DNA of 64,000 nt from Pseudisothecium myosuroides (taxonomy: Eukaryota > Streptophyta > Bryopsida > Hypnales > Lembophyllaceae), in the NCBI GenBank assembly GCA_951799445.1, contig OX637288.1, forward strand, positions 31,785,288 through 31,849,287, in the 5' to 3' direction. Position 1 is the stretch's first letter. Each line of letters opens with the position of its first letter. The position numbers and the translations under genes are program-made. Below are positions 1-64,000 of the stretch, piece by piece. The notes under the pieces were generated by a model. That model was not told the DNA's origin, made no database searches, and worked only from the letters and a program-made list of their open reading frames with translations.

Positions 1-419
1 CAATATAAAATTTTACAATTTCATAATGTAAACCATGCTCAATTCCTTATTTGGATGGCTGCTTTCTAAAACATACTCCAACATATTCTTGCCTACAATA
101 TACTACTTTTATATATAAAAGGCTAGGGTTGCTTTCAATGTATCTATTTTTAATAGTCTAAAATTTCATAGTTTATTACAATATTCAAAAGATGCATAAG
201 AAAGGAATCTTGAACATTCTTTTGACTTCCCGCAAAATCCAACAAAAAAATAGGTAATTTAACGATGCTCAACTGCTTATTTATACACATGTAAGTGCAG
301 TTACCTTAAAAATTTGGTGTAAAGTGTAGACTTCCACTGTCTAAAATAAATTGGTAATAATAAGAGTCCCTCACCCAATCAACTAGCCATCTAGCCCTCT
401 CCTAGATCACGCGACTGGC
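1..419. other. AT-rich spacer, no gene seen
   Basis: This stretch is very AT-rich and has no open frame of note. It becomes GC-richer after about 400, where the leader of the carrier gene begins. Confidence 0.6.
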
Positions 420-769
420 TCAGAACCGGACTAAAGGGGAGGGCCCCATCCACATCGCAACCCGGAACCCAAACCCTATTCCCACTGCGCAGAAAGAACG
501 GAATATTTGGAAACCCTTATCAAAGAGGGGAGGCTGCAGACGTCCAAGTGTAAGAAGCGAGAACGAGCGCAAGACAGAGCGAGAGAGCGAGAGAGCGGCC
601 ACGGCGAGCGCAGAGTGTGCGCTCCTCGCGACCGATTCCGCCGCGCGCAGGCTCCAAGCAATTCTCGCAGTGGCAGTGCGAGAACTCACATCGAAGAGAA
701 AAGCAGAGGTTTCTTAGTAAGTTAAGATATTAGTTTGTTTTGGTTTCAGGTCTCCAGCTTTTTCTGCGC
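420..769 (+). promoter_or_regulatory. Probable 5' leader of the carrier gene
   Basis: The base composition changes sharply to GC-rich and purine-rich at about 410, with a GAGCGAGAGAGCGAGAGAGCG run near 573-600. This is typical of a transcribed 5' leader in plants. The first ATG in the carrier frame is at 770. A donor-like AG/GTAAGT at 717 and an acceptor-like TTTCAG ending at 749 exist, but the 33-nt gap between them is too short for a usual plant intron. I see no TATA box that I would call. Confidence 0.45.
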
Positions 770-2876
770 ATGAAGTTGGAGAGCGGAGGAAGAGAGGAAC
801 CCGCGTCGTCGTCGTCGTCGTCATCGTCGTCGTCTTGGATGGGAGGTCACGGCACGGAGTCTCTGGCTTCGTACACGGCCGCTCGCGCCGGCACGCCTGG
901 GTTTCAGGCGCGGCCGGCGCGACAGAAGCTTTACGCGGAGAGTGTGACCACGCACATGCCCGCCCTGGTGTGTTCCACCTCGGAGCGCACGGTGGAGGTG
1001 GTGCAGCGTCGGGGGAGAAGCGCGGGCACCGCGAGCGTGGCCAAGGCAGCAACCATGGCCGCGGCGCCTGTGTCGGAGTTCGGGTTCAAGACGCTGCTCC
1101 CGACGGAAGCTGAATTCCGGTCAGTGAGATTTTTGCGATTGGTGCATTTACCGAGGACCTCGTGCTTTTCTCCTTGTGACAGGGGAGGTTCCTGTTAATG
1201 CATGCTGTGAGGTTGTGTCGAGATGAATTTGTGAGGAAATGGCGGGATTGACAAGGGGAATTTGTGTGCAGGGAGGTGTTAGGGTTAGTCTCGGAGGAGG
1301 AGATTGTGGAAAAGCAGAAGAAGAAGTCGAAGAAAATTGCGTTCAAGGGTTTCAAGTTGAAGATAGGGAATGCTTCCTTGCGGAGGCTGATAAGCGGCGC
1401 TTTCGCCGGCGCTGTGTCGCGAACTGCAGTAGCGCCTTTAGAAACAATTCGGACGCATCTTATGGTAGGGACGAGCGGGAAAACCTCGGTCGGTACGATG
1501 TTCAATGCGATCATGGAAAGGGATGGATGGCAAGGGCTGTTCCGAGGAAATGGCGTCAATGTGCTTCGAGTAGCTCCGAGTAAAGCCATCGAGGTGAGTC
1601 CCTCGACAACTACCGTATTTCTTGTAGAGAATAGAGTTGCCGTTTACGTTAAATTTACAAATTTATTGTAGGATTTCCTCCCTGAGGCTTACCCCCTGCG
1701 TTTCACTGACACAGGGTCTGCAACTCCCTTTGTCCTGCTTAAAAGATAACTCTTATTTCTGCCCAATTTCTTCGTCAACCTGGTTGAATTGGTGTTTGTA
1801 CTCGATTAATTCCGGTTGTGTGTGCAGCTCCTTGCGTATGACACTGTAAAGACTTTTCTAACCCCCAAGAACGGCGAACCGTCGCGGCTTCCAGTCCCGG
1901 CGTCCACAATAGCAGGGGCCACGGCGGGTGTATGCTCCACATTGACCATGTATCCCCTTGAGTTACTGAAGACACGGTTGACCGTTGAGGTAACACCACG
2001 TCCCAGTCTACATGAGTTTCTAAATGACCTATAGTTTTTGCTGAAGCATTGGACAACTTCTGTTAATTTCCGGAATTCCTAAACGTTATGTTGCAGTCAA
2101 TCTTTGCTAAGCTTTAATCGTCCATTTGCAGCATGGTATGTATGACAACCTGCTGCACGCGTTTGTCAAGATCTGCAAGGAAGAGGGTCCCATGGAGCTT
2201 TACAGGGGCCTACTTCCGAGCCTGATTGGAGTGATACCTTATGCAGCCATGAATTATTGTACTTATGACACATTGCGAAAGACATACAGGCGGATTGCCA
2301 AGAGGGAAGATATTGGGAACTTGGAGACTCTTTTGATGGGCTCCTTCGCAGGGGCTGTTGCTAGTTCCGCATCTTTCCCATTAGAAGTTGCGCGGAAACA
2401 GATGCAGGTATGAGGAGTGTTCTCAATTTCAAGTGGACGATCTTAGATCCTTGAACTTTTAGGTTATGGCTAGAAGTTCTGAGTAAAAACGGATCAAGTT
2501 TATTGGATCGGAATTTATACTTTTATCTGCCTGATTGTTGGAAGTACTCTGAACTATTTATTTGTCGCACCAATTTTCATCTCATGTAGCCTGTCTGGTT
2601 TTGCAGGTGGGCAACATCGGTGGGCGACAGGTGTATAGTAATGTATTCCAGGCGATGTCTAGCATAGTAAAAGAGCAAGGTCCTGGTGGTCTTTATCGTG
2701 GACTTGGAGCCAGCTGCATTAAGATTATCCCAGCGGCGGGTATATCATTCATGTGCTACGAGGCTTGCAAACGGGTTTTGGTGGAGGAGAAACAGGAGAA
2801 GGCAGTGGTGGAGGAGAAGGCGAAGGTACTGGAGACAAAGATGGGAAAGGAAGTGCTTGAAGAGATCAAAACTTAG
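770..2876 (+). CDS. BT1: Brittle1-type adenine nucleotide carrier (mitochondrial carrier family)
   Basis: There are five exons: 770-1119, 1272-1593, 1828-1989, 2132-2407 and 2607-2876. All have GT-AG borders and all are in phase, giving 459 aa. The protein has the three-fold mitochondrial carrier repeat. The PX[DE]XX[KR] signatures are PLETIR (about 172-177), PLELLK (267-272) and PLEVAR (361-366). Each is followed by a carrier-type EG/GLYRG element, such as the ELYRG and LYRG motifs near 300 and 398. The first 110 residues are variable, with a serine run encoded by TCG/TCA repeats near 810-835. Order and wording are closest to Brittle1 carriers, which move adenine nucleotides (ADP-glucose in cereal endosperm) across the plastid or mitochondrial inner membrane. 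The start is the first ATG in the frame. I infer the substrate only as adenine nucleotide. Targeting to plastid, mitochondrion or both cannot be told from the sequence. Exon 5 ends with a charged EK-rich tail. Confidence 0.93.
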
Positions 2877-4380
2877 AATTAGGATTGCCATTCTGATGAG
2901 ATGTTAAACAGTATTTGGTGCGAATGCATGGCAACATTTGCATTTAGCCAGACAGTCTACATCCTCAGAGCTGGTCCTCAACTGCAATTGAGGTTGATGG
3001 TGCCGCTATTGCGGCAAATTCGTCACCTTTCATGGGATGTACATACTGGTGGTGGTTCAGCTGTACGAATGAAGAATTCGAGCGTTACTTGCCCTGCGAC
3101 TTGCCCTGCGAACTGCAACTATCTGGGTATTTTTTCAGTCTCGGAATCCGACGTTGAGCAGTGGATTCTAGTGAGACACCATGATCTGCATCCTGAAGGT
3201 GACTTGGGCAGAAACCTGGATGAGGGGTGAAGGTTTTTGGAAGGCGGAACCCAGCTCTGAGATGGAAGGCTTGCAGGGTTAAGTATGAATAGGCTGATGG
3301 TTCACAGTTGGAAGAGTGGATATGAATGTTCATACAGGACTCACCGTGTGTTCTCACCGAGGTCTACTTTTACACGAGTGTCATGTTGGTCTAGCTAACA
3401 ACTCGCACAATTTTGGCACAGTAGTTCTTGAGTATTGGTGAGTCTTGATGCTCTGAGTTTGTAGCTTGCTGTAGGCATAAATTTTTTAGGTACTTCTTCA
3501 TTGGAACGTATTCCTGAAAGAGAAAGAGGATCATCCCTCATTTGACCAGGCTGATTACACAAACTGATCTCTAATCGTGTTCCTGCTGTATGGTGCTCCC
3601 AAGTTACCCTGTATAGGCTGGAGTTTCTGCAGGATTCATGATCCTGAGTTGGAAACATATTTTGCAAGAGATCTTCGACAGCCTAGGGGTTGACAGATTC
3701 GTTAAGGATTGTTCTGTACTGCACTGTAGGTGACCCTTGGCCAGAATGTATAATATGGACACTGATGTTGGTTCATGGACACCACAGGGTTGATAGATAC
3801 ATCCACCACCATCATAGCCAAACTTATTTCTTCTGTCAAGTGGTAGCGCTGTGCGTGAAGTCGATGACATGTTGCAGTTACTTCTCAATAGTGAGGTCTG
3901 ATGCATTTTAGGGGAAATTGATACGAGAATAAATAGGGTGCCCAACGCCAGTGCTGACGGCACTCATGGGTTGTAGTCGATGACTCTTCGGGTGCTGCAA
4001 ATTTGCAATTGCCTTCATTTGATTGTTCAAATCCACTTCAAGGACACAGCTAGTTGATCCCATGAAATGCACTGCCCTTGTGCGATTTGGAACTCAAAGG
4101 AAGTGTGGTAGCCACAATACCCGACACCTCTTGAGTCAAAAGTCAGTGTGTGGTCTCCTCTGAATCACCTTTAGTGTGTGGTCTCCACGTCGTGAGATTT
4201 TGGATGGTTGGTTATACAGTATTCATTTTCGGTGAAATTCTAGGTTACACAAAACTGGCAGGTAGATAAGAGACAGGGTTGTGTTTCATAGAAGTCTTTT
4301 GGAGTTCCATGCAATGTTTTTTTTTATCATAAATAGAATTTATCTAGATTGTTGATCAATTACATTGTTGTAAAATTAAA
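2877..4380 (+). other. 3' flank of the carrier gene, no further gene seen
   Basis: The first kilobase keeps a balanced base composition and may include the 3' UTR; an AATAAA occurs near 3925. Short open frames here (about 110-120 codons, both strands) show no recognisable family and no codon bias like the carrier exons. After about 4200 the sequence becomes AT-rich spacer. Confidence 0.4.
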
Positions 4381-4535
4381 ATTTAGATATATGGTGGTAT
4401 AGCCGCTTGGTTAGTGGTGGTTGAGCAATTATTACATTATGACATGAGATTTATGACATGAGATTGAAAGTTCATATTGAATTTTGCATTAATCAAGGAA
4501 GTACTTCAAGTTCATTTTCATGATATGTTTTGGGT

Positions 4536-4699
4536 CACTAGAAGAAATTTGTGTTTGTCTCAACAAAATCCACAGGACGTGTTTGTTGAGATAAATGCAA
4601 AATCTGCATTGAAAAATGCTGAAAAAGGCAGATTTTGCATTTGCCTCATCAAACACGTCATGTAGATTTTGTTGAGACAAATACAAATTTCTTCTAGTG
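4536..4699. mobile_element. CACTA-ended hairpin MITE with GGT target duplication
   Basis: The element begins CACTAGAAGAAATTTG and ends with the reverse complement of that sequence (CAAATTTCTTCTAGTG). The two arms of about 71 bp pair along their whole length with only about six differences, around a loop of about 20 bp. GGT stands directly on both sides (4533-4535 and 4700-4702). CACTA ends and a 3-bp duplication are the hallmarks of the CACTA (En/Spm) superfamily, so this is best read as a non-autonomous foldback derivative. The two short open frames on opposite strands here are just the two arms. Confidence 0.85.
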
Positions 4700-4702
4700 G
4701 GT

Positions 4703-6684
4703 GGTTCAAGGATACTTATTCATGAGTTATAGGTTAAGTTTTTGATAATTATTGATTTTTGTAGAGATATTAATGACCTCTATTGCAACAAATAGATTTG
4801 AATTTCTCTAGAAATTTATTAAAAAATTGATAGAAATTTTAGTTTTTATAGGAAAATTACTTTTTCATTTCTATTTTTTCTACATAAAGTTTTATAATAA
4901 TAATAAATAGTATTTGTCAAATTGATTTAGAAGATCTATAATGCTTTTGAATAAGATCTATAGATATGTTTGGAAGTTTGAAAAAATAAATAATTTCTAG
5001 GTTTCATTATTTGCATATCTTCATTTAATGCAAACTTCAAAAAAATTGAAGACATTCTATATTACAAGATTGTACATCAAGATTTTGTCCAAACCCCCAG
5101 GTAAGAAGGGGTTAATAAGTTGAGAAGGCACATTCTTATATAGATGTTAGAAGTTAAATTTTGAACAAATCAATTTAGTAGGGAATTGAACCCAAGAAAG
5201 GATTGCTTCATAGTGCAAAATTTTGGGTAGAAAAGAGCCTTTTCAATTCACTAACAGGCTCAAAGTACGGCATGATTACCTAAGTGACCACTAAGTTTAT
5301 GGTGGCTCATGATGGCTTAGTCATGGAGGATGGTAAGCACATGCTTTCCATAAGTTTCTACATGCCAAGTGCCCACTACCAACCTTTAGTGTTCCTACGT
5401 GGTGGTAATGATAATGATGTGGATAACTTCATATTCACCTCAATTTATACTAAAATTGGTGAAAAATCTCAAAGCTCGTTAATGGATTCAATTACTTCCT
5501 AATGATATGAAGAAGCAAAAAGAAATTGACAGAAATAAGACCATATAATGAATTAGCATTGACATTAATTCACTATAGTAGTGATTTTTTCCATATTAGT
5601 AAATGAGATTTTTTTCTGAACATGAAACTCAAAGACACCCTACTATTATAGCTAAATAATGTTATATTGAAATTAAATTTACATCATGTTTTTAAGTGTT
5701 AATGAAAATGATCTGTATAATACTTCAAATATCAAACAATGCAAGAGCTTTCATTTTTTTCAAATGCACATAAAAAAGATTCTTAACTTAGGTCATATTT
5801 TTTAGGTATAAATACATATCAAATGCATAGTCTAGAAATTTAACCTACCTTTACAAAACTTTCAAGGCAAGGCACCAATCAAAACTGGTCCAAAAAACAT
5901 TGTTGAAAAATGATTCATTAATTTTGCAAGTAGACTCTTCCAACAAAACCACGTTTTTGATTGCAAGTCATAGGTTTTCCCTCAGAATCATGCACTATGG
6001 AATTGTAATGAATGTTGGGATTCATCTGAACTTTCAATTGAAGTTTTTTGCATCATGTTAAGGTAGGAGGCTGTAAAACGGAGTGACCATTAAAATGGAA
6101 CATGACTCAGAGGTACATTTTGCTTTCTCCAATGCACCACCTATGCACATTTCAGGAGGTGGTCCATTTTGATGACCACAAATGACCACTTTTTTTCAAC
6201 TTCAAAAATTTGTAACTAATTCCACAAAGGTCTAAAAAATATGAAACGACTTGGGTTAGATTTCAATTCCACTTGTCTTTCAAGGAAAATTTACTGAAAA
6301 ATATTTCAAGATGTTTTACCTCCCCAAAATTCAGTTTCAGCGCTTAGATGCTCCATTTCTGGACTTCCTACCTTATGTCAAAGAAGATTTTCATTCTCAT
6401 GTATTTCAGAAAGAACATCCTTCCTCCTTGGGGAATGTGTTTTTTCTAAACATATTTCTCCTCATATATTCCACTCTACTAATTTGCTCAACACCAAATA
6501 CTCAAATGTCACATCTTTATAGTAAAAAGGGAATATAATCTCAAAAGTGATGTTGTCCTGAAAAGAACATTATTCATAGTTTTAGCATAATTTAAGTAAT
6601 GACCTTCAGGTTAGAAACTTAGAATTGGTTAGCCAATGTTTGGAGCCCGGTTTGGAGTAACCTTTGGGATTTTGTATTGACATA
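4703..6684. other. AT-rich spacer, no gene seen
   Basis: There is no coding sequence I can support. Two 60-75-codon open frames (5284-5502, 6311-6538) have no recognisable family. Confidence 0.5.
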
Positions 6685-6868
6685 CAGTAGAACCTTTTTA
6701 AGTCGATCCTCTCTAAGTCAATAAAGTGTTGTCAGGAAGTATTGATTGCCGGTCCCAACTTAACAGTATGAACCACATATGAACATGATGACCCTCCCTA
6801 ATGTAACAACCTCTCTAACTCAATGTGTCAACTGGTCCCAACTCTATCGACTTAGAGAGTTTCTACTG
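6685..6868. mobile_element. pogo/Tc1-like MITE in a TA target
   Basis: The left end reads CAGTAGAACCTTTTTAAGTC. The right end, read on the other strand, is CAGTAGAAACTCTCTAAGTC. TA flanks both ends (6683-6684 and 6869-6870). CAGTAGAACCTCT-type terminal repeats with TA duplication are known for plant pogo-like elements and their Emigrant-type MITEs. Length is 184 bp with no coding capacity. Confidence 0.75.
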
Positions 6869-6943
6869 TATATAGGATGCACTTTGCAGCTATGGGATGT
6901 CTTTAATTTGATGCCATGATTAAAATTGAATCCATGATTGAAA

Positions 6944-7040
6944 TGATGGAATGGAGCTTGGACAAAAATGGTGAAATGAAGCCATGATGAACATGGTAAA
7001 ATGAAGCTAAGCCTAAAATGGTGGAATGAAGCCAAGAAAA
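6944..7040. repeat. Short tandem repeat, ~25 bp x 4
   Basis: Four degenerate units of the form ATGGTGAAATGAAGCCATGA plus a short spacer follow each other. They create two spurious minus-strand open frames. Confidence 0.55.
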
Positions 7041-10000
7041 AAATAACAAAAATTCAAAGTCATAGACTAAATTAAAAATTTTCTCCATTTGAAAAATTTG
7101 TGTCTATAGTGCAACAATTGAAACTAAAAATTCTTGATTTACATTGCAGTTGGCATGTTTGTAATAATTGCCACAAATAATCTCCAACTAAAGATTTGTC
7201 ACCAGGGTTGTATGGTAGAAGCCTTGATATGAAAAACTAAGTGATAGAAATAGAAAGGTAAAGTTGATGAGTTTTTGAAGCTTTTTGCTTGTGTTTGCAA
7301 AATAGGGGTAAAATTTGATGCAAAGAGTATTTTGGAATTTTTTTGAGTAGGAAAAAGGATTTGGGAGAATTTTTTTTTAATGTTTTTTAGTTACTCTTTA
7401 AGAGAATGGGTTTAAATAATTGATTGTATAGATTGTATTTGGAGATAAATTGTGGGTTTTGCTCTTTTTAATTCATTGAGTTTAAAAGAGACCATGGAAC
7501 AAAAATCTTAGGTTAAGTTTAGGTCAAGTGTAGGTCATGTTTAGAGTATTATATTTGAAAAAATGGATTTTGGGACAAATTTCCATTGAGCTCTACAAAT
7601 TTCGTGCTATAAATTCTCATTGAGATAGATTCTCCTCAAATAAGTTAATCTCGATAGAAAAATGACATGCAAGAAGATACCATTTTAATTTCTAAGCACA
7701 ATGAAGGAATTGCTAATGGCATTGAATGATCTTCATCTTGGAAAATATTGAATTGAGTTATTAAATTGAGTTACTAGGCTTTGATGTGAATCATATTATT
7801 GTCACAATGCAACTGAGTAGCACGTAATACATGTATTTATTGTCTAAAGCGATTGAGTGATGGTATTGGCAAGCTAAGTTGGTGTTTGTGGCTGCTCCAA
7901 TAGCTTTATCTTTGAGTATTGGTGCAACAAATAATGGGACGTGTTGTCTTGGTGAATTTTTATTCTTCTATTTGATCTCTATAGCTTCACTTTAGTGTAG
8001 ACAACAATTTAGTGTTTAGTGCCTTCAAATAGAACCAAAGATACTATTAGAAAAACTTCTCTTATCTATTGAATTAGAAAAATCCAGTAAAAGAAAGAAA
8101 GATGAACCAACTACTTACAATCAAAGTGAAGCAATCAATGGCACATATAACTTAAGTAATAGAGTCTTTGTGCTAGTACAAAGACATTTAGTTAGACCTA
8201 AACTTGGTCCATAATAGTCCAACATCAAGTCATGAACATGTAGCCAATTTCTTAGCTTAAACGTAAATCTTAAAACAATACAACCAATACAACCCAAAAA
8301 CTTTGAAGCAACACAATTTTGGGTAAATGCATGGTATAGTCAACCAACTCTTGAATAAAGATTCCATACAAGCTAGTGCACTTTGAATATAGTATGTGCA
8401 TTTGTTGAAGACATATTTTAAATCACTTAAAAAAATATATAGCATTGCTACAATGAAGAATGAAACAAACCATGTGAATGTTTTAATTATATATCAACCG
8501 CAAATTAATTTCCCAATTTGTCAAAATCAATTCATCTTAAAGATTTGGAATTTTAAATTTTAAATTTTAATATTAGTTTGACCAAAATTAAATTGTAAAA
8601 ACTATCCAAATTTGATTTGGAATTTATAATTCATCAATATTTTCTACTATATAAATATGATTTGAAAAAAAATTCAAAAAAAAATTCCATCGAAAAAGGT
8701 TTTTAAAGTAGAGGATCAATTAAAATAAATTCTAATTATGTAATAATCTAATTAAAAAATTAAAAAATTAAAAAAAATCTATTTTGTCCAAGAATTTTTT
8801 TATATTCTCATATTTGAATGTATGAAAAAATTATGAATTCATAATTTCATGAAATTTGAGGCACACTTTTGCAAGTACAATATGACGTATTTTCAAAGAA
8901 TCATATATTTGTAAGAACATAACTATCACTTTATGAAATTTGTAATGATGATATCACAAAATTGACATTTCAAAACCATCTAAAATTTTTTTTACACCAA
9001 GATTAATCTTAATATGTGCCCTTGATTTTTGAAAATCTCAAAATTGTCCATTTGGTACATTGGAACATAAAAGTTGGTATGTTGCATTTATCTTATTACT
9101 TTCCAATTAGAATTGAACCCCAAGAAGGATTGGTATATGGTAGTCATAAGCTTTTTTATACCTTATTCTAGGATTTCGTTACTCTTTTGCTACCAATGAC
9201 TTTTGTAGAATCTTGCTAATTGTGAAAAAGGAATTTTAAATTCTTTAGAATGCTTTTTTTAACAGTATGTGAATAAGTTATGAATTTTCAAAGTGATAAA
9301 AATAGGTATATCCAAATGCAACATGAGACTCTCATAAATAGAGGTTGTCTATTTTAAACAAAAATTAGCAAAGGGTAGTTGCAAGAAATATTGGTTGATT
9401 TTTTTATAGCATTTTGGTAGTTTTCATGTTTTTTCTTAGAGTACTATAAAATTAGGAAAATAATTTATAAAAAATATAAAAATATAGACATTATGCACAT
9501 CTTTAATCTTTATAATGAAAATAACAACCAAAAGAAAAGCATAGAAAAATTCTCTAAGTAGGAAAACTAGAGAAGTGCAAAATCTCAAGAAAATTGGTAA
9601 GGAGTAGTTTTATATTTGTGATTTGTAAAAAATCGGAATTTTTTATTACAAAGAAACTAAAAATTGGAAATTTGAGAGGACTTGACAGTGACAAGATTTC
9701 ACCAAAAGAATGAGCTTGAAACTGGCATCTTCAATGTTTAAAAATGCACGTGTTAGAGAGTCCTATTTATACAAACATGGAGGACATACACTAGTCTATT
9801 TTTAGATTTTTCTTGATAAAAATATATCTGCCTATTGTAGAAATAGACCACTTCAATTTCAACTCTAGATTATTTATTTTTGGATATTTCATAGTACTCA
9901 AAACAACTACACCCCAAAGATTGACAAATTAGCAAAATTGACTTTTAAATATAAAATGATTTTTTTTTTAATTCTGAAAAATAAGGGATGTGATTACAAT

Positions 10001-10420
10001 GAAAATGTCCATCTCCAATAAAAAATATTCAAGTTCATTAAGTTCATGCTTCAAAAGTTAGGGCGGATTACAAGTTTGTTATGCTACAGTCAAGTGATAG
10101 GAAAAAAAATCAATATTTCTTACAATCATCCAATGATCAATTTTAAAAATGGGTCACAATTAGGAATTACTACCTTACACCATATTGTATGTTATAGAGT
10201 ACATCACTTCAACCATAACAATGCAAGGAAAAGATAAATTTTTCTAATCAAACTCACAAATAAAAAAACTTACTATCATATTCAAGCTAAATATTCATGC
10301 CAAATGGAGGCCATACTCACTTTTTAGATTACTATAGAAATGAAGAATGCACCTATTGGTTAAAAAATTAAATTATTTTTAGCAAAGTACTTTGGTAATA
10401 GGTTTTACTTGTTTTCATGG
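7041..10420. other. AT-rich spacer, no gene seen
   Basis: This is long AT-rich DNA with frequent stops in all frames. Nothing coding, RNA-like or clearly repetitive was recognised, apart from a short stretch near 9110-9140 that resembles 5175-5210 (a GGGTTCAATTC-type core on the minus strand). Confidence 0.5.
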
Positions 10421-10425
10421 TTTAA

Positions 10426-10622
10426 CCCATAAACACCATGGCAGATGTTTGGCGTCTGATGGATGGCAAAGAATCCTTCTAGTAGGACAGAATTACAACT
10501 ATTCATCCTCGGAATTTTGTTGCAAAAAGGGGAGGTCTTCTTTAGCATTTTGGCTTCTAGTTAGTGCTTTTCCATTCTTTTAAGCCAATGATTCTCACGG
10601 GCACCAGTTTGTCCTTTAAGGG
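10426..10622. mobile_element. TTAA-flanked, piggyBac-like MITE (copy 1)
   Basis: The sequence is TTAA (10422-10425), then CCCATAAACACC at the left end and CTTTAAGGG at the right end, then TTAA (10623-10626). The ends start with CCC in inverted orientation. TTAA duplication with CCC/CCY ends is the piggyBac signature. The interior is related in inverted orientation to the neighbouring 10627-10850 and to 13062-13561. Confidence 0.55.
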
Positions 10623-10626
10623 TTAA

Positions 10627-10850
10627 TCTTATAAGGACGGATTGGTCATTGTAGAAATCATCCTTTTTGAACCAATGCAAATCATCTATTCTAAAAAAAC
10701 AAAAGTACTCATTGGAGGTCAAACTACTATGCAAGATTTTCCTTTTTGCACAAAATTTCAAATATGAACAATTACACTTTTCTTTTACGTAGACAAAGAA
10801 CGATTCTTTGTCAACCATCAAGTACTTCGTGTCCTCAATAACCTTATGGG
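10627..10850. mobile_element. TTAA-flanked MITE, inverted neighbour of copy 1 (copy 2)
   Basis: This element shares the central TTAA with copy 1 and mirrors its interior: the GTACTCATTGG...CAAACTACTATG region here is the counterpart of the reversed segment in copy 1. It ends in CCTTATGGG, the inverse of the CCCATAA left end of copy 1. The right flank is TGCA rather than TTAA, so that end may be eroded. A 102-codon minus-strand open frame over it is not a gene I recognise. Confidence 0.45.
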
Positions 10851-11084
10851 TGCAAGATAAAAGATGCATGGTTTTGAAATCCTAAAAGAAAATTTGAAAT
10901 CTTTAGAGAGTTGTTTGACTTCAAGCAGTAATGCACATCCAAGAAAATAAAAGAATAATATTTTTTAAAGTTTAAAAAAATTATTTAAAAATTATTTTTC
11001 GATGCAAAAAAATTATATTTTGAATATATATATATATATATAATTCTTGTTTTTGTTATATTTGCAATGCTACAAAAAGTGAAA

Positions 11085-12590
11085 CATAACATTGTTAACC
11101 AATGTTAGAAGGCTCCCTTTTGCTTCCCCCAAACATAACATTGCTTAACCAGTTGATCCTCAACTTTCTAGGTGGGGGTATAATTCCTTCCAAGATACTT
11201 GAGGGGAATTATAATTAAAATCTATAGCTTTTTATTGGTCACTTGTTACCTAGGTCATCCTGCTAGGCCACTCCCCTCCTATAACATGGATTCTACAATA
11301 TGGGGGGCTCCCATTTTCTGAGGAAGGAAAAAAGGACCCCCATGCTTGTTTAGCAATGTTGTGAAAGAGGGACATAACATTGCTTAACCCCTAAAGGATC
11401 GTTGTTCCTTCGGGAAACAAATGCAATTTCAGGCAGGTATCTACGGGCTGAAATTTTATCCTGATTTTTTGAAACTTTTTTGAAGCTAGAAGAGTTGATT
11501 AGCTTCTTGAGAATATAGTTTTTTTCACAATCGATGCCCACACAATTATGACCAAATAAACTCAAAATAGGGAATAGGGGGCAGCCTGGGCAGCAAAAAA
11601 AATTTGCAAAAATTTGAATTTTTTTTTAATATTTTTTTCTCATAGATTATATTTTTGTCTATCTGGAAAGCTTTGATTCATTTCATTTGGATTTGTTATG
11701 AGAAAGTTATGGACATTCTTGTTTTTCGGGTAGTTAGAGCATCTTCTTGAAAAAAATAACTTGAAGGATTCATTTCTGAATGCAATTTTTCAAATTTTTC
11801 AAATTTTTTTTTTGCATGGTTTAGTTTACTTGCTAGAACAATCTCACCATTGGGATTAGTGCATTTTAATTCCATCTAAAATATATGAATATTTTAGATT
11901 TTCCTTCTGTCTTGTACTTACTTCTACTTAACTATTTTTTTAAGAATGATAATTAAGTTTTTTTGAGGTTTTTTTTCCTAGATTCTTAAATCAATTCTCC
12001 ACTATAAAGATTTAAAGCTCAAAACTTTGTAGTGCAAAAAATTTAAGTTAAAAATGTGTAAAGTCAAAAAATCTAGTCTCGTAATGTGTTGAAAAACTTG
12101 TTTTTTTCACTTTAAATGCAAATATCTTGCAATCTAAGTGGTCAAAAATTCTGAAATATTTTCCCCACTTTTTTATACTATTTAGGTGTAAGATCCTATG
12201 GTTAGATGTGAACAAAAAACAATTTACAGTTCTTTTTACTCTTTGCTGTAGAAATGGCAGTTTTGAGTGTTTTTTGGCAAAAAAAAAGGCCATGGTCCTT
12301 TAGAGGTTAACATGATGATTTCTTCCCCATCCTCCCAAATATTATTCCTCCCTACATACCGGGGAGGAAGTTTTGTTTAAATCGAAATAATATGATTGGC
12401 GCAGTAATGGAAGTAAGCTGACAGGAGTCCAGCAAGCTATTGGCTGCACTTACAAAGTCAACAATGGGATGATACCTGGCAACTCCAAATTGGATACAGC
12501 AATTGACTACAACTTGTGCTTCAATGATGGAAGGTCCTTGTTTTGGGGGGAGCAAAAGGATACCTTCTAGTGTTAGTAAACAATGTTATG
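11085..12590. mobile_element. Outer inverted-repeat element hosting a nested insertion
   Basis: The left end holds CATAACATTGTTAACC followed by AATGTTAGAAGG. The right end, read on the other strand, holds CATAACATTGTTTACT followed by AACACTAGAAGG. CATAACATTGCTTAACC also recurs internally at about 11134 and 11374. This looks like an older 1.5-kb element into which the 11388-12306 element was inserted. Limits are approximate. Confidence 0.45.
11388..12306. mobile_element. TTAA-flanked, piggyBac-like element (copy 3)
   Basis: Perfect TTAA lies on both sides (11384-11387 and 12307-12310). Terminal inverted repeats are CCCCTAAAGGATC on the left and, on the other strand, CCTCTAAAGGACC on the right. 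The ~920-bp interior has no transposase frame I recognise, so it is non-autonomous. It sits inside the 11085-12590 inverted-repeat element, at an internal CATTGCTTAA. Confidence 0.65.
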
Positions 12591-13061
12591 GAGCCTTCAA
12601 CATGAAAATTTTAATATTTTTATTGTAATAATGTTTACAGATCTATCTCCAAACATACAGTCACAACATACCACATGCTTTATGCTTTACGTTATATAGA
12701 GGTAACAGTTCAACCACAAGTGACACAAAGCAAGTATTAGAGCTAAACTTAGCCAATGATCAAATGAGGTTTATAACTAAATTCCTCCAAGCATCCAAGG
12801 GGGAAATTATCCTTTCTCATTGGAGGAAGAATCAAAGTTGAGTGACAATATTATGAAATAACCCTTTAAAGATTTCAAATTTTTTCTAATAAATCATTTT
12901 AATTGTGATAAATACAATGTAAATGCAAAACAATCCATATTATATAATTGAGTGAAGAACATTATATACATTTAAACTAAAAGATACTAAAGATACTAAA
13001 GATACACTTTTAAGTTTTAATCCAATATACATTTTGATAAAAATTCTTCAAAGTTGTTTAA

Positions 13062-13561
13062 CCCTGTAAGGACGTGGGGGGTGACCCTGGAAATCATGCA
13101 TTGTATAACCGTGAGAGTCATTGGAATAAAAAAATCCAAAAGTACTCATTGGAAGTCAAGCTACTGTAGATGTTCTCCACTTTCCACAAAAAACTCCAAG
13201 GATGAATAGTTGTAGATCTGTCCTACATTGGAGAATCCCTTGTCATTCATCGGACACTTATGGTCCGCGGCGTCTTTACTGGGTTAAAAATATAAAGCCA
13301 AAATGTAATCATTTTCATCTTTAAACCTTTCGTACTTTAACTTCTTTAATATGGATAAGGAATAGTAAAATTCAAGGAGCTTTTTTAATTTTTAACCAAA
13401 AAATTTGTCATTCATCCAAAGTAATGCTTGACATTCAGAAAACACATTTCTTGCATGATGAATTTGAGGAAATTGAAGATAATGGTATATGTATTTATAA
13501 AGGCATAAGCAAAAGTATGCAAAAATTCAAGAAAGAATTCAGGCTCTACGGGGTTACAGGG
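13062..13561. mobile_element. piggyBac-like element (copy 4)
   Basis: The left side is TTAA (13058-13061) then CCCTGTAAGGACG. The right side reads GGGGTTACAGGG then TTGA, one change from TTAA. The interior segments CCGTGAGAGTCATTGG and AAAAGTACTCATTGGA are shared with copies 1 and 2. Length is 500 bp with no coding capacity. Confidence 0.6.
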
Positions 13562-13667
13562 TTGAACAGAATTTCAAATTAAATTAACAATCTCGAAAGG
13601 AAAATAAACCCATCATATCTGTACAACGACACATGATGTACACGCCCAAAGCGACTTGCGCTCTAAC

Positions 13668-15130
13668 TTAGCGATAATCTGTGCGGCGACGCAGCTTATG
13701 AAGCGCGGAAGCCGCCACTAGAGTCGACAGGGCGAGAAACACCCAACCGGCGTACGAAGCGATGAGCGCGCCTCCCACGCGGTGACAGAAGGTCCTCACC
13801 ACGCCGCACTGCGACGCCCATCCCGCGTTCGACTGCCCCTTGTACCCGATCCACGCAATCGTCGTGGCGGACGCAGCAGCGGACATCAACGCATTCGCCA
13901 ACAGGAAATCCACCAGGAACGTCAGCCACGTGATGGGGGTGACGCTCAATGGGCCATGACGAAAGCAGATGCCGAATAAGGACGCGATGGCGGCGAGGAT
14001 GGAGTAGGCGCACACCACCGCATTCGCCACCAAAAACCACCTGCCACAAAGGAAATTCACACCAACTCACACCATCAATTCTTGCTCTGTTGCAATATTC
14101 CAGGAACATGAATACATAACTTCATGGTCGTTTAGAGGCGGGGTTCGATTTAGAGCGTATCAGTCAAGAGCTAAAGGTCTAGAAACGCATAGATCTGAGA
14201 ACGTGTTCGTGTATGTTTCATAATGTGTTAATTTCTTCAAATTTGTCCATTATTACGGATATGACAATCTTGACTTCAACCATTTGCAGGCTAGATGTAT
14301 GTGTAGCTGGTCACTATGTATCAATCAAACAATAGGTAGATTCATCTTCAAAGATGGTGCAAGTGAACTCTTATAACATGACACTCGATCCTCTTTGAAG
14401 CTTTCTTTACAACAATTTCGACCTGAGGAAAATCAGAAGACGTCAATTTCGTTAAATTGGCAATATTCCACATACCAAAATTTGTTCACAACAACTAATT
14501 TCAGGTCACAAACTACAGGGAGATCGTTGTAGAAATAAAAATTCCTCATGATAGGAGTTACCCTTACGAAAACTTAGAAATTTTCCAAATCGTTTGAGCA
14601 CAAAATTAGTTGTATAGTAACTCGATCAACTCTGGAGCCTGATAGTGGAAAAAGAACATCCTCATAGCACTTATTATTTTCCACAACCAAGTTCCAGATT
14701 TGATCGAGTTGCCAAACAACTAGTTTTAGACTAGCCTGCACACTTGTAAACTGTCATAGACAGGGAGCACACTTGTTACACATTCAATCTACGTGTCAGA
14801 CCTGTCGTGGGAGACAGCAGGCACGAGGTCAGCAAACTGAGCCAAGCCTAGAAAGGCCTTATTAAAGAGGGATCGGCGAACGTACTTGAAAGAGCCAAAA
14901 TCTCGCCAGCGAGCTCGGGAAAGCACCCCACCAGGACCACGGAACGACTGGTTGGATTTCAGGATGGTGACAATGGCCGCAGCCGTCGCCAACGCCGTCA
15001 ACACGCGCAGAATGAAATCGACGCAGTGATGCACCCGGTGCGCTCGCCGCGGCGCTTCATGGACCGGCACGCCAGGAGCGCCGTTGTTGTACTTGGTACC
15101 GGTGCCATCATACGGCGCCGCGGTGGCCAT
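13668..15130 (-). CDS. CASP-like four-transmembrane protein
   Basis: There are two exons, 15130-14886 and 14040-13668, joined in phase across a GTACGT...GGCAG intron, giving 205 aa. Four hydrophobic segments fall at about 36-57, 83-105, 115-142 and 168-192. Family landmarks are visible: an arginine in the first helix (R42), the W/[12 protein letters not shown] start of helix 2, and an aspartate in helix 3 (D126, [10 protein letters not shown]). Two loop cysteines (C160, C167) precede the VGGALIASY helix 4, and the C-terminus is short and basic. CASP and CASP-like proteins form plasma-membrane scaffolds; in flowering plants CASPs organise the Casparian strip. In a plant without a true endodermis the role would be a general membrane domain. 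The start is the first ATG of the frame. The 5' side carries a 122-bp tandem array. Confidence 0.9.
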
Positions 15131-15546
15131 CTCAAGATCTTCTTTAAATCTTCACCCTCAGCTACGTACTTCCTCTGCTGCCATAACACAGACACTCAAA
15201 TCAGCAATCAACATTTTCGGTACATGACACTGGAAACCTGATCCCGTCTTCGGTACCCACCCCTGTTACACCACAGCTAGTACTCAGCTCTTCCAACACA
15301 CTTGGTTAGCTTTAATTCCGACTACAATAGTATTTTGGGTGTACACCGCTCTTGAAATGTGCAATTTTGGAAAATTTTCTGCACTTCTGAATGGAACATA
15401 CATGAGGTGTCTCCTCAGCTGCGTGCACTAGCTATCGATCTATGTAGACAAACTAAGCTAGCTCCCAGTGTTTGAAAGAAATCATCATTCTGTGGTACGG
15501 TACAAAGTGGAGTGACTACTAAGCTCACGGCAACTTAACCGGCAGC
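15131..15546 (-). promoter_or_regulatory. Leader and proximal promoter of the CASP-like gene
   Basis: This is the non-coding stretch between the CASP-like ATG and the tandem array. No TATA box or defined element can be supported by eye. Confidence 0.3.
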
Positions 15547-16165
15547 GCGTACTGTGTACTGTACACAGCAAAATACACTGGACAGTGTTCCCTCTCTTGT
15601 GTGATTTTGCAGTGCCTACACAATCAACTTGAATTCGACCACAACATCCTAGTGGAAAATTCAGTGACGCGTACTGTGTTTTGTACACAGCAGAATACAC
15701 TGGAGAGTGTTCCCTCTCTTGTGTGATTTTGCAGTGCCTACACAATCAACTTGAATTCGACCACAACATCCTAGTGGAAAATTCAGTGACGCGTACTGTG
15801 TTTTGTACACAGCAGAATACACTGGAGAGTGTTCCCTCTCCTGTGTGATTTTGCAGTGCCTACACAATCAACTTGAATTCGACCACAACATCCTAGTGGA
15901 AAATTCAGTGACGCGTACTGTGTTTTGTACACAGCAGAATACACTGGAGAGTGTTCCCTCTCTTGTGTAATCTTGCAGTGCCTTCACAATCAACTTGAAT
16001 TCGACCACAACATCGATCTTAGTGGAAATTTCAGTGACGCGTACTGCGTACTGTACACAACAAAGCACAGTAGAGAGTGTTCCCTCTTGCGTGACCTTGC
16101 AGTGCCTACACAATCAACTTGAATTCGACCATAACATCGATCCTAGTGGAGAATCCAGTGACGAG
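15547..16165. repeat. Tandem array, five ~122-bp units
   Basis: GTACTG-starting units begin at about 15549, 15671, 15793, 15915 and 16041 (periods 122, 122, 122, 126). Each contains an imperfect palindrome of the TGTGTTTTGTACACA type, a TACACTGGAGAGTGTTCC block, and CAATCAACTTGAATTCGACC. The inner units are nearly identical and the outer ones are diverged. The unit is not a multiple of three, so the similar minus-strand open frames over it are by-products. It lies 420-1035 bp upstream of the CASP-like start codon. Confidence 0.9.
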
Positions 16166-16790
16166 CTCTTCAACTGGCTAGCTTACCTGAGATTTGGGTC
16201 GCGAGAGGGCCGGCGCGAGGAGGAGCAGGGAGCTGCTGCAAACTGATAAGTTGGGCATGAAGCTCAAGACCTTGCTGAGGATGATGTATATACGAGGATA
16301 GAAAATTGCAGAGAACGCGGTAGTAGGATGGGACTGTCTGAACACTTTGAGCTTTGTGGCTTCAGAAAGTGGGTGGCACGTGGAGAACGCGTCGACCTTA
16401 CCGCCGCATTTTTGCCACCTGGATAAGGATGCTACGTGGCTAAATGTCAGAGAAACTCCCGCCACCTCACAGCAAGTATTGTCCGTTGGATTGGTGGATT
16501 AACGGTGATACTCGCTGTTGCATGATGCACTCACCGACCAGCGCCAACACCAATGCGCTTGTTAGGCAGTCCCGGATTGGGGGAATGGAAAACTTTGTGA
16601 CTTTCTTCAATGCAGGGAAGCAACTACGAACTTCAAGTTGGTGTTGGTGAAGTCGGTCTTCACTCTTCACCACCCGTGTGAGATATTGGGCATGACATCT
16701 GTTTTTGTGCGCGAATAAGGGAACTTGATTGTACGTAAAGAAAGTGCACCCAAGGTATAGAACTATCAAATTCCTTTTGCACCCACTTTT
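16166..16790. other. Spacer, no gene seen
   Basis: Base composition is balanced and the open frames are short (95-109 codons, minus strand). I do not recognise them and do not call a gene. Confidence 0.4.
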
Positions 16791-17220
16791 TGTCAAATAG
16801 GTGTCTATTGAAGTGTCATTGAAAGGACTTTAAACATGTTGCTTTGAATGGCTCCTACTTTACAGATGGAGCTTCAGGGTTACAAAGTTTTTTTGTCAAA
16901 TAGGTACAGTCTATTGGAATGTTGTTAATATGACTTTGAACAAAATGTTCGACGCTTTGAATGGCTCCTGAAGTCGGTGAATAGAGCTTCATGGTTGCAA
17001 AGCCTTTTGGTCAAAGAGGTATCTATTGGAGTATCATTAGTATGATTTCAAATTGTTCACTTTGATTGGCTCCTACTTTATAAACTAATGGTGCTTCATG
17101 GTTGCCGAAGGCTTTTTGTCAAATAGGTGTCTTTTGAAGTGTCATTAGTATGACTTCAAATTGTTCGCTTTCAATGGCTCCTACTTTATAAATGGAGCAT
17201 TATGGTTGCAAAGTAACAAG
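16791..17220. repeat. Degenerate tandem repeat, four ~103-115-bp units
   Basis: Units begin with TGTCAAATAGGT (about 16791, 16894, 17009, 17117). They contain TTTGAATGGCTCCTACTTTA and GGAGCTTCATGGTTGCAAAG. The copies are clearly related but diverged. Confidence 0.75.
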
Positions 17221-18346
17221 TTTGTAGTGAATGACTTTGGGTCTTTTATAAAGTGCTTCAAGGTGCACTTATTGAACACTTTGAAGTTTCTTCCAGTCTT
17301 AATTTACACAAAATGCAAAAAACTCTCATAATTTATCATTTTTTTTAATATCAATGATTTCTATTTGATTGCAGAGTTTACAATTCATTTAAATCACTCC
17401 TTGGTGAGAAGTGAATAAGGTATGTGACAAAGACTTTCTACATCTACAGCTTCTCATTTGTCAAGTGTTGCAGTAGGAGATGCGTAGCTTTGGAAGTGAC
17501 GTGGAATTGTTATAGTAATAGATTAATCGACATACATTTCTGAAATAACTTCAATGCCACTAATATATAGTTGACAACTTCTAACTTCTCACCATGGTGG
17601 AAAATGCAAATTTCTAAAAATAAGATTTGCATTCTATTTGTCTAAATAGTATTACTCTTCCAAGAATGACTATTGAATGAATGCTACATAGTCATTCCTT
17701 GTTGGGATATCTCTTGCAACCTTTATACAACTTTGTGCAAGGAACAAGGTTTTAGTTCCTCTTTTTTTTTTATACAAACATGAGAATGGTGAATATTCAA
17801 TTCCATTACAAACAGTTTGAAGCTCACATACATTCTCATGTGCATATACTTGTTGTAACTACTAGTTAATACTTAATACAAGGTAGATGCCAAAAAATTC
17901 TCATCTACAAATAGTTGGATTGACGTAACTACAGTAGATTAGATAAGTTTTTCTTGAGTAGCAAGGCCATTTATTTCAACCTCGGGGGTGATGACACATT
18001 TTATGTGTCCACTACCTCTCGCATTGCTTGCGGGAGGAAGGTGGGGGAAAAAAGGGGCACATCATGACCTTCTGAGTGGCTTCCTTTACTCCCTCTGAAA
18101 AAACTCGCACTATCTAACTTGAGAATAATTAAATGAACAACCTCAACATCCTCATTCGCATGAATTGCATTAGTTTGAACATTACATAGATTGATGTGGA
18201 TATGCATATGAGGTGGATTCAAAATTTCAAAGAATAGTAGAAATACAAAAACTTCATGTGAAAATGACTAACAAGTAATTTTTAATAAAAGTATAGTAGT
18301 ATTTCCTTGCAGAATTGTAGATATGCATACAAATCAATCATAGATC
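17221..18346. other. AT-rich spacer, no gene seen
   Basis: Nothing coding or structured was recognised. A 73-codon minus-strand frame at 18001-18222 has no known relatives that I can see. Confidence 0.45.
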
Positions 18347-18415
18347 AATTATGGATTAGTTAATTATGGATTAGTCAATTATGGATTAGTTAATTATGAA
18401 GTAGTCAATTATATA
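18347..18415. repeat. 15-bp tandem repeat (AATTATGGATTAGTY)
   Basis: Four to five consecutive units of AATTATGGATTAGTT/C, the last ones degenerate, are followed by looser TAGT-rich sequence up to about 18510. Confidence 0.7.
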
Positions 18416-18792
18416 TCAATTATGGTTGTAGAATAGTGATAGAGTAGTTGTACAATAGTTAGACAATAATTGTATAATAGTCACACTGTAGTCATTTAAT
18501 AGTCGGCATAAATTAGGTATTGAATAGTTGTTGTGCAATTATGGAATACTTTGTGTCATGAAAGCCATTAGTTTCATCTGCAATTGCTGGAGATGAATGC
18601 TGTGGATTTTGTCTCTTTCATTCAAAGTTACGGTCATGTTAGTTGCCCTCTCTCAAGTTCAGTACTTTACATTTTTTTGTTTTTTGTTGTTGTTTTTGTT
18701 TTTGCATCTTGTTTTTGCCTTGATATTTCAAGGTTAGAATTTATTTCAACCAAGTCTTTGTTGTAACTATTGCCTCCCAACTCCCAAGTGTA

Positions 18793-18987
18793 TAGTAGAA
18801 CCTCTCTTAGTGCATACTATCTTAGTGCATAGTATGTAGTAAGAGACGTTGTACTATTTGTCAACAGTAGTTGAAGGCCCCATAATGAGAGGCCATGTTA
18901 GTCAAAGTTCAGTATAGAACCTCTCCAACTGCATAAACCTCTCTTAGTGCATAGTCTTGGCACTATACACTAAGAGAGGTTCTACTG
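18793..18987. mobile_element. pogo/Tc1-like MITE in a TA target (second copy)
   Basis: The left end is TAGTAGAACCTCTCTTAGTG. The right end on the other strand is CAGTAGAACCTCTCTTAGTG. TA flanks both (18791-18792 and 18988-18989). Internal copies of AACCTCTC...TTAGTGCATAGT occur near 18925-18955. Ends match the 6685-6868 element. Length is 195 bp and it is non-coding. Confidence 0.75.
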
Positions 18988-19033
18988 TATTAGTATCTTG
19001 TTTTTTTTGGTTTTGGCTCTTGTTTTCTTTATA

Positions 19034-19185
19034 ATGGGCAATTTCATTAAAATGGTGGTATTCCGAGTGCTACTTTGACGGTGTGCCATTTTCACCATCT
19101 AGGACATGTATAGATTTAGAATGGCTGTTCTGAATTGTTCTAGGCCATTTAAAAAAAATATCACCATTTTAATGAAATTGCCCAT
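19034..19185. mobile_element. TA-flanked MITE, TIR ATGGGCAATTTCATTAAAAT
   Basis: The terminal repeats pair almost perfectly over about 27 bp (left from 19034, right ending 19185). TA stands on both sides (19032-19033 and 19186-19187). Length is 152 bp and it is non-coding. The superfamily is not clear; TA targeting fits a Tc1/mariner type. Confidence 0.7.
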
Positions 19186-19189
19186 TATT

Positions 19190-22100
19190 CCTTTAAGGAC
19201 TAAGAAGCCCAAATTGGGCTTTAGTGCTTTACATTTTTTGAGCAATTTTGAAGAGTCTATATGGGGATTTTTTATTTATTTTAATTATTATTATTTTTAG
19301 ACCAATGCATGCAATGTTCTTCACTCAAGCTAATGATATACTAAAATTTTCCATTTAAATTATACTTTCTTCAATATGATCAATCAAAGTTTGTAACTTA
19401 AAATCATGAATTCTTAGTACGTAAAAGGTTATACAACTTTATCATATTCCTTCTTTTCAAATTGTGATTGCAATACTCTGTAGCTTAATTTGCGCCTATG
19501 TTGCTTGCCATCCAACGATTATATTTTTTTTCACTTTCATTGATATGGCTTGCATTTGATTCCTTCTACCAATCTTATTTGGGATCTTGCACTTGCATTG
19601 ATGAAAGCTTGTAAATCACTTGGTTTACCTTGAAAATTGTAACTACCTTCTTCTTGTCTTGCAATAAACTTCTAAGGCTTTGATTTTGTAAATGTATATA
19701 AACACCAAATGAGAGAATTGAAGAAAATACACTTCTAATAGGGGATAAGAAGTTCAAAGAATGGGCTTTGCATCAAGTGAGTTTTGTAGTTGAAGGTGAT
19801 TGTTGCATTATTTTTGATATTTTGTGATGTTTTTTTCATTAGAGAGGCATTGTTCATTTTCAATGGGCCAAGAGGCAAAAGGAGTTTGTGGCACAAAGAC
19901 AATAAGTGGCTTGAGGGAGCACAATTCTACTTGCTTGCCATGTCTAGTTGTAGGGGCAGAAATTAAATAAATTGTTGTATTTTCATATGTGTATGCAAAT
20001 AGATCTTCAAATTCAATTAGCAGATGGTGATGCAATTTTGTCATTCTACATACTACTTGGAGGTAGTGTATTGTCTCATTTTGCTTGGCAATTAGGAAAC
20101 ATTATACAAATCCTTGTTAACAAATTTATTGTTTTCACAAGTATGAAAGTAGAAGTGGTCCTGGTTTTGTTTTTTATAGTTGGTCAATTGGACTTCTGGA
20201 TAGATATTGTGTCGTTGAAGTTGTATAACAATCAGTTTGCAGCTAGGAGTCAACTAGTCAAGTGTTGGACAATGGTAGTTACCTTGCAATCATATTTTGT
20301 AATGCTTACATACATGTGCATCCATAATGCAACTGATGAATGATAAAGAAATGACGATGAAGTTGTTTTTCTGCTATTGCTATGCAACTGCACTTGACCT
20401 CAAATAACTAGTAAATACTATGGTAATGATATGACTAAGAGATGACTCATAAATAACTAGAATGCAACTACATCCAAATTGGCTCTGAAATTGATTAAAA
20501 AAAACAAAGTCTATTTGTAAAATGAAATCCTACTTAGCTTTTATGAATCCATATGGTGGTGAATCAATAATAAAATGTCACATAGCAAAAATGATTTACA
20601 TAACAATCATATATCAGTCATATATTGGTCATAGACTAATAGGCCATAAAATTATACAACTAGCATGATTGTCGTATTACAAGGAAAGTGAACTTGTTGG
20701 AGGCAATGTTGATAGTATAGACCTAGTAGAAGGCGACACATCAATATCCACCTAAGCAAAGTCCATTGATGAATAAATTAGTTGGACATTTTTTGGACAT
20801 TGCATGAATAGAATTTTCAAAGTGCTAAAGTAGGTGCTTCTAAAATTGATCCTGGACTTTCATGAATAGAAGTTGTACATACTAGGCAAGAACTTGAAGG
20901 AGAAGGTTCCATAAGAGGATAATAAATAGGGATAATTACTATGAAGTGTTTGACTAGCACCTAAAATAAACCCAAAAAGGGTTTGAAAATGTTTTTAGTT
21001 ATTGAGCTATAAAAGCTTTTTGTTAGGGCTTGTTTATATATATGTTCATTCAATTACTACAAGACTTTAAATAGTGCAAGATTCCTTGTACTAATTTGAA
21101 TAATTTTGGATGAATGTGATCTACTTAATGTGAGCCTTTCCATTAGATGCAAATGAAAGTTAGATGGAAGTTGGATCAATTAAATGGAAGTAGATGAAAT
21201 GGATCAAAACTGGATGAAAGGCCAATAAAAATCACAATATTTGAGAAAATATTGAAAATAGTGTAGACCATACTATATTGAATTTATCTAAAATAAATAT
21301 ATTAGTATATCCTAGAAATTCTTATGATTCAATCATTCAATAATTGAATTATTATCTTTAAGTACTCAAAAGAGGAATTTCTTATACTCTCATAGAATGC
21401 AAATTTTGACCACAATATTAAGGACCGAAGTAAGAATTTCAAAGTGATGAAAATAAAGAACTTCAAACTTGAAACTACGCTCACATAAATAGAATTTGCA
21501 TGTTTGCATGTTTTATATAAGAATGTTTAGGGATAATTAAGTCATAATTAGGTGCAATTACTTTAATTGATCTTATTTTGGATCCTTTAATTCCCAATGG
21601 TAGTTATGGTACCCCATTCAAAAATTGCAATGATTTTTGAAAATATCCTTTTATATTTAACCCAAAGCTCTTGAGAGTCGAACTTTGCTCAACGAGTGCC
21701 CTTTACTCTCCAAAGAATGTACTCATCATCCATCAAGGCTTTCCAAACATTGTACTAGTTGCATAATTCTAGAACAATGTGGATCACTGGATCCACATAA
21801 ATACATTAGTAATTTCTATAAATAATAATTTGGAAACATGTCACGTCAAAAAACACATCATCTGCAATTTAAAGAGTGATGTCCAATAAAAGAACTCAAA
21901 ACATCACATCGTCTGTAATTCTAAGAGTGATGTTCAATAAAGAACTCCATAAATAGAATTGCTAAATTTCATTACTACTAAAAATTATATTTTTGGAATT
22001 TTGCAAATTAGAAATCCAAGACCACAAATCATATTGAAACTGTCATTATTAGATATATAATTAATTATAGAAACAGGCTTCAAATAATATTTATAAATAC

Positions 22101-22206
22101 TGGTGACTGCAAGTCTGCAACTGTAACTTTAAATGTAAAGAATTATTCCATGCATCAAAACCTACTTCTCTTCAGAAATCAACACCAAATTAGTTCTCAA
22201 AGTTGT
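19190..22206. other. AT-rich spacer with one small duplication
   Basis: There is no gene I can support. A ~50-bp direct duplication sits at about 21851-21950 (CATCATCTGCAATTTAAAGA and CATCGTCTGTAATTCTAAGA types). A 123-codon + frame at 19972-20343 has hydrophobic stretches but no recognisable family. Confidence 0.45.
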
Positions 22207-22563
22207 TTATAATACACACGTACCAAACTGCAAATCCAGAGACGAGTCGGGGCAAATTCGGGGTAAATGAAAGTTAATCTGGGCTAATGTTACATGCACA
22301 GCTCCCTTGCCCTCGAAAGAAGAGCACAAACCAAGCCTCTTGGCAGAAGAATGTACAGTGAAGCTCGTCCCATGAGGGGCAGAATCAACGTATAAATTCT
22401 TTGAAACAATCCAACCTGGGAAGCAAATAGGCAGGAGCTCACCCATAAGTTTGTTGAATTCCAACTCCCCTCCCAAAGATCCAAAACCTAGAAAAAATTA
22501 CAAGCACCAACGTGCCTGTAGGTTAATCAAAAGCTACATGTACAGTGTGCGACGCGCCACAAA
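22207..22563 (-). other. 3' flank / probable 3' UTR of EAF1
   Basis: This lies directly downstream of the EAF1 stop, with balanced composition that turns AT-rich below 22200. An 89-codon minus-strand frame here is not recognised and most likely lies in the 3' UTR. Confidence 0.4.
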
Positions 22564-25500
22564 CTAGGAAGATGACACTGGCGTCGTCGCTTCTGGAAGG
22601 CCTAGACCAGGGCCACCAGGGGGCAATGCAGAGAGCCCAGAAGAAATGCTTCCTCCAATAGCAGCTGAGGCGGCAGTTGAGGCGGCAGCCGCAGCAGCAG
22701 GTCTCTGAGATATGGACGCACCAGATGGTGACACAGCCTGTAAAATGCACATCAGAAGATCGTGAGGTCGAAGACAATAAGACCGTGAGGGACCTGATCC
22801 CGATTCCAATACTGATCCAAAGCAACTCAACTATTTTGACAAAATCTGGATCTTGAACCTAAAGTGATCTACCCACATCTCCCAAAAATCACACATGTTT
22901 AAAAGATTAAAGTCACGCAAACAAACTCATGGGAGGTCCACAAAAAATTGAAATTTAGAACCACCACGAGTGCAAAACTCCCGAGATAAGTGACAGACCT
23001 GCCCACTATTCGCCAGCATTGGACTGGCCATGGAATTGCTCGGCTCGGATGCTGGAACTCTTGCATACGGCACAGTACTGGCAGCTCCTCCTTGACCAAG
23101 GCCGCCCAATGGAGGCCTCGTTTGGGGGTTGGCTGAAGGTGCTGAAGAGACCATCAACGAGCCATTGGCTTGACTGCTACGCGGTCCAGGCGGGAGGGCT
23201 GGCTGTGCGCCGGAAGGAGGCCTTCCATTCACCCCGGGGCTCATGCCATGCTTCTGCGGGCCAGAAACACCCACAAGAGGCCCCTGGGTCATGCTTCCTA
23301 AGGGCAGACCGTGAGAGGGGCCGTGGAAAGATGGTAATTGCAGTCCCGGGGTCGCCGTCCCGGAGACTTGGCCTGTTCCTGCAGCGTTGTTCGCCCTTGT
23401 CAAGTTGTAGAGGCCGGCGGAGAGGGGGGAGTTGGCTTGATTGGGTTTCCACTGCATAGAATGGGCTCCGATGGTGCTGGAATGGAGCGGCACCCCATGA
23501 GAGTTGGGGTTGCTCAAGCTAATAGGATTTCCAATCGAAGCTGCTGTTCCGCCCAGTTGGTATGGGTTGTTGTGGTTGGGCAGGGTGGACATCTGCAACG
23601 AACCTGCTGGGCCAGTCGGCGGCAGTCCTGTCTTTCCCAGTAGCCCTGGCATTGCCAAACCCATAGGATTCGGACTAAGATGTCGGGTTTGCAACCTGTA
23701 CCCATACAACCTAGTGGTTCAAGCCTAGAGAAAAGTGCAAAAACAAAACAGTGCAGGCATGGAGGGTGGACCAAGTGCAGCTACGCCTATTTGATAGTCG
23801 GGCTTCGGATAAGAAAATCCAGTGGTCTCTGCGAAACGACTAATCTGCCAGCCAAAATGCACCACTGTCCAATCTAAAGTAGAAAACTCGTCCTCAAGAG
23901 CATCACGACGTCGTCGCTAACAAGTGTTCCATGACTAACGACTCCCTGACCAACGACTTCCAAGACAAGAAGATTCACTCCACTTTTCATAGGAAAGCAC
24001 TCACCTCCTTTGGGGTTGCTGGAGCTGCTGCTGGGTCTGAGGCGCCTGACTTCGCTGCATTTGCTGTGCGGAAGGCACAGGCAAGGGCTGCTGTAATTGT
24101 GGGCTGGAAATGGGCATCGAACCAGCCTGCGAGGCAGCAGCTTGGCCACCTGTTTGAATGGACGCTCCCTGCTGTTGCTTAGGAACTCCACCCTGCTTGA
24201 AAAACAAGTCATTTAAAAAAGAAAAGGACGTGCAACCTAACTGCCCAAAGAGAATGGTCAGAAGAGCCACCTCTACAGAAAACGAGGGAAATCGTCTAGG
24301 AAGCTTCAAGGAACGTAACAGAATGTACCCATAGAAAGAAGCAATCATACCCTGTAGTTCAGAACGATAGACATACGGGAGGAGAGTTGCAACAATCGAC
24401 TATTAGCGTCCAATGTGGACTTTCTATTCTTGAATCGGGCAATTAGGAGAGAAGAAAGTTCTACAATATTCTCCAGCTTGGACGGGGCTTGTTGAAAGCC
24501 CCCGTCTTTGTGACGTTTCAAGTATATCTCGGAAAAACTGTACCTGCGGCATCTGCAGCTGTGGCTGTGACTCAGACTGCTGGGGCCCCTTACTTTGGGG
24601 TCCAGAAGATGCACTCCCGGCTTGTGCTTGTCCAGGTCGTTGATGCAGCTTCTGTCCTGGTTGTTGCATCTGGTCGGCTGTCTCACTCGCTGACTGGTTA
24701 TTTCCACTATTAACAAATGTGCTGCCTTGTCCCGTCTGCGAAGAAAGGTCGTGCGCCATACCTCCTCGGCTTGGCCCCGTGGAATTCCTCGGACTTGGCT
24801 GTTGCTGCAGAGTTTGTGGCGTCTGCGTTTGCTTTCCCTGTGCTGGTTTGGAGGACCCTATGCTCTGCCCCAGTTGCTCAGAAGCCTGGTTGGGAGGGTT
24901 GGATTGCCCTGATCCGGCGGGACTAGCCGGGGCGGACGGACCCAAACCGGGCGGACCACCAACGCCCTGCTGCGCACCCACTTGCTTTTGGATACTGGCA
25001 TGCTGCGGTTGCTGGGACAGCAGATGAGACTGCGAACCCAATTGCTGAGGAGGAAGGCTGGGCACATGCGGGGGGGCCAGCATATGTTGCGCTTGAGGAA
25101 GAGTCCCCATCAGCCTCTGCTTCTGCTGATGTTGCTGAAGGCTCTGCTGCTGCTGCTGCTGCTGCTGCCGGTGTTGGTGCTCTTTCATACGAGCGGCTGC
25201 AGCATAATAAGCCTGGGTAGGATTGGCTTGCATCTGCATATGTTGCTGCTGTTGCTGCTCACCACCCACACAAGCACACACACTAAGTACACGCTCTCTC
25301 AAACTAATATGGCTCCCAATCAAGAACTCAGTGCAGGTAATGACGCGACATTTCAAAGACAATTACCAACTGATTTCGTTGCTGATTTTGAACTTGCTGG
25401 TGCTGCTGGTGCTGCTGGTGCTGCGCTACTTGTTGTTGTGGCTGTGGCTGTAGCTGGAAGTGCTGCTGCTGCTGCTGCTGCAGTGGCTGATGTTGAGGGG

Positions 25501-28500
25501 AGAATGGCTGTAGCAGTGGAAACGATCACACACATTGAGAGCAATATCGTAGGCAAAAATCATGCACTCTTCTAATGTTCGCCTCTAAGGCCGCGGAACA
25601 ATGAACGACCGATACGAACGGACAATAAAACGTGTGCAATGAGATACAGAAAACGTCCCTTTCAAGTGCAAATAGACAGACCACGAATTACAGGACTGAA
25701 CATTAACGTCTTCTAATGGTCCTCCTATATCATCGCTACTTCCCGTGTTCAAAAACTTGCAAAGATGTTGCAAAGATCGACCACCATCCGTCGCACTACG
25801 CCTTGGGAGGCGGACGAGATAGAGGTGTACAGAGCGGCCAAATGAAGCGACACTGTCAAAAGCGGCCTGGAGGATCACCTGAGGCGGGGGGGACGTCATA
25901 GCAGCCATATCACTGCTTAAATTCGAGAGAGCAGCCGCGGCTTGATTGTCACCTTGTTGCGCTTGCGATTGAAGGTGTTGCAAAATCTGTAAACGCTGTT
26001 CCTCTGTGCACGTTCCCACCTGAAATAATCATCCAGTCTCAGATCCATGTCCAAAAGAGATACGGTCGAACTAAACACCAACTTAGTGACTTCGGTCATT
26101 TTCCCTTCAAGGCCACCAAAGCCATGAACAAAGGCACAGGGAGTGGAAATCTTCTAATTCACAGGTATTTCGAACAGGGAAGTCAGCCCCAGAGCTGTGA
26201 AAGAAGGCAACTCCACCAAAACGAAGAAGTGAAAAACTCAATAATCAGGGAAAATACCATCCAAACCAATAGATTCAGACGGCTTCGAGAAGTACCCGCA
26301 GCATGTTCAGCAGACTGGCAGTTTTCCTCGACATGTTCGACTGAGGGAAGGTCCCTGCTGGAGGCACCATGCCACTCAAGCCAGCTGGAACCATATTGGA
26401 AACCAACGGGGAACCCATGCTCGGCAGACCGGCCCTGGGCAGGGACAAACCGCGGCTCAGAGCACCCAACATGGCCCCGGTGGTGCTGGTAGGAACCATG
26501 GGCAAGTCGCTGGGATTGGGCAAACCGGTCAGAAGAGGCAAGCCACCCGGCACGGCCTGCTGCTGCAGAAGACGGGCGTTGTACGCAGATAAGCTGCCTC
26601 CAGCCATTCGCAACCGATTGGCTTCTTCCTGAGACAGCCTGGTCGTGAATCGCTGGGCGTCTCTGCACACGATTAACACAACCGTTCGATTCGGATTGGG
26701 ATCACGACAAAACCATCCAATGCACATACGAATCGCAGAAACCACTAGGAAGCGAAATCGGAAAGGGAAGGAAACCCAGCAAAAGAATCGGCGAAAGCAT
26801 CCGATCAGTTGCTCATACAAACACAACACACTTCCAAAAGCAATGCCACAACCATGGCCGACGTGAGCGCCAGAAAGAAGTCAGAGCCATGCCAGTCAAC
26901 GAAATCATTAGCACATCGAACACCTGAAAAGACTTCACCACGAGGGCAGCATGGCCAGGCTCAAGAATCGTATCGACTCTAAGAAGGTCAGCTCAGTACC
27001 GTGCAGCTGCGGCGCTCATGGCAGCAGAAGACGAAACGGAAGATGGCCCCAAGTTGAAACCACTGGTGCCGGGTAACAAAGGTAAACCTCCGGAGGGGGG
27101 TCTCATCACAGAACCAGGGATCATCGGAGGTCCCAACACACTCCCCTGTGCAGGCTGGATAGGGAACGGCTGGGAAGTCGCATCCCCATTGCTCGTCACT
27201 CGATCACATAAATCCAAAGGACTGTCATCAACACACATGTCGAAACAAAGGTCAGAGAGAACGCATCACGGCACAGAGCTACGGAACAACACTCAAAGCA
27301 ACAAGAGCACAATGGCCGGGGGTTCACGCTCGACGGATCCACGAAGGAGCCCAGACAAAGAACCGTTGAAATTCTTGGAACTCTGGGTCCAAATACACAG
27401 GACTAGATGCCTCTGGCAATCAAACCGTGTCTATCTCAAGCAGAATACGGTTCTGGATGACTCACTTCGGAGGGCCACCAGTGCAGAATTGAGAGATAGC
27501 GATTCCATGAGAAGGATGCTGGGCAGCTAAAGTCTTTTGATCTTGACTGTCACTCTGTACAATGAGGTAGACCCACGCTTGCAGTCAGAACTAAGTAAGA
27601 AAAACTTCGAAGCCCAGAACAAACAGGTTTTCAACAGCGATTCCCGCTTTCAAGAAGACGCGCCGAACGTAACACCTTAAGAGGCACACAACGGAACAAA
27701 CTTTTGGATTCTAAGCCAATTGGACACCATTAGTTAGACCAAGATCGCTAAACACAAGGAACCAAGCGGGTGCTGAAGTGCTCACTGAATTTTTCCGCAC
27801 ACGATGTTTCGAGACAAGTTGGACAATGCACTCCAGATGTTTAAGGCTGTCCTCCTCCGGTACGCCATGAACACGTGGACCTTTAACGTTCCCCTGTATC
27901 GAACACGATCATGCATTCGAGTTACAGACAATACAGCTCACGGAAAAGAACCGCAAAGCACTGATGGGGTCAAGGTACAGGACCTGGAAACTCATCCTTA
28001 CTACGAACTAATCGGTAAGTACATCGCAACCAATGTGAACCGATTGCCTCATTTTCCTCGATCCAAATGATTATCACCGGGCCTCAATCAAGTTCCGGAC
28101 TCGAAGAAGGTAACGTACAGATTTTGAGATGACTCTTACTTTTGAACTCTGGGACTGCAACGAATTCGGGTCCTCTTGATTGTCCATCGCATCTGCACTC
28201 GATCTCTCCGTTAGAGCTATGTGTCGCTCTCTGCATTGCTTGGCTTTTCGGAATATACCCTGAAAAAGGGAGATCCAGACCAGGAATTTAAGCTGCCAGA
28301 TATTCAATTAGAAGAAGAAGACATGAAAGATGCGAGAAAAATGCTCAACTCAATTGCAACTCCTTCACCCGCCCACCGAGTTATGTTACATTCTACCTTG
28401 AGTCTTTCTGCATAATACAGAATATGTAGAGACTAACTAGGTGTATTATGCACTTATTAGGGGTGTAGCCTACGTCCCATGGTGGTCTAGCTACCAATGC

Positions 28501-31500
28501 CACATGATGCTTTAACTACCAATCACCCATGGTACTCTGGCTACGATTGTCCTATGGTGCACTAGCTACCTCAAAGTCCATAGACTTGAGGTCAATCAAA
28601 TTACCGTAAAGCAACTCAATTCCAACACCATATACAAAGAAGCTGCAGACACTGCAACAAGAATACCAACACACAACACGTGCCTCCATCTACGATTTCC
28701 AACACAAGGTGGGTATGAAATACCTTAATTTGTGAGTTCGAGCTCAACACATCGCTTACAAGTTCAAAATTAGGACCCAGATCATGCACCAGGGCGAGAA
28801 TGGCCTGCGCACGGAGAGAAACATGGGAAAATGGAAGTAAGAATCAATCAATCCACAGTTGGTAGTGCACTACATCACTTCAAACCCAAGTATTTGCAGG
28901 ACCCTAGAAACACCGAAAAACAATGCGCGGAACCGACAAGCATAAAATTTCAAATACAAAACATTCAAATTTCACAACAACGACTAATTAAACAGCATTT
29001 ACTCGAAGTCCTCAGGACCAATACAAAGCCTTCCATGATTCCTGCATCAATAAACGAAGGCCATTAAGAACAAGCTTAGGAACTCAAGAGTGCCAAATCA
29101 CACTTACTTGATCTTCACTAGTCGACCAAGGAATCCCAACGCCAGCTGGTGTACTCGTGGGAACCTGCACAGAATAGGGTCCAGTCAGATATGCACCAAG
29201 GCGATACAAGACAACTCACTCGGAGAAAGAACAAAACTTGCTAACCCACAAGATATAAAGAAATGGGTCTGCATACCCTACACGTATCAGGCACAGATCC
29301 ACTCACTTTATTTGGCCGAGCCCTACGATTCCGGTCGCGCATGCTGCTGCTTTGCTTCAACAACTTGCTGGCAGTTGCTACGGAAGGCAGCGCCTGCGCG
29401 CTGTTCTGGGCAGGAGTAGCGCCATCACCACTCGTCTCATTCTGCTTCAACGATTTCTGCTTTTTCACAGTCTGTTGTCCCGGAAGACCTTGGGATCCGG
29501 GCGATCCAGGTGTATCTGTTGGAGTTCCTGCTGGATGAAACACCGACCATGAAAATGTGACACCTTGTCAAAGGGAAAAGAAACTTCAGAGGAGGGCACA
29601 TTCTGCTCGAGGAAAGCTTCCCAACACACAAACCTAGTCTCGTACAAATATACGAAGTCAAGAAGAAGGAAAGCAAAGGAGAGGATACTGGGCAACTTGC
29701 CTAAACTGGCGTCCGATGACGTACCAGGATGTGCCCAATTGGGTTCCCCTTTCCGTTTCATCTGTTCCCAGAAATGGACCACACACAATTAGAGTGGGCA
29801 TCAAGCATAAAACACTCGGCATTAAACTGATCAGATCCTCAACAGGGCACCTACTTAACATCTGAGGACGAAAAATTCAGAGCATCCGTACGAACGTTCG
29901 GAATTACGACCCTTCCGTACCCAAACAGACCAGGAATGTGGACATCACAGGATTAAGCCCCTCATACAGCAAAGTCGAATAAGAGGAAATTCCAAGTACC
30001 TGCTCAAAGCGCACAAGGTCCTGAGAATCTCCATCGCCACCCTGCACAACAAAACGAGCGCACTATTAGCCGGGGCACACACACGGCTAAACAACTTAAA
30101 GTTAGCAGGGGCCGCAGCTTATCTCATGCCTACATTCGCAGCATCGAGTAAACAAGAAAGCAGAGGACGGTCATCGGAATGCTAGGCTATGTTGGTCGGA
30201 ATACCTTTCCAGGAGGGCCCGCACCCAACCCTCCTTCATAAGGTCTGGAATTAGACAACCCTGGAAAAGCCTTGGTCTTCTTCTTCTTCTTTAATTTACT
30301 AGAAGTAAAACTGCCGCCACCAATTCCACCAACTCCATGCAGTTTACTGCTGGAAGTATCATGGCCAGATTCTAATCTCATGGAACCCTCCGCCATGCCT
30401 AAACCATCATCTTCATGCTGATCCTGCGAGTCCAGTCCCGTTCTTGGATACCCACCTGCCGTACAGGGGAAAAAGAAGAAGCAGGGGTTCAGAAACCAGC
30501 ATAGGATTAGCCACATGATCCCAGCAAAGTCCAACACAAGGAAATAAACCATAGCTGTAATCATGGATTAATAGATTTCATACAAGTACACAAGCAAACA
30601 TATGAGATATCAGATAAAAATCGTCGCTATGACCTAGCCAAAACAGCATGCGGAGGACTTCAAGATTACTACAGTGGCCTGCCTACAAGCTTTCTCGCAA
30701 GTAGAGGGAAGGGCCCTTTCCAACAGAAGCCAGAAGCCAGCATCCAATGCCCATGAGGACTGGCAATAATACCTGGTGAAATACAGGAGTGACTGGCACG
30801 GGGTCGGAGGTTAGTGGCTGAGGATCGTGCTCGCTTCACTGGAATGCTTCCAGGAACGCTGTTGGAGCCCAATTCTCCAGGTAAGGACCGTTTCCCAGTG
30901 ACAAAAGGGGACTGCAAGCCCATGTCAGGAGTCGACATACCTGATGATGGGTATGAAAATCCTGAAAAGCAAAGGAAAGGGCTGTTAAGAGATCAACCCA
31001 TTCACAACAGGTGAAAGCAAGACTCCCAGGACTGAGAATAGAACAAACAGTCAACGACGAACAATCTGATAAACGAAGCATCACTTGGACCACAAAGGCA
31101 CAACAACAGCACATACCTTGGAGTCCAATCCCCTCAAGCCTTCTGCCAGAATTGCTGTTCTTAAAAATCTTCTTCCGTTTCTTTTTGGAAATTCGAGCGT
31201 GACCTCCCTCGCCCATGAAGCTGGTCTGGAATTCGTAGTCTTGAGAACCGCCATCCACAAGAAAGTCAGAAAATCCAAAATCACTTCCCAGAGATGCATC
31301 TCCAGATGCTTCAGCAGCTGCCAGGGCCTCGGCCTCCGCAACCGCTGTTGCACGCTTCTCTTCATACTCCTACAAACGTCAGAAAAAGCCAATACGGGAT
31401 GAAGCATCTCTGTTGTCACGCAGGTGGACAGAAGGAGCGGAATACGTGCTGAAATTGCAAAACATGAATCTTAAACGTCAGATCCCACCCTCGAATCCTT

Positions 31501-34500
31501 TAAACATGAAATAGACAACACAGACAAGACAGAAAAAGACTCCAAATGTACCACTTCAGCTCGCGCCCTCTCCATTTCAACCGAGACACGATAAACCTCC
31601 ATTGCACCGGCGGGAACAGTATAATACAAGAGTTCCTGCTCGAATACAACAAACATATGCATCAGCAGCAATCCTAACAGCGAGCTTGACAATAAAATAA
31701 TCCGGCCGGCCTACATATCGGCATTCTCACTCGTTGAAAGAAGAGAAGGGAGAGGAAGTGGGCCTTATAAAGCTCAGGGTGCGGGGAAACACCACGTGGA
31801 CTTATCCAAAGCGTACCTTAGATAAAAGATCCTCATCGAAAAAATAGGGAATGCCATTGCATTCGAAATAGTGGCCGGGGGTAATGGGAGCCACGGCTTG
31901 GGCTACCCGTCCGCACCCGATGACTTTCAAATAGTTTACAGCATATCTCTTCACAGAAAACGAATTCTCCTCCAGTTTCGCAGGCTGCGAGGACTTGTTC
32001 ACAGCCTGCGAAAGGAAACGACATGCGGCAAGTCAGCTGGAGTGAATACCTTCACAAGAGGCACCGACCTGCGTCGGTAACGCTCTGTGAAATCGGATAC
32101 ACACGAAGATCACGGACACGGATCACAGGAGCTCTCAACAAGTGCACGACTTGCAGAAGATCAGCCTTCCCCAACACGGGGGAGGAGAAGAAATACCTCA
32201 GTGCAAGCAGGGACGTCAACATCCATTGGAACAGCTTCGTTTGGGTCATTTCGAGTTTCTTCGGCTTTCCCACTTTTGTCACAAAGGAAACGTCCAGGCT
32301 TGCCCTTCGTCAGGGATGCCTCAGCCATGCGCCAAAACTTATTCACGGTATACGCCATAAAACTGGCTCGCTCACGCTGCTCCTTTACCAAATGCGATGC
32401 CAGGTAATCATCCTTGTTTTTCTCGTAAGCTACCTTATTGCCGATGCGAGCAGCAGTCGCCAGCTTCCACCTACGCTCCTGGAGACGTCAACAGCAACGA
32501 AACCTCTCAGACACACAAACTCGAATTCAAAATAGACATTCCATGAGTCATTCAAACATTCACGATATCCAGAGGAAGCAACTGCAACCTCCTGGATATG
32601 GAATCTCTCAATCTCAACTGATGGACACTCCTGCTGCCACAGGACGAAAAGCCACCCAAGCTCACACTCCAGGCTACAGAAGGAGCTCGGACATCACGAC
32701 GAGTGGAGGTGATCTCAAACCAACTTTAGGGCACGCTTCTAAACTTCATGCAGGATTCCGCATGGACAAACAGGGAATCATTTAGTGCAGATACCTCGAA
32801 AAAGTCCTTGGCCAGCCAGCGCATCTCCTCGAGCACAAAATCCCAATGACATTTCCGTCTGGAGGGCTCCGAAGACTTCTTCACATGATGCCACTTCTCC
32901 ATGAAGGTCCTCTTGGCCTGACAAACATACACAAAATCAGCCCGAGGACCACCCATGACTTACACAGAGTCACAAAACACATATCGATACACCTAAATAA
33001 TGGAGTGAAAGAAGGGTCGGCAGGAGGGGACATCCAGGCTACCTCAAGATTCCCAGCCTCCTCGAGAATATAATCGTCGTGCGCCTTGTCGGCTTTGGCT
33101 TGTCGTTCTGCCTTGCATCTTTCACCTTCCGCTTGGGCCACGGGATCCTGCTCTTTCTCCCGAGGGAGGACGACACCGGCCAATTTGCAATTGGACAAAG
33201 CAGACACACTAGAGGACCGAGCGATGGCTCTCGGAATCCCACCAACAACAGCGCCTGCTTGGCCTTCCGCTCGAAGATCCTCTTGAGAACTGGGAGCACC
33301 GCTCGTGGGCTGACCGCCGGGTTCGGCATCTGCAGCGGATGGACGGGCTCTATTCTCGGCAACCCCGTCTTCGCATTTGATTCGAACATGATGGACACCC
33401 ACCCTTCTCTCCTCCTGCAAGGACCGATCTCGACTAGCTAATCGACCGTGGTTTCCTCCTCTGGAGGCAGCAGCCTTCTTAACCACTCCAGAATGGCGAT
33501 GCAAATGGGGGACTCCCAGAACATCGGCGCCGCTGTCCGCATGCAAGACATGGACTCCATCCACGCGGTGCATGTCACTACCCTTTTCCATAGGAAGCGG
33601 GACAACCCTCTCTTTCTTGTCCTTGCGAAAAGGCGGGTTTCCAGCTTGACGAAGGGCTACGCTCTCCTCCTTCGAAGTTCCTGGACCGGAATCTACAAGT
33701 GCTGTATCCTCGACCTTCTTCGGAGATGCTAAACCATCAGTCTCGACGATCTTCTGTACATGGGGAGGAGAACTGGACACCAGCTCCACGTCGGCGACGC
33801 ACCGACTCACTCGTTCTCGCTCGGCAGCATCCACATTCGAATCAACCCGTGCGGCAGCGGACTGCGCTGACACATGCGAAGGGCTGGGCTCTCGAGAGCT
33901 CGCATCTGCTGCTGCAGGCGGGTCAGACACGGGTCCACACCTGGGCCCGTTCCCAGTCTCAAACTCCTGACTACTAATCAAACCAGTCCATTTCCTCGGC
34001 AGACCATGGGAGCTCTGACTTGGCAAGACTTCGTAGCTCACGTCCGACATCGCCTCATTTTCTACAGAAACAGGCGCTGTCTTGCTCTCCACATTCACCA
34101 CGGGACGGTCAGCACCCAACACGTTCTCTACCACTTTCGGGGATGCATGTCCATTGCCCAACCTTTGACTCCGAGCTCGGTTCCTTTTCACATGCATCTG
34201 AGTCTTGGATCCAAACAAATCCCCGCCAACACAGTCACTATCTACTTCTACTTTCACGTCGCTTGCACCATCTACTCGGGGTTGGTCTGGTTCATTCTCC
34301 AAGGATTTCTCGCGTTTCTTTTCTTCTACCGCTCCTCCTCTCCCTACAGTTTCTTCATTCGAAGTAGGGGCGACTCCAAGCACCACCGAATCAGGGTTCC
34401 CGACTCCCTCTCCTGCACTGCAAGACGTATGCAAGGCCTCAGTGCGTGTGAGTGTGTGAGTGAGAGGGACAGCGAGAGACGAGAGAACAGTGCACATTGG

Positions 34501-35093
34501 TAAGAGTAGCAGGCGTCAAAACACTCAAAGTCTCAAATTCACACACCTCAATAGCTCATCAGCCAATGGTTCTTTCCGTGAAAGAGGCAGCAATGGAGCT
34601 GGAAGCGCTTCCCCAAATTTGAAATCCAAAGGATCTCCACCCTGCATGGAGAAGGACATCCGCGAGTCAAAAAATGGGCCAGGAAGTTCATAAACAGCAG
34701 TTTCTAGAGGACAGGGGGCTTCTGAAACTGTGACCAAATGCACAGCCATTGGATCCTCCCAGCATTCACGTGCGATTTTCCCAGAAGAATACCTTCTCCA
34801 GAAACTCTAGCTCCCTTCTGCGCTCCTCCCGAATAGCAAGATCTCGCCTGAGTCAAAATGGAATGCAAGGACTGGTTTCATTGACTGAAATTCTCTTTGG
34901 GCGTCCATGGCAACTAAGAAACTGGCACCGTTCTCATCTGCTTGCACACATGGTAGCAAACCCTAAACCAAAATTCTGCTAAACAAATTCAAATGCTGCA
35001 CCTAAGTTCAGCTTCAGCTTCTTCAAGTGCTAGGCCACGCGGCGAGAGCTCGGGGGGGTCTACGGCAGCTGCAGCGCCAGCTCCTGCGCCCAT
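22564..35093 (-). CDS. EAF1: EAF1-like HSA/SANT scaffold of the NuA4 complex
   Basis: Twenty-seven exons (coding order): 35093-35002, 34847-34793, 34641-34547, 34417-33043, 32917-32795, 32478-32197, 32005-31817, 31635-31552, 31369-31117, 30940-30773, 30455-30205, 30041-30000, 29761-29725, 29530-29307, 29164-29108, 28804-28724, 28259-28140, 27893-27786, 27554-27466, 27221-27000, 26662-26296, 26019-25879, 25507-25367, 25254-24544, 24192-24005, 23695-22999, 22737-22564. All junctions are GT-AG and in phase, giving 2121 aa. Landmarks: REERRRELEFLEK then GGDPLDFKFG (about 35-60); HSA region (about 550-640, WDFVLEEMRWLAKDF); VPAGAMEVYR; basic KKKRKK; SANT/Myb-like fold (about 1099-1155, IPWSTSEDQ, ALVHDLGPNFEL, CRERH); then a long Q/P/S/G-rich tail with polyglutamine. 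The order matches plant EAF1, the nuclear platform of NuA4 histone acetyltransferase. Family similarity may extend a little upstream of the chosen ATG, so an extra 5' exon is possible. Confidence 0.93.
28474..28576. repeat. ~25-bp x 4 tandem repeat inside an EAF1 intron
   Basis: Units such as CCCATGGTGGTCTAGCTACC and CCTATGGTGCACTAGCTACC repeat four times between exons 16 and 17. Confidence 0.6.
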
Positions 35094-36700
35094 GGGACCT
35101 GGCTCCGCATGGACAGGGCTCTCAAAACCCTGGTGGACATCCAGGGTCTTCTCGAGTCCACCTGGACTGGCTTTCCCCACCGTCTTCCTGCTAATCTTCT
35201 CCTACCTGTTACTTGATGTGGCCAGCCATTGATGGTTTTACAAGTCATCCACCATGTCCGATGCTGCCAGCAGAAACGCACGTTCAAAATCTCATGAATC
35301 TGAATCGAAACAAGTCGAATCAAAAGAGCTCGAACATCAATTCAAGCTTTGTTACGTTTTGGACAACAAGGACTGAATGGATCTTTCTAGAAAATCTGTG
35401 CTCAAGTCCTGAGCTCCAGGCGGGACTGAGGATACCGAATGCATTCTCAGATGCCGTGGAGAGGAAAGACGAACTGTTCGATTCCAACACAAGTACCCCA
35501 CAAATCTTCAAAATTCAAAGACTCATCACATTGACATCCAAAAGGCTCCGTTCCCCCTTCGGAGCTCTGAGCTGCATCGAGTTCATCCTCAATGAACATA
35601 AATGTGGGTCTACAAAGCGGATATCCTCATGACAGAAAAAAGAAAACTTCAAAGTTCCACAGGGAAAACGCGGATTGAAGAAGTAACATCGAGTCATAGA
35701 GTAATCACCATATTAGACAATTTAATTTCCAAATTGGACCTGAGTACAACTAGTAATGCAGGACGTAGAACAATGAGAGACAACCAGACAATGCTCACTG
35801 CCATGTGAAAATGCAAGAAAAATTAATATTAACATCTAGAAACGAAATTCCACAAGAAAACCCTACTCTGTCCAGCCTGACCTAGCCACAATGACTACGA
35901 CTAGTTTCCCCTCCATCACAAATTAAATTCCTCATTTCCAGAACAATCATCATAAAAAACATTAATTCCCAAATGCAACACAGAGCCTCGCCTCGTCCAA
36001 GCATGACAGAAGCAAAATACATACAGGGAGCGAGAGATCCATCGTCATCCCACTCCACGCCCATGCTCAATCGGAATCCATTTCCAAAACCCAATTCCCA
36101 ATCGTGTCCAAGGATTATATTGTCTCCCTCCGACTCCCACCCCGCGAGATTGCCCCAAATTGCCCCGAAATTCACAGGCGAAAACAAACCCCACCGGAAC
36201 CCTAGAAACGCAATACCCGAAATTAAATCCGGAAATGAGCCCGAAGTACCTGCGGGCGAGGCGAGGCTGGAGTGGCACGGGACGCGGGGCACGCCATCCC
36301 GCAGACGCGACACGGACCCCATCGGGATCGGACGACGACGAGCAGGGACGAAGAGCGCGCTCCTCGTCGGGGTTTTGGGGGAAAATTAGGGGCATGAGTG
36401 TGCGCGAGGCTCTTTTTTCAGCGGGGAAGAGGAAATTCCAGCTGCCGCGGCGTGGTGTGGGAGGGCAGGGCCATCGCGGGGCCAATTGGGGGCTGGCCTT
36501 CGCCGTTCTAGTCCAGCTTTGTTGGTGTTGTTGCTGTGTTGGCTTGTGTGCGTGCTGTGTTTTGCTGCTGCTGTCGATGTTGCTGTTGCTGCGTGCTCTC
36601 TCGCTCTCTCGCTCGCTCAGTTTCGTCGTCTCTCTTCTCACTACTTCCTTCACTGCTCTCCGTGATACCCGGATCCGGTCTGGTTGATACCCTCGTCATT
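35094..36700 (-). promoter_or_regulatory. 5' leader and promoter region of EAF1
   Basis: The part from about 36050 to 36680 is GC-rich and, on the minus strand, carries GA-rich repeats (GAGAGAGCACGC, GAGCGAGCGAGAGAGCGAGA types) like the leader of the carrier gene. A minus-strand ATG at 36322 opens a 24-codon stretch ending at a good donor (CCCGCAG/GTACTT, about 36250), which may be a leader exon with a short upstream frame. I could not find an acceptor that joins it in phase to the 35093 exon, so I treat it as leader. Long open frames here (up to about 200 codons) are of unusual composition and not recognised. Confidence 0.5.
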
Positions 36701-37074
36701 TTGCGCCTATCTTTACCCCCAGTTAGCATCAGCCCTTTTTTTTTTTACTTTTTGAGAAAGTGGCAAGATGGCGATCACTTAAAATTTGGAGAAGAATTGT
36801 ATTTCTAAATTCATCCATTTTTAGGACAAAAAAACACTTTTCAATCATACTCATGCACTTTTTCATCCAAATTTGGCGACTTCATCCACATTTTTAATAA
36901 AAATGAAAAAATTTCTGGCAAAAAAAGATTATTTTTATTTGGTGAAAAGCAGACATTTATTTTGAAATGGTGCAAGCTGGCCTTGTGGTGCCAAAAAAAA
37001 TGGGGCTAGTTAGCATCTACTAGTGGATAATTATAACTTCACAAGAACTAAAAATCCGAAACTGTGAGGTGTGA
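36701..37074. other. AT-rich spacer, no gene seen
   Basis: No coding sequence. Composition changes from the GC-rich EAF1 leader to AT-rich DNA at about 36730. Confidence 0.5.
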
Positions 37075-37575
37075 TTTATTGGGCCGAGGTGAACCGCCCC
37101 CCTCACTCGTTCCCGAGGGAAAATACTGAAATTTTTTATTTGCCACGTATGATAAAATTTGCAAAATTTGAATTCATAATTGCAATCAAAGGCACCAAAT
37201 TAGTTAGAGGAGGTGTATGAAGTAAAGTAATCAAGCACAAAATAGGGGGGCTTTTTTTTACAAGCACACTTGGAATGACTTCCGGTGGGGGCGAGCAAGG
37301 GGGGCAATTCACCCCCCTTGATTTATTGGGCTAGAGAAGATTGGCCCCCTCGTTGCCGTAGCCAAGGATAAATGTAAAATTGCTCCCTATTTTGTGTCGT
37401 ATACATTTTGTATTTCTTTACCTATCCAACTAATTTTGGGTCTCTGATTGCAACTATGAATCAGAGTTTGCAAATTTTATTGTAGATGGCAAATAAAAAA
37501 TTTCAATGTTTTTCTAAGGATAAAATGTAGGACAATATGGGGGTCAATCCTCCCTAGCCAATATATTAGACTTTG
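37075..37575. mobile_element. Back-to-back pair of inverted-repeat elements
   Basis: The outer halves pair as inverted repeats over about 190 bp: GAAATTTTTTATTTGCCA on the left and its reverse complement on the right, with AAATTAGTTGG/AGAGG and ACAAAATAGGG shared. Each half also has its own G/C-rich ends. The first runs from GGGCCGAGGTGAACCGCCCC to a reversed GGTGAATTGCCCCCCTTGC at about 37318. The second runs from GGGCTAGAGAAGATTGGCCC to a reversed TTGGCTAGGGAGGATTGACC at about 37565. I read two ~240-bp copies of one MITE in opposite orientation. No target duplication could be fixed. Confidence 0.6.
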
Positions 37576-37588
37576 CCCTTGGGAAGGG

Positions 37589-39900
37589 TGTGAGCTTCCA
37601 ATTTGTCACTTAGGACTCGTAGAATTATTTTTTTGGAAATTTGCAATTTAAAGTTGATAAAAGTATACAAAAAGTCATAAAAAGATTGTAGAACCGAAAT
37701 AGGGTTGTGTCATACCCATTATAGTATTTGGTCTAGATTTGTGTTTTTACTTAGAATCCCCCCAAACCTTGCCTAAAAATAGTATAGAAATAATGAAAGG
37801 GTTAGATTTGGAGGATTTGAGTCACACAACCCTAAAAGGGCTAAATTCTACTATGAACGTGGCAATTCATGGCTAGGTCGGTCCGAGGGATCCACAGCGA
37901 GGCCACTAGGTCAGGTCCTAGAGTTAGATTTAGAATTCCCCATTAAATCGACGAATTCTCAAAATTTCGATTATTAGCATGCAGTAACCAATAACGTAAG
38001 ACTAGGCCCGTGGAGGAATCTACAGCCCAAAGATGGTGTTTCGGGGTGAATTCCATGCCAGGAGTCCAACGGCGAAATCAATTTGACAAGATTCCTCTAC
38101 CTGCAGAAGATTCCCGCACTGTCGCTTATTCGAGGAGATGACCAGTTTTAATCTCCATTGACCAATTGTGTCAGGTACGGAAACGCACTTGCACGTCTTT
38201 CATGCGACTCCCTGAGAGGTCACGTGAAAAATCCCGGCATCTTCCGACTTGCAGAAGAGCCTTTTCCGGACGGTCAACCCTCCTAACCTCCAACGGGAAT
38301 TTCATGAAAATTACCCAGGTTACAATAAAATCTCACTAAAAATTAAACTAGCTGGTTTTATGTTAATAATGCGCTCCGTGAAGTTTCATGACATTCTGAT
38401 AGCGACAAGTACCCGAACCGGCGAGATTCCGTGGGAATTAACTACGTCGCGGGGTCCCCGCCACGTTGACCGGCATTCTGGGATCATATGATGGCGAAAC
38501 AAAGTCAACCAAAAGTCCTTCCCGACTCTCTCGCACCTACCGGAGACTCTAGGCTATTCACATTTCTCAAAATATGAGACCCCCAAGATCTAGGATTTTA
38601 TTACGATTTGGTTTTTAAAACTAAATTAGCCTACGATGGATTTTTGGCCTCGGTAAGGGTCAGAGAAAATGAAGACTAAATACGGCGATCTGGATCCAAC
38701 GGCGCAATCCGTTCGGCGATTGGAGCTAATCTCCAAAAGTTAGGATGTTGGTCCAGCATAGATGGTAGAAGTAGATTTTTAGGATTTAGGATGAAAATCA
38801 TTGAGGATGAGGATGAAAATCCTCGTTGATAAGGTTACCTTAAAACTCTAGAGGAAGGGGTGAGCCCTTGGAAACCTATATAAGGGCCCCATTTCTCTCT
38901 CTAGAACACCCCCAATTCTCATTTTGGGTCCGTCGGTCCAAGTTATTTTGGATATTTTGGCGTTTGAAGCCAAAAATCTCTACGGTGTTTTTGGAGCACT
39001 TTTGGTTTCATTGTTATAGTATTTCAAGCTTTGAAGGTCCTTGGGGGTCCTTCTACCTTGCTTTGTGTACTCTTTGTGTCTTCTTGTGTACCCTTGTGGA
39101 GAGTTGATTGCCTTTCTTTCCCTCTTGTGCATCCCCGTGGTCTAACTTGCGTGTTTTAAGAGTCTTTGTGTGTCTTGTATTAATCCTAAAGTCACCTCCC
39201 ACCGTACCTTGGCGATGCCGCTTTGGGGGGCCTTTAGTATGTGAGCTTTGTGTTGCCACGTGGTCCTAACTTGTGTGTTCTCTTAAGTATCTTTTTACAC
39301 CTTTGTCTAACCTTCTCCTTGTTGAGTGGACCCCCCTCCGGGACGACGAAGCTTTGAACTTACCTTGTGTTTTTTTTTAAAAAGTGTAACCTTGTCTTCT
39401 TCTAAAGTTTCCCTTGTCGTATGGACCCCCTCATAGGACGGCGAAGCTTTGAACGTATAACTAGTTCTAAGTCCTAGAGTGTGTATTAAAACAATCCCGG
39501 ACGACGAAGCTATGGACTCCCGGAGTGTCACAAGCCCTAGAATTGATGTTAAACCCAAACTGACGGAAAAGCTTTGAACCTCCCGGGTACCTAATTCCAA
39601 AGTCTAGTTTCCAAGACCTTCTTAGAAAAGTCTAAAGTTTAGCTTCCAAGATAGTAGAGTTTTAGCGGGAAGAAGGTATTGAGGGCCAAGTTTCACAAGC
39701 CCAGCCTTTGTACACGTGATTTTGCTAGCCTAGCATTTTTTCGAGCCCAACCCCTCGAACGGCGAAGCTCTGACTTTGCCACAAAAAATCCGATTTATTT
39801 TTACATTAGTGAGATCCCCTAAGGGACCCCGTGTGTGTGAATTTGAGAAAAAACGCATAGCCAGCAGCAAGCCAACATAGCCAGCCGCGGGTCCCCAACA
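37589..39900 (+). mobile_element. LTR (copy A), 2.3 kb, + orientation
   Basis: It begins TGTGAGCTTCC and ends CCCCAACA, so it has TG...CA borders. It contains CTATATAAGGGCCCC (about 38876), which fits an LTR core promoter. The start (TGTGAGC...CACTTAGAACTC type) and an interior block (TAAAATCTCACTAAAAATTA...GTTGACCGG) are shared with the LTR at 48706-50688. Within it, a GGACGRCGAAGCTTTGAAC motif recurs about every 60-120 bp between 39335 and 39775. The sequence after the end, GTTTGGTACTCAG, could be a primer-binding site but is only a weak match to a common plant tRNA end. Confidence 0.65.
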
Positions 39901-40879
39901 GTTTGGTACTCAGTTAAGGCCGGTACCCCGTTGGGCCCGGTACACTGCCTATCCGGCACTTGCCTGGTTCGTTATTTGGTGGCCTTGGTCAACTGATCTT
40001 AGCTCACATACATACATGCTGAATTTCAAACCAGAAATCGGGATGATACCCTACGGGGTCCTACTTTTCTCTTTTTTTTGATTTTTTTTGACAAATTAGG
40101 AGTTAGTAGAAATTTAGTTAGGAAGGAGAAAAAAAGGCTCAGTTAGGATCCAATTACTAAGCTGGTAGAAATTTAGTTAGGAAGGGAACCCAGTTTAGAC
40201 TTAGTCATACAACCCAGTTTAGATCCAGTTGTACAAATTAGTTAAATCCAATTATTCAAACCAATTAGATCCAGTATACAAACCAGTTTAGATCTAGTTG
40301 AAAGCTAGTTAGAATCCAGATTAGGACCTAGAGTAATCTAGTCTAAGCTAAGTAGGAAACCAAAGGTTCAACAAAAATCCAGATTGTAACGAGAAATAAA
40401 AAACAAAGGGAAGGGGAAGAAAAAGAGTTCACGCCTCCACGTCACACCTGCACACCAAACTCACAATCTCCACTCTAACCAACCAAATACACACATGAAC
40501 AATGGAGGGAGATTAGAGAAGGAGAAGGTGAAGTAGGGAGCAAAAGTAGAGAGACGATAAATAATGACCTATGCCTAGGATTAGGTAGGTCTATGAAGGA
40601 AATCCCAAAGAACTCCTTGTGACCATTAGAAGAAGGATTAGGATGACACAAAGGCAAAATTGTGTAAGAGGATAGTTGGCATCTTAAAAACCTCCTTGGA
40701 GTTTGAGACCATAATATAAGACTCATAAAAGCTTAGGTGGAATAGTACTAGTGTAGAAGGAGAGAGGAAGAAAGAAAAGGAAGGAAGAAGGGAAAGAGGG
40801 AAGTTAGATTGCAATGGTGTAATATTATCTCAAATTAAGCGGTGAGCTTGGAAAAAATCAAACAAAATAAAGGATTGCC
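39901..40879 (+). mobile_element. Untranslated leader of element A
   Basis: This non-coding leader lies between LTR A and the ATG at 40880. A degenerate repeat of CAGTTTAGATCCAGTTGTAC units spans about 40085-40330. From about 40500 on it matches the inverted copy B. Confidence 0.5.
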
Positions 40880-42350
40880 ATGGAGCATGAGGATGTCTAC
40901 GTGGACGTGGACGAAGTGATTTCCGAAATCGGCAGTGAAAAGGTGAGTTTTTGAATTAACCCTTGGTATTTTTCCCTAATTAACATTGATTTCTTTAATC
41001 AGCCCTTAAAGTGTGATTAGCGAGCCGTGATTAGTGCAAAGTAAAAGTTTAGATTCAAAATCTCATAGATTAGGGATAGAGGGTTCCAAAAACATATTAC
41101 ACTCAATATTTGACTTTAAATCGACCACGTTAGGTTAAGTTAAGTAGTAGGAGGTAGGACGGAGGAATTTGAGTAAAATTTCATCCAGAAGGAACCATGG
41201 ACGGAACTTAGGAATTTAGGGTAGAAAAAGAATTTAGGATTAAAATTAGGGATTAATTAGCAGTTAAAAAACTAGAGTCAAATCAAAGTTAATTGTAAAA
41301 GTTAAACTCTAAAGTCAAAATTTAGAGTTAACTTTGGAAAGTAGAGTTAGAGTCAATTTAGGAGGTAGATTTTTAGAGTAAAAATAGGAGTTAAATTTAG
41401 AAGTTAGAGATTAAAAGTTAGTGTTAAAATTAGAGGTTAATTTTAAAAGTTAAAACTTGGAGTAAAGATTAGATAGTAGAATTCAAAGCTAAAAGTAGAA
41501 GTAGGAAGTTAGAGGTAGAAGTTATATTTTAGAGTTAGTTTTTTTTGGAAATAGAAAAACCTAGAGTCAAAGTGAAAACGTAGAGTCAAACCTAGAGGTT
41601 AAAATTTGGGATTAATTTTAGAAGTAAAAATTTAGAGTTAAAAGTCAAAACCTAGAGTTAAACTAGGAGTAAAAACCTAAAGTGAAAAGTGAAAAGTTAA
41701 AGTTAGGTTTAGAAGGTAAATCTTAGAGTAGTTAGAAGTAAAAACATAGAGTTAAAAGTGAAACTCAGAATTACCCTAGAAGGTTAAAACTTGGAAGTTA
41801 AGAGTTAGAGTTAATTTAGGAGTAAAAACCTAGAGTCAAAAGTCAAAACATAGAGTTGAAGTCGGTAGTTAATATTTAGAACCAAGTTAAAGAAGTAAAA
41901 TCTAGAGTTACCTTCAGAAGTTGGAAATTAGAGTAAGAGTTGGAACTTTAGGGGTAGCTTTTAAAAGTAGAACTTCTAGGTGGAGCTTTATAAACCCAAG
42001 ATAGTCTTAGAGGTTCATGGAAGGAACATAGGGGTTCCTCTTTTCACGTAGATAGGGACGTTAAAAATGACGCCAACTACCCAATCTATCCTCGACATAG
42101 GATAGATAGTTAGGGAGTTAAAATTTCACCATCCCTCTGATCATTGTAGTTAGCTTGCGAGTCACTACATGCATTTCTAGTTATTCGCTGCTATCCACGA
42201 CACTTAGAAAACGTTAGCAAAAAAGATTCATTGCTTGGAAGGCACAGTGGACCGCGCTCACAACACTCCCATATATTAAAAAAGTGGATAAAGGCATAGT
42301 ATCTGATTGGTGTTCGCTTTATTATTAAGGGTGGGTAATCTTGCGCCCAC
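40500..42350 (+). repeat. Arm 1 of a large inverted repeat
   Basis: This segment matches 45285-43920 on the opposite strand. Shared blocks include GAGACGATAAATAAT, the ATG exon, GGTTCATGGAAGGAA, ATAGGATAGATAGTTAGG, ACAGTGGACCGC and GGGTGGGTAATC. The middle part (about 41030-41960) is a degenerate TTAGAGTTAAA/TAGAAGTTAAA repeat in both arms. The arms differ in length and have clearly diverged. Confidence 0.75.
40880..42320 (+). pseudogene. Spliced 5' ORF of element A (unknown gag-like protein)
   Basis: Exon 40880-40942 encodes 21 codons, opening MEHEDVYVDVDEV, and stops at GAAAAG/GTGAGT. The AT-rich repeat-filled stretch that follows behaves as an intron. After an acceptor-like AACGTTAG at 42217 the phase-0 frame reads through FIAWKAQWTALTTLP and closes about 36 codons later. 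The same arrangement exists in copies B and C, with the AWKA word kept in C. I do not recognise the protein family; position after the LTR suggests gag. Confidence 0.4.
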
Positions 42351-43919
42351 AAAGGGCTTCTACTTAGCGTGAGTTTTTGGAATAGTAAGTAACAAATGTT
42401 CTTTTTGCACTAGCGCAAATTGGAAGGGACAAAGTATAACTAGCCCAAACCTATCAAAGTGAACAAAATATCACTAAAGAAGACTCACTGCCTCTATAGT
42501 CTCTAGGTTCAAAATTGACCTTAGTTATAGGATCTATACAAAGTTTCACCATTTTCACACATACTAGCATTAAATTGGAAGGGTCAAAGTATGACTAGTT
42601 CAAACCTATCAAAGTGAACAAAATATCACTAAAGAAGACTCATTGCCTTCATAGTCTTCAGGTTCAAAATTAACCTTAGTTATAGGACCTATACAAAGTT
42701 TCACTATTTTCACGCATACTAGCATCAAGATTTTCTACTTGTACCTAGAGGTATGTATAAAATCATCATTAGAAAAATATCTTCATCACCATCACATCTA
42801 GAATTCTAGATTTTTGCCTAAAATGGACATTAATTTTGAAGATGTTCAAGGCTTTAACATTAGAACATTGTATTGATTTATGGTGAACCTATCACGAGCA
42901 CTAAATTGGATTTTATAATGTTTCTTCCAGATTGCATGAGATGGACTGCCACTTGTTGTAGCTGCAGATTCTTAGCCCAAGATAGACCTTCAGTTTGCAC
43001 TAATTCGCAATCTCTACCTTACAATCCAACACTCCCTATTTCATCAATAATCAACAATGTGACTTGATTATCCTACTCCTCTCTTTGTACCTTCACTAGC
43101 AAATGAAGGTCTAGAAAATTTCTTCCTAGAGGTCATTGACATCATTGGCAAGTTCAATCATAAATTCATAAAAAGTTAAAAGCTTGAAATTGGACGTAAA
43201 GCTTCTAGTTGTGAAGATCTCAATGAAGACAACTTTGATGAAGGGCCTTACTTCTTCCACAAAAATCAAAGCGTGGATGATTTCTTATGGCCTTCAATAT
43301 TGCTCCACAAACCCCTAGGAGATTGGAATTGAGGATAATTGACGTATATCACACAAGCCTAACAGGCAAGAAAAAAATAGAACATACAAGTAGTAGCAAA
43401 AGATACCTAAGGCGTTGTTGAGCTTTCTATCTGCTATGATGACATAGGCGGAGACATGGCCGGGAATAGGGTAGAGCAATGGATGGAGCATCATCAGAAA
43501 TATTGACAACATACCAACAACTCACATAAGTACTATTGATCTCCTGTTCTCGTTTTTTTTTAGGTTTGTGTGTCTCTTTAGAAAGTGGAATGGAGGTGTC
43601 CTATAAATTTGTTGTCTTTGAATTTGAAATGGAGTGTTTAGATTATTATGTGGCTTTTATTATAAGAAACCTATGTTTTTGAATGTAGTTTATCACTAAT
43701 ACGCAGTGTCCAATAAAACATGAAGATGTCAAAGGACAAATGGCCCCAAAAGATAGATTTTTGTAGACATTGTGAATATCGCCGGCATGTTACTATAAAA
43801 ATAAGTTGATGTTATCATTGACAATGTTCTATTTGACATTACTAATGACATACTGATGTTACTTGGATCATTTAAAAAACATATTCTGCTACGTCAACAA
43901 ATAGACCTATTTTGACTAG
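42351..43919. other. Spacer of the inverted repeat, with a 155-bp tandem duplication
   Basis: The block TTGGAAGGGACAAAGTATAA...CATACTAGCAT at about 42418-42570 is repeated at about 42573-42725, period 155 bp. The rest is AT-rich with no gene I can support. Confidence 0.6.
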
Positions 43920-45285
43920 GGATAAGTGTGAGCACTTGATTACCCACCTTTGGTAATAAAACAAACACGACCAGGTTCTTAGCTTTTATCAACTTTTGAT
44001 TTCAAGGGGTGATGCGAGGGCGGTCCACTGTACCTTTCAGACAATGGATCTTGCTAATGTTTCCTAAGTTTCGTGGATGGGCAAAAGAAATGCCTAGAGA
44101 TGCGAGTAATGCAACTTCCAAACTAATTGTCAATTATCAATGATCACGGTGATCCAAGAGTGAAATTCTACCATCCTAACTATCTATCCTATATCTAGAA
44201 TAATTAGTGCCATTTCTAATGACCCTAACTAATTGAAATGGGATCCCCTACATTCCTTCCATGAACCCCTAAGATTACTTTCTTCCTTTTAACTGCCGGT
44301 AGAATTCTAGATTTTAACTTCTAAGATTATTTCTAAATTTCTACTTCTAAAATTCACTTTATATTTTTACTACAAAATTAACCCTAAGTTTTGACTTCTA
44401 GCTCTAGATTTTACTTCTAAAACTAACTCCAAAATTTAACCTTTAATTTTAACTCTACGTTTTAACTTCTAATTCTAGATTTTTACTTCTGAAACTAACT
44501 CGAAATTTAATCTCTAAGTTTAATTCTATGTTTTAACTTCTAAAATTACTTGAAAATCTAACTCCTAACTTTTAAGTTTTACTCTAGTTTTTGACTCCTA
44601 AATTAACTCTAACTTTTAACTTTTAATTCTATGTTTTAACTTCTAGGGCTACTTCTAAGTTTTAACTTTTAACTCTAGCTTGTTACCTTCTAAAACTAAC
44701 TCTAAATTTTGACTCTAATTTTAATTTCCTAAATCTAACTCTAAATTCTACTTTCCGCTAATCTATGTTGGCTAACGTGGATTAAGGACTAATTAAAAAA
44801 ATCAAGAGTTAATTAAAAAAAAACACCAAAGATTAGTTTAATGACTTACCTCATTGTTGTTGTTGTTAGAAATGACCTTGTCCACGTTCTCGTACGCATC
44901 TTTGTGTTCCATAGTAATTCCTCATTTATTTTTCCTTTTTTCAAAGCTTGCCACTTATTTTAGAAAACATTACACTTTTGCGTTCTAACTTCCTTCTTTT
45001 CCTCCTTCCTTCTTTTTCTTTCTCCTCCCTTCTTCTACATTAGTACTATTCAACCTAAGATATTGATGGTAGTTTTACACTATGGTCTCAAATTCCAAGA
45101 GAGTTAATAGTGCCTCCTACCCTCTTACACCTTTCCCCCTTTTTGTCATACTAATCCTTCTTCTAACTATCACAAAAAATTTCCTAGATTTCTCTTCTAA
45201 GTCTATCCAATTTTATGGCTAGGGTATTATTTATCGTCTCTTTTTTTTTCTTTTACTTCATCCCCTTCTCCTTTAATCTCCTTTT
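43920..45285 (-). repeat. Arm 2 of the large inverted repeat (copy B)
   Basis: This is the inverted counterpart of 40500-42350. The short ATG exon is kept at 44912-44850 (21 codons, the same length as in A, opening MEHKDAYENVDKV) with a perfect GAG/GTAAGT donor. The following intron-like part holds the same TTAGAGTTAAA repeat in reverse. The second-exon region near 44030 has a stop where copies A and C read a tryptophan. Its upper end abuts a 54-bp piece that recurs at 56262-56315. Confidence 0.7.
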
Positions 45286-45286
45286 G

Positions 45287-45345
45287 ACTCCGCAACGTTG
45301 GGCCGACGAAAAATCCACGGTCATGTTACTCGCATGACAGTTGTC
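45287..45345 (-). repeat. 54-bp direct repeat, copy 1
   Basis: On the minus strand this begins TGTCATGCGAGTAACATGAC and ends near GTTGCGGAG. It matches 56315-56262 with a few changes. It may be the start of an LTR of the minus-strand element (TG border), cut off by copy B, but this is uncertain. Confidence 0.5.
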
Positions 45346-45610
45346 ATGCACAAACACATCATGCTAAGATCACATCGTGCTAACATGAGAGATAGCGTGC
45401 CACAAGTCAACAATGAACCTTGTAATTGGTTAGCAATTTAACTACACCAAGGCTCAATAGCTCTTGATCAACGGTGAACACCGTAGTCATAGAAAAAACG
45501 CCACGTGATTGTGAAGTATATCACAATCACGGCAAATCCTGCAAGTAATGAAAGAAATAAACATAGTTACCAGGCAGAAAATGTTGCACATGAGGCCTGT
45601 AGCCTCCTCT

Positions 45611-46607
45611 TCAAATCGTGGCATAACGCAACGTATCTCTATGTTGCGCAATAAAAAGTTTTTTCAAAGCCATTGGCATCATCTTCTTGTATAAATCCGC
45701 ATGTTGGTCACATACGTGAGCCCACGTGTCTGGATCATCCACGTGATTCAATGTCTTGTCTGCATCTTGTTTAATTGCTATTGTTAAAATCGGATGACGC
45801 GCAAACCATAAATAATAGGGTGAAAAAGAAGAAAGAGAGGCTTGCTTACTAAACTGATAGCCCATTGCTATCCACGGCAGTTATAAGTTCCAATCTCCAT
45901 GATGCTCCTTCTTCAAGCTATACTTCCAAAGTCCCCTCTTGACGGTTTGCACCATGCGCTCCGCCAAACCATCTATTTCGGGGCATTGAAGTAGTGCGGT
46001 AATCAATCATCGCTTGATCACATAAAGCTTGAAATTCTTCAAAAAACTCACATCTTTAGTCAGTTAACACCTCAGTTGGAACTCCAAAGCAATTCAAAAC
46101 ACGATCCAAAAATGAATAAGCAGCCCCTTTACTGAACTTGTCCGACAATGCCACCAACTCAATCCATTTCGAAAAGTGTTCAATCATGACCAATACATAT
46201 TTATTATGTCGTAGGATCACCGGCAATGGTCTTGTAAAATTCAAACTCCACCTATAGCTCAATCCCATGATTGGCAACGGTTGTAATTGAAGCTTTGATA
46301 CATTAAATAATGCCCGCACTCTATTATACTCCGTGCATCTTTGCATGCCTCGTTACTAATAGTGAATCTGCAACAAGCTGTGGGTTCTCCGCACTTGGAA
46401 GTACCCCAAGTCTTCATGTGCATATATTATCAACTTCACTCTTTTATGAAGCGCTAGTACCACCTTCTTGTTGCCATCTGGCCAAACTTGAAGCAAATGA
46501 ACCTCCTCCCATACGAACCACTTGACTCGTTGTAAGATCCGGTCTTTCTCTATGGCCAACATATTAACCACTAATTTGCCATACTTCAAGTATTTCATCA
46601 CCTTCAT
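45611..46607 (-). pseudogene. Integrase fragments
   Basis: The 46607-46356 part carries the zinc-binding type HEDLGYFQVRRTHSLL. The 46346-46056 part carries the core start (SLNFTRPLP, MIEHFSKWIEL, FGVPTEVLTD). The 45865-45611 part carries the post-core SPYYLWFARHPI and AQHRDTLRYA. Frames differ between parts, so the gene is dead. Confidence 0.82.
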
Positions 46608-46934
46608 ATTATCAAAAATATCGTTGGCGCCCCTAGACTTTTAACCACCATCCGCATTCATTGAGGCCCTAATGGCTTCTTCAGTGATGTCTTCATTTAT
46701 CGCCAGCATATTCAAATAGGCGGTAGAATGCTACCCTGGTAACGAATCTTCTCCTTCTTACACGTGCCATTATCGAACCCTCGTAGAATCCACTTGGCTA
46801 AGACTTGGATTGCGACTGAAGCCGTCAACATCAATATTCACCAAACCAACACGGTGCACAATTTTGAAGTTATACTCCATTAACATTAGAGCCCATCGTG
46901 TAAGCTTGTTCGCGAGCTTGTCAAACTCCATTAG

Positions 46935-47168
46935 TCACTTCAACGGTTGGTGATTTGTAACTAATAGAAATTCGTTACCATATAAATAAGACAAAAAATG
47001 AGCAATGACCCACATTGCCGCCAAACACTCACGCTCATACGAGCTATATTGTGCCTTCGCATTGTTGTTGGAGCGACTGGCATAAGCTACCACAAACTCT
47101 TTGCCATCATTATCCATTTGAATCAACACCGCACCAATCACTAATGAGCACCAATCTCTAGTGAGCAT
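46935..47168 (-). pseudogene. RNase H fragment
   Basis: The fragment reads GAVLIQMDNDGKEFVVAYAS, NAKAQYSSYERECLAAMW and TNHQPLK, the standard Ty3/gypsy RNase H run between RT and integrase. The usual D of the TDHQPL-type end is N here. The first catalytic aspartate region is degraded. Confidence 0.85.
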
Positions 47169-47377
47169 CGATCTCTAGAGAGCTCCAATCGTTGTGTAAT
47201 TGGTATGATCTACCAAAAATTAGCCTCCTCAATATAGGTTCCGACAATAAATGTTCTTTCAATTGTTGAAAAACAACCTCTTAGTTATTTTTTCATATTC
47301 AAGATTGATCATTCCTTGTCAATATGGTCAATGACTTTATGATGGCACTAAACGTTTTTACAAATTTTCAGTAATAA

Positions 47378-48289
47378 TTATACAATCTGAAAAAATGCTT
47401 GTAATCTACACACATCCTTCAGCTTTGGAATAGACATCATCACTTTCATTTTGCTAGAAATCACTCCTAATCCTCTTGAATATATTATGTAGCTCAAGTA
47501 CTCTACACGGTCATAATAAAACGTACATTTGATTGGATGTAGTTTTAACCCGTGAAATCTTAGTCTAACAAACACCTCCTTCAACTGAATTCTATGTTGT
47601 TTTTTATTCATGTTGTAGACGATAATGTCATCAATGTAACATTTCACAAAATTTATGGCAAAAAATATGTGATTCATAACCCTCTGAAACTCAACAGGTG
47701 CATTTTTCAAATTAAATGGAAGGAACCTTCATTGATAAAGCCGATCTTTCCCATCCTCATCAATTTTCTAGAACGTCATCTTGTTCTTATCACCTTCTCT
47801 TATACCAAGTTGGTGATAGCCCGATCGGAGATCCAAAGTAATAAATATCTAAGTGTGGCCTATGACATCAAAATTCTCATCCGGTGTTGACATTGTATAA
47901 CGATTTGACTTTGTAAATTTATTAATCCTACAATAGTCCCCTCACATCCTTTTCTCGGTCCAATTCCCAAAAATGTCCTTTTTGGATGGCATAACCGTTG
48001 CCGATGCATACTCACAATTTGGTGGTGCTAACTTCATCAATCCTGCCTCCACTAATTCCTTGGTCCAGGGTTGAAACATCTTGCATTCTACCTCAGCATA
48101 CTTGTAAAGCTTGAGATAAATTGGTACATCATCCATCAAGTCAATACGTATCTCTTGTTGTTTTAGGACTCCAAAATCCTTAAAACTAAAAGCAAAACAA
48201 TCCGTATACTTCTTCAGAAACGTTTGGTTTTTCATCATCTCTGCTTCATCTTCCAAGCCTATTAGCGATTTTTTAATTTCCTTGGTCAC
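47378..48289 (-). pseudogene. Reverse transcriptase fragments (Ty3/gypsy)
   Basis: The first fragment (48289-47942) has the pre-RT and finger region, with DCFAFSFKDFGVL, ELVEAGLMKLAP and SATVMPSKKDIFGNWTEKRM, followed by a stop. The second (47710-47378) has PVEFQRVMNHIF and the catalytic YIDD box (CYIDDIIVYN), then KCTFYYDRVEYLSYIIYSRG. The stretch between them, where the first catalytic aspartate lies, is broken. The wording is of the gypsy type I associate with mosses and lycophytes, from memory. Confidence 0.87.
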
Positions 48290-48705
48290 CGCCTTTTTCT
48301 AATCTTTTTCTGAAGCAAGTTTTTCCAACTTTCATTACTATTACACGCCATTTGGAGCAAACTCCTCTTGCTCTACGCCAGTCATATCATACTAGCTTCA
48401 ACTTGACCCAATTGTCATAGTTCGTCCATTTAGCACAATATATGCTCTTTGAAAAATAACTTCTCCACTTGCTCTTCTAATTCAATTTTAGATTCGACCA
48501 ATTCTTCCCAACTAAGCCAACAAACTTTTCAAATCGAGAAACATAAAGAATCCTTCCATAAATCCCATGGGTGAGCTGCGAAGGCCCTTTTGCCTCCAAC
48601 CACCAGTTTGGACCGCCAGCACTTGATGGTTTCATGGCCGCTTACAGCTCATAAAATCCCAAGCGACATGATAATGAAAAAGCTAATCACTTTTGCTCGG
48701 CCACT
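48290..48705 (-). other. Upstream part of the minus-strand pol, unrecognised
   Basis: Short minus-strand open pieces run into the RT start. They include a KAKGPSQL-like word resembling pre-RT linker, but no domain can be named. It ends where the + strand LTR begins. Confidence 0.35.
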
Positions 48706-50688
48706 TGTGAGCCCTCAAGTTAGCACTTAGAACTCTGGGTTTATTTTTCGCGATTATTGTTAATTTTTAGTATTAATTCATACAAAATAGCATGAATAAG
48801 TCAGTTGAGAAAAGTTTGGTGGAAGTCCCTGCCAGATTAGCGAGGAGTTGTCCTAAAATCACGAGAAGCACAAAATATAATGTTTTTCCAGGTTTAAGTC
48901 TTAGTTTAATATCTTATAGTCCAAATTAGCGTTTACGAGAGATGTGAAGATGCGAGAGTTAGTCAGTTATAGTATCTGATCCATGTAAAACTCGACATGT
49001 AGAGTGCATGTGACAGCCTGGCTAAATTATCAAAGTCTATATATAGGTTTAGAAGTGTCTAGATCCAATTCATGTAGAATTTGGGCTAGTTATGTAAAGA
49101 CCTGCAAATGTTGAAGAATATGAACCAGAATGTAAAATAGAAGAAGGGCGAGATGATTGAAGCTTACAGAAAGGTGCTTTTAGGGTAAAAGCATGCCAAG
49201 AGGTCAACAACGGAACTAATCATCCACGACAAACCTCGGTACCAGACTAATTTCCCCCTAGGGCGGAAATTATTAAAGAATTGCTAAATTTAGCAACCTT
49301 ATTGGAGGTTTGGTTTTGCCCTTAGCTTTTAGACATTTCCTAGAAGATTGCCCAAAAGTTTCGGGATTTTGCAAAACTCCGCGATGACTCCATGGGAAGT
49401 CAACCGCCTTTGAAACTGATGGTAAATTCATAGAAATTATCCAGAGTGCGGTAAAATCTCACTAAAAATTAGATTAGAGTTTTATATATAAAATAAACAA
49501 CCAGTCAAGTTTGAAGACTTTCCGATAGTCAGAAGTACCAGAATCAACGACGACATTGAATTTAACAAGAATTTACAACATGGCGGCGGATTGACCGGTG
49601 AACTAGGAGCTGGCGGTGTCCGAATGTCGCAAACAAGGAATACTTTCTTACTCTCACGAACCTTCCAGGCAACTCTAGCCAGTCAGTTTTCTCGAGAAAT
49701 TCAAATTTCATTAGTTGGGATTTTGACTTTTTTTTGAAGTTATAGTTAGTGGTTCTTACGAGTATTTACAGCCTGGAAGCAAAGAGTAGGGAATTACTTA
49801 AACTAATTGGGATCTTCTGAACGCGATGGCGCAATCGGTTTTCAATTTGGAGTTGTTCTCAAGAAGATAGAAGAGTTCAGCCGTAGGTTTGACTTTTTTA
49901 GAGTAATTAGCGGTAATTCAAAGTTATTTCACAAAATATCTTGGTGAAAGTCAAAGATTGGATTTAGTTAAGATTTCAAATCTTTCCTTTAAAAGCCAAT
50001 TTAGATTAAATTAAGAATATTTGGAAATATCCTAAAGTTGTTTGCAAAATATCTCAAGGTTAAAATAGTAAAATTCCTAAATATCTTTGGGAAAATCTTA
50101 GATTTTATTTTGGACAAGATTTCCTTTGTAAATAAGGCTTATTCTAGAAAATTCTAAAGATTAAACAAAGATTATTTAGGAAATATCTTAGGGTAGTTTA
50201 AAATTTAGTTTAGGTTAATTTTTGAGTAAGAGGATCAAATGTCTCATGGTAAACTAAGTGGTGGGGCCTTCTAGCGAGTATATAAGGCCTCTCCGCGAAG
50301 TTTGTCGTACCCCCTTTTGTTCATTGTCTGCCTACCGACACTCTGTCGGAGTACGGACACTTTCTTTTCTTGTTCAATTTGCTTACCGGCTTTATCGGAA
50401 GCAACTAGTTAGACCAAATTTTGGTCATCTTTGCTCATTTTGTTTATTATTCTTTCTTTTAGTGGAGGATTTGGTTGACGGACTTGGGGTTCCCTTTCAA
50501 ACCATCATAACCACACAAAAATCACACTTTTAGGAGGTCTCATCCCCCAAAAAAACTTGCCTATCTTGTTGACGTACCAATTTTATGTTTGAAACAGCTA
50601 TTGAGTTAAGAATTCTTAAGGCGGTGAAGCTAGTCTTTGCCAAAAGATTCCAACACTCAAAATACCAGCCAAATTTCGTTGTATAACA
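48706..50688 (+). mobile_element. LTR (copy C), ~2.0 kb, + orientation
   Basis: It begins TGTGAGCCCTCAAGTTAGCACTTAGAACTC and is related along its length to LTR A. Shared blocks are TAAAATCTCACTAAAAATTA near 49450 and GGATTGACCGG near 49590. A TATATAAGGCC core-promoter box is at about 50280. The end near TTGTATAACA is inferred from the position of GTTTGGT in copy A. LTRs A and C are too diverged to be the two ends of one young element. Confidence 0.55.
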
Positions 50689-52544
50689 AAGTTTGGTGTG
50701 ACTTGATTCCTAATTTTCAGTTTAAATACTTTCATATGTACCTCAATTAGGAATTAAAACCATTTGATACCTTGAAAATTATTTTAGTCCTTAATGTTCG
50801 GTTTAAACACTTTCATGTGTACCTCCTTTAAGAATTAAGACATTTCTGCAGCCACTTGGAACTATAATTGACGAGTTTAGCTTGGGGTTGCTTCTCACGG
50901 CGAAACTTTAACCTCGGACAATTTACCTTGAAGAAAAAACTTGGAAAATATCCTTGGTTGTTGGGCTTTTTAAGCCAAAACTCCATATCAAGAGGTTCCT
51001 TTTTTCCCGCCGAGATTTGCTCATTTTGCGTTTGCTACCATTACCAAGTTTGAACCCTCGTTGTTAGTTAATCTTTGTCATAGTTTAGTTAGTTTAGTCA
51101 TTATTCCCCCACAAATCCAAAATATTCTTAGTAGTCTAGTTTCGTTTCGTTAGATGTTAGATTATACCAAAAAATCCAAAAAAAACTTAGTTGACATTTG
51201 AGTTATTTAGCTATTGAACCCTTCTTCCATTTAGTTAGTTTAGATTATTATTAATTAGTTTTTTTTTTTTTTCAAGAACCAGACCAGCATACGAAAAACC
51301 AGAACCAGCATACGAAAAATCAGAACCAGCATTCGAAGAACCAGAACCAGCATACGAGAACCAGATTCAGCCATCAAAGGGGTCGTGGGGAGTCGGCAAG
51401 AACCTGCTACATGTCAGTCCTAGGGAGCCTGAGGACGGAGGTCGGGGAGTCTGGGAAACGCTGGGGGTCGCAACCGGGCTGGGAGGTCGCAAAGGAAAGG
51501 TCGCAAGGGCTGGGAGGTTGTAAAGGGAAGGTCCAGGGAGTCCAGGGAGCCCAAGTCCAAGTTATCTTGGACAACTCACACCAAAACTTGAGAAAAACCA
51601 CTGACAAAAAATCACATACTTAAGGTTAGGCCATTGCTCGCCACACCAAACCATTTTGATTTTTTGTCTTACAAATTTTGGTTCGACAACTACAAATTCA
51701 ACTCACTTCGAACACTCACGCTCTCAATTCAAAATTCCATAGCCACAACATCAATTGACAACTAAACTTGAAGAAGAAAACCACTTGAAGAAGACGAAGT
51801 GGCGGCTTGGGAATAATTAGATTAAATAACTAGTTTCCTAAAGAATCTAACTATTCACGTTGGCTTGATGTTTTGTTTTTTACTATTCCTTTTGGATTTG
51901 GTTTGGGTTTTTATTCTTTTTCTATTCATTTGTTTTGTTTTGTTGTGCTTTTCCTATTCATTTTAGATTTGTTTTGGTTTTTATTCCGTTACTATTCATC
52001 AACTATTCATTCGAGACAAATTGTTTTTGTTTTTTTACTATTCATCTACTATTCATTTAGAATAGTTCTTTGGTTTTATTCCTTATACTATTGAAGAATT
52101 TGGTTTTTTCTATCAATTAGTATTTTTGGAAGAAATCAGCTGGTCTTGTTAACTTGGGTTTTTGTTTTATTGGCCTAATAAGCCAAATAGGAAAAGATAA
52201 GAAGTCAACAAAAACAATAGACTAATGAATAACAAATAAAATTGATTATTCAGTGGAATATTATTAAATTGGAAGATACTAATCTTTTAAAATTAATTCT
52301 TAAATTAAAACAAATATTCAAGGTGGTTGAAAATAGGGCCTTGAAGTTACTTTAATTCAAAAGCTTATTTTAAAATCAACTAAAAACCATTAGAAGTTTA
52401 ACGTAAATTCCTAAAATTAAAGGAATTAAGTTAAATACTTAGACTAACCCTTTTATTTGTAAGAAATCAGTTAGAAGAATGTTGGAAAAGGATTTTTCCA
52501 TACATTTTGACACTAAACTTTCATCAACAGACAGAGTACCCACG
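50689..52544 (+). mobile_element. Leader of element C with minisatellite
   Basis: This is a non-coding leader. A 20-bp-type repeat (AACCAGAACCAGCATACGAA) occurs about four times at 51281-51372. Another run of CTATTCATTTAG/TTTTGGTTTTTATTC-type units covers about 51870-52090. Confidence 0.5.
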
Positions 52545-53391
52545 ATGGAGGACGAGGGTTATCTTGAGACCATTATGCTAGTGCTCTGCAATGACGGGAC
52601 CATGGACCCAGAGGTATGTTAATTTTACCCTTTGCTTTTGCTTTGTTTTTGTTTTCAAATTAAAGTTAGAATCTTTGCTATTAGAAGTTAGTTTTTAAAT
52701 TAGAATTTTGAATTGAAGTTAGATTTAGAACCTAATAAGTAATTTAGGAGTTATAAAACCAAATCATACTTAAACCTTAACCCAATAACGAAAATTACCA
52801 ATAAATTAACCATAACCTCCCATTGGATGATAATCTAAGATTTTCATCCAAAGGAACCTTTAAGAAATCTTTTTAGGTAGGAATCAGACAAAAAATCTAT
52901 AAAGATTCCAAAATCCCTTTTTACTTTTGAAGGATAAAAGGTTGGATGAAGTTTGAGATCAAATTTGGATGAAAAACATCCAATTAGGTCAAAATTCCAA
53001 TTAGTCTTAAAAAATCGTAATTTAAAGGAACTAATAACTTAACCTTAGAATTTAGAATTATTTTGGATTGATTTGCTATTTTAGATTAGTAGATGAAGGT
53101 TAGCACAACTAAGGGGCCAAACGTACCTCGTGGTAACTTTTGCTAGGAATCTTGGAATCTAGTTTTCTTCACCATTCTGGGTAGAGAAAATTATATTCTA
53201 TAAAGCTACTTAGATACAATTTTAGTTAGATTAGATTTTGTTTTCTTTCTTTGTGTTTTACCTAACCATAACGTTTAAATTAATTAACCCATAGTTTTCT
53301 TAGAATTAGTGGAATTTACAGGATTACCAGTCACAAGAAGTGTCCATTGCTTGGAAGGCAAACACTTACTTAGGAACCACCCAGTTATGAG
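52545..53391 (+). pseudogene. Spliced 5' ORF of element C
   Basis: Exon 52545-52613 (23 codons, opening MEDEGYLETIMLV) ends at CCAGAG/GTATGT. An acceptor AATTTACAG ends at 53321, and the phase-0 frame then reads SIAWKANTYLGTTQL before a stop. The AWKA word is the same as in copy A, which supports the proposed splice in both. The intron would be 708 bp. Family unknown. Confidence 0.4.
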
Positions 53392-53462
53392 TAAAATCTC
53401 CAATGAAACTACCGCTAGAGTCCGTGTGTAACTTTTTGACTCAAGGATGGAGTTAGAAACAC

Positions 53463-54420
53463 TCACACCACCACAAGAGAAACAATACATGAAAGGCAAT
53501 TTAAATCCATGGCTTGGCCAACAAAATATCGCCTTTGGAACCCCGTCATGTCTGAAGTGTTGGTGACCTTCGTTTTGAATCTCATAGCCCGTTTGCGTTT
53601 ATCGGCATTGGGCTCTACCATTTTCTTGGTACGAGTATCCCACATCAAACCAGGCCATTGTCCTTAAATGCGTTAGACCGTGAAAAACTCACCAATGTGA
53701 GCAATGCCCGTCGTGACTCCTTTTTACGAATGACCACCATTAACAAAGCCTGCTTATCGTAATAAACTTGCCGAGGTAAACAATGCGAATCTAAAATCTC
53801 TTTAATATAGACATCGGGGAGATGAATGGGTCTATTGGCCGCATGTAATAACTTCACCGGTGCCATGTTACTCCACCAAAATCGCGATTTATGAGTTCGT
53901 GAGCCCACAACTGTTGCATCCAATAATATGGGAATTCCAAGAATTTCATGAACACGATGAATGTTTTTAAGGATGTGAGTCCATGACATAATCACTATGG
54001 ACACATGCTCAATAATATACCCTAGTGGTCGTCGTTATGAAATCTGAATATAACGCATCACTTGTATCATATCATGAAATCGTGAAGACTGAGCACCTTT
54101 CAAGCCGATCTGCCTACTCGCCACAGACATACTTTGGCATGGCCATCCTGTAGTAATTAAATCTACGGGTTCCAACCGTACCATGTCTTCTTACGAAATC
54201 AATGAAATATTACTTGGTAAAGTAAAAAATGCGATTTTAATGGCATAAATGCTTAATAAGAATGGAAAGGCTTGGCGCAATCATTAAACATGGCGCTTGG
54301 CCACGTACTGTGTCATGAAATCATTATCCACAATGTAACGTTTCACTTTCGAATCTGTCTACAATACTACAGCCAATCCTATGCTAATACCACAAAATAT
54401 CTTCAATTGAGTAATACCTT
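53463..54420 (-). pseudogene. Retroelement-borne DNA cytosine-5 methyltransferase, decayed
   Basis: Read on the minus strand, C5-methyltransferase motifs appear in canonical order. Motif I: KIFCGISIGLA (54403-54371), with YIVDND (motif II) after it. Motif IV: the PCQ box in DLITTGWPCQSMSVA (54148-54134 for GWPCQ, cysteine present). Motif VI: YIIEHV near 54010, where the family has ENV. Motif VIII: HKSRFWWSN. Motifs IX-X: the terminal block FQRRYFVGQAMDLNCL (53560-53490). Motifs I to VIII share one frame, with in-frame stops at 54361, 54286/54283, 54193 and 54037. A frameshift near 53648 separates the last part. The enzyme family transfers methyl groups to cytosine in DNA. It sits on the same strand as a retroviral-type protease just upstream and gypsy RT further downstream, so it was most likely part of the retrotransposon. 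It is inactive now. Confidence 0.85.
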
Positions 54421-55102
54421 CATCTAGTGGCTTTCAATAAATTGTAGAGGTATTGAGAGGTGAGCCAGCATCTTTCATACCTTCATCTTCCATATTGTCT
54501 TTTTGTGATAATAATGATTTTTGTCACGCCTCATGGATGACAATTTTTATAGCTCGTTACAGCTCGATAATGCATTTTCACGTCGCCTTCATACCTGGTT
54601 GATATAATACATCGCCTCCAACCTCCAACATGTTCAAGTTGTTATCTTCTTGAATATTGACAGCCGACGCAATAATAGAAGGATTTTTTAAATCTCCTTC
54701 AAATCAAGGTTGATCTTCTGCTACAAATCTAGAAAAAGAATAGAGATCAACAAAATTAACGGTGAGAACTTGTATAAAACGAGCTGGCAGTTGGACCTTG
54801 TGACTATCTCTTACTTGCCATTCCGGTTTGTAAGAAGCCGTCTCTTTCCAGAAGTTTAAAATAAAACCTATAGAATATAATATCATAATCTCAACCAAGA
54901 GATCATATAACTATAGCCTTCACCTTCATAAAGCTAACATCTTTATTCTTTAATATCATCGCGATAGAGCCATAATGTCAACATCCCTAAAGACCTCCTA
55001 GCATCAAGAAAATCACGAGTTTTTTCTACACTAGGAGGGTCAATAAGCTCTAATTTCAACAAAAGTCTCTGCTCCACTACCGCTTCGACAACAAGTGTCA
55101 AT
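54421..55102 (-). other. Linker between protease and methyltransferase, decayed
   Basis: Short minus-strand open pieces, the longest at 54898-54704, have no recognisable domain. They probably belong to the same polyprotein. Confidence 0.35.
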
Positions 55103-55598
55103 TCATTTGCTCCTTATGATGCCATTTGCTTGCTTCGTCTCTCCTATGAAAGTATTAATCATACATGGACACGTTTTCAATATGTCCTCAGTCAAACTCG
55201 AGCCTTCAATGGCTGCATCATCCAACATCAAAGATTGTGCACCAGAATCCAATAGTATCTGTCGAGGCGCAAAAAACTTTTTCTTTGAACCCAATAAGTT
55301 GAAAAATATCCTGGAAATTGTTTAAAACCACTGCTTCAGGAGTGCTGGATGACCGCTTTATTGCAAGGCGTGCTAACATGGTCTTTAAACGAGCGGCAGC
55401 TGATAACAAGCCTTTTAACTCGATCCAACCACTATTAATCGCCGCCGTCAGTTCAAGCACGATTTTCATGGCACTCACGATTGTTAAGGTGCTTTCCTCA
55501 CGCATAGTAGTCGCCAATTGAAACATCGCAGCTGCACTAAACTGTGCTTGTGTAATAATCACCAATGTTACGCAATACGAGAAAAATCTTCCACACAA
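55103..55598 (-). pseudogene. Retroviral-type aspartic protease, decayed
   Basis: The 55294-55103 frame has the active-site box LLDSGAQSLMLDDAAI, a D-S/T-G-A loop followed by the usual hydrophobic stretch. The preceding frame (55598-55218) reads LAIKRSSSTPEAVVLNNFQD and joins by a frameshift near 55280, so gag-end and protease are in different frames. A single DSGA-type site fits a retroelement protease acting as a dimer. It lies upstream of the methyltransferase on the same strand. Confidence 0.75.
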
Positions 55599-56315
55599 AC
55601 ACGTTATTCTTGAAAAAAACTCCCACTGTATATTAATTTCCTCAAAACTAGGGAAGAAATGAACTATTCATTCTAAAAATTTAGAAGGGATATCCTCATA
55701 GCAAGCCTCTATTGGCCTTATCTTTAAATCATGAGTCTTTAATCTTTAAAGCAAGGTTAATAATGCACTAATTTTACTATTTAAAGTTTGGGACCCATTT
55801 TCAATACCTAGGAAGTCTAAAATCATGGCTATGGTGCTCAAAGACAAGTCCTCCTTGCAATTTTAGCACAAGCAAATTACCTCAAAACATTTTAAAATGC
55901 ATTTTTAAACTAATTTAAATGCAAAATTTGACTACGTATACACCTATAAACGTAATGAAATCTTTTTCTAAGTAATAAACGTGAGAAAAAACTCCTAAAG
56001 ATGCTAGAAAAAACTCACAAAATACAAATAGTCATGTCTACATCATTCTTAAAGAATGTGTACATACTTGGACAAAACGCCAAAGTAAACGTCTCTCATT
56101 CCATGACGTGGATGACTCAACTTAGAAAATAATGAGTCTCCATTGTTCCATGTGGAGGTCATGGTCATTTGAGGTCCCAAACGAGATGTCGACCCCTCGC
56201 CATGGCCCAAGATCACATTTGGGGCTAAATGCACTCTGCGATACTCCACACCATCTTCTACCACTTCCTCTGGCTTCGCAACATCAGGCCAACGGGAAAT
56301 CCACGGTCATGCTAC
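55599..56315 (-). mobile_element. 5' part of the minus-strand element, unrecognised
   Basis: A 71-codon frame (56264-56049) reads EYRRVHLAPNVILGHG and HPRHGMRDVYFGVLSKY; I do not recognise it. The stretch 56315-56262 repeats the 54-bp piece at 45345-45287 in the same orientation, which may mark LTR starts. No clear gag domain is visible. Confidence 0.4.
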
Positions 56316-56735
56316 TTGTATGACACCTTTTTTCGTAATTTGTTTTTACATAATAAAGTTTTAATTTTGTACTTAATTTCTTGAATAATCTTAGTCATCC
56401 CCTTTAATCCTTCCTAATAGTATTTTTGATTAGATGCATTTAACAACAAAATTTTAATTTATATAATAAAATCTCTTTAAGCTCCTTTTTTATGTTCTAA
56501 TTACCTACTGAATTAAAATTCACCCCAACATAGATTTATATCTTTAATTGATTTAATTTTGTATTTGTAAATCCCCTAATATTGTCTAGTTCATTTATTA
56601 TTTTTGTAGGCAAGTCGATTATGAGTTTATAACCTAATATATATTTCTATCGAAGAAAAATTTATAATGAAAGGTTTTTTAGAATAGATTGATTTGAAAG
56701 CCTACTCCAAATGAGTTGATCTAAGGAATTGGGTT
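56316..56735. other. AT-rich spacer, no gene seen
   Basis: Strongly AT-rich, with no open frame or repeat worth naming. Confidence 0.5.
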
Positions 56736-56940
56736 TTACAAGAATGAGATTGGATTTTAAAAAGAGAAAATTGGGATTTTTAGAAGGATAAGACTGGGAT
56801 TTATAGACGGACAAGATTAGGATTTCTAGAATGATAAGACTAGGATTTCTAAACGGACAAGATTGGGATTTCTAGAAGGACAAGACTAGGATTTTTAGAC
56901 GGACAAGATTGGGATTTCTAAAAGGACAAGACTGACATTT
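56736..56940. repeat. 23-bp minisatellite, about nine units
   Basis: Units of the form ACAAGATTGGGATTTCTAGA plus a 3-base end (AGG or CGG) follow one another. The period is not a multiple of three, and the first and last units are degenerate. Confidence 0.8.
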
Positions 56941-59900
56941 TCAAAGTGAATGTAATTGAGATTTTTAAAATAGATAAGACAGGAGGCTAAAATGAATGAA
57001 AGTAGAAATATTTTGGGAAAAAAGAGCTAGTTGCTCTAAATACAATTAAAAAGAATACATTTGTAAGAAAAAACAATAACAATCTAAAGTGTGAAGAAGA
57101 GTATGTGAAAAGAGTCATAAAATTGGAGTACAAAAATAAGATTGTGAAAATTCAAATATTAGATGAATATAAAAAAAGAGGTGAATAAGTTGAAGTAGCT
57201 AAGCAACTTAATGAAAATGTTAAGAGATTAATTTAACTAGATAATCAAAATTTTATGTGAAAAACATGGTGAAAAATTTCACGTCAGTACTGATGTTATA
57301 GAGCTTAATGATAATAATTAAAGATGATATAGAGTGCCATGATACCTAGTTTAATCTTGGTTTGAGACTTGAACTTTGATTTAAGCCTTGGTAATGTCTT
57401 GATGTCTTCGTATAAAACTTTGTTTGCTCATTTTTTTCTATATGTAGTTTGAATATTTATCTTTTTCAATTTGAGTCTTCTGCGCATCAAAATTAGGTAT
57501 TTTTTTTGTAGTCCTATCTTTGCATGCATACGTTTTTTCTAAAAAGATGTATCCTTGATTTTAATATTCAATGAGGTTTTCAAACTTTTATAAAAAAAAT
57601 TATCATTATTATTATATATAAAAGAGTCTACTATGTACATAAATGTATGAACAACTAATAATGACACTTAAAAATTTGTAAATACGTATTTTGAATTTGT
57701 TTTAAAGAGATTTAAATGTACAAAAATTACAGGAGAGTTTCAAGCTTGGATTTCATAGCCATGGGAATAATCACTTTTTGGCATGAAAATAAATTTTAAA
57801 TCTTTAAAAATTAAGTACGTGCATTATGAACTCTATTTTAGTAACCAAAGTTTAAATATTAATAAAAATAGACCAGTAATTTCATCTCGACGAATATACC
57901 AACCACCCTTCCGCTCGTTTAAACAATTGTATCTAGGCGGAGTGATTCATAATTTAAGACACAATTTTTAAGTTACTTTGAGTTCAATCCATACAACCGT
58001 TTTTGTATTTTTTGCTAAATTAATCAATATTAAAAGAGATAGCTTAAGATGAAGTTTAGTCTTAATGTAGTTTAGATTTAAATGAAATTTTTACTGATTT
58101 GACTTATTTGATTAAAACTTCAGTTTTAAGAATTAAAATTAGTTTGAAACTCAATCTTGAATTTCAAAGTAATTTTGAATTGATCTAAAAGGTCTTTAAT
58201 TCTATATCAATTTGTATATAGGAAGTATGTAAATATATAAGGATTATTTGACTATTGCATTTAAAACACAACAATAATTATGAACACTATATAAATAAAA
58301 AAATGAATAAGAATTTATTTATAAAGAATAGTGGAACATTTATGATTGCAAGCAGTTGTTGTAGATTTTTTCTATAAAAAACACATCGCATGAGATAAAA
58401 CTATAAGACAGTGTACTGCGACACAACACTAAAAAAGACTATTTAGAGTCAAATTTACTATTCAGAGTCCAATTTGCATTGTTTGACATATGTGAATTCC
58501 AAATTTGTAAATGATAGTAAAAACAAGTTTGACATTAAATATTATGAATTTGATTATAGTGAAAACAAAGAGGAGGACTCGCATGATGATAATTATAATA
58601 GGAATGTACATAGCATATGATATATATATTATAATTTTACTTAGAAATAAAAATTCTTTGTTTATAATTTGAAACTTGAAAAAATTCTTCATTTTTTCAG
58701 GTTTAATATTTTTAAACATTGATTTCTTAATTTTTTCACATTATTCAAGTTATTTTGAATGGCATGAATATTACATAACATTGTTACTGTGACGATATAA
58801 TAGGCACCAATTGCAAATACAATTAAGAGGATATTTGGGAGCTCATATTGATAAAATTGTATAATATTGGAATTGAAGATTTTGATGGCCATCATGTTAT
58901 CTATGGACATTAGCAGTCAACCTAATGTGAAGTTTTTTTAACAAATAAAAAATTTGATTTTTATTATCTAACTTTCTCTAAGTTGATGTCATATAATAAA
59001 TTCATTATGCTCACAAAATGTTAGTATGTTATGAATTCATTAAGATATATGAGGAATAAAATAATGCTAAATTACAATAAAATTGGACAAATTAAATGGT
59101 TATTTGATGCTATGAAAAACAGTTATTGAAACACATGAAATATTGGTAAATTTACTATGATGAACAAAATAATGATCTATAATAAAAAATTATTGTCCCG
59201 CAAAACAATAAATGTCTTAAAAATCGTAAAAGTGAGGTTTGAAGGTTTAATGTTTAATAAATAAAAAATAAAAAAATTCTTTTGAATCTAAAAGTTTGTT
59301 GTAAGAAAAATCCCGCAATCAAAAGAAAAATGCAACGGATAGAGGATCATAATGAAACACTATTAGCACACACTGTAATATTACGTTCATTTTGTACAAA
59401 ACAAGGGAAAAGGACATGTGATTGTTATGAACAATTTTTTTTTTAACGTTGCCTTCTTTAAAGATTTATTGCATAAAAAACCTATACAATAAGCATAATG
59501 AAAATAAACATGATGGATTTGTAGCTCTATGCAACAACCATTAAATATGTAGTGACTTAATTAGTATGTTATGCATTTATGAATTGTGGGATCTATTTAT
59601 TTGCATATATCTATATTTTCTGGTATTCTACCTTCCTCACTATATATAGACTTTTAGTTACGTAAACTTTAGATAGTTGGAGCATCAAAAAATATAAGTA
59701 GATGTAATAGTTTTTGGAAATGAAGAACCTATTTATTAAATCACTACATATTCAAAGATATGTAGATTGTCATAGAGACAATATATGAAGTATTTCAATA
59801 GGTGAAAGATCTACATTTTATATGAAAAAATTAAAATTTAATGTTTGGGTGATTAGTTATAGCAATGGACTATATCTATACAAAAATTTAATATGCTTTA

Positions 59901-60924
59901 TAGATGATTCCATAACAATAATTTATTTTATGTAGAAACCTTGAGAGAAGCAACCTTATGTGTGTTATCATTTTGAAATAGGTCACTTTCACTACATTAA
60001 TGTCTACCTCATAAAATAATTTCTTTTCAAATGAATAGTTTGAGAGAAGACAATAAATTTGCAATTTGAATTAATTTATATTTTATATTTAAATGAAATA
60101 GTCTATAACATGTGCAAGCTTACGATTACGTAATACTTACTTTTGTGAGCATCAATATCTTGTCAGGAGTACAATATTTTGTCATTACGAGCATCATTCA
60201 ATATTTTGATTACTTTTAGGTGTATTTAAAATCCACTATTTTTATTTTTTTCTTCCATATTGGTGCTAAATAATATGTACTAATTTTGTACAACTTTGTA
60301 GTTTTTGATTATCTTATTTTGAATATTAATTTTTTTAGATTATATTGTTTTGTATAATTACATAAACAATGCATTGAAATTTACATGTGTATTCTCTTTA
60401 TGATAATTTTTTTAATTTTGCAGAGCAATGTGAAGCTCACAATAGGGGTAGAAAACACAAACGTAATTATGAAGTGGCTGTAAAAAGAAAAGCTTAAGAA
60501 CATGAACTAATCATTCCTGCTAATAATTCTAGCATTAATGAAGACATTAAAAAGTTACAAACGTTATGTCAATCCTTAGAATTGTCAACAAAGTCATTAA
60601 GTGTCAAAAATTAAAAAATAAGACATACAATAAAATGCACACCCCATGCATGACTAAAATATTAAAGTCTTACGTTTTTATGGAAGGAGAAAGAATATTA
60701 GGCATCTATATTGATAGATTTTTTCATGTCACAAGTGCCAGCAATACTACAATCTTTTGGAATTTGTTTAAGAGTATGGAGACTTTGTTGAACGAGGAAA
60801 AGAAAAGCTGGTGGAGATATGGTTATATGCAATTGAAATTTTGATTTTTGTACTGATAGTGTAGTTGTATAAGTACATTTCCTATTGTTCTTCATTTGTT
60901 AAATATTTTTAAATGACAAAACAA
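56941..60924. other. AT-rich DNA, no gene seen
   Basis: Very AT-rich throughout. The longest open frame (60566-60844, 92 codons) and others at 58462-58910 have biased AT-rich composition and no recognisable family. Confidence 0.5.
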
Positions 60925-61309
60925 TTAATTGTTTATTGACAATTCAATTGTATAAGAACATTGATTTCCATGGCACATATTATATTTTGCAAGTGTACCG
61001 GCTTTCATGATACATGTTGAATTTTGTGTGTACATGTAATATATTTAATTATTATTTTGACATATATTTACCAATCTATTGTGTTTATTGACAATTCAAT
61101 AATGTGAGTGTAATGATTTTTGTGTCACATGTTATTTTTTGAAAGTACATTGATTTTCATTTAACAACATGTCAAATTTTGTAAGTACATTTTGACATAT
61201 ACTTATTAATGCACTTTGTTTATTAACAATTCAAATGTGTAAACTAATGTCATTTAATATTTGTAGTTCCTAAACATCAATTCCATGTATTTAATTATTA
61301 TTTTGATAC
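60925..61309. repeat. Degenerate repeat, about 136-152 bp x 3
   Basis: GTTTATTGACAATTCAA recurs at about 60931, 61082 and 61218. It is accompanied by TACATGTTGAATTTTG and ATATTTAATTATTATTTTGA blocks. Confidence 0.55.
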
Positions 61310-61565
61310 GGCTTCTGAAAACTTCAAGCGACAACCCTAAATTTCATATGACTTTCTCACATGGCTTCTCAAATTTCATATGACTTTTTCACATGGCAAC
61401 CTTGAACTTCAAACAATTTTTTAACATGGTTTCTCAAAACTTTATGCGGTAGCTCTAAACTTCAAACGACTTTTTGACACAACTTCTCAAATCTTTATGA
61501 GGCAACCTTAAGTTTTAAACCACTTTTAACATGTCTTTTCAAAATATTATGAGACTACCTATTAT
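61310..61565. repeat. Degenerate ~55-60-bp tandem repeat, about five units
   Basis: Units contain GGCTTCTCAAAACTTTATG, CGGCAACCTTAAACTTCAAA and CGACTTTTTCACAT, with variation. Confidence 0.65.
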
Positions 61566-63052
61566 TACTATAATATCTCACATAAAATATTTGCATTCGT
61601 TGAAATAATAAAATAATTATTTTTAAATTATAGCCTAGCTTCTAGATAAAACCACCTATATTTATGATTTGACTTATTATTTACTCATTATTCATTGTAA
61701 TCGATATAATATATTTTTATATTTATTAATGTTACATCATTGAGTTTGTCTCTTAAAGGACTTTTACCTTAAGAAAATTATTTTATAATTATAAACACTT
61801 AAAATTTCTTATTTTTCATTCAATGAAAATTTCATATTTAAATTTTACTATGACAATAGTTGTCTACCGGGGCAACTTGACGATTAGTTACAAAGTATTG
61901 TAGATTTTATACCTTTGATTGTAATTGTAGGACCATATTCTTGATTTTTTTTCCTAACTTATATTTATTAGAAAAAGTTAAATTGTTAGAATAATAATAT
62001 ATTTGGCTATGTTGTTGGAAAAAAAAAGTAATAACTATTTTACATTTTTTTGTCTTGTTTTATTGATTCGTAGTCCCGTGTGAAAAGTTGAACAAAAATT
62101 ATGGGGATGAATGGGTTGAACAATGGATAGAAAAATGCCCATGTGCCATAGCCTTAAGCTGATGTATTTTCTTGAAAAGAAGGTAAAAGGAGATAATTTT
62201 CCTTACTCGTTTATAATTATATTGAGGGTTATACAGTTTTTGCCATAGATTTGAAAAGTGATTGAGAAAGATGAATAAAAAAATTTAATTGTGACATTTT
62301 GGAAGGATGTTTTTGTTGTTGTTGTGAATTTAAGAAGTTATAATTTATATTGTTTGGACTCTGTAAAAATTATGCCTAGCAAAATGAGAGGTTAGTTACA
62401 ATAGAATTTTTGAGATAGAATTTTTTTACGTTTATCATAGTTTGGTGAAGCGGTGTATGGTTTTCAAAAAATTAGTCTTTAAAAAAAGTTATAGCATGCT
62501 TAATTGGGAATTTGGGATTTAAAAAGAAGAAGATACAAGTTTGGAAAGGTGATAAATTAGAGTTGCTGTTGAAATTTTGAGTTTTAATATTAGAGCGTTC
62601 TGAAAAGTACATTATTTTGAATTTAAAGTTGAAATTTGAAAATTTTACAGATGGCACTACTCAATTTCTAAAAAATTATAATTTAAAATATTTGGAACTT
62701 TTTTGAGTAAAATATGCCTTAGAATAAAAAATGTGTCAACCTGCAACCAAATTTGAAAAAAAAAGACTTTGATGGCCCATGAAAATTGAACAATTTAATA
62801 TTTTAACTTGAAATTTGGAGAAATTTTAGAAGAATGTGTTAGCTTTTTAAAAAGCTCTCACACTCTTAATTTGGATTTTTGTTGCGGCCATGGCATCTAT
62901 TTGAGTGTTGACTACATTCACAAGAAGTTTATAGAAATATTTGGACTGATACGATTTATTCTTTTTTTTAATACATAATGTATACAAATATAAATTCATT
63001 ATAAAATATGTATATATTGATATATAATAGTTTACACATATATTATATAAAA
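61566..63052. other. AT-rich DNA, no gene seen
   Basis: No coding or structural feature can be supported. Confidence 0.5.

Positions 63053-64000
<948 letters not shown>

Follow-up and report, generated by a model that had tools for sequence, protein, structure and literature searches.

A decayed Ty3/gypsy-type retroelement and its multicopy relatives carry a Dnmt3-like DNA methyltransferase in what is likely a land-plant genome

Retroelements carrying a DNA cytosine-5 methyltransferase (DNMT) have, in the printed cases that we found, been described from dinoflagellates and one charophyte alga. The closest described system is KnitGypsy-Dnmt3 of Klebsormidium nitens, in which an intronless, unrearranged Dnmt3 is part of the Gypsy Pol ORF and the repeats are DIRS-like (de Mendoza et al. 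2018, PMC5890265). In the parts of that paper available to us, the repeat order A-coding-B-A-B is spelled out for SymbioDIRS-Dnmt3 of Symbiodinium, and the DNMT capture in the alga is called independent. The KnitGypsy-Dnmt3 enzyme gave no methylation in yeast, a result judged inconclusive by the authors themselves; methylation of the cDNA was proposed as protection or disguise, and slower retrotransposition was named as well (PMC5890265). A 2019 opinion paper, as far as its available text goes, states that land plants lack transposons bearing DNA methylases, and gives reasons for their loss (PMC6338049). A limited literature search, which took in the accessible portions of PMC6338049, PMC12344493 and PMC9861306, returned no report of a DNMT-bearing transposon from a land plant.

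We analyzed a stretch of 64,000 nt (the window), in which the remains of a DNMT-bearing element span ∼45268 to 56325. Its features, from the 5′ end of the element onward, are as follows.

55973..56325, minus strand: terminal repeat A1, the 5′ end of the element, starting TGTCAT (225 nt are 72% identical to A2 of a younger copy)
55290..55559, minus strand: remnant of the gag 3′ end, upstream of the protease (55559-55103 is 72% identical to nt 3679-4135 of the reverse complement of locus L041)
54870..55290, minus strand: aspartic protease (DSGA ... L-V-G region) with ∼120 extra nt; the window piece is weak in Pfam (E 0.1)
53475..54425, minus strand: decayed Dnmt3-type C5 cytosine methyltransferase (PF00145; best PDB match DNMT3A/B; tblastn of relatives)
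48706..53467, no strand assigned: nested insertion of 4762 nt with ends TGTGAG...CTCACA and flanks GGTGG/AGTGG (4 of 5 alike)
48344..48704, minus strand: linker, 3′ of the DNMT in ORF 1 of the relatives (tblastn of P0005-P0008 and P0023)
48332..48343, minus strand: decayed ORF 1 stop site, TAA-TAG-TAA-TGA (CAA-TAG-CAA-CCA in most other copies)
47378..48298, minus strand: reverse transcriptase (RT) in two pieces (RVT_1, 8.7e-15), with matches in 29 and 28, respectively, of the best 30 other loci
46737..47232, minus strand: RNase H (73% identical to metagenome fragment P0034)
45614..46640, minus strand: integrase in pieces (rve, 2.1e-6, below the Pfam cut-off)
45340..45558, minus strand: part of terminal repeat B1 (86% identical to repeat B of a younger copy)
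45268..45339, minus strand: start of repeat A2, first 72 nt, cut off
40508..45281, no strand assigned: long inverted-repeat element adjoining A2, not part of the retroelement

A first-pass annotation had proposed that a DSGA-type protease is followed on the same strand by a C5 methyltransferase, and that this copy is dead. Both proposals stand. Re-reading of the minus strand in three frames (53463-55598) places a decayed Dnmt3-type DNMT downstream of a DSGA protease, and Pfam and tblastn agree. The DNMT pieces read FCGISIG, GWPCQ, EHV, HKSRFWWSN and VGQAMDLN, which we take to be motifs I, IV, VI, VIII and X. A profile search of the minus-strand frames for the C5 methyltransferase family identifies the GWPCQ piece as DNA_methylase (Pfam, E 1.9e-5), and the broken domain, with X placed at the stops, has DNMT3A/3B as its top match in the PDB (2e-4). 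A search of metagenome proteins returned 34 relatives with 47–57% identity, all of them predicted ORFs and hence open by construction. Compared with the window by tblastn, the 34 relatives reach E values down to 1e-111 within 54883-53475, and the best E is only 0.097 when 54 relatives are compared with the reversed window as a control. The window copy has 10 stops in an alignment of 411 codons, and its frame shifts near 53654.

Most of gag is missing from the window copy: the earlier part of the L041 ORF, including its zinc knuckle, finds no match in the window, and the gag of metagenome protein P0014 finds nothing there better than E 1.0. RT, RNase H and integrase do lie further along the same strand, as had been annotated, but the RT does not adjoin the DNMT. 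The two are apart in the window because the insertion at 48706-53467 splits the ORF just past the DNMT; the ORF of the relatives resumes at 48704, a residue or two past the point where the DNMT breaks off at 53475, and in metagenome relatives it continues past the DNMT as a linker of ∼130 residues. Fragment P0034 joins a DNMT piece to RNase H (RT_RNaseH, 8.3e-31). Two further integrase pieces in the window are not recognized by Pfam.

The start of A1 in the window matches the start of A2 at 45339; the remainder of A2 and B2 were not found in this copy. The inverted-repeat element, which consists of the pairs 40508-41053/45281-44740 (73.6%) and 41593-42351/44717-43927 (68%), appears to truncate A2. 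We had considered 45278-45339 and 56264-56325 as the starts of two ordinary LTRs and rejected this, the alignment being no better than shuffles past the first 58–86 nt. Comparison with younger copies explains why the window has no ordinary LTR pair: the two stretches are A1 and A2, the latter cut at the inverted-repeat element. The window copy is also without ∼593 nt just before B1, including the PHD finger region of younger copies, and a PHD pattern search of window positions 45300-46000 found none.

We searched the 388-Mb assembly (222 contigs, of which C1–C11 hold ∼380 Mb) with metagenome protein P0054, which contains protease and DNMT in one ORF, as does P0012. The host genome contains at least 80 DNMT matches, present on each of contigs C1–C11. 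A main group shares ∼57–72% sequence identity with P0054, other groups lie near 44% and at 39–41%, and there are old copies such as that in the window (49%). Among the 80 matches listed, 60 have at least one stop inside the match and 20 have none, some of the latter being duplicates; two stop-free frames of 1357 residues are among the matches listed. The best 30 of the at least 80 loci (L011–L040) were inspected in close-up, and the DNMT (30/30), the linker (30/30), the first RT piece (29/30) and the second RT piece (28/30) are found with matching strand and spacing. The order protease-DNMT-RT, read at first from a single copy, is thus a trait of the family: 29 of the best 30 other loci have an equally spaced RT, and the protease lies upstream of the DNMT in one open frame. 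The opposite outcome, set out beforehand, that no other copy links this DNMT with protease or RT, was looked for, and linkage was found in those 29 loci. No relatives were found in viral contigs or in prokaryote genomes. A recent burst had also been considered from near-identical subfamily 3 copies; we dropped that reading because contigs C49 and C217 carry two pairs with a spacing of exactly 73,138 nt, a pattern that resembles segmental duplication.

The younger copy studied most (C8:1027235-1039113) is 11,879 nt long; its ORF 1 is open, whereas ORF 2 contains two in-frame stops. Upstream of the DNMT, within 854 residues from the start of ORF 1, lie a gag zinc knuckle (8.2e-5) and the protease, which reads DSGA...DVLVG (Asp_protease_2, 5.6e-4, under the Pfam cut-off). 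ORF 2 encodes RVT_1 (2e-32) and RNase H (RT_RNaseH, 2.9e-33) and finishes with a PHD finger (2.1e-11); the PHD pattern is found in 7 of 8 copies examined, the search being negative in L057. The younger copies thus have gag, protease and DNMT in ORF 1, an in-frame stop, and then RT, RNase H, integrase and the PHD finger, and no copy was traced unbroken from gag through integrase. The arrangement envisaged at first, with DNMT, protease and RT in one intact ORF between LTRs, is borne out for protease and DNMT, which share an ORF; the RT lies past a conserved stop in the same frame, and the ends are split repeats rather than LTRs. In KnitGypsy-Dnmt3, by contrast, the available description places the DNMT in the Pol polyprotein; in the present family it is joined to gag and protease, and a stop precedes the RT in 30 of 30 loci. 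The terms PHD, readthrough and gag do not occur in the main text of PMC5890265.

Past the ORF 1 stop, 28 of 29 loci (from the best 30 of at least 80) keep the RT in the ORF 1 frame, L025 being off by one by that measure. Of the 30 loci, 27 stop with TAG and 3 with TAA, two of the latter resembling a single locus in duplicate, and the codon 3′ of the stop is CAA in all 30. UAG-CAA-CCA (TAG-CAA-CCA in DNA) is found in 23/30 loci and the full TAG-CAR-YYA in 24/30, and 3/30 have a context other than YYA. Subfamily 4 has TAG-CAA-CCA in both copies read that far, and the one copy of subfamily 2 that was read has TAG-AGG. The one copy read of subfamily 3 has no RT within ∼2.2 kb, so some DNMT copies may be non-autonomous. 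A second search, which returned 29 proteins, showed that nine metagenome relatives end their ORF at the same place (P0008, P0023, P0035-P0038, P0041, P0048 and P0050), seven with ...GIQ and two with ...SIQ. UAG-CAR-YYA is the TMV-type (tobamovirus) readthrough context, and its presence at the end of ORF 1 in 24 of 30 loci is a likeness at the level of sequence. We infer that translation would mainly yield Gag-protease-DNMT and would reach the RT part by readthrough of the stop; as RT and DNMT are in the same frame, the readthrough product would hold both.

We mapped the ends of eight copies, picked non-randomly from the best 30 loci. All eight have TGTC...GACA ends and a 4-bp target duplication (one being TTTT, and weak). 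The repeat order is A-coding-B-A-B in five copies and A-coding-B in three, and the shorter form may arise when B1 recombines with B2 or by way of a circular intermediate. In the C8 copy, A1 (324 nt) is identical to A2, the 3′ end reads B1-GC-A2-B2, and B1 and B2 agree at 342 of 344 positions. Repeat B was sought in the 5′ stretch and was absent in 6 of 6 copies and in two more (eight in total). The repeat pairs are near-identical (A 97.2–100%, B 98.3–100%), and hence the insertions are recent. An LTR Ty3/gypsy element has the same LTR at both ends, whereas the present element has A at its 5′ end without B. With ordinary (Metaviridae-type) Ty3/gypsy elements it shares the gag zinc knuckle, aspartic protease, RT, RNase H, rve integrase, TG...CA ends and a short target duplication; it differs in having split repeats instead of identical LTRs, a DNMT and a PHD finger. 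DIRS elements have a tyrosine recombinase and are not known to make target duplications, and the rve match (2.1e-6, below the cut-off) together with the 4-bp target duplications in 8/8 copies sets the present family apart from DIRS. SymbioDIRS-Dnmt3, from what is available of its description, likewise has a Dnmt3 inside a retroelement and A-coding-B-A-B repeats, but its enzyme is a tyrosine recombinase, in contrast to the rve-type integrase and target duplications seen here.

To what family does the DNMT belong? A profile built from the four subfamilies and the metagenome relatives was compared with the PDB and matched DNMT3A (1.1e-14), chain 4onj (7.5e-8), HhaI (1.7e-7), DRM2 (6.1e-7) and DNMT2 (1.3e-4). 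Chain 4onj is labeled “DNA methyltransferase” and is presumably a DRM; among the 58 chains at E 1 or better in this search, none is labeled DNMT1, MET1 or CMT. The element DNMT has motifs I, IV, VI, VIII and X in this order in one open frame and is thus unrearranged. Plant DRM, represented by host exons L005 and L049, belongs to the common Dnmt3/DRM superfamily but has motif X before motif I (the rearranged, DRM-type order); L005 matches DRM2 with 5.4e-57. By best profile match and motif order, the element DNMT is of Dnmt3 type, and on both counts it does not look like the rearranged DRM genes of the host. AlphaFold2, run on 34 close relatives, gave a mean pLDDT of 36.9, too low for use.

DRM is said to be restricted to streptophytes in the available part of PMC12344493, and a plant-type CASP domain gene lies within the window. 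From the DRM exon, this gene and the make-up of the assembly, the host is likely a land plant; AT-rich spacers and n = 11 point to a moss. If it is a moss, a multicopy and partly young family in a chromosome-scale plant genome contradicts the statement made in PMC6338049, as far as that text is available. What is shared with KnitGypsy-Dnmt3, judged from the accessible description, is the Gypsy domain set, the unrearranged intronless Dnmt3, the A-coding-B-A-B order and purifying selection on the DNMT; the present element has another host, a PHD finger and 4-bp target duplications. The three unusual features in common hint at one older streptophyte lineage, and what is probably new here is the host, a streptophyte and probably a moss, the position of the DNMT with gag before a conserved stop, and the PHD finger. 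It is conceivable, although we hold it with some reserve, that a single old streptophyte lineage of DNMT-bearing gypsy elements with DIRS-like split repeats persists, young and multicopy, in a land plant, that it makes its Dnmt3 in excess at a leaky stop and carries a PHD reader on its integrase, and that it would so read and write marks and deliver pre-methylated copies.

The explanation that we favor, and consider reasonably probable, is that the copy in the window is a dead member of a Ty3/gypsy-type family in which a Dnmt3-type DNMT was captured, is kept as a working part and would methylate the cDNA. Where the frames are open, the product would be a Gag-protease-DNMT polyprotein, and a small share of ribosomes would pass the UAG stop (UAG-CAA-CCA) to yield Gag-protease-DNMT-RT-RNase H-integrase-PHD. 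The DNMT would be present in the particle in excess over RT, as predicted from its position on the Gag side of the stop. It most likely acts in the particle or on new cDNA, which it may methylate before or at integration, such that a new copy would arrive with a host-type mark. The integrase would insert the A...B-ended DNA with a 4-bp target duplication, and the B-A-B end may be the template that restores both ends in a DIRS-like manner. The present family should be tractable for experiments: the PHD finger hints at where integration may be directed, and both this and the excess of DNMT over RT predicted from a DNMT 5′ of a leaky-looking stop are directly testable. Hosts silence mobile elements by cytosine methylation, and it is therefore paradoxical that an element should keep a DNMT under selection.

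Selection on the DNMT was estimated between and within subfamilies. The DNMTs of subfamilies 2 and 3 (320 codons, one copy each) give dN 0.21, dS 1.21 and dN/dS 0.17; in the other five subfamily pairs dS is at least 1.9 or undefined, and between subfamilies 4 and 1 (46% identity) synonymous sites are saturated. Within subfamily 1, dN/dS and polymorphism were calculated from 23 of the 30 loci, leaving out 7 of other length. By the median, dN/dS is similar in the DNMT (0.40) and the protease side (0.41) and lower in the linker (0.29) and part of the RT (0.27); the pooled RT value is 0.60, with L036, a locus lacking recognizable RT, included. The amino-acid-changing share in the DNMT is 0.38 for shared changes compared with 0.59 for singletons (p 0.067, weak), and the corresponding contrast in the RT has p 0.0059. 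Together, these sequence comparisons support a constraint on the DNMT that would be no stronger than that on its neighbors.

The alternative that fares best, which we nevertheless regard as unlikely, is that the DNMT aids the host or limits the element: methylation of the element by its own enzyme would lower its transcription, and low activity would be favored because it spares the host. Plant hosts treat cytosine methylation as silencing, and the family is partly decayed, with stops in 60 of the 80 matches listed. For the algal case, slower retrotransposition is the possibility named in the accessible text of PMC5890265. Selection for self-limitation is, however, expected to be weak in a multicopy element, and the constraint on the DNMT is similar to that on the protease side. 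Somewhat less likely still is that the domain no longer methylates DNA and instead binds nucleic acid or modifies RNA as part of the Gag precursor, a role that would fit its placement on the Gag side of the stop. WPCQ is not intact in 4 of 23 genomic copies (intact in 19/23), and the catalytic cysteine is absent in 2 of 28 metagenome proteins; yet this cysteine is kept in the other 26 and in 23/23 genomic copies, which also keep GxG (23/23) and EN (22/23), and the best match is DNMT3 and not the tRNA enzyme DNMT2. Conservation among the metagenome ORFs is biased, as gene callers list only open frames, and motif columns do not differ significantly from other columns among these relatives (p 0.094). 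Compared with these two alternatives, a family that uses its DNMT on its own cDNA remains our preferred explanation.

Contamination or misassembly that brings algal or protist elements into the assembly is very improbable: small contigs C180, C110 and C81 do contain bacterial-looking methyltransferases, but the family is found on each of C1–C11, its copies have their own target duplications, and the window copy shares its contig with the CASP domain gene. A chance neighborhood, with a host methyltransferase gene or pseudogene in or beside a retroelement, could be read from the window, where DNMT and RT are broken and 4.8 kb apart, but is already refuted by the order and spacing repeated in 29 of the best 30 other loci, by the single frame from gag to DNMT and by P0012 and P0054.

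No sign of methylation decay is seen in the window element, since its CpG observed/expected ratio (0.79–0.85) is like that of two gene regions (0.71–0.82).

Younger copies of the DNMT retroelement family in the host genome contain a PHD finger at the C terminus of their integrase ORF (L042:2840-3721 on the minus strand, and loci L045, L059, L061, L063, L065, and L067). Judged by sequence, the same element would pair a predicted epigenetic reader, the PHD finger, with a predicted writer, the DNMT.

A family related to the host element is represented by clusters P0001-P0054 from JGI metagenomes and is abundant in some sequenced metagenomes, with cluster P0035 alone comprising 170 member sequences. 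In the metagenome ORF P0014, a gag piece similar to the gag in ORF 1 of the C8 copy, one of the younger host copies, is fused directly to the DNMT, a join that apparently results from an internal deletion.

Two near-identical copy pairs of subfamily 3, one of four DNMT subfamilies in the host genome, are located on contigs C49 and C217 with a spacing of exactly 73,138 nt, which suggests that they are part of one 73-kb block present twice. Bacterial-looking methyltransferases on the small contigs C180, C110, and C81 (L001, L002, L003, and L004) are probably assembly contamination.

In the window, a 4762-nt insertion (48706-53467) has the termini TGTGAG...CTCACA, and inspection of the border sequences revealed no LTR-like direct repeats at its ends. 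Its segment 49421-49543 is similar to window positions 38295-38417 (73%). A long inverted-repeat element (40508-45281), whose arms of ∼0.5 kb and more are 68-74% alike, is sited at the 3′ repeats of the DNMT retroelement. Positions 15546-16163 form a tandem repeat with a unit of ∼122 nt (pairs are 85-93% alike).
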